Origin: Neocallimastix lanati (nom. inval.)
Taxonomy: Eukaryota; Neocallimastigomycota; Neocallimastigomycetes; Neocallimastigales; Neocallimastigaceae
Direction of reading: 5' to 3'
NCBI GenBank assembly: GCA_016946835.1
Contig: JACVTC010000006.1
Location: forward strand, 2,301,134-2,365,133
DNA: 64,000 nt
Under the pieces are notes generated by a model. That model was not told the origin of the DNA. It ran no database searches and worked only from the letters and a program-made list of their open reading frames with translations. The position numbers and the translations under genes were made by a program. Below, piece by piece: positions 1 through 64,000 of the stretch; the stretch's first letter is position 1, and each line of letters begins with the position of its first letter.

Positions 1-125
1 TGGGTACCCATATGTGCAAGTCTATGTTTTTAAAATTTTATTAAAACTTAAGGTTTATGAATTAATTCACATATCATATAATAATAAAGGTTAATTGTAT
101 CCAAAAAAAAAAAAAAAAAAAAAAA
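1..125 (-). repeat. End of repeat P (partial copy)
   Basis: The stretch from about 50 to 102 reads aggtttatgaattaattcac then a conserved AT tract and attgtatcc, and runs into poly(A). The same end recurs at 6820-6905 in the same orientation, and reversed at 5273-5340 and 15578-15640. This copy is cut by the window edge. It marks the boundary of the duplicated unit that carries the CBM1 gene. Confidence 0.6.
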
Positions 126-148
126 ATGAAATAATTGAATTAAAAATA

Positions 149-184
<36 letters not shown>

Positions 185-268
185 AAAAAAAATTCAAGAG
201 TTATTATTTTAACTATATAATAAAAATTATTAATAATAAACTCCCTTTTGTTGTTGTTGTTGTTGATT

Positions 269-320
<52 letters not shown>

Positions 321-390
321 CGCAATTATTGCGAACTTTAATTTTTATTTATTTATTCATTAATAATTACATGAATATTTTTATAGCATT
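126..390. other. Homopolymer-rich spacer
   Basis: Contains A tracts near 103-126 and 157-190 and a T tract of more than 40 bases near 271-315. The part after the T tract (about 318-380) matches 7190-7260, so this spacer belongs to the duplicated unit. If the adjacent LINE remnant ends here, the T tract could be its poly(A) tail read from the other strand. No gene seen. Confidence 0.5.
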
Positions 391-1671
391 TAGAAAGCCA
401 ATGTTCCAATCGAGGATTACAATTTTCACTTTAACAACAAAGACACCGTTCAGGACAGTCATCTTCAATCCAATTGACGTCTTTGACAACATGAGCATTG
501 AATCCATATCTTCATTTGGAATGAAGAACCTATCAGAAAACAATGATGTATTCAGGATACAAGAAAGTTGAGCTCAAGGTAGTCTCTAGTTTTTCTCAAA
601 TTCATTTTTCTTATAAGCCTTAGCCTTGATTGATTTTTCCGGTCATCTATCTATCCCAGTAAAAGTTTATAATTTCCTTTTTAGATGGAAATTTATCTTA
701 ACTTGTCTACTAAAAGCTTTACTTTCTTTATTTCATACTGCATGACGTCCACAATGTGATATATCTCTAAGTAAAAACAGAAATAATACAATTCAAGTTT
801 TTCCATAGTATTAAAAAACACCTTACCTGAGCAATCGTACATTTCGCCTAAAGAGGAGTAATATTAAATTCGTTAGAAACATAATAAAGAGGATGTAAAG
901 ATATTTTCCATTAAAAGATCCTTCAATCCAGTATAATCCTGAATTAATTAGTGTCTGTGTACTTCTCGTTCTTTCGTTATTTGATCCATGTAGAGGTGAA
1001 TAATACGAAAACTTGTCCTATTAGTGTAGCCGAAAATAACATTTGTTTAAAAAGGATAGGAATAGAAGGATTTTTAAGAAATCCTTTTATGAAATAAAGT
1101 GTTTTTCTAACTTTATTATTCATTCTCTGTATGATCAGTTTCAGTTCAAAAATCATTTGAAAACAGTACACATACACCTAGGTATATGGAGCAATTCGTT
1201 TTAGGTAACTCTTGACTTAAAAAATAAAATGTAGGATAATAATTTTAAAATAATAATAATTTTATTTTCAAGATTTATTAATACCAACTTGTATTTCATT
1301 ATTCTCAAGCCTATTTATTTGCTAATTTTTAAAGAATTTCCTAAGTTGAGATCTTGTTGGGGTACATAACACAATATCATCTACAAAAAGATCTTCCATA
1401 GCAGCGTTTATTCACCAATCAAGATTCCATATTTATCATATTTATTAAAAATGACATTAATGAGTAAGTTAAAGTAAAATTGGTGAAAGGAAACGACCTT
1501 GACGTACACCTTTTAACAGATTGAAGAATTTTAAAAAAAAAAAAATTAATAATATTCTTAAAAATTGAAAAAAAAAAAAAAAAATAAAAAATAAAAAAAA
1601 TAAAAATAAACTCAAAAATAAAATTAAAATAAATATTATAATAAAATAAAATATAATTAAAATTTTCATTC
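391..1671 (-). pseudogene. Degraded non-LTR (LINE) retrotransposon, 3' half (copy 1)
   Basis: Read on the minus strand the pieces are: a reverse-transcriptase segment KGVRQGRFLSPILL near 1470-1510, equivalent to the GVRQGxxLSP block of LINE reverse transcriptases; LFVDDIVLC near 1367-1400, the catalytic FADD box with Ala replaced by Val; and a C-terminal Cys/His segment DDCPERCLCC...LEHWLSKC near 415-465. Stops and frameshifts break the frame throughout and poly(A) tracts interrupt 1530-1600. About 410-1500 is clearly homologous to 8200-9300, so this is a shorter copy of the same element. It has no capacity to make protein. The upstream endonuclease part is absent here. Confidence 0.8.
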
Positions 1672-2510
1672 GATATAATCTATTTAATATTATTTATTGC
1701 ATTCAATACAATTCTATTTTGTATTATATATTTCAATTGAACCAGGCTAGTACGAAATTATGTGGATTAGGTTATAATTGTCTCGCTCCAAAGAAGTATT
1801 AGGAAAAGTGGTACCAATACAATTCTCCGCAATAATATGCATGTCAGAGCTGAAACCAAGGGCGGTACACACTAGAAATAGAAAAAAATTATAATATTTC
1901 ATTCAATATAATATTTTTTTATATTATATATCTTCAATATATACCCATATTTTTTTTTTACTATATCAACTATTATTATCATCAAATCTCAAAATCACTT
2001 TCCCTTATATATATATAAAACTCTTGTTAAAGATAAAAAGAAAAAAAAAAAAAAAGGAAAAAACCTCTTTTCCTTTTTTTGATTATTTAAAAAAAAAAAA
2101 AAATAATAATAATAAAAAATTCTTATTTATGTTTTGTTTTTGAAATATATTTATATATATATAATATTTTTTCTTTATTTGCTTATTATAATTTTATTTT
2201 TTATAATTAATAAGTATTTATTTAATTATTAATTAATATAATGACGATTATTTATAAATACTAAATTTATTTATTTGTTTATATATTTATTTTTATATTT
2301 ATATAGTATTCTTATTTTATAAATAAATGAATAATTAAAATATATATAGATTATAAATGATTTTTTTTAATATAATAATAATATATATATATATTTTTTT
2401 CTATTTTTATAAATAGATAAATAATAATAATATAATAATAGTAATATATATATATATTTTTTTTTTTCTATTTTTATAAATAGATAAATAATAATATATA
2501 TATGTAAATA

Positions 2511-2568
<58 letters not shown>

Positions 2569-2859
2569 CATTATATCTAAATATTATTCTATTTTTGTTA
2601 AATATATTAATAATATATATGAATAATGATTTTTTATTAATTCATTATTTTTTAATATTTTTCTTTTTTTCCTTTTCTTTTCTTTACTATAAATTATTTT
2701 TTTATTATTTTTTATTATTTTTTCTTCTTTAATATTTTTCTTTTTATTTTTTTTATTTTTTTTTTTTTTATTTTATTTTATTTTATTTTCTTTCTATTAT
2801 TATTATTATTATTATCTTATATTTTGAAAAATAAAAAATAATTTATTTATTCATCTTAC
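1672..2859. other. AT-rich spacer downstream of CBM1 gene copy 1
   Basis: Mostly AT microsatellite and homopolymers, including a T tract of about 47 bases at 2515-2564. Several stretches (for example 1680-1740, 2100-2340 and 2570-2650) match 10860-11560, the equivalent spacer of the second CBM1 gene. The segment 1740-1870 is less AT-rich and has no match that I can see in the second copy. No gene supported. Confidence 0.6.
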
Positions 2860-4218
2860 TTAAATACATTGTGAATAATATTTGTTAAGTTCACGACAAG
2901 TACTTCCAGATTGACAACAGGTAGGTCCATTAAAATTAATACCTCCACATTGTTCAAATTTAGCAGCACACTTACGATCATCCTCTATTGAAGTAGGATT
3001 TGATTTAACAGTGACAGTGACTGTTTCTTTTTTAGTAATAGTTTCTTTTTCAGTTACAGTTACTGTGATTGGAATACATTTAGTTGATTTGGTAGTAGAA
3101 ATTGGAAGCATTTTAGTACTTGTAGTAGTGGTAGTTTTTGAAATTGGAAGAGTTTTAGTACTTGTAGTAATAATTTTTGAAATTGGAAGAGTTTTAGTAC
3201 TTGTAGTAGTGGCAGTTTTAGAAATTGGAAGAGCTTTTGTACTTGTAGTAGTAGTGGTAGTTCTGGATATTGGAAGTGTCTTAGTACTAATTGTCTTAGT
3301 AGGAAGTGTCTTAGTAGGAAGTGTCTTAGTACGGATTACGACTAAAGAAGGATCAATCATTGGTAAAATGCAATCATACATTAATGAAGTATCTAACTTG
3401 ATTTTACCACCTATCGATTCACAGCGTTCCCTAACTTCTTCTAAATTCTCTCTCTTTGAAATATCTTCATTCATACATACATTTTTTTCACTTTCATATA
3501 AATAATCACGATTCGTATAAATCTCAACATTTTTTCCACATAACCCACAGAAAATTTCATCAATATTTTCAATACAATTATCTGAGAGATAAAGAGATTG
3601 GTTATTATAAAAACCAAGCTTTCCTCCAATGGAACGACATTTACTGTCATATTCTTCAATATATTTTGCTGGAACACCACCATTTACGCATTTAGGATTC
3701 TTCAACCAACCTTCTTCATCAACTTCAGTAGAATTTAAACATTCACCTGTATATTTATTAAAGGTTGTACCTTCTGGGCAACCAGTTAAACAAGTGGAAA
3801 AACATAATTTGGTATTATGAAGATTATTTAAAAATTCTAAATGAGTTTTATAGTCTTGACATTTTCTATACTCTGAATCCGTTATACCGGATCTTCCAGA
3901 AATTCCCCATCCTGAATTTACTTCTCTTTTTACTTTTAATGAATTTTGTATATTTGCACTGTTTGCACCTAATAAATCACTTTTGAAGTCTCTCTTTTTG
4001 GGATCATTATAATAGGGACTTCTACAATTATTTCTAGCGAAAGAGACCGTTCCCACATTCGTTGGATAACCTGTCCTTCTTATTGTTGTTTTACTTGGAA
4101 GAGTTTTACTAGTACTTTTGCTTGGAAGAGTTTTACTAGTAGTTAAAGCCTGAACATTGGAACCACATAAAAGCATTAATGGTAAAATTTGTAAAAACTT
4201 TTTTGAATTGAAGTTCAT
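2860..4218 (-). CDS. Secreted Thr-rich protein with C-terminal CBM1 (copy 1)
   Basis: Product is 452 residues if it starts at the Met codon at 4216-4218. That Met aligns with the start of the paralogue at 13326 and opens directly into a signal peptide ([17 protein letters not shown]). An in-frame Met 13 codons upstream would add only a Lys-rich stretch. Order: signal peptide; short SKTLPSK repeats; a Cys-rich domain of about 230 residues that I do not recognise (contains [10 protein letters not shown] and CGLCGK); a Thr/Ser linker of [14 protein letters not shown] repeats; and a C-terminal 36-residue fungal CBM1 with EQCGG, four spaced Cys and NKYYSQC. CBM1 binds crystalline cellulose through exposed aromatic residues. 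No catalytic domain is visible, so a role in attachment to plant fibre or as an accessory wall protein is inferred. No introns are apparent. Its paralogue lies 7.5 kb away in the same orientation. Confidence 0.85.
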
Positions 4219-5224
4219 TTTTATTTTTATTTTTTTTTTTAACTTAAAAATTTTCAATTCTTAGTTAATAATTGTTAATAATTTCTTTATTTAAATTAAT
4301 TGTTTTATTTATGAAATTAAATATAATTAATATAAATATAATCAATATATCTATAGGATATTTAAAAATTGTACAAATTTATATATAAATATAATATATA
4401 TAATTTTTGACAATAAAAAATAAAAACAATAATAATAAAAAGAAAATATAAAAATTTTATTTTAAAGAAATTTTATTTAGAACATTTATAGCTTTATATA
4501 TAAAAATTTAAATCAAAAATTTTATATTTACTTATGTATTACATATTTATTTATTTACTATTTATTATTCATTTATTATATATATATTTATTTTATTTAT
4601 TATATAATTATTTATATATTTATTATTTATTTATTTATTTATTATATATTTATTTATATATTTATTTATTATATATTTATTTATTTATTTATTTATATTT
4701 ATTTATTTATTTATATTTATTTATTTATTTATATTTATTTATTTATTTATTATAAATATATATATATATATATTTTTTGTATATTTTCTTTATATAAAAT
4801 TTTTTTTATTTTAAATTAATTCTTCTAATCTTTTAATGAAATGAAATTAGTACAATATTAATTTTTAATATTTTTCAAATTGTGTTCTTTCATCATTGTT
4901 TTAAATTAAATAAGATTATATAAGATTACTTAACAAAATTTTATTTTATTCTTTACTTTATTCTATTATTCTATATTTTTTTTTTCTATTATTTTTTCCA
5001 TTATTTATTTTATTATTTATTCAATTATTTATTCGATTATTCTATTACTTATTTTATTATTTATTCTATTATTTATTCTATTATTTATTTTATTATTTAT
5101 TTTATTATTTATTCTATTATTTATTCTATTATTTATTTTATTATTTATTTTATTATTTATTCGATTATTCGATTATTCTATTATTTTTTTTTTATTATTT
5201 TTCTATAATTTATTCTATTATTTT
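4219..5224. other. Upstream region of CBM1 gene copy 1
   Basis: AT-rich 5' flank of the minus-strand CBM1 gene. The first 750 bases align with 13327-14000 upstream of the second copy, so the promoter was probably duplicated with the gene. Includes (TTTA)n at 4530-4755 and an array of TTATTTATTC-type repeats at 5000-5170. No gene seen. Confidence 0.55.
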
Positions 5225-5227
5225 ACT

Positions 5228-5274
<47 letters not shown>

Positions 5275-5364
5275 TACACAATTAACCTTTATTATTATAT
5301 GATAAATGAATTAATTCATAAACCTTAATTTTAATAAAAATTTTAAAAATATATGAATTATTAA

Positions 5365-5400
<36 letters not shown>

Positions 5401-6543
5401 GAATAAAAAAAAATTACTGTTGCTTATTTTTAATGATTTGTATTTATATAATGTAGAACATAAAAATCTACATATTTTTTTTATAATCTTTTATAGATAT
5501 TTATATATATATATATTGTAAATATTAAAGATTAAATATTATATAAAAATAGAAACAAATATAAAATATAAAGAAAAAAAAATAGTAAAGGTTATCAGAT
5601 TAACATACAAATAGTTAATGATTTCATTTGAAATTATTACATTAATATATATGTATATATTTAAAAAAAAAAAAAAGGAAAATGAATATTTTTTTTTATT
5701 ATATTAATTCAATACAAATTAATATGCCAAAAATTTAAAAACATATTTCATTCATATATATATTTTATATATAATAATAATTAAAAAAAAGATATATATA
5801 TATCTGTTAGAAGTGAATATTATGTTATAAAAGTGCATTTCAGAAAATATATTGTTTAAAATTTTTAATACAGAAATAAACAAAATATAAATTATAACAA
5901 TAGTAATAATAAATAAAAAAATTTTGTTAGAATATGTGAAATGTATATAAATTACAAATGTATTGAAACATATTGTAATATAAATATTGTATAAGCCACA
6001 ATGTACTAATATAAAAGCATATAATTGAGAATAATCAAGTGCTAGTAACTCTTTATAATAAAATATATTAATAAAGTTTGATGTAATTATAAACCCTGAA
6101 TTCATAACAGATTAAGAGTTTCATTTGACTCTTCAAAATTCCAATTTAATTTTCTTTGAAATAATATTGTGTCTGGCAAACAATTCTTAAAAATATTCTT
6201 AGAAAAGAATTGTTTTCCAGACACAATATTATTTCAAAGAAAATTAAATTGGAATTTTAAATTATTATAAAAGTTGTTCATAATATCAATTTAAGGAAAA
6301 TTAATATAGCTGATTAAACATTTGAAATGATCATGATTGTAAAATTGAATAAACTCATAAAAATTTTAAACAACATATTCTCTGAAATGCACTTTTATAA
6401 CATAATATTCGCTTCTAACATATATATACATTTTTTTTTTTTTTAAATATTTATATATATAAAATATATATATGAATGAAATATGTTTTTAGATTTTTGG
6501 TATATTAATTTTATTGAATTATTATAATAAAAAAAATATATTC

Positions 6544-6577
<34 letters not shown>

Positions 6578-6873
6578 CTTTGTATTTTATATTTATTTTT
6601 ATATTTTATATAATATTTAATCTTTAATATTTATAAAATATATATAAATATCCATAAACTCTTGTAAAAAACATATGTAGCTGTAAATAATTAAATATAA
6701 ATATTGTGTTTATAATTTTTACGTTATACATAAATATTAAAGATGAGTAATAATAATTTTTTTATTCTTTTTTTTTTAAATTGAAAATAATTCATATTTG
6801 TTTGAATTTTTATTAAAAATTATGGTTTATGAATTAGTTTACATATCATATAATAATAAAGGTTAATTGTATC

Positions 6874-6905
<32 letters not shown>
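5225..6905. repeat. 1.7 kb imperfect palindrome made of two inverted repeat-P copies
   Basis: The left arm runs from the T tract at 5230-5272 to about 5875. The right arm is its reverse complement and runs from about 6360 to the A tract ending near 6905. Matching blocks include 5280-5340 with 6820-6875 and 5725-5865 with 6365-6500. The centre (5875-6360) is single except for a short hairpin at 6135-6258. A third, non-inverted copy lies at 15560-16650. The arms contain no convincing reading frame. Confidence 0.75.
6135..6258. repeat. 54-bp near-perfect inverted repeat (hairpin)
   Basis: Arms 6135-6188 and 6205-6258 are reverse complements over 54 bases with one mismatch, separated by a 16-base loop. 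The arms include AATATTGTGTCTGG and its complement. It sits at the centre of the larger palindrome. The corresponding point in the copy near 16440-16530 keeps only one arm, in altered form. Confidence 0.85.
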
Positions 6906-6911
<6 letters not shown>

Positions 6912-7856
6912 ACAATAGTAAAATTAATAATAAATAATTAAATAATTAAATAATAAATTATAAATAATAAATATATATAAATAAATAAATAAATAAATAA
7001 ATAATCGAATAATAAATAATGAATAATTGAATAATAAATAATGAAATAATTGAATAATAAAATAATAAATAATGAAATAATTGAATAATAAAATAATAAA
7101 TAAATAAATAAATAAATATAAATAAAAAATTCGTATGTTATTATTTTAACTATATAATAGAAAATTATTAATAATAAACTCTACTTTTTTTTTTATACAG
7201 ACACAATTAATATGAACTTTAATTTTTATTTATTTATTCATTTATTAATTACATGAATATTTTTTATTTAAAAAAAAATAATAAAAACAGAATTAATAAA
7301 AAAAAAAAAAAAATAAATATTATTTGTTCAATGTGAACATAATAATATTTAAAAGAGTAACATGAAATAAAAAGTAATATTCAAAATAAAAGTTGCATAA
7401 ATAAATTCAGAAAAAAGTTCATAGGTAATGAACCTCACCTCCAAGATTATAAGATCTCTGTTTTAAAATGTATTCTTATTCCGATTAGAGTTTGAATTGA
7501 CTGTCTGAAAGAAATTATGATCTTCTCCTTCAGAGGCATTGACCATGCTATTCTGTCTTACTGCATTTTAAACATTAACGCTCCTGGTTAGTTTGTGGTT
7601 AATACCATCGGAATAGCCATCCTTATGGGTACTAGCCCTAGGTATAATTTCTGTAAAGAAAGCTGACAATCTCACCAAGAATGATGATTTAGAATAATTA
7701 ATCATAAATGATTTGGTTCTTAAAACAAAACATCCCAATTTCCCTTTTTTATAATTTAAATCAATAATGTTTCTGTATCTCTTCCACTAAAAAAGAAATT
7801 ATATAATCGGTACCATGTCACATGTATATTTTACACACTCATTATTAAGAAAATTA
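6906..7856. other. Spacer with a moderately GC-richer block
   Basis: From 6906 to 7320 it is AT microsatellite matching 126-390. From 7420 to 7850 base composition is more balanced than the surroundings, as in decayed coding sequence, but I find no long open frame and no recognisable motif. It lies beyond the 3' end of LINE copy 2 and may be part of it or of another decayed element. Confidence 0.4.
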
Positions 7857-10490
7857 TTAATTAATAATATTAACACGATTTTCACCAATTGATCTATTCA
7901 CTATATTATTAATAACAATAGTATTATTTTCACTATCACTAATATTAATATTCCTATTTTCATCATCATTAATACTACTATTATTAATAATATTATTTCT
8001 ATTGTTATTATTATTATTAATCTTATAAACTTCGTTACTGCTATCAGAATCTGTACTTGATTCTATATTATTTATATCTGTGACAACAGTGTTTACATTA
8101 CTATTCGATATTGGATAATATTTAGTAATAGCAAACAATTTTTCATAAAGAATTTCGATATACTTAAAATATTTTATTAGAAATTCCCAGAAAAGGATAG
8201 CCCTTAGAAAACCAATGTTCCAACAGAGGATTACTATTTTTTCTATAACAACAAGGACAGTTATCTTCAATCATATTGGTGACTTTGGCAACACTAGCAT
8301 CGAATTCATATCCTCATCTGGCACGAAGTATCCATCGGAAACTAATGCTATATTCAGGATACTAGAAAGATGAGCCTTAGGGAGTCTCTGGTTTTTTTCT
8401 CAAATTCATTTTTCTTATAAACCTTATTTTTGATTGATTTTTTCCTGCTCATATCACTATCCAAGTAAAAGTTTATAATTTCCTTTTTAGATGGAAATTT
8501 ATCTTAATTTGTCTACTAAAAATTTTATTTTCTTTATCTCATGCCTGACGTCTACAACGTGATACATCTCCAAGTAAAACAGAGATTATATAATTCGAGT
8601 TTTTCCATTTTATTAAAAACCACCTTACTTGAGCAATCGCACTTTTTACCTATATAGAAGGAAATGTTAAGATTCTTTTGAAAAAGCTATTTCCCATTAG
8701 AAAATCCTTCAATCCAATATAATCCAGTATTTATTAACTAGTGTTTAGTACACTTCGCATTCTTTCTTTTTTTGTTTGATCCAAGTAGATGTGCATAACT
8801 TGTCCAATTACTATAGCTGAAAATAACATTCGTTTATAAGGGATAGGAATAGGAGGATTCTTAAGAAATCATTTTAATGAATAAAATGCTTTTTCAACTT
8901 TATTATTCATTCTCTGTCTATATGATCGGTTTCAGTTCTGAAATAATTTGAAGACAGTACACATTCACCTAGGTAGGTATAGCAATTCATTTTAGGTAAA
9001 TCTTGTCTTGAAAGATAAAAGGTAGGGTTACTATTATTATGATATCTTGAAACTTCCCCTCATACTACTAAACTTTCACATTTATTGATACCAACTTTCA
9101 TTTCATTATTTTCTAGCCTACTTATTGGCTAATTTTTAGACAATTTCCTAACTTGAGATCTTGTTGGAGTACATAACACAATGTCATCTGCAAAGAGACC
9201 TTCTACAGCAGCGTTTATCACCAATTGAGATTCCATATTTATCATATTTATTAAAAATGTCATTAATGAACAAATTAAAAAAAATTTGAAAAGAGGGGAC
9301 AACCTTGATGAACACCTTTCTTAATACTAAATGATTCCGATAATAGTCCGTTAACATTTACACACGAGTCTTAGAAGATAAATATAAGTTTTCAATAAAT
9401 TTATAGCATTTATTTTCTAATATTTAAATGATGAATTTTCATTAATAAATTATATATGGGAACAGAGTCATACGCCTTTTTAAGGTCCAAAAAAAAGTAA
9501 GGTCAGTATCTTTATTTTCAAATTTTCGTCTCTGACATATAATTTTTAACGAAGTGTAGGACTTATACATTCTTCTCTGTTACGAAATCCATATTGTTCC
9601 GGTCTTATAAATCCTTTATCAATTCCATTTTTAGAAATTCTATTAGCAATGATTTTTTTTTGCTATAATTTTTAATCCATTATTGATAAGAGAGATGCCA
9701 CCATAGTTATTACAATTTGATGGATCACCCCTTTTTTTGAATAGAAATTATTGATGAGTTATTCCACGATTTTGGAAAATCACCATTCTAAATACGATTG
9801 ATTAAGGCTTGGAGACATTTAAAACCAGAATGAAATATTTCTAGATTCTTCTTAATGATCAAATACGAAGGATAATCAACAAATTACACATTTGATATTT
9901 TATCCAGCATACTTGAGTTGACTAACGCGTGATCAATATCTGATGAATATCTATATCTAATGAATATCTATCTCTAATCCATGAAATAGGTGAACCATTA
10001 ATCGGAAGAATAAATCAGTTATCATGGTTACTGTTGCTTAATTTATCGTGTAAATCAGCGGTGCTCATGTTACAGTCTCCAAAAAGAATAGATGGATGAT
10101 TAGTGTGATTTTGAAGCCATGCGAAAACCTCAGAGAATACATATCGGACTTGTAATAAGTCTTTCTTAGTGGGAATATAGATATTACCTACAGAACACTT
10201 AGAGTGATTCCATAGACTATATGTTGTTAAAGAAACAAGATGAGTATAGGAATAATCTTCAAATACTGCTTGACATGAGACATGATATCCAAGATATAAA
10301 ACCTCGACAACCTGGCATATTTAGATCCATTCTTTTCTGGAAATATTTATAGTTGGGAAGTGTTACTTTTCATGGATTTCTAGCATCATTAGAACCATTA
10401 CCTTTTTCCTGAAAACATTGGAATAATGGTTTAAGAAATTGTATTGAAGTACTCAATACTATCTCTTTTCCCAAAATTCCATCCATTGGT
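7857..10490 (-). pseudogene. Degraded LINE with AP-endonuclease and reverse transcriptase (copy 2)
   Basis: The most complete LINE copy in the window. On the minus strand, in order: an AP-type endonuclease (VGNIYIPTKKDLLQVR near 10150-10200, then HPSILFGDCNMS near 10065-10100, where the family has GDFN); reverse-transcriptase blocks NNYGGISLINNGLKI (about 9670-9715), RPEQYGFRNRE (about 9565-9605), FLDLKKAYDSVP (about 9465-9500), GVHQGCP (about 9295-9320) and LFADDIVLC (9173-9200); and a C-terminal Cys/His piece DNCPCCYRKN...LEHWFSKG (about 8200-8265). The last part, 7857-8150, is an Asn/Ser-rich tail in another frame. Many frameshifts and stops make it inactive. The order endonuclease then RT is that of APE-type LINEs. 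Confidence 0.85.
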
Positions 10491-10525
10491 ATTCCTACTA
10501 AAGACAAAAAGAAAACTTTCCTGTG

Positions 10526-10849
10526 TTATAATATGAATTGGATTTTGAGAATTAACATTAAAAATATTGGGATCATTGAGATCACACAATTATCACCAAT
10601 CGAGATTCCATATTTATCACATTTATTAAAAATGGCATTAATGAACAAGTTATAAAAAAAAAAAATTAATGAGTGGGGGTAATCTTGACTAACACTCTTT
10701 AACAGAATGAAGAATTTTTTAAAAAATTTTAATAATATTCTTAAAAAATAAAATAAAATAAAATAAAATAAAAATAAAAATAACACAAAACCCAAAAATA
10801 AAAATAAAATATATATTAAAATAAAATGAAATATAATTAAAAATTTCAT
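10526..10849 (-). pseudogene. LINE reverse-transcriptase fragment (copy 3)
   Basis: A 107-codon open stretch on the minus strand. It contains LLKSVSQDYPHSLIFFFYN, equivalent to GVRQGxPLSPLLFN, then LFINAIFNKCDKYGISIGD, which matches 9230-9290 in copy 2 and 1430-1470 in copy 1. The N-terminal part is AT expansion. It starts right after the 5' end of copy 2 and occupies the position, relative to the downstream CBM1 spacer, that copy 1 occupies at 1440-1670. It is a remnant and not a gene. Confidence 0.7.
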
Positions 10850-11721
10850 TCTATTATAATCTATTTAATATTATTTACTTCATTCAATACAATTCTATTT
10901 TTATATTATATATTTCATTTAATATAATATTTTTTATATTATATATTTTCAATATATATACTTTTTTTTTTTTTACTATATAAACTATTATCATCAAATC
11001 TCAAAATCACTTTTCCTTATATGTATTAAACTCTTATTAAAAAAAAAAAAATAATAAAATAAAAAATAAATAAATAAATAAATAAATAAATAAAAAAAAG
11101 TTAACAATAATAATAAAAAATTCTTATTTATGTTTTGATTTTGATATATATTTATATATACATATTTTCTTTATTTGTTTATTATAGTTTTACTTTATTA
11201 TTATTATTATTCAGTATTTATTTAATTATTAATTAATATAATGGCGATTATTTATAAATACTAAATTTATTTATTTATTTTATTTATTTATTTATTTTTA
11301 TATTTATATATTTATATATTATTGTTATTTTATAAATAAATGATAATAAATATATTGTAAATAATGATTTATAATATAATATTATAAAATTTTATATTTT
11401 TATAAATAGATGAATAATAATATATAAATAAATAATCCTTTTTTTCCTTTTTTTTTTTATTTTTTAATAACATTATATATATATTATTCTATTTTTGTTA
11501 AATATATGAATAATATATATGAATAATGTTTTTTTATTAATTCATTATTTTTTTTTAAGTTATTTTTTTTTTTTTTTTTTTTTTTCTTTACTGAAAAAAA
11601 AAAACATTGGTTTTTTTCTTTAATATTTTTCTTTTTATGATTTTTTTCTTATTTTCTTTCTTTTATTATTTTTTTTATCTTTCATTTTGAAAAATAAAGA
11701 TATTTTATTTACTCATTTTAC
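10850..11721. other. AT-rich spacer downstream of CBM1 gene copy 2
   Basis: Homologous in blocks to 1675-2850. Contains (AAAT)n near 11060-11095 and T tracts near 11560-11585. Nothing else seen. Confidence 0.6.
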
Positions 11722-13326
11722 TTAAATACATTGTGAATAATATTGATTAAGTTCACGACAAGTACTTCCAGATTGACAACAGGTAGGTCCATTAAAATTA
11801 ATACCTCCACATTGTTCATATTTAGCAGCACATTTACGATCATCCTCTGTTGAAGTAGGATTTGATTTAACAGTGACTGTGACTGTTTCTTTTTTAGTAA
11901 TAGTTTCTTTTTCAGTTACAGTTACTGTGATTGGAATACATTTAGTGGATTTGGTAGTAGAAATTGGAAGCATTTTAGTACTTGTAGTAGTAATAGTGGT
12001 AGTGGTAGTTTTTGAAATTGGAAGAGCCTTAGTACTTGTAGTAGTAATAGTGGTAGTGGTAGTTTTTGAAATTGGAAGAGCCTTAGTACTTGTAGTAGTA
12101 ATAGTGGTAGTGGTAGTTTTTGAAATTGGAAGAGCCTTAGTACTTGTAGTAGTAATAGTGGTAGTGGTAGTTTTTGAAATTGGAAGAGCCTTAGTACTTG
12201 TAGTAGTAATAGTGGTAGTGGTAGTTTTTGAAATTGGAAGAGCTTTAGTACTTGTAGTAGTAGTGGTAGTGGTAGTTTTTGAAATTGGAAGAGCTTTAGT
12301 ACTTGTAGTAGTAGTAGTGGTTGTGGTAGTTTTGGAAATTGGAAGAGCTTTAGTACTTGTAGTAGTGGTGGTAGATTTGAAATTTGGAAGTGTCTTAGTA
12401 CGAGTTACGCCTAAAGGAGAATCAATCATTGGTAAAATGCAATCATACATCCATGAACTATTTATGTTGATTCTATCTATGTTGATTTTACCATTTATCG
12501 ATGTACAACGTTCCCTAATTTCTTCTAAATCCTTTCCCTTTAAAATACCTTCATTCTCACATTCATTTTTTTCATTTCCAAATAAAAAATCACTATATGT
12601 ATAAATCTTATCATTTCTACCACATAAAGCACAGTAAATTTTATCGATATTTTTAATACAATTATCTGAGAGATAAAGAGAACGGTTATTATAAAAGCCA
12701 AGCTTTCCTCCAATGGAACGACATTTACGGTCATACTCTTCAATATATTTTGCTGGAACACCATTTTCGCATTTAGGATTCTTCAACCAACCTTCTTCAT
12801 CAACTTCAGTAGAATTTAAACATTCACCTGTATATTTATTAAAGGTTGTACCTTCTGGGCAACCAGTTAAACAAGTGGAAAAACATAATTCGGTATTATG
12901 AATACTATTTAAAAATTCTAAATGAGTTTTATAGTCTCGACATTCTTTATACTCTGAATCCGTTATATCGAATCTTCCAGAAATTCCCCATCCTCCATTT
13001 ACCTCTCTTTTTACTTTTAATGAATTTTGTATATTTGCACTGTCTGCACCTAATAAATCACTTTTGAAGTCTCTCTTTTTCGCAGTATTATAATAAGGAT
13101 CTCTACAATATGTTCGAGCGAAAGAGACCGTTCCCACATTCGTTGGATAACCTATCCTTCTTATTGAGGTTTTACTTGGAAGAGTTCTACTAGTACTTTT
13201 GATTGGAAGAGTATTACTTGTGCTTTTGCTTGGAAGAGTTTTACTAGTAGTTAAAGCCTGAACATTGGAACCACATAAAAGTATTAATGGTAAAATTTGT
13301 AAAAACTTTTTTGAATTGAATTTCAT
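11722..13326 (-). CDS. Secreted Thr-rich protein with C-terminal CBM1 (copy 2)
   Basis: 534 residues. Signal peptide ([19 protein letters not shown]), LPSK/LPIK repeats, the same unrecognised Cys-rich domain as copy 1 (about residues 60-310, Cys positions largely conserved), a long Thr linker built from [11 protein letters not shown] repeats, and a C-terminal CBM1 (about residues 499-534; EQCGG...CCQSGSTC...NQYYSQC). It differs from copy 1 mainly by expansion of the linker and by substitutions and a small insertion (a DRININS stretch) near residue 295. The linker is likely O-glycosylated, as is usual for fungal Thr/Ser linkers. The start codon opens directly into the signal peptide. Role inferred as cellulose-binding surface or secreted protein without a catalytic domain of its own. 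Confidence 0.87.
11973..12385 (-). repeat. 54-bp coding minisatellite in the CBM1 linker
   Basis: About seven tandem units, mostly 54 bp (18 codons, core [13 protein letters not shown]). The left-hand units are nearly identical in DNA, including synonymous positions, which implies recent expansion. The units nearer the Cys-rich domain are shorter and more diverged. Copy 1 has about four shorter units in the same place. Confidence 0.85.
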
Positions 13327-13948
13327 TTTTATTTTTTCTTAACTTAAAATTTCCAATTCTTAATTATTAATTGTTAATAATTTCTTTATAACTTAATTTT
13401 TGATTATTTAAATTAATTGTAATTTATTTATTTTTATTTTTTTATTTTAGTTTTTTTATTTATTTTTAATTATGAATTTAAATAAATCAATTTAAATATA
13501 ATCAATATATTTAAAAATTGTACAAATTTATATATAAATATAATATATATAATTTTTGACAAAAAATTATAATAATAATAAAAGAAAATATATAAAAATT
13601 TTATTCTAAAGAAATTTTATTTAGAACATTTTATAGCTTTATATATAAAAATTTAAATCAAAAAATTTATTTATTATATATTTATTTATTTATTATATAT
13701 TTATTTATTATATATTTATTTATTTATTATATATTTATTTATTATATATTTATTTATTTATTATATATTTATTTATTATATATTTATTTATATATTTTTT
13801 GTATATTTTCTTTATAAAATTTTTTTTTTTTTTTAATTAATTCTTCTAATCTTTTAATGAAATGAAATGAGTACAATATTAATTTTTAATATTATTCAAA
13901 TTGTGTTCTTTCATCTTTATTCTAAATTAAATAATATTATATAAGATT
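13327..13948. other. Upstream region of CBM1 gene copy 2
   Basis: AT-rich flank aligned with 4219-4930. Includes an expanded TTTATTTATTATATA-type array at 13675-13790 that differs in unit from copy 1. The shared blocks nearest the ATG are candidates for the promoter, but no specific motif can be named. Confidence 0.5.
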
Positions 13949-14598
13949 ACTTAACAAAATTTTATTTTATTTTTTATTTTATTTTATAATTTATTTTATT
14001 CTATTACTTAATTCATTCTATTATTTATTTTATTCTATTATTTATTTTATTTTATTATTTATTTTATTTTATTATTTATTTTATTATTTATTTTATTATT
14101 TATTCTATAATTTTATTATTTATTTTATTTTATTATTATTTAAAATTTCATTTCATTTTAATTAAATTTAATTTAATTTAAATTTAATTTAAATATTAGA
14201 AAAAAAGTTATTCATTTATTTATTTAATTATATTTATTCATTTATTTAAATATATATTTAAATGTTTACTATTACTTAACAAAATTTTATTTTATTTTTT
14301 ATTTTATTTTATAATTTATTTTATTCTATTACTTAATTCATTCTATTATTTATTTTATTCTATTATTTATTTTATTTTATTATTTATTTTATTTTATTAT
14401 TTATTTTATTATTTATTTTATTATTTATTCTATAATTTTATTATTTATTTTATTTTATTATTATTTAAAATTTCATTTCATTTTAATTAAATTTAATTTA
14501 ATTTAAATTTAATTTAAATATTAGAAAAAAAGTTATTCATTTATTTATTTAATTATATTTATTCATTTATTTAAATATATATTTAAATGTTTACTATT
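13949..14598. repeat. Perfect-looking 325-bp tandem duplication
   Basis: Unit 1 is 13949-14273 and unit 2 is 14274-14598. Both begin acttaacaaaattt and end aatgtttactatt, and by eye they are identical over the whole length. Copy 1 of the segmental duplication lacks the second unit. Confidence 0.85.
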
Positions 14599-15559
14599 TA
14601 TATTATTGTTCTTGATACTTTTTATCATTTAATATATTAATATTATTATTCAATCTATTAATATGATTTATTTAAAATATTAGAGTATTATTTGATACCT
14701 TATTTCTATAGTATTAATATAATAATTGTTATAGTATTAAATATATTAGAGTATATCATAATATATTATAAGTCATAACTTTTAATTATTAAAAATTATG
14801 TTTTTTGAATCAATTTTTTTTTTTTTTTATAAATTTTTTGTTTTTGTTTTTTGAATATTGTTATTGTTATTGTTGTATTTTTTATTTAAACTTTAATTTT
14901 TTATTTAAATAATTATATTTTATCTATTAATTAAATTTATATATGTGTATATATTACATAATGAATAAATGTAGATAATTACTAATTACTCTTTTTTATT
15001 GTTTAAATATTTATTATTTCATTATTCAATTATTCAATTATTTCATTATTTAATTACTTATTATTTAATTACTTATTATTCAATTATTTAATATTCAATT
15101 ATTTAATATTCAATTATTTAATATTCAATTATTTATTATTCAATTATTTATTATTCAATTATTTATTATTCAATTATTTATTTGTTTATTATTTATTATT
15201 CAATTATTTATTATTTATTATTTATTATTATTTATTTATTTATTATTTAATTATTATTTATCTATTTATTTATTATTTAATTACTCAATTATTTATTATT
15301 TATTTATTATTTATTTATTTATTATTTATTTATTTATTTATTTACTATTTATTATTATTTTATTATTTATTATTATTTATTATTTATTATTATTTATTAT
15401 TTATTATTTATTATTTATTATTTATTATTTATTATTCATTATTTATTATTCATTATTTATTATTTATTATTTATTATTTATTATTTATTATTTATTACTC
15501 AATTATTTATTATTTATTATTTTCTATTTATTATTATTAATTTATTATTAATTTTACTA
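14599..15559. other. AT microsatellite spacer
   Basis: Runs of TTATTCAATTATTTA and TTATTTATTA repeats from 15010 to 15540, ending in a T tract at the start of repeat P. No gene or RNA seen. Confidence 0.6.
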
Positions 15560-16650
15560 TTTTTTTTTTTTTTTTTTTGGATACAATTAACCTTTATTAT
15601 TATATAATACGTGAATTCATAAACCTTAAGTTTTAATGAAAATATTAAAAATATATGAATTATTTTTAATTTAAAATAAGAATAAAAAAAAAAAAATACT
15701 AAATATTTCATATTTATATAATATATGATATAAAAATTATAAACACAATTTTTATATTTCATTATTTACAGCTACATATTCCTTTTACAAGCTTTAATAA
15801 ATATTTATATATATATATATAAATTATAAATATTAAAGATTAAATATTATATTATTGAAGATAAACATTGACATATTAAATATACATATAATTATGAATT
15901 CATTTGAAATTATTATTATAGTAAGATAAAAGGAATTTGAATATTTCTTTATTATATTAATGCTATAAAAATTAATATACCAAAAATCTAAAAATATATT
16001 TCATTCATATATATATTTTATATATATAACTATTTAAAAATATATATTTATATATTTATTTATGATAGAAGTGATATAAAAGTTCATTTCAGAAAATGAG
16101 TGGTTTAAAATTTTTAATACATAAATGAACAAAAAATAAATGATAATAATGATAATAATAAATAAAAAAATTTTGTTAGAATATGTGAAATATATGAAAA
16201 ATAAGTTTCAAAATTATTGAAATAATTATAATTAATATATAAGCCACAATGTAATAATATAAAAGCATTTAATTTAGAATAATTAAGTGCTAGTAACCTA
16301 TTATCATATAATATATTAATAATTTAAAATAATTAAGTGTTAGTAACTCTTTATCATAAAATATATTAATAAAGTTTGATATAATTATAAACCCTGAATT
16401 CCTGACTCATACTAGATTATGAGTCTCATCTGACTCTTAAAAAGATTTTTAGTAATAGAATTGTTTGACAGAAACAATATTATGCCAAAGAAAAATAAAT
16501 TAGAATTTTAAATTATGATAAAAGTTGTTTATAATATCAATTTAAGGAAGATTAATATAGCTGATTGAACATTGGAAATGATCATGATTGCGAAATTGAA
16601 GAAACTAATAAAAATATACAATGCTTGATATAAGAGAATTATTTCAAGTG
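15560..16650 (+). repeat. Repeat P, third copy
   Basis: Begins with a T tract and ggatacaattaacctttatt, as at 5273 in the palindrome, and aligns with the left palindrome arm and its centre as far as about 16610 (shared blocks 15970-16110, 16140-16260 and 16490-16600). A short internal duplication (agtgctagtaac and agtgttagtaac) lies at 16285-16375. Function and class unknown: no terminal repeats or coding capacity found. Confidence 0.65.
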
Positions 16651-18204
16651 AAATAAAACTTTAAAAATATTAATTTAATAGAGAAAAACACACTTAATCA
16701 TATATGTGAACAAATTTTTTATCTTCATACTCCTTCTTAGAAAGACTCTTAATGGAAATTAAAATTTAATATTTTAACAAATAAAACTCTAGGATATTAC
16801 TAAGGTACTATATTTATACATCAAGGAATCTACTCTGTGATAAACTATTTCAATCCACAAATATACAAAATACAACTTAATAATATACATTACATACAAA
16901 ATTTTAAACAATCATGTATTAAATAATGATTTTTTCTCATCCACAAAGCATATTATTTAAAATATAGTTATTTTAATACGTATTTATATATATTAAACTA
17001 TCATATTCATATAAACATATATATTAACAACAATAATGGAAGAGAGTATATGCCAAAAATCTGATACAAAATAATTTAAAATATAATACTCCAAATATTT
17101 AAGGGAAATAAAATAGAATGATAATATCCAGCGTGAAATGAGTGCATTCTAACAATAATAACAGTATTATTAAACCTATCGTTAAATGGGTTTAGATAAT
17201 AACTATTTTAATATAATTATAATACAAACCTTGATGATGAAAGAAATATTAAAATGATAAATATAGTCACAAGTTATATATACAAATAGATTATATATAT
17301 CCATCCACAAATTATATTTATTAAACTTCTATAATTTATATTTCTTAATGATGAGACAATTCATATATATAGAATTCTTTTGAAAATTTGGATTTCAGGA
17401 GGAAATAGGAAAAATAAAATAATGAATTTAAAATGTTAAAAGAAAGTTACTTAATTGATTCTATGTGATGATTATAAAAATCTTTTTTTTTTTTTTTTTT
17501 TTTTAATTTTTTTTTTTTTTGGATATGAATAAAAATAGCCTATATAGAGAAAATTAGAAAAAATTTTCCAACAAGAAGAAATTAACTGAAATATTGAATC
17601 TTATTATGTTATAAAACAGTTTACATTATTTACTAAGTTTAAATCATTAGAGCAATATAATTAGTTATAATTATAATAGATTTTAATACCACAAGATTAT
17701 TATTTATCAAGAACACCGATATATAATTAACAATTTGTTTTAATAATTATCACTAACACTACAAAGTGAAAATATATAAATGTTAGCTCCAATCTTCAAA
17801 ATATAAAAGATATTCACATAAATTAAGATGGTATAATATCACCCTTCAAGAGAAAGGTTTCCATCATATAAATGATATATATGATGGAAACCATAAATTA
17901 TAAGAGATGTCTGAAATACATCCAATAATAATGATGTAATAGCATAAATATTTAGTTTTAGGGAGAAATTATTAGTTTACAAATAAATTAAAGAAATTAT
18001 ATTAACATTTGTGGCTCCCTAATACTTAACAAGTAGAATAGCCTTTATTAAAATCCTAAATAGTCTAATTTAAAAAGTGGTTTTCCCTTATAAAATAAAA
18101 AATTTTTTTTTTAATTTGTTTTGCTCTTCGTAAAATTTTGTACAACAAAATTATTTAATAAAGAAGACTTTTAATTTAATTAATAAAGTTTTTAAAATAA
18201 TAGT

Positions 18205-18239
<35 letters not shown>

Positions 18240-19249
18240 TTTTTTTTTTTTTTGAAATTTTTTTTTTTTTGAAATTTTTTTTTTTTTTTGAAATTTTTTA
18301 TTTTCTTCTTATAAACTAATTGCCTATATTTATTTTATTTTATTTTATTTTTTAATATTCTAATAAGCTTTTTAATATGTTTTTAAATAAGTACCAATGG
18401 TCATGAAATAGAAATTCTTTTTTTCTATTTGTTATTGTTTATTAAAGTTTAATTTTTAATAAAATTTAATTTTTTTATAAAGATATTTTATATATATATA
18501 CACTTTCTTCAAAAGCTATTATTAGATCAATAACTACTTAATTTTCGTACCAATTGTAATTTCTTTTTTTTTTATCAAAATTAATTCAATAATAGCATAA
18601 GTATGTATAAAAAAATTCTTTAAAAATATAGCAAATGTAAATATAATTAAAAAATAACCTAATTCGTTTTTTTAATACTATAATTATTAATATTAGTAAA
18701 TATAATTATTTTTGGTTTTACTTTTATTTTTACCAGTTTATATACTTAGAGATATATTTCTTATTTAAAAGTTTTTTATATTTAAAAAAACAATAATAGC
18801 AAATAACAAAAATAGGAATAAAATGAAAAAACAAAAAAATGATAATAATAATAATAATAAAAGGTAAATTTTTTAAAATTTTTAAAAATAAAAAAATAAA
18901 AATATTTAAAAAATACTAAATTTTAATGTTAATGTTGTACAATTTTTATAAAGATTATTCAGTTCCACAAACTTCCTAGAAAAGAACTATAGATTTGTTT
19001 ATATTAATAAATTAAATGTATTGGGTATGAAAATTTGGACATAATTTTATAAAAAAAAAAAAAAAAAAAAAAAAAGATATAGTATAATTAAGTATTCTGT
19101 TTGGAAATATCATTTATTTCAAAAATTTTGAAAATATTCAATTTTTAAAATTCATTTTTACTTTTTTTAAACAATTAAGAGAGTAATAAAAATAATATAT
19201 ATATATATATATATATTTATTTATTTATTAAAATTTTTTATTATTTAAA
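16651..19249. other. Intergenic spacer before the TLDc gene
   Basis: AT-rich with no convincing frame. 16660-18100 is non-repetitive and includes a small hairpin (17856-17892). 18160-18350 is low complexity with three GAAATTTTTT units. 19190-19215 is an AT dinucleotide run shortly upstream of the ATG of the next gene. Confidence 0.5.
17856..17892. repeat. 15-bp perfect hairpin
   Basis: GGTTTCCATCATATA is followed by a 7-base loop and its exact reverse complement. It stands out in otherwise unique sequence. It is not followed by a T run, and no function is assigned. Confidence 0.6.
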
Positions 19250-20581
19250 ATGAGGGAATGTTCTTCAGAAGCTCATAAAGAAGAACTTGCTTCTTCTTAT
19301 TGTCAAGATTGTAAAATATATATGTGCAATCAATGTGAAAAATGTCATGAAATTTTATTTAGTTGTCATCATCAATATAAACTTAATGATAATAAAGATA
19401 ATAATGATGAAATATTTACAGGTTTATGTGAAGAAAAGAATCATTCTTCTGAATTAAAATTTTTTTGTAAAACTCATAATAAATTATGTTGTGGTGAATG
19501 TCTTGCTAAAATTAATGTAAATAATTATGGCGAACATAAAGATTGTGATATATGTTTAATTGAAGTCATTAAGGAAGAAAAGAAAAATATTAATAATTTA
19601 AAAAATATGAATAATCTTGAAAACTTAAAACAAACAATAAAGGAATTTAGAATAAAATTTGAAGATAACAATAAAATTAAAGAACAATTAAAAATGGATA
19701 TTCAAAAAACATTTTCAAAAGTAAGAGTTGATTTAAGTAATAGAGAAGATGAATTATTGGAACAAGTTGATAAAAATTTTGATTTATTTATTAATGAAGA
19801 TATAATTAAAGAGAGTGAAAATTTACCAAATAAAATTAAAACATCCTTAGAAAAAGGAAAGTTAATTGATATTCAATGTGATAAAGTAAAATTAAATTCT
19901 TTTATATACGATTGCTTGAATATTGAAAATAATATTAAAAATATTGAAAATTTAAATGAAAAAATAATAAAAGGAAAAACGGTAAACCCCATGTTTACTT
20001 TTTCTTCGGAAGGTGAAAATCAAATTTCAGAATTAATTAAAAAGTTTGGAAAGATAATTAATGCAAATTTTTTTTCTGCAATTGAATTTGACCAAAAATT
20101 AGTTATGTCTTGGTTAAATGATAGAATGTTTTATTCAAAATTATTATTTAGGAAAACAAGAGATGGTTCTACTACAAAAGATTTTCATGATAAATGTGAT
20201 AATAAAGGAAATACGATTGTATTTATTGAAACAACAACAGGATATAAATTTGGAGGTTATACTGAATTACAATGGGATAAAAGTGAAACAGGTAAAAAAG
20301 ATAATTCTACTTTTATATTTTCTTTAAATAAAAGACAAAAATATACAGCTAGAAATGATAACTATTCAATCTTTTGTTCAAAAACTCGTGGTCCAAATTT
20401 TGGAAATGGTAGCAATCCTGAAATTTGTTTTGGTAATAAAACATTAAATCATGGATCTACCTATACGTATTCTTCAACTACAACTTCATTTTCGTCTACA
20501 TTTTTAACAGAAAATAAATTAACAAATGAAAAAAAATGGGATATTAAAGAATTAGAAGTTTATCAAATAATTTACATATAA
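19250..20581 (+). CDS. B-box zinc finger, coiled-coil, TLDc domain protein
   Basis: 443 residues, starting at an ATG preceded by an AT-rich leader. Residues 4-45 form a Cys/His cluster of B-box type (CSSEAH...CQDCKIYMCNQC...CHHQ). A second B-box follows at about 60-103 (CEEKNHSSELKFFCKTHNKLCCGEC...EHKDC). Residues about 110-255 are Lys/Glu/Asn-rich and predicted coiled coil. The C-terminal 160 residues look like a TLDc domain: LLFRKTRDG, then IVFIETTTGYKFGGYTE, FIFSLN, and ending KKWDIKELEVYQI. TLDc proteins are linked to oxidative-stress protection and V-ATPase regulation in animals and yeast. B-box plus TLDc fusions are common in amoeboid protists, where their role is unknown. No operon-like neighbour; the nearest gene is convergent, 1.2 kb away. 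Confidence 0.85.
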   Translation: MRECSSEAHKEELASSYCQDCKIYMCNQCEKCHEILFSCHHQYKLNDNKDNNDEIFTGLCEEKNHSSELKFFCKTHNKLCCGECLAKINVNNYGEHKDCDICLIEVIKEEKKNINNLKNMNNLENLKQTIKEFRIKFEDNNKIKEQLKMDIQKTFSKVRVDLSNREDELLEQVDKNFDLFINEDIIKESENLPNKIKTSLEKGKLIDIQCDKVKLNSFIYDCLNIENNIKNIENLNEKIIKGKTVNPMFTFSSEGENQISELIKKFGKIINANFFSAIEFDQKLVMSWLNDRMFYSKLLFRKTRDGSTTKDFHDKCDNKGNTIVFIETTTGYKFGGYTELQWDKSETGKKDNSTFIFSLNKRQKYTARNDNYSIFCSKTRGPNFGNGSNPEICFGNKTLNHGSTYTYSSTTTSFSSTFLTENKLTNEKKWDIKELEVYQIIYI

Positions 20582-21166
20582 TTTAGAATAAAAAAATTTT
20601 AAAATACAAAATTATAGTTGACTTTTCAATATTTTTTTTTTTATTATGGATATAAAAAAACTTTTTCAATAATAAATAAAAAAAAAAGCGTTCACCTTTA
20701 AAACAAACTTGATTTTAGTTATTAAAAAAAACAATAATATTAATATTAATAAATATAAATATAAATATACTTTTTTTTTTTTTTTTTTTTTTTTTCTACT
20801 TTCTTTTATCTTTCAATTTCTATAATAATATATATTATTTTAAATTTGTAAATTTAATTTGATAATAAATTTAATCTTTAATTTCTTAATATATATAAAT
20901 ATTAATATAGTTTTTTTTTTTTTTTTTTTTATTATTTATTTATTTTATTTTATTTTTATTAATAATAATGTAGCTAAATTATTTCATAAAATTATTAAAA
21001 AATGTTCATTTTATCTTATATATTATTTAATACAAAAAGCAATTACAATGATATTAACTATATTTACCTTTTATATTATGTGGTATTATTAAGTAATAAA
21101 ATAAAAAAATAATATATATATATTATTAATCATTCAAAATAATAAAAATGAAAAAAGAATAGTAAA

Positions 21167-21198
<32 letters not shown>

Positions 21199-21772
21199 GA
21201 TAATGCAATTACAGTTGTAAAATTTATAATAAAAAATATATATATATATTATAAATACTTTGATTATTATTTATTTTGATTTCAATTTTAATTTTTTATA
21301 CAATTACTTGTAATAAAAACTTTAGTATAATAATTTATTTTATAGAAAAGATCGTTTTAAAAAACATACTTATATAACAAAAAATAAATATTCCCTTCTT
21401 TTTTTTTTAAAAAAAAAAAAAATAAAAAAAATAAAAGTTAATTGATTATTTTTTGTAAATTACAAATATATTTATTTCACTTCTTTATTCTTTTTATTTT
21501 TCATTTAAAATTATTAATTATTTTTATATATTTTTATTAATAATTTACATTTAATTGATACATTTTATAATAAAATAAAAATAAAATAAAATAAAATAAC
21601 AAAGAAGTCATTTGGTAATTCATAAAATAATTACTTATTTACAATTAAATGTTATATATAATTAAAAAAAAATTATAAAATAAAAATAAATGAAATTATT
21701 TTTTTTTTCTTCTCATTATAAATAAGTTTTAACTTAAAATTATATAAAAAATATATAATTGAAATTTGATTA
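20582..21772. other. Convergent intergenic region
   Basis: Lies between the 3' ends of the TLDc gene and the minus-strand gene at 21773. AT-rich, with T tracts at 20770-20795 and 20911-20930 and an AAT array near 21170-21195. A 77-codon open stretch at 20859-21092 is rich in Phe, Ile and Tyr as expected from the composition, and I do not call it a gene. Confidence 0.5.
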
Positions 21773-22306
21773 TTAAAGTTCATCGTAATATCCTTTTACA
21801 CCAAACAATATAGATTCCATTTTATTATAAGGTGCGTAAATACCAATAGATTGTGATTTCGATAAAAGTCCATCATCATCACGAACTGTGTCCTTAATAA
21901 GTACTTCAGCTTCTTCAATTGAAATTGGAAATATTTTAATGGATGAACCATTCTCTTGATCAATATAAACCTCTATCTCCTCTTTTTCCTCCTCCTCCTC
22001 CTCTTCTTCTTCTTCTTCTTCTTCATTCTCTTCATCATCTTTTTCATCATTAAATATTTCTATGGCTTCCATACGTTCACAATTATTTTCACTATCACTA
22101 CCACTATCAATACTACCCTTTTCTTTTACTTTTTCAGTATAGAATACATGACAAAACCCGAAATCATCAGTTGTTACTTTACTGGTAGAATCTTTTAAAA
22201 ATTCTTCATAGGGTAGCCCAAGACGCCGTCTTACTTCCTCCCTTTTCATTCCAAATTCAATACCATGAACTTGCTTTAACGGAGTGACATGTATTTTTTT
22301 TTTCAT
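21773..22306 (-). CDS. Small bacterial-like protein with an acidic insertion
   Basis: 177 residues. The N-terminal part (HGIEFGMKREEVRRRLG, then PYEEFLKD and DDFGFCHVFY) and C-terminal part (SKSQSIGIYAP then MESILFGVKGYYDEL) resemble small uncharacterised bacterial proteins with an FGMxREEVR start and a C-terminal ESILFGxKGYYD signature. This similarity is from memory and needs a search. Residues about 64-113 are a low-complexity acidic insertion with a run of Glu, typical of AT-rich eukaryotic genomes and coded by a pure GAA/GAG microsatellite. Single exon, no signal peptide or membrane segment. Likely cytosolic; function unknown. It could be a gene acquired from a gut bacterium and later expanded, or an old eukaryotic family. 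Confidence 0.75.
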   Translation of the reverse strand: MKKKIHVTPLKQVHGIEFGMKREEVRRRLGLPYEEFLKDSTSKVTTDDFGFCHVFYTEKVKEKGSIDSGSDSENNCERMEAIEIFNDEKDDEENEEEEEEEEEEEEEKEEIEVYIDQENGSSIKIFPISIEEAEVLIKDTVRDDDGLLSKSQSIGIYAPYNKMESILFGVKGYYDEL

Positions 22307-22401
22307 TTAATTTTATTTTTTATGTATATATATAAATATATATAAATATATAATTATTTTTTTAATATTATTTAATTTATTTTTATTTTAATTTTAATTT
22401 A

Positions 22402-22447
22402 TATTTTAATTTTTATTAAAATAATAATATTTATTATAATATTTATT
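22402..22447. repeat. 46-bp direct repeat flanking the TIR element
   Basis: Starts tattttaatttttattaaaa and ends ttataatatttatt, immediately left of the TIR element. The same block occurs about 60 bases right of the element (23769-23814), and its last 30 bases again at 23723-23752. Confidence 0.7.
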
Positions 22448-23710
22448 GGGGGAGGAGCATTTCGAAAAATTTCATTTCGGAAAAGTGTCATTTCGCAAAA
22501 TTTTTAATAAATAAATAAAAATTAATAATAAAATAAATAAATATTATATATTATTTAAATAAATAACTAAATAAATAAAAATAAATAAATGAAACTATAA
22601 TAAATAAATAAATTTTAAAATTAAATTTTTAAAAAAAAAAAATATATATATATGGACATATACATAATAAATATACATTATATAATAATAAATATTCATT
22701 AGAATTAACGCTTTAAAAAAATAAAATATTTTATCATATGTTTTAAACGTTTTATAATTTTTTAAAATATATATAAGAATTTTATATATATAAAAAAAAT
22801 AAGTATTAATAATTTAAAAGATGTAAAGGATAATAATTTAAAATATAACTATTAAAATTAAAAATAATTAAAAAATAATTATTATAAAGATTAAAAAATA
22901 ATATATAAATAATTAATTGATCATTTTACACCTTTTAAGTCCTTGCGCAGTATTTTAAAAAAATCTTAAATTACTAATAAATTTTTTTAATAAAAGAAAT
23001 ATTTATAAATAATTCAGTAAAAAAAAAAAAAAAAAAAAAGATGAGGACATCATAAAAAAGGGAGTTAAAAGTAGCACAAAGTTAGGATGATTTAGATGGT
23101 ATCTATTTTTTTTATTTTATATTTTTTATTTTATATTTTTTATTTTATATTTTATATTTTATATTTTATATTTTTTATTTTATATTTTATATTTTATATT
23201 TTATATTTTATATTTTTATTTTTTATTTTATATTTTTTATTTTATATTTTATATTTTATATTTTATATTTTTTATTTTATATTTTATATTTTATATTTTA
23301 TATTTTATATTTTATATTTTATATTTTATATTTTATATTTTATATTTTTTTTTTATTTTTTTTTTTTTTTATATTCTATCTTTTTTTTATTTTATTTTAT
23401 ATTTTTTATTTTATATTTTTTTATTTTTTTTTTTATTTTTTATTTTTTATTTTTTATTTTATATTTTATATTTTTTATTTTTTTTTTTATTTTATATTTT
23501 TTATTTTATATTTTTTATTTTATATTTTATATTTTATAATTTTTTTTTATTATTTATTTATTTATTTATTTTATTATTTATTTATCTATTTATTAAAATT
23601 TTGCGAAATGAACTTTTGCGAAATGACACAAAAAATTTTGCGAAATGACACAAAAAATTTTGCGAAATGAAACTTTTCCGAAATGAAATTTTGCGAAATG
23701 ACACACACTC
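22448..23710. mobile_element. TIR-bounded element with microsatellite core (MITE-like)
   Basis: The left end (22452-22506) carries CATTTCGAAAAATTTCATTT, GGAAAAGTGTCATTTCGCAA and a T run. The right end (23594-23708) carries its reverse complement, with the TTTTGCGAAATGACA module repeated several times. The inverted match is about 55 bp with few mismatches. The interior has no transposase; it consists of AT-rich sequence and a large expansion at 23096-23540. This fits a non-autonomous DNA element (MITE-like). The superfamily cannot be named. Alternatively the repeated modules are a satellite that has been inverted. Confidence 0.6.
23096..23540. repeat. ATTTT/ATATTTT microsatellite
   Basis: About 440 bases of TTTTATATTTTATATTTTTT-type units. 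The open frame across it (Phe/Ile/Leu/Tyr only) is a composition artefact. Confidence 0.85.
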
Positions 23711-24516
23711 ATATTTATTATATAAAAATAATAATATTTATTATAATATTTATTATATAATTAATTCATATTTTAATTTTTATTAAAATAATAATATTTA
23801 TTATAATATTTATTAATTTATTATAATAATATATCAAATATCAAAATTTTCTTCATATTTATCTATTTGTTCACTTATTTATTTATTTATTTATTTATTT
23901 ATAATAAAATAAACTATATTATTAATGCTTTTAACAATTATTGGAATTTATAGTGTGAGAAAAAATAATATTTATATTTTATTTGAAAATATATCTTTTC
24001 TAAATTTTTTTATTTATTATGTATCTTATTATATATAGTAAAAAAAAAAAAAAAAAATTTATAAAAATTATGAGAAATCAATAATTATTTTTAGTATATA
24101 ATATATAAAATATTACATACTATAATATAGTTTTATTAAATGTAAAACTTTTTTTTTAAAAAAAAAAAACTAAAAGCCATTTCATCAATATAGAAATTCA
24201 CAAAACCTTTTTCTAATATTAATTTACATTTATTTTTATATTTATTTAGGTTTAAATATATGTATATGTATATTTTATCTTTATTTTCGATTAAAAATTA
24301 ATATTTCATTAATTATTAATTATTTCAAAATCTTCATAAAATAATGTTTAATAATTTAATTATAAATATATATATATATATATATTAATAATAAGAAATT
24401 AGTTTGAACAAAACTACAAAATAATTATTTTATTTTTTTTTTATAAATTTATATGTATATATATTTTTATAATATTTACTAGTTTCATTATTCAGTATAT
24501 CATAATCAAAATTATA

Positions 24517-24549
<33 letters not shown>

Positions 24550-26199
24550 GAATACTCATAAAATAGATTTATATATAGCTCATGAATATTAATATTTTTT
24601 AATGTTTTTCTATTATTATTACTAATTTTTTTTATCTTTTCAAAAAAAGGATATTTATATTATTAAATAACTAATTAGGATAATCATTAATTACAGTTTA
24701 ACTATTATGAAATTATACAAATATATATATAATTTTTTTGATTTTTTATTTATTTATTTATTTTTATAAATTATTATTATTATTTATTACTTATTTTTAT
24801 ATAAAATTAATTTCAATAAATTTATCAAAATTTTTTTTTTTCATAAATTGTTATTAAATAAATGTTAACTTTTAGAACTTTTAGATTCAAATAAAAAAAA
24901 TTTTTTTTTTAAATTTAAAAATATAAATCCATTAAAGTGATTATTACCTTTTTTTTTTTTTTTATTGTTATTTTATTTTTTTTTTTAAAAAATATATATA
25001 TATATATATAATTGTAATAGGATACTGATTTAATTCTTGATTTATTTAAAAAATTTTATTATTTGTTTATTATTTATTTTATAATTTATTTTATTATTTA
25101 TTTAATTATTTATTTTTTATTTTTATTTTTTTATTTATAACTATATAGAGTTATCTTTCATTTAGAATTAAAAAAGACTATTAACTACTAGAACTAGACA
25201 TATATATCTAGTTAGTTTATACAAAAATAAATTTTTAATAAAGTCATATAAAGGTTGGCTTATAAAAAAAATTTTTTTAAAATAAATAATAGGAAATTGT
25301 TAAGTAGATTTATTAATAATTCCCTTATTTATATTATTATTTGTATTAATGTTTTTAAAATCAAGAACATTATAATTTTTTTAAATTCTATTAAGAAATT
25401 ATCTATTATTATTTGATATTTTTCATTAAATTTAATAGTGGTTTTGAATCAAATAATAGTAAATAATTAATTTATAGGCCTTAATTTATTTGGCCTTAGG
25501 TTTTTTTTCTAATCTTCTCCTAAGACTTTTTTTTTTCTAGATCTGTACCCCATTTTTATTAATTATAAAATTTATATATAAATAGTCTTGAAGTATCAGT
25601 ATTTCAAAAAATTCAACAGCTATTATTTTCGATTAAATAATAAATAATTATTAATAACCTCCATTTCTAAATTCGAAATAAATTGTAAATAATCGTAATT
25701 GTATGTTTCTTTAAATTTACTTAAATTTTATCTTAAATTTTATTTTTAAATTTACGATTGTTAATCTTAAATTAGTTTTCTTTATTGTAAGCAATTGGAA
25801 AATTAGTATTTTTAGTTTAAATTTTTAATTAACATTTAATCAATACTATTGGTTTTATTTCATAATTTTAAATATTAAGTTGTATATTACAAATAAATAT
25901 GATATATAATAATAATAATAATAATGTATAGTTTATATAGTTTATGATACAAATAATATAGTTAAAAATAATTTATAAGCCTCTTTTTTGCAATTATTAT
26001 TAAATCTTAGTAAAAAAAAATATATATATATGTTACGATTATTTTGTCAGATTAAGAGTCGCAATGACTCTTTAATATTTTTAGTTATAAATCTATATAT
26101 TAAAAGTATTTATAAGTAATTTAGATATTAGTTATAATTAGTATTGGTGATTAATTTAATAATCAACTAACTACGTATTAATTTTTGTTTTTTTGATCA
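23711..26199. other. AT-rich region without recognisable genes
   Basis: Contains several AT dinucleotide runs (24370, 24505, 24993), A/T homopolymers and TTTA arrays. From about 25150 onward the sequence looks less repetitive and resembles the LTR-derived sequence further right, but no boundaries could be set. Confidence 0.4.
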
Positions 26200-27093
26200 A
26201 TTTTTGACAAATTTTTATTATTAAAAATTTTTTTTTCTGATAAAAATTTTTTTCTTCATATTTTTATAATTTTCACCAGTATTTTCACCTAAATTATTTT
26301 TGTTTACATTTTTATCAATTTCATTTCCTGGATTATTGTAATCAACATTTAAAATATTATTATATTAAGTAATTATTTTCATATATTTTTGATAATTTTC
26401 ATAATAAGTAGTAACAAAATTCATAACATGTAAATAATCCTTAATAATTTTCTGGATGTTATTGTTCTTTTTGTCGATTTAATTCAAACATTTTAATAAT
26501 TTGTTCAATTTACAATATGTTTTATTTATTTTATCTAGAAATGAATCAATTGAATATGTATCTATCATAACAGGCTATTACAATAATTTGTATCACCTAT
26601 TTGCCTAATATCACCTATTGTTTCAAATTCTAAGTATTGTTTATCATTATTATCTTCTGAAATAGTGTTTATTTCATGTAAATTTATTTCCTTGATACTA
26701 TTTTCAGGTTCAATTAAATTTATTTCTTTTATTTTAACTATATTACTTTTCACTATCAGAATCACTATCGTAACATAATTCAATGTCATTTATTTCATCT
26801 ACTGAAATATTTAATTTTTCGAATTGTTCTGCTATATGTTTAATGCTGTTATGAGGATTTTTAGGAATAAAGGGGTAGTTATAAACTAAATGTTTTTCAC
26901 TATCACACAAATAGCAACGTTTTTTCGTATTATCCATTCTTCTTTTGTTATTGTATCTCTCCCAAATATCATCTTGATCATAACTTTTAAAATTATTACT
27001 TTTATTCTTATTTTTGTTCTTATTTTTATTCTTTAAATATATGTAATATTTCTTCTTCTTCTTCTTTATTTTTTTCTCGGATAAAAATTCCAC
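26200..27093 (-). pseudogene. Retrotransposon gag-like remnant
   Basis: Two open stretches in different frames, 26743-27093 and 26565-26789, joined by a frameshift near 26760, with weaker continuation to about 26200 (NNPGNEIDKNVNKNNLGENTG). The first contains Lys/Asn repeats, KKRCYLCDSEKHLVYNYP and EQFEKLNISVDEIND. The CxxCx4Hx4 spacing is that of a retroviral-type zinc knuckle with the last Cys replaced by Tyr. The gag of element K ends in a comparable arrangement. No capsid region is recognisable. Treated as a decayed gag or gag-pol junction. Confidence 0.5.
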
Positions 27094-28011
27094 GATTTCT
27101 AAATATAAAATTAGAATTTTATAGAATAAATCTTTAAATTAATTATTAAGTTATTTTTTCTGTAAATTTGTTTTAATAATTCAGAATCAATAATTAATAA
27201 TATCTTTAAGTATTTTTAAAGAATCACGAATAGTTTAGATAAATTAATAATAGTAAATCTTATTAATATTTTACAAATAATGTGTTAAATAATTTCTAAA
27301 AGGTTCCAAGGAATTCTTTTGAATTCTAGTTGGTTCCAAAACACCTTTTTGACATATTAGATTAATTTAATTATTTTAAATTGTTATTTATTATTAAATA
27401 TATTTTGGAAAGATAGTTTAGAATATAATATTAATTATAATTAATTTATTAGTGTAATTAAATAATCTCAATATTAGAAATTTATCTATAAATTATTAAT
27501 CTTTGTTCTTATGAACTATATAATTTTAATTATTAGATTTTATCAATATTACTTTATTATTAAAACTTTTATATAAGTTTATTATAAAAGAATACATGAA
27601 TACATATATTATTATTAAATGTATGATCTAAATATATGAATAATTATTATTTTAGAACTAGTATAAATAGAACTTTAAATTTTTAATTCTTACAATCTTT
27701 GTAAGATTATTAGCTAATTAAATCATTAACTAAATTAGATAATTATTTATTAATGTACTAAAGATATTGATCATATCTTTACATTTATTCAAATAAAATT
27801 ATTAATAAAAAAATTAATTTAAACTAAAATTTATTAAAAAATATTTTATTGATTTATAAATTAGATGAATATATATATTTTAGATAATTAATTAGGATAT
27901 TTATATAAGAGAGTAATAATAATAGTTGATGTAATAATTAAAAATTAATAATAAATAAATATAATAAAACATTAATATTTCTGTTTAACTATACTTGTAA
28001 CGAATACTAAA
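27094..28011. other. AT-rich spacer, probably decayed LTR sequence
   Basis: No frame or RNA seen. Two inexact repeats of GGTTCCAA lie at 27302 and 27331. Composition and motifs are like the LTR units to the right. Confidence 0.35.
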
Positions 28012-28928
28012 TGTTGAGGTTCGGGACAGATTAATAATAAATATAGAAGTAAACACTAAAATAAAAAAAAATAAAAGTTAAAATATATCTTTTTAAAATA
28101 TTTTATTTATTTATTTAATAAAAATAATTCAATTAAAACTAAAGATAATTTAATTTTTTGAATAAGATTATATCTTTAAGATTCATTCTTTTAAAATACA
28201 ATTTTCTCATCTATTTATATTTTTTTCTTTTGTCGTTAGAAATGGTCAAGCCATTTCTTTAGAATATCTTAGAGTTACATGTTTGAATTGTATTTAAATT
28301 ATAAATTCATAATCTATTCTATTATAATAAATAATTATTATATATTATTAAATTCTAAATTATTTATTATTAATTGTAGTGATAATATATTTTAAAAATA
28401 ATTTTATTACTTTTACAGAACTATTAGTAATAGAGTATTATTTAATTTTATACTATTTTTAAATAAAAGTATTTTAGATTATTATCTATTATCAATACTA
28501 TTATAAATAGGGTGTATTTTGGAAGGAAGTATTACTAATTTTAATGACAAGGATCATGGATTTAAGTAAAATATTTTTAAATCATTATTAATTATATTAA
28601 TTTTATTAATAATAAATAATCTGTATTAGTAATATTTGAAAAATAAAATTTTCTTTAATAATAAAATATTGATAGAATAAATCATATTAATAAAACTAGA
28701 TATTGATAATAATATTGATATTAATAATATAGTATTAATTTTAATAATAAAGTATTGATATTAATAAAGAATTTATATTAATAATAATAAATTTAATATT
28801 AGTAATAATTTGGCAGTAATAGAACATAAGAAAGTTCTCCAAGTAAGGAAATAAATAATTTAATTTTAGTGGTTAAGTTATTTTTATGAAAAATAATAAA
28901 GTTAACATTATTTGTTCATTCCTTAACA
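28012..28928 (-). mobile_element. LTR D3, 3' LTR of the integrase-bearing remnant
   Basis: Plus-strand ends TGTTGAGG...CCTTAACA form a TG/CA terminal inverted repeat. Directly right of it, on the minus strand, come the end of an integrase reading frame and a purine-rich GCGAGGG tract, as expected upstream of a 3' LTR. This fixes the element as minus-strand. It shares its first bases (GAGGTTCGGG compared with TTGGTTCGGGG) and an AGAAATGG...CCATTTCT hairpin with LTR D2. Confidence 0.7.
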
Positions 28929-28951
28929 CGATACCCTCGCTAAGACTCAAG

Positions 28952-29292
28952 CTATACAGAAGCTGAGTTAAACTTGATTATGTTCTTCAAATGAACATTG
29001 CGGTTCATTTGTATATCCGACTTAGGATCGGCCAATGTTACTGTGTTGAATTGTTTCTTAATTACTTGGAGTGGTCCAACAAAATATGGTTCTAACTTGG
29101 TTCGAGTAAAATTCCTTACTAAGACTAAATCACCAGGTTTTATTCTTTTGGCCTGATTCATACTATTCTTTTGTTCTCTACGAGTAGCCCAGTATTTATT
29201 TGCATTTTTGATATTGGCCGCAGCTTCCATAGTCCATAAGTAGTGATTGACAAATTTTTCCAATAGGATTTCATCCGAAGATTTGTTTATTA
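28952..29292 (-). pseudogene. Ty3/gypsy integrase C-terminal fragment
   Basis: About 113 codons remain open; the fragment begins within SSDEILLEKFVNHYLW and ends near a stop at 28952. PGDLVLVRNFTRTKLEPYFVGPLQVI and RNVHLKNI match the GPY/F module of element K (PGDYVMIRLIGRSKLNPYFYGPYKVI; RNVHIKNV). This module follows the DDE core in many Metaviridae integrases and contacts DNA or target factors. Everything upstream (core, RT, protease, gag) is missing: the sequence to the right passes into LTR D1 within 100 bases. Confidence 0.85.
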
Positions 29293-29387
29293 TAACTGAA
29301 ATTGAGATTTCAATTCAGTTATAATTTCAACAATATTATAAAATCTTTTACTATTTCTTAATATATATTATTATTATTTATCAACAA

Positions 29388-30173
29388 TGGTATGGTTCAT
29401 ATAGTTTTAGGAATATAATAATAATTAACACAAATAATAAAATTACAATAAAAAAAAATTTGTTTTACAATCAAAATTTATTTATTTAAATTTATAAAAG
29501 AAAAATAATAATATAATTATTTATTTTAATAAAAGTAAGTTATTGATTATATTTTATTTCACTAAAAATTACATGTATTTATTTTTTTTTTATCAAATTA
29601 AAATTTGTAAAGCCTAACTATTTCTTAATAAACTAATTACTAATTATTTTAATAAATAAAACATTTAAATTGAAATTGAATTATTATTTTAGTTAATAAT
29701 ATTATTGTTATAAATATTAGTTTTATATTATTGAATTATTAATTATTTAATAATAGTTTAATATTAATATATATAAAATAAAAATAAAGAGATTATACAG
29801 AATATTTTAATTGTGGTTTAGTTAAATTTAGTAATTAAAAATAAATTTAAATTGATAACGAAAATTTTAATAACTAATTAAATAGATTTGATTATTTTCA
29901 ATATAACATATTACAAAAGAAATATAATATTAAAATATTAAGTGGGCAAGGACAATATTCTTGGCTAAAGATTTTTAATACTTTATAATGGAATCGGTTC
30001 GATAATTCAAAAAGGAATTTAAGGTTGATTGGTGATTTATTAACTTAAGATTTCTATTTAGTAATATTTGAAGAATATTGGAAAGTTCCAATTATATAGA
30101 ATAGAATAATCTATAAGGTTAGAATAATTTATATTATTCTAGCACAATTAGTATTATTTGTTCATTCTGTATT
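29388..30173 (-). mobile_element. Solo LTR D1 (leftmost of tRNA-directed array)
   Basis: Starts TGGTATGGTTC and ends near TTCATTCTGTATT. Flanked on both sides by AACAA (29383-29387 and 30174-30178), the expected 5-bp target duplication. No internal coding sequence. Strand is assigned by similarity to D3. Confidence 0.7.
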
Positions 30174-30178
30174 AACAA

Positions 30179-32385
30179 TGTAATAATTTAATTAAAAAAT
30201 TATAATTAAATTATTAATCATTAATATTAGCTCTAACTGCTAATATTAAAGGTTTAGAAAAGAATCATACTTACCTATGGTTCTTTCTAATTATTGAGTT
30301 TATTATAACGAATTATAATAGACGAAACACTGAAATTGATAAAAAAAGTTTTAATTATAAAATTTGTTTTTAAAATAATTTGTTTTATTAATTATTAGAA
30401 ACTTTAAATGTTAAAACTATTTATTATTATTATTATTATTATATTATAATTGTTATAATAATAACTCTTGATTTCTCAAAGAGAACTCAAGAGCCTTATT
30501 TATATTTTTTTGTCAAAATAAGGTTAAAATCAAAAGGGGTTCTAATCTTAACAAATCTCTTATCTAGGAAAAGACTAGAAGAAAAACCTAGATAAGTTTT
30601 TGATCGATATTCTATCCATATCGATCATCGCGTTAATTAAGTAAAACCGATTACTTTTAAGAAGTAATTGGAAAAACCTTAATTAACCGATTACTTAATC
30701 TAATATAATGATCGAAAATAAAAGAATAAAATAATGAAAATTATTTCGATCATAAATTTTAAAATTTAATCTATTTAGTTCTATTTTATAGAACTTTACA
30801 TAAAAAATATAAAACAATACATTAATAATAAAAATACATCATTAATAAAATACAGAATACATGATAGAATACAGAATACATGATAAAATACAGAATAGTG
30901 TTTTAGTTTATGATTTAATAAGTAAGAGAAAACTAAAACTAATAAATTTAATAATTAAGTGAATAATTAAATAAATTTAATACTGTTTTAAATGTATAAA
31001 AATTATTTAATTAAATAAAATTTTAATATTAAACTAAATAAATTTATAATATGTAATTAAATAAATTATTAATTATAATTAAGTGTATAAATGAAATATG
31101 AATTAAATAAAAGTTATATTAATTATAACTTAACTATGTTAAATTAAATTGGATGTTTAGGTAAGATTCTTGCTATATCTTTCCTAGTTTGGGTTAAATT
31201 GGTCAGGTCAAGATGTTTTTATTAATTATAACAATCAATTAAATTTAAATAATAAATAACACACAGAGTTTTATAATTAAGATTTCAATATTTAAGATTT
31301 ATGTTTTATTAGAACTTTATTTAATATATATTTTAATAATAAATTTTAACTAAGATTAATATAAAAAATTATTTATTGTTATAATTAATTCATTAACTTT
31401 ATGTTAACACATTAAATTAAATTATTAAAGGTTAAAGGTTAAAGGTTAATAATCTTACAAAGAATTCAAAATATGGAATTCCAAATCTTTTTTATATTAA
31501 ATTAAATAATAATTAACGATATAATTAAATAATACATTCTAATCTTAATATATTCATACATGTATATAAACTATATAAAATATAATAATAAAATAATATT
31601 GATAAGAATCTTTTAATAAAATAACTATATAACTTATTCATAAAACAATTTAAATCTAAAACTAATTTAATAATCAAATATAAAATAAAATAAATTAAAA
31701 TATTAAAACTAATTAAAAATTCTCTTTCGGAAATCTTTAGAATGATAAAGAATTCCTTAGAATCTTTTAGAAATAATTAAATAAAATATATAATAATAAA
31801 ATATATAAAACTTATAAAACTTATTTAAAATATTATAAAACTATTACTAATAACTAATTCTGTATTTTTAATTAATAATAAAAATTAATAATATAATTTC
31901 CAAGTTAAGAGATTTATCTAATATAAATTTCTTAATTAATAATTTAGGGTCTTAATTAAATAATTAAATTATATTTTTATATTTAATTATCTTTAAAGTC
32001 CAATATCTCGTTATCTAGTTGTCCAATAAGGTTGATTTCAACATATGTTGTAGTTCTCGAACGTAGCTTTCTAATGAATATATTTTTAGCAGGAATCTTC
32101 ATTATTTGTTGAGTTTTCGTTGTTTTTCTTCATGTTATTTTTATCAAATTCTAAAGGGTTAAATTAAATTAAATTATTTTAAATAAATAAGTCCAAACCC
32201 TTTGGTTTCTAATTCTTTAATGTTTCTAATATTTATTTTTATAATTAAAATCGAATTAAAATAATTCTTGTCAATAACTAAATTTCAATTGATCTAATGG
32301 TGAATTTTAACTTCAAATCCACTAGTATTCGTGACAAACTAAGAGAATATAATTATTTTGTTGAAAATAATTATATTTTCTTACA
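30179..32385 (-). mobile_element. Solo LTR A1, interrupted by LTR B
   Basis: Ends TGTAATAATTTAATT...CTTACA; flanked by AACAA at 30174-30178 and 32386-32390. Without the nested LTR it is about 1002 bp, matching A2 (1007 bp) almost base for base in inverted orientation. A TATA-like TATAAATAAGG on the minus strand sits just ahead of a CTCTTGA/TCAAGAG hairpin (30465-30493). Other conserved hairpins are CTTATCTAGG/CCTAGATAAG and GATCGATAT/ATATCGATC. Confidence 0.8.
31137..32336. mobile_element. Solo LTR B nested in A1
   Basis: 1200 bp, ends TGTTAAATT...GTGACA, flanked by AACTA on both sides (31132-31136 and 32337-32341). Removing it and one AACTA restores the A-family sequence seen in A4 and A5. 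It is therefore younger than A1 and did not use the tRNA-linked site. Confidence 0.85.
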
Positions 32386-32390
32386 AACAA

Positions 32391-33397
32391 TGTAAGAATT
32401 TATAATTATTTTTAACAAAATAATTATATTTTCTAAGTTAGGTTATAATTAATATAACTTTTATTTAACTCATATTTCATTTATACACTTAATTATAATT
32501 AATAATTTATTTAATTATATATTAAAATTTTATTTAGTTTAATATTAAAAATTTATTTAATTAAATAATTTTTATACATTTAAAATAATATTAAATTTAT
32601 TTAATTACTCACTTAATTATTAAATTTATTAGTTTTAGTTTTCTCTCACTTATTAAATCATAAACTAAAACACTATTCTGTATTTTATCATGTATTCTGT
32701 ATTCTATCATGTATTCTGTATTTTATTAATGATGTATTTTTATTATTAATGTATTGTTTTATATTTTTTATGTAAAGTTCTATAAAATAGAACTAAATAG
32801 ATTAAATTTTAAATTTTATGATCGAAATAATTTTCATTATTTTATTCTTTTATTTTCGATCATTATATTAGATTAAGTAATCGGTTAATTAAGGTTTTTC
32901 CAATTACTTCTTAAAAGTAATCGGTTTTACTTAATTAACGCGATGATCGATATGGATAGAATATCGATCAAAAAACTTATCTGGGTTTTTCTTCTAGTCT
33001 TTTCCTAGATAAGAGATTTGTTAAGATTAGAACTCCTTTTGATTTTAACCTTATTTTGACAAAAAAGTATAAATAAGGCTCTTGAGTTCTCTTTGAGAAA
33101 TCAAGAGTTATTATTATAACAATTATAATATAATAATAATAATAATAATAATAAATAGTTTTAACATTTAAAGTTTCTAATAATTAATAAAACAAATTAT
33201 TTTAAAAACAAATTTTATAATTAAAACTTTTCTTTATCAATTTCAGTGTTTCGTCTATTATAATTCGTTATAATAAACTCAATAATTAGAAAGAACCATA
33301 GGTAAGTATGATTCTTTTCTAAACCTTTAATATTAGCAGTTAGAGCTAATATTAATGATTAATAATTTAATTATAATTTTTTAATTAAATTATTACA
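32391..33397 (+). mobile_element. Solo LTR A2, opposite orientation to A1
   Basis: Ends TGTAAGAATTT...TTATTACA, flanked by AACAA at 32386-32390 and 33398-33402. The TATA-like GTATAAATAAGG and hairpin lie on the plus strand (about 33065-33107). It is the only unit of the array for which I find reversed polarity, and it is nearly identical to A1. Confidence 0.82.
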
Positions 33398-33402
33398 AAC
33401 AA

Positions 33403-34371
33403 TGGTAGACTCGGGTTGACACGTATAGATTTAAAATCAAGCAGGGGGGGACGGGTATTACCCTGCTTTGATTTTAAATAAAAAAAATTCTTTTTATTAA
33501 AAATTATTTATTATTTATTAATATAAAAATTTATTTTTTTAAAGTACACATATTTAATTTTTAAGAAATATTTACAATATTTATATTTTTTTTATAAATT
33601 TAAAGTATAATTATTTGTTTATAATTTAAGTAATTTTATAGAATTATTGAATTAATTTTATATCAATAATTCATTTTTGTTTTAATTTTTATAAATATAA
33701 TAATATAATATTCAAATATAATTTAATTAAAAATAATTATAAAATAAATATATAGAAAATAGTTTTTACTATTTTCTTTGATATTTGTAAGTTAAATAAA
33801 TTGTTTTTAAAGATTAATATAATAAATTTAATAATCTTTAATTATTTTAAATAATACTTGTAATTATTTTTAAAAATAAAATAAAATTTTTATAATATTT
33901 ATTTAATAAATTTGATAATATTTAAATAATAAATTTTTATAATAATTAATAATTTTTAATAATAATTTTTTAATAATAAATTTAATTAATAATCTTAATA
34001 ATTTTATAATAATATTTAATAGTTATAATAAATAAATTTTTATAATAATATTTAATAATTTTAATAATTTTATAATATTAATAGTTTATAATAATTTTTA
34101 TAATAATATTTAATTAATAGTTTTAATAATTTAGTATCTTAAAAGTATAATTTTAATATTTACAATTGTATTTTAATATATACATATATTTAATAATATA
34201 ACAATAAAGTAATTAATTAAAATTTGTTTACATTATTTACAAGTTAAAATTAATTTATATCAAAATAAATTAAATTTTATTATTAAGTTTAGGTTATCAA
34301 GAATATAGGAAAGTACAATTTAGTAAAGAATTATTAATAATAAAATAAAGGTTATTAATTCATTCTTTACC
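33403..34371. mobile_element. Solo LTR C1
   Basis: Starts TGGTAGACTCGGG and ends TTCATTCTTTACC; flanked by AACAA (33398-33402 and 34372-34376). Near its left end a GC-rich hairpin (33429-33479) pairs ATCAAGCAGGG with CCCTGCTTTGAT. Other copies are C2 at 41846 and C3 at 63617. Confidence 0.8.
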
Positions 34372-34376
34372 AACAA

Positions 34377-35297
34377 TGGTTTGGTTCGGGGTTTTTTATA
34401 AAAATTATTCAAAAATTATAAATAAAATTAAAACAATAATAAAAATAAAAGAAAATTTTTGTTTTATTAAAAATCTTTATTAAAATTTATTTATTATAAT
34501 TTATTACATGATTATTATTATTATTATTTTTTTTTTATCTAAACTATCTCTTTTTATACTTTTACAATTAATTAGAAATGGGAAAGCCATTTCTTATTTT
34601 TAATTTCTTTTAATAATAATTCAAATTTTTAAATTATATCTAATAAATTTATTTTAATTTAAGTATTTCTATTATATATAAAAATTTATCCTAATTAATT
34701 ATTAATGTATTATTAATATATTTTAAACATAATTTTATCAATTTTGCAGAATTTACTAATGTGGTTTAGTAATTATAACTTACTAAATCCTTCATTTATG
34801 TGTAAAATATTATTAATTTTAAATTATTCAATATAATTGTTATAATTAATTCTTAAAAATATAACATTATGGATTATAATAAACATATATTAATAATATA
34901 TAATTTTATTTTTTTTTTGTATTATTATGTATTAGTAATATTATTTAGAAATTAATTTTTATTATTAATACAATGAATAACTATTGGTTAAAGAAAAACT
35001 ATCTAGATTTTTAATTAACTTGACAATAATAAATTGATAAAATAAAAATATTAATAAAAAAAAAATATATTGATAATTTGTTAACAGTTCAATAATAATA
35101 TAATAATTTTAAATAAGAAATATATAAATAAAAATTATTTAATATAATTAATATTATTATTTATTAAGAAATAATTCAATTTTAATTTATAGTAGAATAT
35201 AGGAAAATTCCATACAATAAGGAAGGCAAATAGTTTAATTTGTGGTTAAGTTATTTGTTAGATTTGAGACCAAATTAACAATATTTGCTTCTTCTTT
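34377..35297 (-). mobile_element. Solo LTR D2
   Basis: Starts TGGTTTGGTTCGGGG; flanked by AACAA (34372-34376 and 35298-35302). A TATAAAAAG-like box on the minus strand (about 34550) lies next to the hairpin AGAAATGG/CCATTTCT (about 34576-34597), as in D3. Confidence 0.75.
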
Positions 35298-35304
35298 AAC
35301 AATA

Positions 35305-36264
35305 TGTAATAATTTAATTATAAAATTAATTATAATTAAATTATTAACTACAACTTAATAATAATTAAATAATAATTATTATTAAATTGAGAAAGCAAAA
35401 AAGATAAATATAATTATCTTTTATAAGAAAGAGTTTATTATAACTAATTATAATAAACTAATAACACAGAATTGTCAAGAGAAAGGATTATTTTATTTTG
35501 TTTTATTTTTAAATTTGTTTTATTAGAACTTATTTTATTAAAATAGAAATATAAAATATTTATTAATGTTATTACTATATTATAATTGTTATAATAATAA
35601 CTCTTGATTTCTCAAAGAGAATTCAAGAGCCTTATTTATACTTTTTTGAAAAATAAGGTTAAATTAAAAAATGTTTTCTAATCTTAACAAATCTCTTATC
35701 TAGGAAAAGATTAGAGAGAAAAACCTAGATAAGATTTTTGATCGATATTCTATCCATATCGATCATCGTATCAATTAGGTAAAACCAATTACTTTTAAGA
35801 AGTAATTGGGAAAAACCCTAATTAACCGATTCGTTAATCTAATGTAATTGATCGAAAATAAAAGAATAAAATAATAAAAGATATTTCGATCATAAAATTA
35901 TAAATTTACAAATAAGGAAAATAACATAATGATATTAATAAACAAAATACAGAATACATTATTAAAATACATATTAGAATACATAATATATTTGTTTTCA
36001 ATTTAATTAAATAAATATACTAAAATTAATAAATTTAATAATTAAATGTATAATTAAATAAACTATAATTATTTATAAATGTATGAATAATAATTAATTA
36101 AATAAATTTTGTTGTATTAAATCAATGAATATTTAATATGGAGTTAAATAAATTATTAATAATATTTAAATGAATAAATATTATATAATTAAATAAAGTT
36201 ATAATTATAACTTTAACTAAGAAAATATAATTATTTTATTTAAAAATAATTATAGATTCTTACA
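35305..36264 (-). mobile_element. Solo LTR A4
   Basis: 960 bp, TGTAATAATTT...GATTCTTACA, flanked by CAATA (35300-35304 and 36265-36269). Carries the A-family TATA, CTCTTGA/TCAAGAG hairpin (about 35599-35627) and GATCGATAT hairpin (about 35739). The target register is moved two bases right of that used by D2. Confidence 0.82.
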
Positions 36265-36270
36265 CAATAA

Positions 36271-37074
36271 TGTTAAGGTTTTAGAGAATTAAATAAAAAT
36301 AAAGAAACCCAAATTTTATTTATTTATTTATTTATTTATTATTTTATTTATTTATTTTATTAAATTTATTTTGATGATTTTTAAAAATTGGTAGCAAAAT
36401 TTACAACTTTTTATACTTTTTTCAAGGCATAAAAGTTGTTCTTGCCACTAAATTACATTTTATTTATTTTTTTTTAAAAAACTATTAAATTTAAATTAAA
36501 TTTTATAATCAGTTATATAAAATTTAATTATAACAATATAAATAAAATACATTTATAATATTAATAAAACATTTTTTTTTTTTTTTTTTTAAAAATATCT
36601 AAAATATTACTAATAAGAATTTATTTAATTGGCTATAATTTTTATTACAATCTGTTAAAATATTCAAATAAAATAAAAATACTATTCTAATATATAGGTT
36701 TTTAATAAAATAAGATATTTTTCAATATAAAATAAAACATTTCGATATAAAATTTTATAATAAAAAGTTAAAATATAATATATAAATTTTTAATTATCAA
36801 TATATAAAAATATTATTAATACAAATTTTCATTATTAATATAAAAAAAAAATAAGATTTATTATTAATATTGCTAATATAAGTTTTAAATATATAAAAAT
36901 ATTACTATTAATATAAGATTTAATATAAAAATATAAAGCTTAATATAATTTTTGATTTAATTTTTGATCTTTGGATTTAAAAATTTATTAAAGTACAAAA
37001 TAATAATGTACACATAATGTATTAGAAATAAATCGTAGATTTAATTAAGAATGCATATTTAGTACATTCTTATC
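36271..37074 (-). mobile_element. Solo LTR E
   Basis: Starts TGTTAAGG, ends CATTCTTATC; flanked by AATAA (36266-36270 and 37075-37079). A minus-strand TATAAAAAG lies inside a hairpin-forming segment near 36400-36445 (ACAACTTTTTAT with ATAAAAGTTGT). Confidence 0.75.
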
Positions 37075-37079
37075 AATAA

Positions 37080-37911
37080 TGACAAACGATTCTATTATCT
37101 TAATTTGAAGTTATTACTTCAAAAGTGATAATAGATGTAACAAGTTTGATTTAATATAAAATTTAATATAAATGAATTTGTTTTATTATTATTAATAATT
37201 AAGTTATTATTATTCTAGCTTAACACTGAATTGTTATTAATTTTTCAAAATTATACATTTCTTTTGTGTTTAGTATTAATTTTTATTATTATTTATTAAT
37301 TTTTATTATTATTTATTAATTTTTATTATTATTTATTAATTTTTATTATTATTTATTAATTTTTATTATTATTTATTAATTTTTATTATTATTTATTAAT
37401 TTTTATTATTATTTATTAATTTTTATTATTATTTATTAATATAATATTTGGTTATTATTTTTTTATTACATTTCTAATAACAACGAGAAATTAATTTTAT
37501 AAAATATTTACAAGTATTTATATTTTTACAATAATTTAAAGTATTTACAATTTTTAATAATAAAACAATTAAGAATAATTATATTTATAAAAATAAACAA
37601 TAAAATAAACAAATAAACAATTAATACAAGAATTATTATAAACAAAGAATTCAAAATAATAAAAAAAAGAGAAAATTGTTTACAAACTATTTACTTTTAA
37701 TTAAAAAGAGAAATTAATTAACATTAGTATTTCATTATTTTAAAAATTAAAATAGAATTAAAGTATAATTTCGAGTTTTAGAATTTAATTAAAATAAATT
37801 TTTTTATTATGATTTTAATTTCAAATTTTAATTTATTAATTTGTTATTGAATAGGTTAGATATTATTCAAGCTTTCTAATAATTTTATGCTTAAGAATTC
37901 CAATCTGTATC
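37080..37911. mobile_element. LTR-sized unit F
   Basis: Begins TGACAAACG directly after AATAA and ends CTGTATC before AATA-TGTTATGG, so the right target repeat is one base short. Contains a 20-bp minisatellite. No coding sequence. Confidence 0.6.
37265..37440. repeat. 20-bp minisatellite
   Basis: About 8.5 copies of TTTTTATTATTATTTATTAA, nearly identical, inside LTR F. Confidence 0.85.
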
Positions 37912-37915
37912 AATA

Positions 37916-38164
37916 TGTTATGGTTCATTGGGAAAAACAAAATTTTTTATACACAAAAGATAAAGATTTAAAATATTTATTTACACAATAACAATTTTAT
38001 AATTTATTTATTTATTTAATTTTTAAAGTAATTACATTATTTATTAAACTAATTAAATTTTATTAGCTAAATTATTACTATTCCTAATATTAATATTAAT
38101 ACTATTACTTATATTATTACTAATATTATTACTATTTTTATTTTATTATTATTATTATTTTTAC

Positions 38165-38211
<47 letters not shown>

Positions 38212-39588
38212 TTATTGATAAAGAATTATTATAAAATTATATAAATTTTATGAATATGTAAACAAACAAAATGTATACCAAATGTATGAAATGAAATTAA
38301 TGTAGTTTAATAATGTATTTAAAGTTTATTTTATATTATTTTATATTAATTAATTTATATTATTTTTATATATTACTATTTATAAATTATTATTGTATTA
38401 TTATATTAATATTATAAACTTAAATTATTATGATAATTATAGTATAAAAATTTAATTAAGAAATAATTTAGAAAAGTAGACTTTATTAAAAAAAAAAAGA
38501 GAAAAAGAGAAAATAAATAATAAAAGTCCAGTTGTATGTTATTTTATAATAAATAAAATAAATACATAAACAAAAATATATTTTTTTAGTTATATTAAAG
38601 AGAATATAACTAAAATATAAAATAATTAATTTTATTTAATTATTTATTAAAAATAGTTTTGTGTTAATAAAAAGTTTATTTTTATATAATAAAATAAACA
38701 AATAAATTTTTATTAATAAAAGTTGTTAAAAACTTCTTATCTAACGTTAAGAACTAAAAGACAACTTTCAGCATAAACATTTTATATTTATTATTATAAT
38801 TTGTTTATCAATTATTATTATTTTTATTATTTTTATTTTTGTTTTTTGTGTTATTTTTTTTTTTTTTTAGAAGAAGTTATTTTCTTCAGATATTTATATT
38901 CGATTTCATTTTTAAAGTTTAATATCTTGGAAATGAAAAAGAATTTAAGTATTTAATTAAAAGAATTATTAATTCATTCTTAATTAAATGTTAAATAAAA
39001 TTATTAATAATATGTTTAATATAAATTCCATAAAGGAATAAAAAATTATTATTTAAAAAGATATTATAAAGATTTTAATTAAATAATATCTGGAGTAAAT
39101 AATTAAAAAGTTTTTAATAAAATTTTTAATTAAAAGTTTACAAAAATATTAATTGAATTTTATAAAGGATAATAAATTATTTAATGATAATTTATTTTAA
39201 GTTTAATAAAAATTAATATTAATTTATAGTGTTATTGAAAGTTAATAATAATTAATTTGATAAAAATATAATAAAAATATAAAATAATTTTAATATAGAT
39301 TCAATAAAGAATTTGTTAATATAAATTTTTGAAGAGTTTATATGTATTTTAATATTAATTTAATTAAGATTCAGTAATGATTTTATAAAAAATATTTTTA
39401 TAAAGATTTTAATTAATATTATAATAATTTTAATTAATTTATAATATTATATAATAAAATTTTTAATTTAATTCAGGGAAGAATATAAGAAAGTTCCATT
39501 AGTAAAGAATATAAACTTAATTATGGTTAAGTTATGTCTAAACATAACAAAATAAGTAATTTATAGTCATTCTTTACCAAATTGTTAG
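37916..39588. mobile_element. LTR-derived unit P
   Basis: Begins TGTTATGGTTC after CAATA, resembling D and R starts, and ends TCATTCTTTAC, like the C, D and R ends. It is too long for one LTR of these families (1.67 kb), so it probably contains a second nested copy that I could not delimit. TAT-type trinucleotide arrays lie at 38120-38215. Confidence 0.45.
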
Positions 39589-39594
39589 AAATTG

Positions 39595-41000
39595 AAATAA
39601 AAATTCTTTTATATCAATTTCTATTCTACAATTTTATATTAATAATATTATTATTAACTAAAATTGAGAAATTTAAATTTGTTTTATTAAAATAAATCGA
39701 GTTTATTATAAGAAAATTTAAATAAATTTAATTTATTTTAAGATTAAAAAAGAATAAATTTATTGTTATTAATTTATAAAATTTTATTGTTATTATTATT
39801 TTTCTTATAATAATAACTCTTAATTTCTAAAAGAACTTAAGAGTCTCTATTTATACTTTTTCAAAATTTTAAATTAAATATTGTCTAATCTTAACAAATT
39901 TCTTATTTAGGAAAAGATTAGAAGAAAAACCTAAATAAGTTTCGATTAATATTCTAAACATATTAATCATCGGATCATTAAGTAAAACCGATACCAATCA
40001 GTATTCGGGAAAACCTTAAAGATCGATTTTCTAATTATTTTTATAATAAATAATTTTAATTAAATGTCTAAAATAATAAATAAAAAAAATTAAAAATTGA
40101 AAAAATTTGTCCAAATTTAGAAAAAATTTTTTGTTATGAAAAATTTTAAATAATTTTTGATTATGTCTAAACATTTAAATAATAATTATAACGAATAAAT
40201 ATTAACTAATATTAATAAAATTTTTAATTATTAAGTTTAACTAATAATTTGTTAACTACTCCTAATTTTTAAATAATTTTATATGTAATAGTTATAGTAC
40301 ATTGTTACAAAATAAATAATGATAATGTAAAATTAATGTATTTCTAATTATTAAGTATTTAATATATTAATACATAATAAGAAATAATAATTAAAATTTA
40401 AAAATTTATTATTATTTCTTACACAAATAATTGAAACAGATTGAAAATAAAGTTAATTTAGTAATTTCTTACTAAAAGTCTTTATTCTCATGTTCAAATA
40501 TAACTAGATATACTAGTTAATAAAAACAAAAGATAAAAGCAATTTTAATTTTATTTTAATATTTTATTAAGTAACTTAAAATAATTAAATCAATTAGTTA
40601 TTGATTTATTAATACATTTTGTTTTATTAAAATTATAATTTATTAAAAATAATCATTTTAAAATATTATTATTAATATAATCTAATTTTTATAATGGCTT
40701 ATTAGGAACAATTTTTAAAACTATTAATTTTTATTTCTATTTATATTAATTTTTATATTTATACTCTGTTTATAAATAATAAATTAACTATTAATAATAA
40801 ACAATTAAATAAACAATTATTGTTTATTTTATATTATTTTAATCTAATTATTATTAATTGTGTATTATTTAAATATTTAATATTTTTATAATTTAAATGT
40901 TTATAATCTAAAAATTAATTACTTTATTATAATTTAATAATTTATTATTTTTAAATTCCGTTTTATAATTATTTTTAATTTTTAATTTTCATTCTTTATC
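39595..41000 (-). mobile_element. Diverged A-like LTR unit Q
   Basis: Contains a diverged A-family core: hairpin CTCTTAA/TTAAGAG (39817-39843), a minus-strand TATAAATAGAG box, and a weakened GATCGATAT hairpin region (about 39945-39975). Ends TTCTTTATC followed by ATAA. The left boundary is uncertain. It is one of the older-looking units. Confidence 0.5.
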
Positions 41001-41004
41001 ATAA

Positions 41005-41840
41005 TGTTATGGTTCGGGTTTTATTAGAATTTTTATTTAATTATTTATTTTTAATATTTTTCTGTTTACATTTTAATTATTGAAAAACTTCACTTATTTA
41101 TGCTTTTTGAAAAAAATAAATATGTGAAGCCTTTCTACATTTTATTATCATATTTAAAAAAAAATAATTTACTATTACTAATTAATTAAAATTTTATATT
41201 AATTTAAATTAACTAATTCATAAGTATTTTTATTTTAATAAATTTTGTTTATATAATTTTATATTATTTTTCATATACTAAAACTAAATTATTTAATATA
41301 TACGAAAAGTAACAAACAAAATTTAAAAAGATTTTACAGAAAAATAAAGTTATTTTAATCAAGAATGTTAATATAATATTCTTATATTTTATATAAAATA
41401 AATTTAAAAACTATAATATATTTAATATTTATTATTAATCAATTAAGATTTGATTTTATTTGTTGGAAATAAAAATATTAAATAATCAATTTAAAAATAA
41501 AATAAAATACTAAAAAAAATACAAGTTTAATATTGATACAATATAATAATAATATAATAATATATTTGAAAATAAAAATAAAATATTAATATTGATAATA
41601 AACACTTTAATAAAATAATAAATTTTAAGGTTAAATTATAGATATTGATATTAATAATAAAAATATAGAATTATTGATAATATTTTAGAAACTTTTAATA
41701 AAAATAAAAAAAAAAATATATTTAGAAAATATTTTAGTATAGAAAATATAGTAAAGTAATATTAAGTAAAGAATAATATAATGGATTCTAAAGTAAGTTG
41801 AAATTCTAATTAATAATCCATTATATGTTCGTTCTTTACC
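41005..41840 (-). mobile_element. Solo LTR R
   Basis: Starts TGTTATGGTTCGGG, ends GTTCTTTACC; left flank ATAA, right flank AATAA (41841-41845). A hairpin CTTCAC...GTGAAG with a minus-strand CATAAATAAG box lies at about 41088-41134. Confidence 0.65.
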
Positions 41841-41845
41841 AATAA

Positions 41846-42854
41846 TGGTAGACTCGGAGTTGATTCTTATGGATTTAAAATCAAGCAGGGGGGACGGGTA
41901 TTACCCTGCTTTGATTTTAAAAAAAAAAAATTCTTTTTATTAAAAAGTATTTATTATTTATTAATATAAAATTTTATCTCTGAAGTACACATATTTAATT
42001 TTTAAGAAATTGTTACAATATTTATATTTTTTTATAAATTTAAAGTATAATTAGTTGTTTATAATTTAAGTAATTTTATAGAATTATTGAATTAATTTTA
42101 TATCAATAATTCATTTTTGTTTTATTTTTATAAATATAATAATATAATATTCAAATATAATTTAATTAAAAATAATTATAAAATAAATATATAGAAAATA
42201 GTTTTTACTATTTTCTTTGATATTTTTAAGTTAAATAAATTGTTTTTAAAGATTAATATAATAAATTTAATAATCTTTAATTATTTTAAATAATACTTGT
42301 AATTATTTTCAAAAATAAAATAAAATTTTTATAATATTTAATTAATAAATTTGATAATATTTAAATAATAATTTTTATAATAAGTAATAATTTTTAATAA
42401 TAATTTTTAATAATAAATTTAATTAATAATCTTAATAATTTTATAATAATATTTAATAGTTATAATAAATAAATTTTTATAATAATATTTAATAATTTTA
42501 ATAATTTTATAATATTAATAATTTATAATAATTTTTAGAATAATATTTAATTAATAATTTTAATAATTTTATAATAATTTTTATAATAATATTTAATTAA
42601 TAGTTTTAATAATTTAGTATCTTAAAAGTATAATTTTAATATTTACAATTGTATTTTAATATATACATATATTTAATAATATAACAATAAAGTAATTAAT
42701 TAAAATTTATTTACATTATTTACAAGTTAAAATTAATTTATATTAAAATAAATTAAATTTTATTATTAAGTTTAGGTTATCAAGAATATAGGAAAGTACA
42801 ATTTAGTAAAGAATTATTAATAATAAAATAAAGGTTATTAATTCATTCTTTACC
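41846..42854. mobile_element. Solo LTR C2
   Basis: 1009 bp, TGGTAGACTCGGAG...TTCTTTACC; flanked by AATAA (41841-41845 and 42855-42859). High similarity to C1 along the whole length, including the GC-rich hairpin at 41873-41920. Confidence 0.82.
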
Positions 42855-42859
42855 AATAA

Positions 42860-45065
42860 TGATACAATATAAGTAATAAAGTATCAAATTTCTATTTATA
42901 ACGAGGTCGAGCAAATAGGGAATTTGTAAAATAATATATTCCAACTCAAAGATAATAAATAATAATTTACACAAATAATAAAATTTATTTATTTCTTTTT
43001 AAATCTTGTTTTTATTTATTTATTTATTTTACATAAATTATTACAATTATATTTATATTCCTCTGAATATAATGATTTTTATCTATCTCTAATAATTCAA
43101 TTTATATTAATATTTTAATAATAATTTTACTTATAATTGTAGGATTCAACTCTTATTCTTTAACTATAAGTAATCACTTAATTATTTAAACTAAACTATA
43201 AGTTCTCTAAAACTATTATTTTACTCAATTAGAATTTTTAAAACAACAAGAAAACTCTCTCTTTAACTTTTATTTCATTTTCTTCTTTTAAATTTATTAA
43301 TTAATTTTATCTTGAATATTATTGGCTGTCTAATTAATTTTTAATCTATTTATATAATGATTTAGTATATTATATATTGTAATTATTTTTCACCATATTA
43401 TTATAGGATTTTCTCTTTTGTTAATTTTTTTGCGTATTTCTAGCTGTTGTAAAATAAAATACTTATCAAGTCTAGGTTTGTGGCTATTCTAAACTAACTT
43501 TACTACACTAATAACACTATATCCTAAAACTCTATTAATTAATTAATTATTTTTTTTTTTAATTTCTTTTATTTATTTATCTTATTTATTAACTAATTTT
43601 CAACAACCACTTAACTGGGTAACGCAGGATCCTTTCCGGAGTTCCCACTAGCAGTTAAGATTTTACAAACTATAATAAAATTGTTTTATAAGAAAATAAT
43701 TATTCTAATAATAGTTACGAAACTAATAATAAAATTTAAATTTTCCTATTACTATACGATTTTCCAACTATCGTTCAATAGTTGAAAAATTAACTCTTTT
43801 TATACTTTTTCAAAATAAAGTTTTAAATCAAAATAAATTTTAATAAATTACATAAAAATATTATTTTATATTATCAATTACATTATATAATAAATTACAT
43901 GAAATGTTATGAATTATTTTAATATAAATCCTATTTAAAACTATCTAATTTTTCTAAAATTTTCTATGAAGAAAATTTAGAGTTTAATTCATTAATTATA
44001 TGATTAAATATATTCTATCCATATATTTAATTTAAATTTTGCCAAGTTGTGAAAACCAATTTACTAAACCAAAACTTGCTATTTTTATTTTTAGAATTTC
44101 TATAATTTAAAAGACAAGTAAACAAAACGGCAAGTTTTTGTAAACAAACGGAAAAGGCAATATTCCTTTAATTATTTTAATTTAACTAATTAATGACTAA
44201 TTATTTTTTAATTTATGAAGTTTCGTGATTCAAACTGAGTAATTGTTACGTAAATTCTCCAAATAATTTAGTCATAAATTTTTGAGAAAATTATTTAAAT
44301 TAATAATTTGGAATACATTTAAATTTATATTAAAAATTTGGAAAACATTTTTATCCACAATAATTTACATTACATTACATTTTGTTAAAGTTTTGTGATA
44401 ATTTGGTCTTAACGATTAGGTCAAGATGCCAAATTATAGTAATTAATTAATAACTTAATTTTACTCTTATTTAAAACATATTATTATTAGTAATAAATAA
44501 GTTTTTTTTTTTTTTTTTTTATTTAAAATATAAGTTTTATTTAATATTAATAATATTTTATTACATTATTATTTTATATAATTATTACTATAATTTAAAT
44601 TACAATAATCCTACAAAGGATTAATCAAAGATTTAAACATGTATTTATATAAAATAATTAATTATTAAAATATTAATTATTAATATGAATATGTAATAGT
44701 ATTAATATAAGTTTGATATTGATAATATAAAGTAAGATAGTAATATAAATATTTAATATAAATAAAATATAAGAATATAATATGTAGAAATTAATTTAAT
44801 ATGACAATTACGTGTTTACATTATTTAATATATATTAATTTCAATATGTTAATAATATTTAGTAATTAGTTGGCCTAGACTAATTCCTAAATATTTTAAT
44901 AAAGTTAATTTAATAATAATTATTATATTATTATTTTTTAATATTGAAATTCAAATAACTGAATTATTGAAATTGAAATTGAAATTGAAATTGAAATTCA
45001 GTTATTATCTTAACACATTTAAATACGTATTCAAATTATTAAATATTTTACAGCTGTGTTGTATC
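42860..45065 (-). mobile_element. Solo LTR G with nested LTR N
   Basis: Ends TGATACAA...TTGTATC, flanked by AATAA at 42855-42859 and AATA at 45066-45069 (the fifth base is recovered after A5). A minus-strand TATAAAAAGAG box precedes the hairpin CAACTAT/ATAGTTG (43778-43796). A GC-richer block at 43611-43664 (ggatcctttccggagttccc) is flanked by CTTAACTG and CAGTTAAG. Confidence 0.7.
44383..45015. mobile_element. Solo LTR N nested in G
   Basis: 633 bp, TGTTAAAG...CTTAACA, flanked by CATTT on both sides (44378-44382 and 45016-45020). Its right part reappears inverted at 52609-53070. Confidence 0.75.
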
Positions 45066-45069
45066 AATA

Positions 45070-45932
45070 TGTAATAATTCTATTAAGAACTAACTCAAAA
45101 TAGAATTATTAACTACAACTTAACGACTAATTCATTAAGTTGAGAAAATAAAATAAAATAAATTTTTTTACCTTTAGAGTAGAGTTTATTATAAAATTAA
45201 TTATGATAATAACACAAAAAGTAAGAGAAGAATTGTTTGTATAAATTGATTTTAAAAATATGTTTTTGAATAAAATATTTTTATTAATTTATTAAAGTTA
45301 AAAATATAAAATTGTTTCTATTATAACTATGTTTTTTATAATAATAACTCTTGATTTCTCAAAGAGAACTCAAGAGCCTTATTTATATTTTTTTTATGAA
45401 AATAAGGTTAAATAAGAAAGGGTTTTCTAATCTTAACAAATCTCTTATCTAGGAAAAGATTAGATAGAAAAACCTAGATAAGTTTTCGATCGATATTCTA
45501 TCCATATCGATCATCGCATTAATTAAGTAAAACCGATTACTTCTAAAAAGTAATTGGAAAAAATCTTAATTAACCGATTTTCCAATCTAATGATCGAAAA
45601 TAAAAGAATAAAATAATAAAAGATATTTCGATCATATAATTTATCCTTGTATTAAAATATAAAATTAAATAGTTAATAAAATACAGAATACATTATAAAA
45701 TACAGAATACATTATAAAATACAGAATAAAATACAATACAAAATACATTAGTTACAGTAGAGAATTTAACATATTGTAAATATATTATTAATTAAATAAA
45801 ATTTGTTAAATTAATGAATATTAAATTAAATAAATATAATAAATATTATGTGTAATTAAATAAAGTTATAGTTATAATAACTTAACTAAGAAAATATAAT
45901 TATTTGTTAGCAAATAATTATAGATTCTTACA
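45070..45932 (-). mobile_element. Solo LTR A5
   Basis: 863 bp, TGTAATAATTC...GATTCTTACA, flanked by CAATA (45065-45069 and 45933-45937). Carries the A-family TATA and hairpins (about 45347-45375 and 45487). Confidence 0.82.
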
Positions 45933-45938
45933 CAATAA

Positions 45939-46931
45939 TGGTACAGGATTTTAAAATACTATTTAATAATTCTGAACTGTATATTCATAACAATTAATAT
46001 TTATAACTCCTAAAAATAAACCAAGAACAACAAATAACACAAACAAAATCAAAACCAACACTTCTTAAGACTTGCTGTTATTTTTATTGTTTTATTTCTT
46101 CTAAAATTTTTAAGAGAGAGTTTTTAAAATTATTTCTTTTACATTTGTCTTTTTATAGTTCAATATATAAATTTAATTGGTTAAAAATATTTTTCTAATT
46201 AATCATTTTTAATATTATTCTTAATATAACATAATTATATATATATAAATATATATTAAATTTAATAATAAAAATATAAAATATAAAATAATAAATTTAA
46301 TAATAAAAATATAAAATATAAAATAATAAATTTAATAATAAAAATATAAAATATAAAATAATATTGTTAAGATTATATTTGGTTTTGATATAACTTGGTT
46401 GGAATGCTATAAACTAATAACTTCCTTATGATAATTAAATTTTATTTTATCAGTATTATTATAGAATTTTATTATATTTTTATTTTATTATTTTATTTGA
46501 TTTTATTTAATAATATTTTTTAATGAATGAAGTTATCAGATTATTAAAATATTAATAATCTTACGAAGATTATTTAAAACATTTAATTCACTATTCTTTT
46601 ATACATAAAAATAAACAATTAAAAAGTTATATAATAATAAATAAAATAATAAACAATAGTTTAAAAAGTTAGATAATAATAAATAAAAAATAAACAATTA
46701 ATTATACTTTAAAAAGTATAAATTATATTCAACAATTTTATTATTATTATTATTATTTAATAATAATAAATAATATATATTTATATTGTAAAAGGATTTT
46801 GAGGCGTATGATCATACTAAATAATGATTAATTTGTTATGGTAATGAGGCTTATATAGCTCATCGAGTTATATCCTTTACAAATATTTTTCTGACTTTAA
46901 AAATTATTAATATATAGTATTGTTTCGTAAC
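45939..46931 (-). mobile_element. Solo LTR H
   Basis: 993 bp, starts TGGTACAGG, ends TTTCGTAAC; flanked by AATAA (45934-45938 and 46932-46936). A minus-strand TATAAAAAGAC lies near 46148-46158. Contains about 3.5 copies of a 35-bp AT tandem repeat at 46255-46372. Confidence 0.75.
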
Positions 46932-46936
46932 AATAA

Positions 46937-47494
46937 TGGTACGTTATTTTTATATATTGTACCTTTTATATGATTTGGGGAAAGCAAGTTGTAAAACTAT
47001 AAAATAATATATTCTAATAAAAGAAATAAATAAAAAAATTATAACACAAAATTAATAATAAATTTTAATAAATAATAATGTGTTACTTTTAAGTCTTTAT
47101 TTTATTTATAAGTTTTGTTCTTTAAATAAGTACATTTAAATTTATTATAACTTTATTATATCTTTAAATTTATATTTTAATAATAATATTAACCAAAATA
47201 TCCTAAATATTTATTCACCCGAATAAATATTTTATAATTCCTATTCTAACTATTATATTCTTTAAAGATATTAAATTATTAAGTTCCTCCTTTGTTAATA
47301 TTTTATCTTTCACTTATTTTTATACTATAATTTATCTTAATTCTTATTGGTTATCTATTAATTAAAATTATTTTTATTAATATTATATTTTTATATACTA
47401 ATTAAACCTTATACCTATTATAATAAAATAACTAAAGAATTATTTATTTTCTTATATTTTTAATAATTTATTCTATTTTAGTGAGTAACGTACC
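46937..47494 (-). mobile_element. Solo LTR I (closest to the tRNA gene)
   Basis: 558 bp with a 9-bp terminal inverted repeat TGGTACGTTA/TAACGTACC; flanked by AATAA (46932-46936 and 47495-47499). Related to J and J2 (shared ATAATATATTC block about 80 bases in). Under serial insertion next to the tRNA it is the youngest unit. Confidence 0.8.
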
Positions 47495-47509
47495 AATAAT
47501 TTTAACAAA
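47495..47509 (+). promoter_or_regulatory. tRNA-upstream integration target
   Basis: AATAATTTTAACAAA lies immediately upstream of the tRNA. The first five bases are the target duplication shared with most LTRs to the left. The insertion point is 11-15 bp before the mature tRNA 5' end, close to where Pol III transcription would start and where Ty3 integrates in yeast. Confidence 0.7.
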
Positions 47510-47586
47510 GGGGTTGTAATTCAGTGGTAGAGTGCTCGCTTCGCATGCGAGAAGCCGCGGGTTCAATTCAATTCTCGCCAACTCCA
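47510..47586 (+). tRNA. tRNA-Ala (anticodon CGC) with an enlarged T loop
   Basis: Acceptor stem GGGGTTG pairs with CAACTCC, discriminator A. The D arm ATTC-AGTGGTA-GAGT is intact. Anticodon stem CTCGC/GCGAG with loop TTCGCAT gives anticodon CGC. T stem GCGGG pairs with CTCGC (one G-U). The T loop is 12 bases, TTCAATTCAATT, instead of 7 because TTCAA is duplicated. No intron. The G3-U70 pair typical of tRNA-Ala identity is present in the acceptor stem. With the oversized T loop it may be nonfunctional, or only tolerated as a Pol III-transcribed locus. Confidence 0.88.
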
Positions 47587-47587
47587 C

Positions 47588-47592
47588 TTTTT
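47588..47592 (+). terminator. Pol III terminator
   Basis: TTTTT one base after the discriminator, the usual RNA polymerase III stop. Confidence 0.75.
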
Positions 47593-47768
47593 CAAACATT
47601 TTTTGATAAAAGAATAAAATTTATTTATCTATATATATAAATCTATATCTATATATATTATTAGACTTCGTCCCCTGAAGTCTCAATAACAATATAATAA
47701 ATTTTTTTTTCTTTTTTTTTTTTTGTTTTGTTTTGTTTTGTTTATTAAAATTTATTATTGGATTTATT

Positions 47769-47817
<49 letters not shown>

Positions 47818-47980
47818 AAAAAAAATTAAATTTTTGAATTAATGATTATTTTAATTTTTGAAATTCGAAATCTTGAAATTTCGAATTAATTTAATTTAAA
47901 TTATTGTTATATATATATATAATTATTTATTTATTAATACTTCATCATAATTAAATTATTTATTTATTTTTTTTTTCCTA
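47593..47980. other. Low-complexity spacer between the tRNA and the gag remnant
   Basis: AT repeats, a small GC-richer stretch GACTTCGTCCCCTGAAGTCT at 47665-47684 that can form a hairpin (GACTTC/GAAGTC), TTTTG repeats, and a T tract of about 40 bases at 47772-47813. The 3' part of the gag element (protease to integrase and 3' LTR) should lie here and is absent. Confidence 0.5.
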
Positions 47981-49399
47981 TTATTTTTTTTTATGATTAT
48001 TATTATTATTGTTATTATTATTATTATTGTTTTTATTATAATTTATTTCAATAACATTATTAACATTTTTATTTTCGTTATTTGTATAATTAGTATTGTT
48101 ATTAGTATTGTTATTATTAAAACTATTATTATTTCCTAATGAATTTATGTTTCTACTATATCCATTATTGTTTTTATTTATATTATTTCCAATTATATTA
48201 TCCTGAATATTATTTATATTTGAATTAAACGTATTTTCTACACAATTAGTATTTAAATTATTGTTGAAATTAATTTCATTTCCAATATTAACATCTTTAT
48301 TTCCTTGCTTATTATAATTTATACCCTGATTATTGCTGATTCTATATTTTATTTTATTTATATTCTCATTTAAATTACTGTTATTGTTATTGGTACCAAA
48401 ATTTTTATGTAAATCATAATTACTTTTATATAGATAATTATTTAAATTATTATAATTATTATTACCAAAATTATTATTTAAATTATAATTATTTCTATAA
48501 ATTTCTCTATTCACATTATGCTTTTTACCAAAACTAGTCATATTATTATAATTTTCAGTAATATTACTATTTAAATTATAATTTCTACGATAATAATTAT
48601 TATAGTTTTTATTTCTATCATATAAATTAAATTTATAATTATAATTATTATGGATTCCAGGTATAAAATTTCTTCTTTTATTTATTTCCAAAATTCCAGT
48701 TCTTTCTAATTCCGCTAATTCTTTAAATGAGTGTCTACAATTAATTGCTTTATGGCCTAACTCATAACATCTAAAGCACATAATATTATTATTCTTATTG
48801 TTTTTATTACTATTTGATTTATTCATTTTGAAATTATTATTATTCCATTTCTGTTTATTACTCTTATAAATATTATTTAAATTTAAATTTAATTTTTTTT
48901 CAATTCTTTCAACTTTTTCTGCATATTTGAGAGCTTCGTTTATATCTTCGATATCTTCTTCTAATATTCTTATACAAGGATATATTCTAGACTTAATTGA
49001 ATTAACATAATTATTAACAGTAATTAATTTCTTTATATTATTATCAATATCATTATATTTTCTTAAGTATTTATAATTAAAATTACTAATTGATTCTTTT
49101 GAATTAATTTTCAAATTAATTAAGTTCCAATATTTCAGGCTTGGTGTTATTTCTAGATATTCTTCTAATGCTATTTTTATTTCTTTTAAGCTTGGAACCT
49201 GATTCTTTTCTTCCTTTAATTTATCAAGAACATACCTAATTTTTTTATTTACGCATTCTTTACATAAAATAAATTTTCTTTCTTGTTCTTTTATATCCCA
49301 TAATTCAAATGACTCTGTTAATTCTTTTATCCATTCATTGATATCATTATTATAATTTTCTAATAATGGTAATGTACCTAATATCTTAAAAACATTCAT
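47981..49399 (-). CDS. Gag protein of LTR element S (no pol)
   Basis: 472 residues. The N-terminal 180 residues have the look of a Ty3/gypsy gag capsid region (NEWIKELTESFELWDI, then SISNFNYKYLRKYNDID and EALKYAEKVERIEKKL). A zinc knuckle CFRCYELGHKAINC with CxxCx4Hx4C spacing follows at about residues 208-221. The rest is an Asn-rich tail of about 240 residues ending in a run of Asn. The start Met is 130 bases downstream of the primer-binding site, as expected for a first ORF. No protease or RT follows: the sequence reaches the T tract and the tRNA within 400 bases. The frame is intact, so it may be a gag-only element or the surviving 5' end of a truncated one. Gag packages element RNA into particles. 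Confidence 0.75.
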   Translation of the reverse strand: MNVFKILGTLPLLENYNNDINEWIKELTESFELWDIKEQERKFILCKECVNKKIRYVLDKLKEEKNQVPSLKEIKIALEEYLEITPSLKYWNLINLKINSKESISNFNYKYLRKYNDIDNNIKKLITVNNYVNSIKSRIYPCIRILEEDIEDINEALKYAEKVERIEKKLNLNLNNIYKSNKQKWNNNNFKMNKSNSNKNNKNNNIMCFRCYELGHKAINCRHSFKELAELERTGILEINKRRNFIPGIHNNYNYKFNLYDRNKNYNNYYRRNYNLNSNITENYNNMTSFGKKHNVNREIYRNNYNLNNNFGNNNYNNLNNYLYKSNYDLHKNFGTNNNNSNLNENINKIKYRISNNQGINYNKQGNKDVNIGNEINFNNNLNTNCVENTFNSNINNIQDNIIGNNINKNNNGYSRNINSLGNNNSFNNNNTNNNTNYTNNENKNVNNVIEINYNKNNNNNNNNNNNNHKKK

Positions 49400-49528
49400 C
49401 TTTATAATTATTAGTGATTAATTTAAAATAATTAAAGTCTTTCTTTTATATATATATATATACTAAATAACATTTATTTTATTGAAGTATTATTTTATTA
49501 ATATTATTTTCATATTATTTTGCTATTG

Positions 49529-49549
49529 TCACGCCCGGATTCTCCACCA
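49529..49549 (-). promoter_or_regulatory. Primer-binding site of element S
   Basis: On the minus strand TGGTGGAGAATCCGGGCG starts 4 bases after the end of LTR J. Its complement ends CCCGGATTCTCCACCA, which has the form of a tRNA 3' end (T-stem CCCGG, acceptor ATTCTCC, discriminator A, CCA). This fits priming by a host tRNA whose acceptor would begin GGAGAAT. Confidence 0.75.
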
Positions 49550-49553
49550 AATT

Positions 49554-50017
49554 TGATACGATATTTTATTTATGTATCTAAATTAATATTTATTTATGGG
49601 CAATGACAATAAGGATTTATGACGAAATAATATATTCTAATATTAAATAGAAATAACACATACAATAATACAAAATAAAGTAATAATTATATCTTTTTAA
49701 TGTTCTCTTTATTTATTATTAATTATTAATTATTACATCAATTATTATTATTACTCTCTTACATAAATATTATAATTAATTATCTCAAATATACATAATA
49801 TCTCTTTTTAACTACACTAAAATAAAATATAAAAATAGCTATTTATGTGAATTAATTTATCATAAGTATATACTTATAAATAAAAGAATTCTCCGTTTAA
49901 TAATTATTATTCTAAAACTATATATATTATTATAAAATTATTATTGACCAATAATATTTAAGTATTTCTTTAACCTAAAGAATCTACCTAAATACCATTT
50001 TTATAGTGGTCACGTAT
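49554..50017 (-). mobile_element. LTR J, 5' LTR of element S
   Basis: Plus-strand start TGATACGATATTTT resembles I and J2 and shares their ATAATATATTC block. The right end GGTCACGTAT corresponds to the end of I (GAGTAACGTACC). Adjacent PBS and gag prove minus orientation and, by similarity, that of I and J2. Confidence 0.65.
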
Positions 50018-50022
50018 AAATA

Positions 50023-50995
50023 TGTAAGAAATAATAATTATTTACTAATAAATAATTATTATTTCTTAGTCTTTATAATTATTGATAATAATTATAAATT
50101 TATTTAAATTATAATTAATTTATACATTGAGATATTATTATCAAATTTATTATAATTGTAATTATACATACACTTAAATAATATTAGAAAATTTATTTAA
50201 ATAATTATTATATGTACACTTATTAATATTATTAATTTTATTTAGTTATTCGTTTAATTATCAAGTTAATGTAAACATTAGTTTTATTTATTTTTTACAT
50301 TGTACATTTAAAAGAACAATTAGTAAGTTTCTGTATTTTTTATAATTCTGTATTCTAGTTTAAAGATAGTTTTATGTTAATAAGTTTAGATTAGATTTTA
50401 AAAATAATATTTAGAAAAATAGAATAATTTAGATCATTCCGGTTATTATTGATTTTTCCTTTTATTTGATGATCTAAATTAAAATTTAGGAAATCGATAT
50501 ATTAAGGTTTTATCCAAATATAAAATAATATATTTGGTTTTACTTAATATATACGATGATCGATATGAATAGAATATCGATCAAAAAACTTATCTAGTTT
50601 TTTCTTCTAATCTTTTTCTAGATAAGATATTTTTTAAGATTAGAAAACCCTTTTTATTTAACCTTATTTCCATAAAAAAATATAAATAAGGCTCTTGATT
50701 TCCCTTTAAGAAATCAAGAGTTATTATTATAAAAATATAGTTATAATAATAGCAATTTTATATTTTAAACTTTAATAAATTAATAAAACATTTTATTCAA
50801 AAACATATTTTTAAAACCAAATTTATCCAAATATTCCTTCTTTTACTTTTTGTGTTGTTATTATAATTAATTTTATAATAAACTCTCTTTTTAGGTAAAA
50901 TTTTTATTTTTATTTTATTTCTCAACTTAATGAATTAGTCATTAAGTTGAAGTTAATAATCATATTTAGTAATAGAACTTAGTATGATTATTACA
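50023..50995 (+). mobile_element. LTR A6
   Basis: A-family LTR, TGTAAGAAAT...GATTATTACA, plus orientation by TATA (TATAAATAAGG near 50690) and hairpin (about 50693-50722). Flanks AAATA and CAATA differ at one base. The right flank continues AATAATTTTAACA, the same bases that precede the tRNA-Ala gene. Its inverted near-copy is A7. Confidence 0.7.
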
Positions 50996-51009
50996 CAATA
51001 ATTTTAACA

Positions 51010-52087
51010 TGATAAAGAATGAAGTAAAAAATTGATTCTTATTAAAAACCTTTTAATATAGTCAAGGTGATTTTTAAAATATTAATAAATTTATGTATTC
51101 TTTACATTAACAATTTTACTATATTATTTGATCTGAAAATTTAAGTTTATACATAAAATTTAATTTAAATTTATGTTCATTCCTTATAAAGATAAATTAA
51201 ATTTATAAGAGTTTATCAATAACATAGTACTAATTACTTTTAGTATTATTCTTCTAAATAAGGAATAATTCCTGTATATAAACAACTTAAATAACTTTAT
51301 CAATATTTCTGTCTTTCGAATTAAGAAATAATTGAAATGAAAGAAATAAATAAAATAAAATTTTCTGTATTTAAAATTGTAAAAGATTTTTCATATATTA
51401 ATAAATATATTTTATTTTCTATTATGTCATTCAAATTAATATATAAGATTACATATTAAATTAGTATCAAAATTAAGTTAAAGTATTCAATTTTATTGTA
51501 ATACTGCTTCTCTTTTTTTTGTTTAATTCTTATTTATAATGCATCTTTTATATTATAGATTTATTTTGGTTAATTTGAATATTAGGAAATAATAAAATTT
51601 CTATTTATTACAATAAGGAAATAATCAATAAGATTTAAAAATCTATTGTTTTTCCATCTCTTCAACTACTTCCAGAGGCTTTGCTACTTTTATATCTTCA
51701 AAAAGATATAAATTGACTACCTTGGAACCCCTTTTTAGGGGAGAGGAAAATAAGAAAATAAAAATAGAAATAATAAAAATAAAGAAATAAAAAAAAAATA
51801 AATAAATAAATAAAAAAATAAATAAAAATAAATAAAAATAATAATAAAAATAAAATAAAGATAAAATAAATAAATAGAAATAAAATAAATAAATAGAAAT
51901 AAAATAAATAAATAAAAATAAAATAAATAAACAAAAATAAAATAAATAAATAAAAATAATAATAAAAATAAAATAAAATTTAAAATAAAAATATAATAAA
52001 TAAATAAAAATTATTGTGAAAGAATAAAATTATTTTTTTGTGTTTTAATATTATATAATTTTTTTTTTGAATTCCTCGAGCCATAAC
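51010..52087 (+). mobile_element. Inverted C/D/R-type LTR unit
   Basis: Starts TGATAAAGAATG, the complement of the CATTCTTTA-type ends of C, D and R, and ends CGAGCCATAAC, the complement of their TTATGGTTCG starts. The interior has an AAATAAAT expansion at 51780-51990 and a less AT-rich block at 51650-51750 that includes a CCCCTTTTTAGGGG hairpin. Boundaries are approximate. Confidence 0.5.
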
Positions 52088-52608
52088 TGTAACAGATACA
52101 TGATAACTTCAAGCCTATCCAATGATAATTCTTTGGTTACGTAACGTATCTCTAAACAGCTAGCAATTTCGGCTAATCAAATAAAATCTTTTGTTAATTT
52201 CGTACATTAAGTTTCATTATTTTATAATTAATTATATAGTTAAATACTTAATTAAATATATTTTATTTAGTGATTAGTAAACTAAGTTAAATTAAATTAT
52301 TTACCAATCATAATATTATTGACATGTATAAATAATAATTGAACTTGTAACTGTAACGCACTAGCGTTACTATTAACGTAAATTGTTATTATAAATATTA
52401 ATATTAATAAATAAAAAAAAATATAATTATTAAATAAAAAAATATTACTCAGCGTAAGCCCAGTAACTGATAACAAATAGAGTTATAAAGTGCTGCGCTA
52501 TATTGCTATATTCTAGTGTAATAAGAAATAATAATTATAGAATTAATTAATTTAGTGTTTATTATTAACAACTCGAATAGAGAGGTGTTAAGTTATCTTA
52601 GCCTTTAG
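52088..52608 (-). mobile_element. LTR-like unit L1 (interrupted)
   Basis: Starts TGTAACAGATACATG. It is the reverse complement of about 55900-56400 (L2) over 500 bases with few differences. At the right it breaks at the start of N2, whereas L2 continues about 55 bases further, so L1 has been interrupted. Strand is relative to L2. Confidence 0.6.
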
Positions 52609-53435
52609 TGTTAAGATAATAACTGAATTTACATTTAATTCAATTTCAATTTCAATTTCAATAATTCAGTTATTTGAATTTCAATATTTATAATTAATAA
52701 TAAAATAATAATATTATTAAAATATTTAGGAAATAGTCTAGACCAACTAATTACTAAATATTATTAACATATTGAAATTAATATACATTAAATAAATTAA
52801 ATAATGTAAACACGTGATTGTCATATTAAATTAATTTCTACATATTATATTTTAATTATAAAATATAATATTTAGCTAATATTATATTCTTATATTTTAT
52901 TTATATTAAATATTTATATTATTATCTAACTTTATATTATCAATATCAAACTTATATTAATATTATTTACATATTCATATTAATAATTAATATTTTAATA
53001 ATTAATTATTTTATATAAATACATGTTTAAATTCTTTTGATTAATCCTTTGTAGGATTAATCAAAAGAATTTGAGAGAGAGTTTTTAATATTTTTTGATT
53101 TTACAAGTTATTTATAGAATTTAATGAAGTTTTTTAATTGGTTCAAATAAATTTTTAATTAATTAAAATAAAATATAAAAAATAATAAAATAATATATAA
53201 AAATAATAAAAATTAAAATAAAAATAAAAGTAAAAGTAAAAGTAAAAATAAAAATAAAAATATAAAATAAAAATAAAATATAAGATAAAAATAAAAATAA
53301 AGTAAAAGTAAAAATACAAATAAAAATTTAAAATAAAAATAAAGATATAAAATAAAAATAATATAAAAAAAGAAATAAAAACAAATATAAAATAATAAAT
53401 TTAATAATATAAGCAATATTAGATTGTTCCGTATC
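52609..53435. mobile_element. LTR unit N2, partly matching N inverted
   Basis: TGTTAAGATAATAACTG...CCGTATC. The left 460 bases are the inverse of 44560-45015 (N), including the AATCCTACAAAGGATT block. Beyond 53070 it resembles H (AGAGAGAGTTTTT) and an AAAAT/AAATA microsatellite, so this is a composite. Right flank AAAAT. Confidence 0.45.
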
Positions 53436-53440
53436 AAAAT

Positions 53441-53982
53441 TGATACGTTATTTTTATAAGTATCAATGTTTTTGTGGTTAGCAAGATTGTATTAAATAAA
53501 AATATATTCTAATATAAAAATATATAATTACAATACACGTTAATATTAAAACAAAATATAAAAAAATTATAGTTTTGTCGTTTTATTTATTTATTTAAAT
53601 TATTTATGTCGTAATACAAATTTTATAATAAAATGTTATTAAAGATCTTATTAATTATTTATTTCTAACTAACTTATTACTATTAAAATTTTTGATAAAT
53701 AAATATATTCCCCAAATATATTTATTTTAACCAATTTTATCTCTATTTTTTTTCAAATAAAAAAACCTCCTTTTCTTTAAAGAATTATAATAATTTTTCT
53801 TTTATATTTCTAATTTCTAATTTACTATAAATTAAATCCTATTGGCTATTAACTAATTAAATAAATTTAATAATTTTTATATTACTATTTATTATTATAA
53901 TATACATATATAATTTAACTAATTATTTATTATATTTAATTTTATTTCTGATAATATTCTCTTTTTATTTAAATACTGCATC
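53441..53982 (-). mobile_element. Solo LTR J2
   Basis: 542 bp, TGATACGTTATTT...CTGCATC, flanked by AAAAT (53436-53440 and 53983-53987). Related to I and J. Confidence 0.75.
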
Positions 53983-53987
53983 AAAAT

Positions 53988-54902
53988 TGTAAGAAACTCT
54001 AATAAAAAGAAATTTTTTATAAGAGTTTATTTTTTATATTGATTGAGTTTATTATTAAAAAAAAAATAAAGAAAAATACTTATATTTAAATAGACGAAAA
54101 TTAGAAAAAGTAGAAGACTCGTATATAAAAATAAGTTTTTAAAACACAAAATTTTATTAAAAAAAATTTTAAACTTTAAATTTTAGGTTATTATTATTTT
54201 TAATATTTATCTTTATTAATATTTTTAATAATAATAACTCTTGATTTCTGAAAAAACAGAAATCAATCGTTATTTTATACTTTTTTATTTATTAATTAAT
54301 CTTATTTTATATTTATTTATTATTATTATTTTTTATCATGTGTCTGTTTAATTAATTAATTATTATTTTTTTTTTCATGTGTTTATTTAATTAATAATTA
54401 TTTAATATAATATATTAATTATTTCTTAATTAAGCTATTGTTTGCTAGTCAGCTGTTGTATCTTCAGGAAAAGACTAGCAGAAAAACCTGAAGATTTTCT
54501 TAATTGTATTAAATTAGAACGAATTATTTCAAAGAAATTTATTATTTAATTTAATTTAATTATTATTTAATATTATTGTGAAAATAATTTTAGAATATTA
54601 AATATTAATTTTAATTTATTTATTATTTAATATTATTGTGGAAATTATTTAGAAGAATTTTAAATTTTAAACATAATTGTATTTGTGAAAATTCTATTAT
54701 TATTTTTTAATATTTAATATTATTATACTTACGTATTTTAATTTTTTAATTAATAAAATTTATATTTAGATTAATTTATAATTAATAAAATTTATATTTA
54801 GATTAATTTGTAATTAATAAAATTTATATTTAGACTAATTTGTAATTAATAAAATTTATATTTAGACTAAGAAATATAGAAAATATTTCTATATTTCTTA
54901 CA
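53988..54902 (-). mobile_element. LTR unit O
   Basis: TGTAAGAAACTC...ATTTCTTACA; left flank AAAAT, right AAAAG. An A-like hairpin at 54238-54266 (TTGATTTCTG/CAGAAATCAA) with a minus-strand GTATAAAATAACG box. Four copies of a 32-33-bp repeat (AATTAATAAAATTTATATTT core) at 54755-54865. Confidence 0.6.
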
Positions 54903-54906
54903 AAAA

Positions 54907-55843
54907 GTAATAATCATACTAAGTTCTATCACTAAATATGATTATTAACTTCAACTTAATGACTAATTCATTAAGTTGAGAAATAAAATAAAAATAAAAA
55001 TTTTACCTAAAAAGAGAGTTTATTATAAAATTAATTATAATAACAACACAAAAAGTAAAAGAAGGAATATTTGGATAAATTTGGTTTTAAAAATATGTTT
55101 TTGAATAAAATGTTTTATTAATTTATTAAAGTTTAAAATATAAAATTGCTATTATTATAACTATATTTTTATAATAATAACTCTTGATTTCTTAAAGGGA
55201 AATCAAGAGCCTTATTTATATTTTTTTATGGAAATAAGGTTAAATAAAAAGGGTTTTCTAATCTTAAAAAATATCTTATCTAGAAAAAGATTAGAAGAAA
55301 AAACTAGATAAGTTTTTTGATCGATATTCTATTCATATCGATCATCGTATATATTAAGTAAAACCAAATATATTATTTTATATTTGGATAAAACCTTAAT
55401 ATATCGATTTCCTAAATTTTAATTTAGATCATCAAATAAAAGGAAAAATCAATAATAACCGGAATGATCTAAATTATTCTATTTTTCTAAATATTATTTT
55501 TAAAATCTAATCTAAACTTATTAACATAAAACTATCTTTAAACTAGAATACAGAATTATAAAAAATACAGAAACTTACTAATTGTTCTTTTAAATGTACA
55601 ATGTAAAAAATAAATAAAACTAATGTTTACATTAACTTGATAATTAAACGAATAACTAAATAAAATTAATAATATTAATAAGTGTACATATAATAATTAT
55701 TTAAATAAATTTTCTAATATTATTTAAGTGTATGTATAATTACAATTATAATAAATTTGATAATAATATCTCAATGTATAAATTAATTATAATTTAAATA
55801 AATTTATAATTATTATCAATAATTATAAAGACTAAGAAATAAC
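54907..55843 (-). mobile_element. LTR A7, truncated by L2
   Basis: Begins GTAATAATCATACTAAG (first T lost) and is the inverse of A6 over more than 900 bases, including TATA, hairpin (55181-55209) and GATCGATAT hairpin (about 55319). Its right end stops at ACTAAGAAATAA, about 30 bases short of the A6 end, where L2 begins. Confidence 0.7.
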
Positions 55844-56400
55844 TGTAAAAGGTGAGTTTATTATTAACTAAAATAACGAATAATAACTAAATCTAAAGGC
55901 TAAGATAACTTAACACCTCTCTATTCGAGTTGTTAATAATAAACACTAAATTAATTAATTCTATAATTATTATTTCTTATTACACTAGAATATAGCGCAG
56001 CACTTTATAACCCTATTTGTTATCAGTTACTGGGCTTACACTGAGTAATATTTTTATTTAATAATTATATTTTTTATTTATTAATATTAATATTTATAAT
56101 AACAATTTACGTTAATAGTAACGGTAGTGCGTTACAGTTACAAGTTCAATTATTATTTATACATGTCAATAATATTATGATTGGTAAATAATTTAATTTA
56201 ACTTAGTTTACTAATCACTAAATAAAATATATTTAACTAAGTATTTAACTATATAATTAATTATAAAATAATAAAATTTAATGTATGAAATTAACAAAAG
56301 ATTTTATTTGATTAGCCGAAATTGCTAGCTGTTTAGAGATACGTTACGTAACCAAAGAACTATCATTGGATAGGCTTGAGGTTACCATGTATCTATTACA
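55844..56400 (+). mobile_element. LTR-like unit L2
   Basis: 557 bp, TGTAAAAGG...ATCTATTACA, one base left of element K. Moderately GC-richer blocks (attgctagctgtttagagat; ttatcagttactgggcttac) are conserved with L1. No coding frame. Confidence 0.55.
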
Positions 56401-56401
56401 A

Positions 56402-57149
56402 TGATAAATAACAAAATTAATAAATCTTGAAAATTTATTATACATAAAATCAAACTAACCTTAGCAAAGTTTAATAATAATTTAATAAAATAAAAAAAAA
56501 AATTAATTAATTAATTAAAACAAATAAATTACACTTAAAAATTACATTAATACTCAGATATGAAAGAAATATTATATATTTTTCAAAATAAAAATATTAA
56601 GATTAAATTTAAAATAAAATAATTAGTTTTAATAATTAGTTTTATAATAATTTTTATAATTAATTTTATAATTAAATAATAATTTTATAATAACAAAATT
56701 TATTAATTTAAATAACAAAATATTTTTAATTATTTTTATAATAAACAAATTTATTTATTTTATTATTAAATATTTATTTTATTATTAATTTTATTACTTT
56801 TATTTTATTTAATTATTCTTTTTATTTATAAATTATAAATAGTTTAATTTTAAAGAAAAATATAAATACATGTAAATATTTCATGTAAATATTTTTATTA
56901 TTATTATTATTAATTAATTTTATAATTTTAATAATCACTTTTAATTTTTATAATGTTTAATAAATTTTAATAAAAGATTTATAAAATAAAAAATTAGAAA
57001 ACAAGTGTTCTAATAAACCAAATTTTTAGTGTTATTTTTAATAAAACATTTTTAATTCATAAATAACTTATACAGTTATTATTAATATAAATTGAAATTA
57101 TCACTTTTTAATTCTACATTAAAATTAAGATAATTTCTAAAATTTATCA
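56402..57149 (+). repeat. 5' LTR of K
   Basis: 748 bp, TGATAAATAAC...AAATTTATCA (8-bp terminal inverted repeat TGATAAAT/ATTTATCA). A TATA-like AATATAAATACATG followed by hairpin ATGTAAATATTTCAT lies at about 56859-56886, the same layout as in the other LTR families. Confidence 0.9.
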
Positions 57150-57150
57150 T

Positions 57151-57166
57151 TGGTCCTTCGAACCGG
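57151..57166 (+). promoter_or_regulatory. Putative primer-binding site of K
   Basis: TGGTCCTTCGAACCGG starts 2 bases after the LTR, the normal position, and begins with the expected TGG. Its complement has TTCGAA only six bases from CCA, which does not fit an ordinary tRNA 3' end, so the primer is unclear. Confidence 0.5.
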
Positions 57167-58099
57167 AGAGGCAGCTAACTTATTATTAATAAGTATTATT
57201 TATTAACACTAGAGTATGAACTAGTATAAAAATTCATAATTATAAAATAAAGGATAAATAATATTTATTATATAATAATAATTAAAAATAAAAACTAGAG
57301 TATGAACTAGTATAAAAATTCATAATTTAAAATTAAAAATAATATATATATATATGTATATATATATAATAATATAATAATAATATAATAAATAAAAATT
57401 AAATTAACATTGGGAAGAAAGCCATTTATATTAAGAAGAAAATAATAAATAGGAAAAGAACGACAAATATAAGGAAAGGAAACGATAGATATTATATTTA
57501 AAAAAAAAAAAAAAAAAAAATTTCTGTTTTAATTTTAAAGAATTATATAGGTTTATATTTTATTAATCATAAACTATTGGAGCTTGACTCTAGGTCGCGA
57601 TTAATAAGATATAAATTAGAGTAGCAAGAGAGAGTATTGGGTCCTGATTATAGAGAGTAGAGGTTAGACAGAACTGAAAATTGTACTGGAGAGTAATTGA
57701 TTGGTTATATCGATACTTTGGTGAGAGATCCAGAGAAACGGAAAACTTTATAACCAGTCGAATGAAAACAGCACAAGAGAGTAAGTAGAGTCTAATGAGG
57801 TCGAAAATATAATCAGAACGCCAAGAAAATCTATTACTGCTACATATATAATTCGAGGTTCTTAAATAAATAAATAAAAAAAAAAAAAAAAAAAAAAAAA
57901 AAACTAATTAAAGAAACGTATAATAAGTGAATGAATAAATAAATTGAAATTGAATATATAAAATTTTAATTAATTAAAAATTTGATTAAATAATTAAATT
58001 TAAATATATAAATATTTTGTTAGTGAATAAATTATATAAAATAAAGTATATAAATTATATTAAAGAGAAAACAAAATTACTTCTAAATTCCAGAGTAAA
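57167..58099 (+). other. 5' leader of K
   Basis: Untranslated region between PBS and gag. It includes a duplicated block ACTAGAGTATGAACTAGTAT (57209-57228 and 57294-57313), a GC-richer stretch at 57580-57860 that may hold packaging signals, and A tracts at 57500-57520 and 57878-57903. No start codon with a long frame. Confidence 0.55.
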
Positions 58100-58978
58100 A
58101 TGTCCGATTTAAAATCAATTAATTTCAACAGAATTCCTATATTAGGTCAACCGACTGTAGAATTTGATGATTGGAATTTCTCATATACTCGTTGGTGTAA
58201 TTCCAATAAAATTGACGAAGAAGAAAAGATAGAATGTTTAATTTCAATTACTACTGGTATTGCAAGAAAGATAGTAATAAATTCATTAAATAAAACTACC
58301 CCAGATAAATATGATACCATTATAAGTAAATTACAGGAACATTACAAGGGCCCCCTTCCTAAAAATTCAAGGTTATTAGAACTTTCAACGGCTACAATTA
58401 AGAAAGGAGAAAGTGTTGCAGAATTCAACATAAGGTTTGAAACACTTTTAAATAAAATTAGAATTGATTTAAATAAGGAAGTTATAATATCTTATTATAT
58501 TAATGCATTTCGGACTTTAACTAAAACCTATGAGGCTTTATTAGAAGCAGAACCGCAAAACTTAAAGGATGCAATGCAAATAACGTCTAAAAAGGAGAAG
58601 ATATATAAATTAGTAGAATCAAATAGATCTAAAGATAAAGGAGAATCAAACAAAAGAAATGTAAAATCTAACACTCAAAATAATTATGGAACATATTATA
58701 CAAGTACTTATAATAAAAATAATACATTTAATAATAAGAATAATAATATAAATAATAGTCACAACAATAATTACCAAAAATATAATAATAATATAAAGCC
58801 TACTCATAATTATATTAATCAAAATGTTGAAAATAGAAAAATCACATTGAAACCTACACAACTTCAAGATGATGAATTACAAGAAATAACTCAGAAACTT
58901 GCTGATTTAAAAATCAATGTATGCTTAAATTGTCAAAGAATAGGTCATGTTAAAGATGATTGCCCTGAATTAGAATAA
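58100..58978 (+). CDS. gag: Gag of element K
   Basis: 292 residues. The capsid-like part, about residues 1-175, contains VEFDDWNFSYTRWC, KLQEHYKGPLPKNSRLLELS and KGESVAEFNIRFETLL, matching the LQxxY...L..l...GESVxxFxxRF pattern of the Ty3/gypsy gag (retrotrans_gag) family. An Asn/Lys-rich spacer follows, then a single zinc knuckle CLNCQRIGHVKDDC at about 275-288. It stops three residues after the knuckle. The pol frame is open from 58969, giving a 10-nt overlap in the -1 frame. Gag forms the particle and binds element RNA. The frame is intact. Confidence 0.9.
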   Translation: MSDLKSINFNRIPILGQPTVEFDDWNFSYTRWCNSNKIDEEEKIECLISITTGIARKIVINSLNKTTPDKYDTIISKLQEHYKGPLPKNSRLLELSTATIKKGESVAEFNIRFETLLNKIRIDLNKEVIISYYINAFRTLTKTYEALLEAEPQNLKDAMQITSKKEKIYKLVESNRSKDKGESNKRNVKSNTQNNYGTYYTSTYNKNNTFNNKNNNINNSHNNNYQKYNNNIKPTHNYINQNVENRKITLKPTQLQDDELQEITQKLADLKINVCLNCQRIGHVKDDCPELE

Positions 58979-58980
58979 GA

Positions 58981-61900
58981 GTGTTTAAATTAAATTATGG
59001 GAGTAAGCAATCTTCCAAAATAACTAAAATTGCATCATCGAATCAATCAATAAATTACCTTAATAAGGAAAATAATCAAATCCCTCAAATTAATGTAGCC
59101 CAGAAAAAGAAAGTGCCTACAAGTACTTTGGATAAGAATAAAATCTCTCCAAATAATAAAAGTATAGTTAAACCATCCATTCTCAATCAACCAAATATTA
59201 AGAAAGTTAAACAACAAAAGAAAGCAATTAGGAATACAAGAAGAAGAAAAATAAGTGAAGAACTTAATAATGAAAAACAAAATGACCATGAATTAAATGA
59301 TAATGATGAAATTATTATTGATGAACCAAATAATACAAAGGAAAATACAAAAGATTCTGAAATGAAAAATAATTCAGAAAACAATAATGGAAATAATAAT
59401 GAAAGTAATAATGAAAATAATAAGAATAATGTAATTAACATAATTGATGAACATAGAAAAATAAATAATGAAAATAATACCAAAGACGTTCTAACACATA
59501 GTCAATCTCTCAGTCAAACTAAACAAACCAGAAAAAGAAGTATGACAGATATACAAATGTTAGAACCAGGTAATAAATTTAGTATAATTAAGGAAGCCAA
59601 CAACTTGTTTCCGAAAATTAGTCTTGCACAATTACTTTCTATTAGTCCTACTCTTAGGAAGGAATTAGGACAAGGATGTAAGCCAAAAATAGATAATGTA
59701 TTATGCTCTCTTTATAATATTCCTATTCCAATCTTTATTGGAAAAACGAAAGAAGTATTTTTAAAAATTCTTTACGATACAGGAGCAAATGTAAATGTTA
59801 TAATAATAGGATGTTTAAATAAATTTAATGATGTGAAAATTGAAGAAGATATAATAGAACAAAATATTACTTTAGCAAATGGATCTACAGTACCTACTAA
59901 ATACTATGTTCCATTGAAAATTAACATTAATGATTCTTGCAACATTTATGAAAAATTTTATATTATAAATCAAGATAATCCATACTTTGATATTATTTTT
60001 GGAAGAAGTATTCAAAAGAAATATAGATTACTTATTGATCCAGATGATGATTTCATATATCAGAAAACAAGAAAAGGTCTTAAAAAGATAATCCAGATAA
60101 TTAACTCAAATAACACAAATAATATTCCCTTAATGAATGCTATTTATGTATCTAAAGAAGATGAAGAAATTCGTGAAATTAACTCTACCTTAAACGAAAT
60201 TCTTAATTCTGTCCCAGATAAAGTTAAATCAAAATTTGAAAGTCTTATTAATCAATACAAAAACTGTATGGCAACATCACTAAGTCAGCTAACAACTGCT
60301 AACCTTGAACCACATTCAATAATTACTACTACTGAAAAACCTATTAAGCTAAAACCTTATAAATTATCAAAAGAGCATTCTGATATTCTAAAAGAAGAAA
60401 TTATATCCTTACTTAATAAAGGCTTAATTATTCCCTCGCATTCCCCTTGGTCATTTCCTGTTTTATTAGTCAGAAAGAAAAATGGGAAATGGAGACTATG
60501 TATAGATTACAGAAGGCTTAATGAAATCACTATTAAAGATTCATATGCACTTCCTTTCATCGATGAACTTGTCTCTTCAGTTAGAGGTGCTAAAATATTT
60601 TCAGCCCTTAACTTATATTCGGGTTATCACCAAATCCCAATGAATCCCAGAGATATTGAAAAAACTTCTTTCACAACAAAATTTGGAAACTATAATTTTG
60701 TTGTTATGCCTTTCGGTTTAACTAATGCTCCCGCTACCTTTCAAAGGGAGATGAACAGAATCCTTTTACCCCTCATTGGTAAATGCTTATTCGTTTACAT
60801 CGATGACATAGTTGTATATTCTACTTCTATTGAAGAACATCTTGAACATTTAAAACAAGTATTTGAAATATTCTCCAAGTACAATCTCTCCCTCAATCTT
60901 CAAAAATGCAAATTTTTCCAAGAATCAATTGAAGTCTTAGGTCATGTTCTTACCCCTAATGGTTTAAAAACTGTTCCTTCTAAAGTTCAAAGTATAGCCC
61001 TTTGGGAAGCTCCCAAAAATGTTAATGAATTCAGGTCTTTCCTTGGTCTTGCTAGTTATTACAGAAAATTTATACAAAATTTCTCTATAAGAGCTGACTC
61101 TCTTTTTAAACTACTTAAGAAAAATCAACCATATATATGGACTTCTGATCGTAATGAAGCCTTTGAAGACATACGTCACTGTTTATTGTCTGACCCTATA
61201 CTATGTTTTCCTGACTTTGATAAAGAATTTATTGTTAGAACAGACGCCTCTACTCAAGGTATTGATGTTGTCCTCTTACAGGTGGAGGATGACAAATTGG
61301 AACACCCAATTTGTTGTGTAAATCGTACTTTATCACCTCCAGAAAGAAATTACTCTGTAACTGATCTTGAAGGTTTGGCTATTAATTACGCAATCCAAAA
61401 ATTCCGTCAGTACTTAATTAGTAACAAGAAACCAACTATATTCATTACGGATCATAAACCACTCTTAGGATTTTACAAAAATACTATTCCAAATAAAGGA
61501 AGACACATGCGTTGGATAGAAGAATTTAACAAATATAAAATTGAACTAAAATATGAAAAAGGAAAGAAAAATGTTTTCGCAGACACTCTTTCAAGACTAC
61601 ATTCAAAAGACAGCGAAGATATTATAAAATGTATTAATACAATTTTAGCTGATCTTAATCCAAAAGATTTAAACCTACCAGAAGGAATAATCAAATACTT
61701 CACTAAGAATTATCAAGTTGTTGATAACACCTTATATTATAAGAAAGATGATACTTATTTAAAAGTTATCTATCGTGATGAAGACAAAAAGGATATAATT
61801 AATCGTGCTCATTCTGTAGGACATGAAGGAGCCGAAAAAACTGTAAACAGAATACTAAATTCATATTATTGGCCCGGCATTTGGAATGACGTTAGGATGT

Positions 61901-61986
61901 GGATCAAATCTTGCAGAAAATGTCAACTTTGTAGACCAAAACCAATCCCGAAAAACACTGCAGATAATGTAACACCAGTTGAATAA
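58981..61986 (+). CDS. pol: Pol of element K, part 1: protease, RT, RNase H, integrase zinc domain
   Basis: 1001 codons before a TAA. The frame has no upstream ATG and starts at the gag end, so it is expected as a Gag-Pol fusion by -1 shift; the GTG at 58981 is only a frame marker. Residues 1-240 are Lys/Asn-rich linker. Protease motif LYDTGANVN, catalytic D266, then IIFGRS. RT from about 450 to 680: WRLCIDYRRLN, FSALNLYSGYHQIPM, MPFGLTNAPATFQ, catalytic YIDD 606-609 in LFVYIDDIVVYS. RNase H: RTDAS (D755), DLEGLA, TDHKPL and FADTLSRL give the four acidic residues. Integrase HHCC: H944, H948, C978, C981 with normal spacing. The stop is 21 codons after C981. The catalytic core follows in the same frame. 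Length and domains are those of a full Ty3/gypsy pol apart from the stop. Confidence 0.9.
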   Translation: MFKLNYGSKQSSKITKIASSNQSINYLNKENNQIPQINVAQKKKVPTSTLDKNKISPNNKSIVKPSILNQPNIKKVKQQKKAIRNTRRRKISEELNNEKQNDHELNDNDEIIIDEPNNTKENTKDSEMKNNSENNNGNNNESNNENNKNNVINIIDEHRKINNENNTKDVLTHSQSLSQTKQTRKRSMTDIQMLEPGNKFSIIKEANNLFPKISLAQLLSISPTLRKELGQGCKPKIDNVLCSLYNIPIPIFIGKTKEVFLKILYDTGANVNVIIIGCLNKFNDVKIEEDIIEQNITLANGSTVPTKYYVPLKININDSCNIYEKFYIINQDNPYFDIIFGRSIQKKYRLLIDPDDDFIYQKTRKGLKKIIQIINSNNTNNIPLMNAIYVSKEDEEIREINSTLNEILNSVPDKVKSKFESLINQYKNCMATSLSQLTTANLEPHSIITTTEKPIKLKPYKLSKEHSDILKEEIISLLNKGLIIPSHSPWSFPVLLVRKKNGKWRLCIDYRRLNEITIKDSYALPFIDELVSSVRGAKIFSALNLYSGYHQIPMNPRDIEKTSFTTKFGNYNFVVMPFGLTNAPATFQREMNRILLPLIGKCLFVYIDDIVVYSTSIEEHLEHLKQVFEIFSKYNLSLNLQKCKFFQESIEVLGHVLTPNGLKTVPSKVQSIALWEAPKNVNEFRSFLGLASYYRKFIQNFSIRADSLFKLLKKNQPYIWTSDRNEAFEDIRHCLLSDPILCFPDFDKEFIVRTDASTQGIDVVLLQVEDDKLEHPICCVNRTLSPPERNYSVTDLEGLAINYAIQKFRQYLISNKKPTIFITDHKPLLGFYKNTIPNKGRHMRWIEEFNKYKIELKYEKGKKNVFADTLSRLHSKDSEDIIKCINTILADLNPKDLNLPEGIIKYFTKNYQVVDNTLYYKKDDTYLKVIYRDEDKKDIINRAHSVGHEGAEKTVNRILNSYYWPGIWNDVRMWIKSCRKCQLCRPKPIPKNTADNVTPVE

Positions 61987-62859
61987 CCATTTACTCGTGT
62001 TGGACTTGATACGATTGGTCCTCTTCCAATTACTAAAAATGGAAATATGTATATTATTACATTGGTTGACTACTTCACAAAATGGGTTGAAGCTAAAACC
62101 ATTCCAAACACAAAGACTGAAGAAGTTATAAAATTTTTAACTGAAGTTATATCAAGACATGGTCCTCCAGAAATAATTGTTACAGATAATGGAAGTTCGT
62201 TCGCATCAGATATTACTAAAATGATGATCGATCTTTATGGGTCATGGGTGCACTTTGTATCTCCACATCATCCAGAATCAAATGGTATGATTGAAAACCG
62301 TAATAGAGAAGTAGAGAAAATTCTAAGACTCTTAGTTGAAAACGAAAGTGAATGGGATGAATATTTACCATCCGCACTTTGGGCTCTTAGAACAACAAAA
62401 AATTCCAAAACAAAATTTAGCAGCTTTGAATTACTTTATGGGAGAAAAGACACCTGGCCATTAGAAGTAATGTTTCCAGATATTTACAAAGATCCAAATG
62501 AAACAGATAAAGAATATATTTTTAGAAGATTCCTAAGACATCAGTATTGGGTGAAACAAGCAACAGAATATTCGGATTACGCAAATCAATATTGGGAACA
62601 TCGCATTGGACTATCGAAATCACTAAAGAAAAATTATAAACCCGGAGATTATGTGATGATAAGACTAATTGGAAGAAGTAAGTTAAATCCTTACTTTTAT
62701 GGACCATATAAAGTAATTAACAAACAAAAATTCAATACAGTTGTCCTCGAAGATCCTCAAACAGGAAAACTTCTTGATCGAAATGTACATATTAAAAATG
62801 TTTTTCCTTATATCATTTCAGAAAAAGAATTAACTTCAAGGGACGAAGTTCAATCTTAA
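61987..62859 (+). pseudogene. Pol of element K, part 2: integrase catalytic core and C-terminal module
   Basis: Same frame as part 1, directly after the TAA at 61984-61986. Catalytic triad: Asp in VGLDTIGPLP (62008-62010), Asp in IIVTDNGSSF (62185-62187), Glu in NGMIENRNRE (62293-62295), spacings D-x58-D-x35-E as in this family. The GPY/F module LNPYFYGPYKVI is at about 62683-62718. The first ATG after the stop is at 62047, so an independent product would lack the first catalytic Asp. Without readthrough this part cannot give active integrase. No other lesion seen. Confidence 0.85.
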
Positions 62860-62871
62860 CCGCCGAGGAAT

Positions 62872-63613
62872 TGATAAATAACAAAATTAATAAATCTTGA
62901 AATTTATTATACATAAAATCAAACTAACCTTAGCAAAGTTTAATAATAATTTAATAAAATAAAAAAAAAATTAATTAATTAATTAAAACAAATAAATTAC
63001 ACTTAAAAATTACATTAATACTCAGATATGAAAGAAATATTATATATTTTTCAAAATAAAAATATTAAGATTAAATTTAAAATAAAATAATTAGTTTTAA
63101 TAATTAGTTTTATAATAATTTTTATAATTAATTTTATAATTAAATAATAATTTTATAATAACAAAATTTATTAATTTAAATAACAAATATTTTTAATTAT
63201 TTTTATAATAAACAAATTTATTTATTTTATTATTAAATATTTATTTTATTATTAATTTTATTACTTTTATTTTATTTAATTATTATTTTTATTTATAAAT
63301 TATAAATAGTTTAATTTTAAAGAAAAATATAAATACTTGTAAATATTTCATGTAAATATTTTTATTATTATTATTATTAATTAATTTTATAATTTTAATA
63401 ATCACTTTTAATTTTTATAATGTTTAATAAATTTTAATAAAAGATTTATAAAATAAAAAATTAGAAAACAAGTGTTCTAATAAACCAAATTTTTAGTGTT
63501 ATTTTTAACAAACATTTTAATTCATAAATAACTTATACAGTTATTATTAAATAAATTGAAATTATCACTTTTTAATTCTACATTAAAATTAAGATAATTT
63601 CTAAAATTTATCA
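62872..63613 (+). repeat. 3' LTR of K
   Basis: 742 bp, TGATAAATAAC...AAATTTATCA, nearly identical to the 5' LTR. Preceded 12 bases after the pol stop by a short purine stretch GAGGAA, a weak polypurine tract. Confidence 0.9.
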
Positions 63614-63616
63614 ACA

Positions 63617-64000
63617 TGGTAGACTCGGGGTGATTCTTATTGATTTAAAATCAAGCAGGGGGGACGGGTATTACCCTGCTTTGATTTTAACAAAGAAAAA
63701 AAATTTTTTTTATTAAAAAGTGTTTATTATTTATTAATATAAAATTTTATTATTTAAAGTACACATATTTAATTTTTAAGAAATATTTAAATATTTTATA
63801 TTTTTTTATGAATTTAAAGTATAATTAGTTGTTTATAATTTAAATAATTTTATAGAATTATTGAATTAATTTTATATCAATAATTCATTTTTGTTTTAAT
63901 TTTTATAAATATAATAATATAATATTCAAATATAATTTAATTAAAAATAATTATAAAATAAATATATAGAAAATAGTTTTTACTATTTTCTTTGATATTT
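63617..64000. mobile_element. LTR C3 (runs off the window)
   Basis: TGGTAGACTCGGGG directly after K and the bases ACA. Matches C1 and C2 to the window end, including the GC-rich hairpin at 63642-63690. Confidence 0.8.

Follow-up and report, generated by a model that had tools for sequence, protein, structure and literature searches.

An ordered stack of long terminal repeats upstream of a tRNA-Ala(CGC) gene in Neocallimastix lanati

Introduction

How do long terminal repeats (LTRs) of many families come to stand end to end, over 18 kb, in front of a single tRNA gene? The question is raised by the window analysed here, a stretch of 64,000 nucleotides of Neocallimastix lanati (contig JACVTC010000006.1, positions 2,301,134 to 2,365,133), for which an initial annotation had proposed that Ty3-like elements integrated one after another at one tRNA-Ala gene. 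Targeting of the region upstream of tRNA genes is already known from Ty3, Tj1 and DGLT-A. In Saccharomyces cerevisiae, the Ty3 integrase is guided by TFIIIB on tRNA genes, and insertion leaves a target-site duplication of 5 bp. A chromodomain at the C-terminus of this integrase is described as working as a ruler (PMC8632968). In Schizosaccharomyces japonicus, 13 of 17 new insertions of the Ty3/gypsy element Tj1 lay no more than 12 bp upstream of a tRNA gene (PMC4600332), and in dictyostelids DGLT-A, a Ty3/gypsy element without chromodomain, lies about 15 bp upstream of tRNA genes, with repeated insertion at one tRNA gene being mentioned (PMC5006619). Ylt1, Tyl3 and Tyl6 of Yarrowia lipolytica and Tca8/beta of Candida albicans are likewise Ty3/gypsy elements found just upstream of tRNA genes, and a 2018 review, in the part relevant here, describes fungal tRNA-targeting elements only for Ascomycota (PMC5911963).

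Results

Layout of the array

Upstream of the tRNA-Ala(CGC) gene (47510-47586), 17 LTR units, named A to Q, abut in series from 29388 to 47495, and the gap between the array and the gene is 14 bp. To the left of unit A there is an 18th, U0, of which the right end alone is present, ending at 29383; the end-to-end layout noted earlier is therefore correct, but the count of about sixteen was too low. The limits of the units and their duplication classes were set by hand, with some latitude at the ends of A and E and the start of K. The features are as follows, with strand where one was assigned.

28952..29314, minus: Ty3/gypsy-like integrase C-terminal end, left by a truncated element that precedes the array (open frame, GPF-type motif by eye)
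29388..30174: unit A, solo LTR with TG...TA ends; duplication ACAA; copies upstream of tRNA genes
30179..32385: unit B, 5-bp-class LTR with a nested element; duplication AACAA
31137..32336: nested TG...CA element in unit B; duplication AACTA
32391..33397: unit C, inverted relative to B and of its family (98% across 962 bp); duplication AACAA
33403..34372: unit D, solo LTR; duplication ACAA
34377..35298: unit E, LTR with TG...TA ends; duplication ACAA
35305..36264: unit F, 5-bp-class LTR; duplication CAATA
36271..37075: unit G, LTR with tRNA-upstream copies; duplication ATAA
37080..37912: unit H, LTR with tRNA-upstream copies; duplication ATAA
37916..39579: unit I, long LTR that may be composite; duplication AATA; close copy not found among fetched loci
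39583..40423: unit J, 5-bp-class LTR; duplication CAAAT
40432..41001: unit K, LTR; duplication TAAT; 98% copy in L057
41005..41841: unit L, LTR with tRNA-upstream copies; duplication ATAA
41846..42855: unit M, LTR of the D family (93%); duplication ATAA
42860..45066: unit N, LTR with a nested element; duplication ATAA
43448..45052: nested element in unit N (TGTAAAATA...TATTTTACA); duplication GCTGT
45070..45932: unit O, 5-bp-class LTR; duplication CAATA
45939..46932: unit P, LTR; duplication ATAA
46937..47495, minus: unit Q, LTR, youngest in the stack; duplication ATAA
47496..47509, plus: residual leader ATAATTTTAACAAA separating unit Q from the tRNA gene, its ATAA being the right copy of Q's duplication
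47510..47586, plus: tRNA-Ala(CGC) gene, longer by five bases in the T arm / B box than its relative L032 (Rfam)

For the integrase remnant, Pfam gave weak, off-target matches at most. With a threshold of 80% identity, about 15 groups can be told apart among the 17 units, the sole pairs being {B,C} and {D,M}, so the earlier estimate of at least eight families was right in its multiplicity and low in its figure. TG/CA-type ends, once ascribed to every LTR, are present in most units, but A (TGTATTA) and E (TTCTTTA) end in TA; an end of the A type is seen again in L042, L060 and L114, 10-14 bp upstream of tRNA genes, and a close copy of E was not found among the fetched loci. A satellite array was rejected, as the units are unlike each other and carry LTR ends and duplications. 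The two nested insertions have their own 5-bp duplications, and an uninterrupted counterpart of the site in N is present in L113; they lie within LTRs, away from the tRNA gene, and count against serial insertion at the tRNA gene.

Two classes of target-site duplication

The length of the duplication was read from copies of unit Q elsewhere, in 20 regions of which ten held a Q copy with both outer flanks. By eye, 8 of these 10 have matching 4-base flanks (AAAT, AGAG, AACA, ATAT, TCAT, AGTT and TCCT, the last in both L103 and L104, two loci with common flanks), and the outer flanks of L093 and L095 do not match. Since the fifth base is mismatched in L092, L097 and L101, the duplication is 4 bp long and the LTR ends in ACCA. 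It follows that the first A of these 5-mers belongs to the LTR: AATAA at G|H, L|M, M|N, P|Q and just upstream of the tRNA gene consists of a terminal LTR base and ATAA, and AACAA at U0|A, A|B and D|E of a terminal LTR base and ACAA. Units B, C, F, J and O belong to the other class, with TGTAA...TTACA ends and genuine 5-bp duplications (CAATA for F and O, CAAAT for J). In this respect Ty3, with 5 bp, differs from most array units, including Q, and agrees with the TTACA class.

The 5-bp repeat that the initial annotation saw at nearly every junction is thus itself the target-site duplication in the 5-bp class only. The letters AATAA do close the stack upstream of the tRNA gene, but as the last A of Q followed by a 4-bp ATAA. 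A junction repeat belonging to the LTRs themselves had been named as adverse to serial insertion, and in the 4-bp class this is partly the case; as a 4-bp duplication remains there, the serial reading stands.

Order of insertion within the array

If each insertion lies on the tRNA side of the previous one, a single 18-base target accounts for all 17 spacers and the final leader: every spacer (17/17) is a prefix of the leader left by the preceding insertion, and the predicted last leader is the one observed. No fit was obtained in 200,000 trials with shuffled junctions, nor in 200,000 with shuffled spacers, and the reverse order of insertion fails to give the spacers. The proposal of serial insertion of many elements at one tRNA site is well borne out by this order.

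Five junctions (A|B, H|I, I|J, K|L and N|O) are polar, in that the duplication takes in one or more terminal bases of the left LTR and recurs beyond the right LTR; the overlap includes a C in I|J and N|O and is a single A in A|B, H|I and K|L. These junctions show that the right-hand unit is the younger in all five, and none points the other way. On the other side of the balance, identity to the nearest copy rises only weakly towards the tRNA gene (Spearman 0.50, p 0.04; unit I, for which there is no match, was set to 60).

LTR ends at tRNA genes across the genome

Further tRNA loci came from an Rfam search, in which 63 of 9,278 candidates were scored, mostly of one tRNA-Arg type, and from a B-box pattern with 855 matches (23 in the backward control), of which 30 were cut out of 100 listed and a further 20 taken from 27 listed non-GGTTCGAATCC sites, GGTTCGAATCC sites being left out because this sequence marks mostly a tRNA-like repeat. 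From tRNA clusters, 14 downstream members were left out, as was any gene with the same 60 bases of immediate upstream sequence as another gene.

A shared LTR end lies just upstream of 59 of the 83 sampled tRNA units, which represent eight isotypes, mostly 13-17 bp from the gene, against none of the 68 units with enough downstream sequence on the other side; this is the narrow distance at many genes that marks tRNA-upstream targeting, and the predicted enrichment at other tRNA genes is confirmed. (A wider downstream score, 0/83, included 16 units with too little downstream sequence to score.) With the shared-end measure, window included, 54 of 84 units are occupied and all ends are 9-18 bp upstream, compared with 10/84 for random upstream offsets; in 24 of the 83 units neither of the two measures found a shared end. 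For the 54 of the 59 occupied units that have a recognised end motif, the distance is 11-16 bp, mostly 14, in the 4-bp class (n=39) and 10-18 bp, mostly 16, in the 5-bp class (n=15); from these modal values, both classes join about 10-11 bp upstream of the gene.

Among 11 tRNA-like repeats used as a control, one (L090) has an LTR end upstream; L080 also has one by eye, and both count against the targeting of tRNA genes. For 5S rRNA, one of seven matches examined (of nine listed), L131, has an LTR-like end, GTATCA, 8 bp upstream, a match to which was not found in the other fetched loci.

Identity of the elements

Ty3/gypsy pol is carried by three families, all of the 4-bp class, and the best solved-structure match of their pol pieces is Ty3 or its RT/RNase H. 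The label Ty3-like is hence justified for these three, while the 5-bp class (B, C, F, J, O) lies outside this evidence; for that class one LTR pair 6.3 kb apart was seen (C555:614007 and 620275). One of the three families is represented in the window, outside the array, by element R.

56402..63613, plus: element R, Ty3/gypsy, with both LTRs, gag, and pol in a frame interrupted by one in-frame stop (LTR limits by eye)
56402-57149 and 62872-63613, plus: LTRs of element R (limits by eye)

Its pol contains, by Pfam, RT, RNase H, H2C2 and integrase core in that order, with Ty3 as the best solved-structure match of the RT, and its LTR family also occurs upstream of tRNA-Ala in L057. Pfam found no chromodomain in R, whose frame stops soon after the GPY motif, nor is one listed for its gut-type near relatives among the top matches. 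The Q family has a pol piece with RNase H then integrase (L138), and the D/M family one with RT-RNase H (L139). L138 is on the minus strand relative to the Q LTR, and the sense strand of the Q element in the array points away from the tRNA gene. Among 40 listed Q copies, eight pairs of LTRs are separated by about 7.3 kb. As in Ty3/gypsy elements, LTRs occur in pairs, have TG...CA ends (apart from the TA ends of A and E) and are flanked by a duplication of fixed length.

Stacking elsewhere in the genome

In one point the earlier account has to be amended: the stack is not special to the tRNA-Ala(CGC) gene, and stacking is common for these LTRs. One LTR end was found in 578 copies, and in 203 of them TG begins after 4 bases. 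When 20 ends were sampled (every fifth of 100 listed among the 578) and classed by eye, 14 adjoin another LTR within 3-5 bp, two a tRNA gene (one of them, L141, read from an A-box-like stretch only), two an element interior, and two none of these.

Discussion

The elements very probably inserted serially by the tRNA gene, giving an ordered stack with the oldest unit farthest from the gene and the youngest adjoining it. Integration leaves a 4- or 5-bp duplication, and the junctions fit the landing of each element on the tRNA side of the preceding one. LTR-LTR recombination would later remove all of an element but one LTR, and the bases next to the tRNA gene, copied in each duplication, would stay open as a target. 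By analogy with Ty3, the integrase may be guided by TFIIIB on the tRNA gene.

Could the targets instead be the ends of other LTRs, so that stacks grow at LTR-LTR junctions and adjacency to tRNA is historical? Of 18 sampled outer LTR ends, 14 adjoin an LTR and only two a tRNA gene, and the neighbours of flanked Q copies are mostly other LTRs. However, tRNA genes of eight isotypes have single LTR ends 9-18 bp upstream, a one-way spacer order is not expected from insertion at any junction, and all five polar junctions face the tRNA side; we regard this explanation as improbable. Still less credit is due to untargeted insertion followed by selection that purged copies except upstream of tRNA genes: although tRNA-adjacent regions are often seen as safe sites (PMC5911963), selection would not fix the distance at 13-16 bp in most cases, favour one side only, or return to the same bases 17 times. 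Duplication of LTR blocks, rather than separate insertions, does occur in some stacks, as C224 and C218 carry one and the same LTR pair with equal spacing, and the tRNA-Ala relatives have a common 3' flank; as the origin of the array it was rejected and has hardly any probability left, in view of the roughly 15 groups among 17 units and of a duplication in register with the leader at every junction.

Compared with known systems, what is new about serial insertion at this tRNA gene is the depth and order of the stack, the number of families, the host and the genome size. Ty3 has the same Ty3/gypsy gene order, but an integrase chromodomain (PMC8632968), which was not found in element R or its listed near relatives. 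Tj1 shares Ty3/gypsy affinity and insertion upstream of tRNA genes, but has a 5-bp duplication, and one family was tested (PMC4600332). DGLT-A has 2 to 32 copies per family in genomes of about 30 Mb, against 199 Mb here, and the deep ordered stack seen in the array is not found in the consulted part of its description (PMC5006619). The elements of Yarrowia lipolytica and Candida albicans belong to Ascomycota hosts, with few families each in the table of the 2018 review (PMC5911963), in contrast to the many families here.

Targeting of tRNA genes has been explained as a way of living in compact genomes (PMC5006619); in the present case it is conspicuous in a genome of 199 Mb, probably outside Ascomycota, and the chromodomain not detected in one family raises the question of how such precision is achieved. 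With the chances about evenly balanced, tRNA leaders may be genome-wide one-way integration ratchets in this fungal lineage, where many LTR lineages of two duplication classes, at least one of them without the chromodomain ruler of Ty3, would share one landing site, most tRNA genes would carry an ordered fossil stack dating families against each other, and the tRNA genes would persist while the DNA upstream is replaced repeatedly. As stacks record the order of arrival of element families, relative dating becomes testable, as does shared versus convergent targeting.

As for the tRNA-Ala(CGC) gene, it was missed by an ARAGORN run on the window and scored 33.3 bits in Rfam (cut-off 29). That it rides inside an element was rejected, L032, L033 and the window having a common 3' flank only to about 47662. 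It is 5 bases longer than its relative L032, the extra bases lying in the T arm / B box, and this copy is probably a pseudogene.

Layout and order of the array

The array in the window comprises 17 LTR units, A to Q, read and located at their junctions from 29388 to 47495; they stand end to end upstream of a tRNA-Ala(CGC) gene, Q being nearest to it, and a unit preceding A on the left has its right end at 29383. Grouping the 17 units with a cut-off of 80% identity gives about 15 groups, units B and C are inverse to each other, and B and N each contain a nested element; a site like that of N, without the interruption, occurs in L113, a locus elsewhere in the genome, upstream of a tRNA-Gly gene.

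Features of the array, in window coordinates
31137-32336: nested element in unit B, duplication AACTA
43448-45052: nested element in unit N, duplication GCTGT
47510-47586: tRNA-Ala(CGC) gene, with 5 extra bases in the T arm / B box compared with locus L032

The order of insertion was modelled from a starting leader, that is the bases between the last LTR and the tRNA gene, of AACAATAATTTTAACAAA. Each new element enters the leader remnant beside the tRNA gene, the inter-LTR spacer has to be a prefix of the leader as it stands at that point, and the leader that results starts with the duplication just made. The spacers, left to right, are ACAA, ACAA, AACAA, AACAA, ACAA, ACAATA, CAATAA, ATAA, ATA, AAT, CAAATAAT, TAA, ATAA, ATAA, ATA, CAATAA and ATAA; all 17 obey the prefix rule, and the final leader predicted is the one observed. 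The model fails in reverse order, and no fit was found among 200,000 shuffles of whole junctions or 200,000 of spacers, a test bearing on order and not on ends, because unit ends and classes were assigned by the analyst. At five junctions (A/B, H/I, I/J, K/L and N/O) the duplication reaches back into the left LTR by one or more terminal bases and recurs after the right LTR, and therefore the right unit is the younger; the repeated part includes C at I/J and N/O, and is a single A at the other three. The leader's own C is absent to the right of unit G, save as the CA of an LTR, and the leader of a related tRNA-Ala(CGC) gene (L033) retains AACAATAAT.

Length of the target-site duplication

For the LTRs with 4-bp duplications, ten fetched copies of unit Q with both outer flanks were compared: the 4-base flanks are equal in eight (two of these being one place copied) and unequal in two, and the would-be fifth base mismatches in three of the eight. 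In the TGTAA...TTACA class (units B, C, F, J and O) the length is 5, with CAATA at F and O and CAAAT at J, and the right-side copy of the C in these cannot come from the LTR end TTACA. The initial annotation had taken the 5-mers at the junctions as direct repeats; since both lengths occur, these 5-mers mix the two sources, being target duplication in part and LTR bases in part.

LTRs at other tRNA genes and in other stacks

Among 83 distinct first-in-cluster tRNA units from fetched loci outside the window, 35 have a window-type LTR ending at most 30 bp upstream; a second measure, an LTR end that also stands at a tRNA gene of a different isotype, raises the number of occupied units to 59 (Asn 7/10, Arg 12/19, Thr 7/11, Ala 20/26, Gly 7/7, Glu 3/4, Cys 2/3, Ser 1/3). 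The shared-end control gave 0/68 downstream of tRNA units, 10/84 at random upstream offsets and 1/11 at tRNA-like repeats. From LTR end to gene the distance is 11-16 bp, most commonly 14, in the 4-bp class (39 units) and 10-18 bp, most commonly 16, in the 5-bp class (15 units), and at least two families (A type and TTACA type) lie upstream of tRNA genes in both orientations.

In the genome there are 578 copies of the LTR end CATTCTTTACCA (backward control 18), and in 203 of them four bases and TG come next (control 0; estimated expectation from base composition alone about 3-4%). When every fifth of the ends listed was sampled, 14 of 20 had another LTR within 3-5 bp, two a tRNA gene, two an element interior and two no assignment. 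LTRs with this type of end are thus commonly stacked.

Targeting upstream of tRNA genes is of a known kind. Open-licence literature on tRNA-targeting or stacked LTRs and on gut-fungus transposons, in the portions consulted, gave no account of such targeting or stacking for Neocallimastigomycota; what is new, as far as could be seen there, is how deep the stacks are, that their order can be read, how many families take part, and the size of the genome and the host.

Locus L131 (G000:C293:12110-12240) is a 5S rRNA gene that is preceded, at 8 bp, by an LTR-like end (GTATCA). On contig C555 (170732-399007), near-identical tRNA-Arg(TCT) genes make up 34 of the 63 tRNA matches scored; they share one strand, lie within 230 kb, in some cases about 540 bp apart, and form an amplified tRNA cluster. 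A tRNA-like repeat of high copy number (GCCATGTTGGTCCAGTCGG...), whose conserved tail is longer (L061, L063, L064, L075, L076, L078, L079, L084, L089, L090), has an LTR upstream in few cases (the one in the control, and L080 by eye) and is perhaps a tRNA-derived SINE.

The elements and their pol genes

LTR pairs lie 6.3 to 8.5 kb apart in three families among the copies listed. The pol evidence covers families of the 4-bp class only, namely those of element R, Q and D/M. Element R (56402-63613, + strand, outside the array) has gag, pol with one in-frame stop, and both LTRs, and its RT matches Ty3 best; a Q-family piece (RNase H, integrase) and a D/M-family piece (RT) have Ty3 or its RT/RNase H as best match. 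For the R integrase alone, the 60 matches listed contain other retroviral integrases and not Ty3. In a genome search with the RT of R, 150 of 3,729 candidates were scored, many within long open frames; pol relatives carry Orpsp1_1, an Orpinomyces label. A chromodomain was neither found in R nor among the domains listed for its nearest relatives; Ty3, unlike these, has one (PMC8632968), and DGLT-A, like these, has none (PMC5006619).

Neighbourhood of the array

The window is the terminal part of a 2.37-Mb contig in a 199-Mb assembly of 762 contigs. Its GC content is very low, which together with the Orpsp1_1 pol relatives suggests a gut fungus as the probable host; 16% GC is recorded for a Pecoramyces genome (PMC6414434). 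The tRNA-Ala(CGC) gene is probably now inactive, although unit Q may be recent, because 100% identical copies exist elsewhere in the genome.

Two related repeat-rich frames (2860-4260 and 11722-13338, - strand) have a terminal cysteine-rich stretch, presumably resembling the fungal cellulose-binding module CBM1, and a frame of 449 residues (19232-20581, + strand) may encode a B-box zinc finger protein whose C-terminus is TLD-like. Directly downstream of the tRNA gene, 47655-50018 (- strand) holds a frame at 47981-49417 that is gag-like, shows a CCHC motif on inspection by eye and has no match in a Pfam search, and an LTR at about 49545-50018 (-) adjoining a primer-binding-like site, with no pol between them; this is a deleted element. 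The stretch 49545-64000 is a further LTR array, truncated by the contig end, which contains inverted LTR pairs as well as element R; the LTR after R begins at 63617, behind a spacer of 3 bases.
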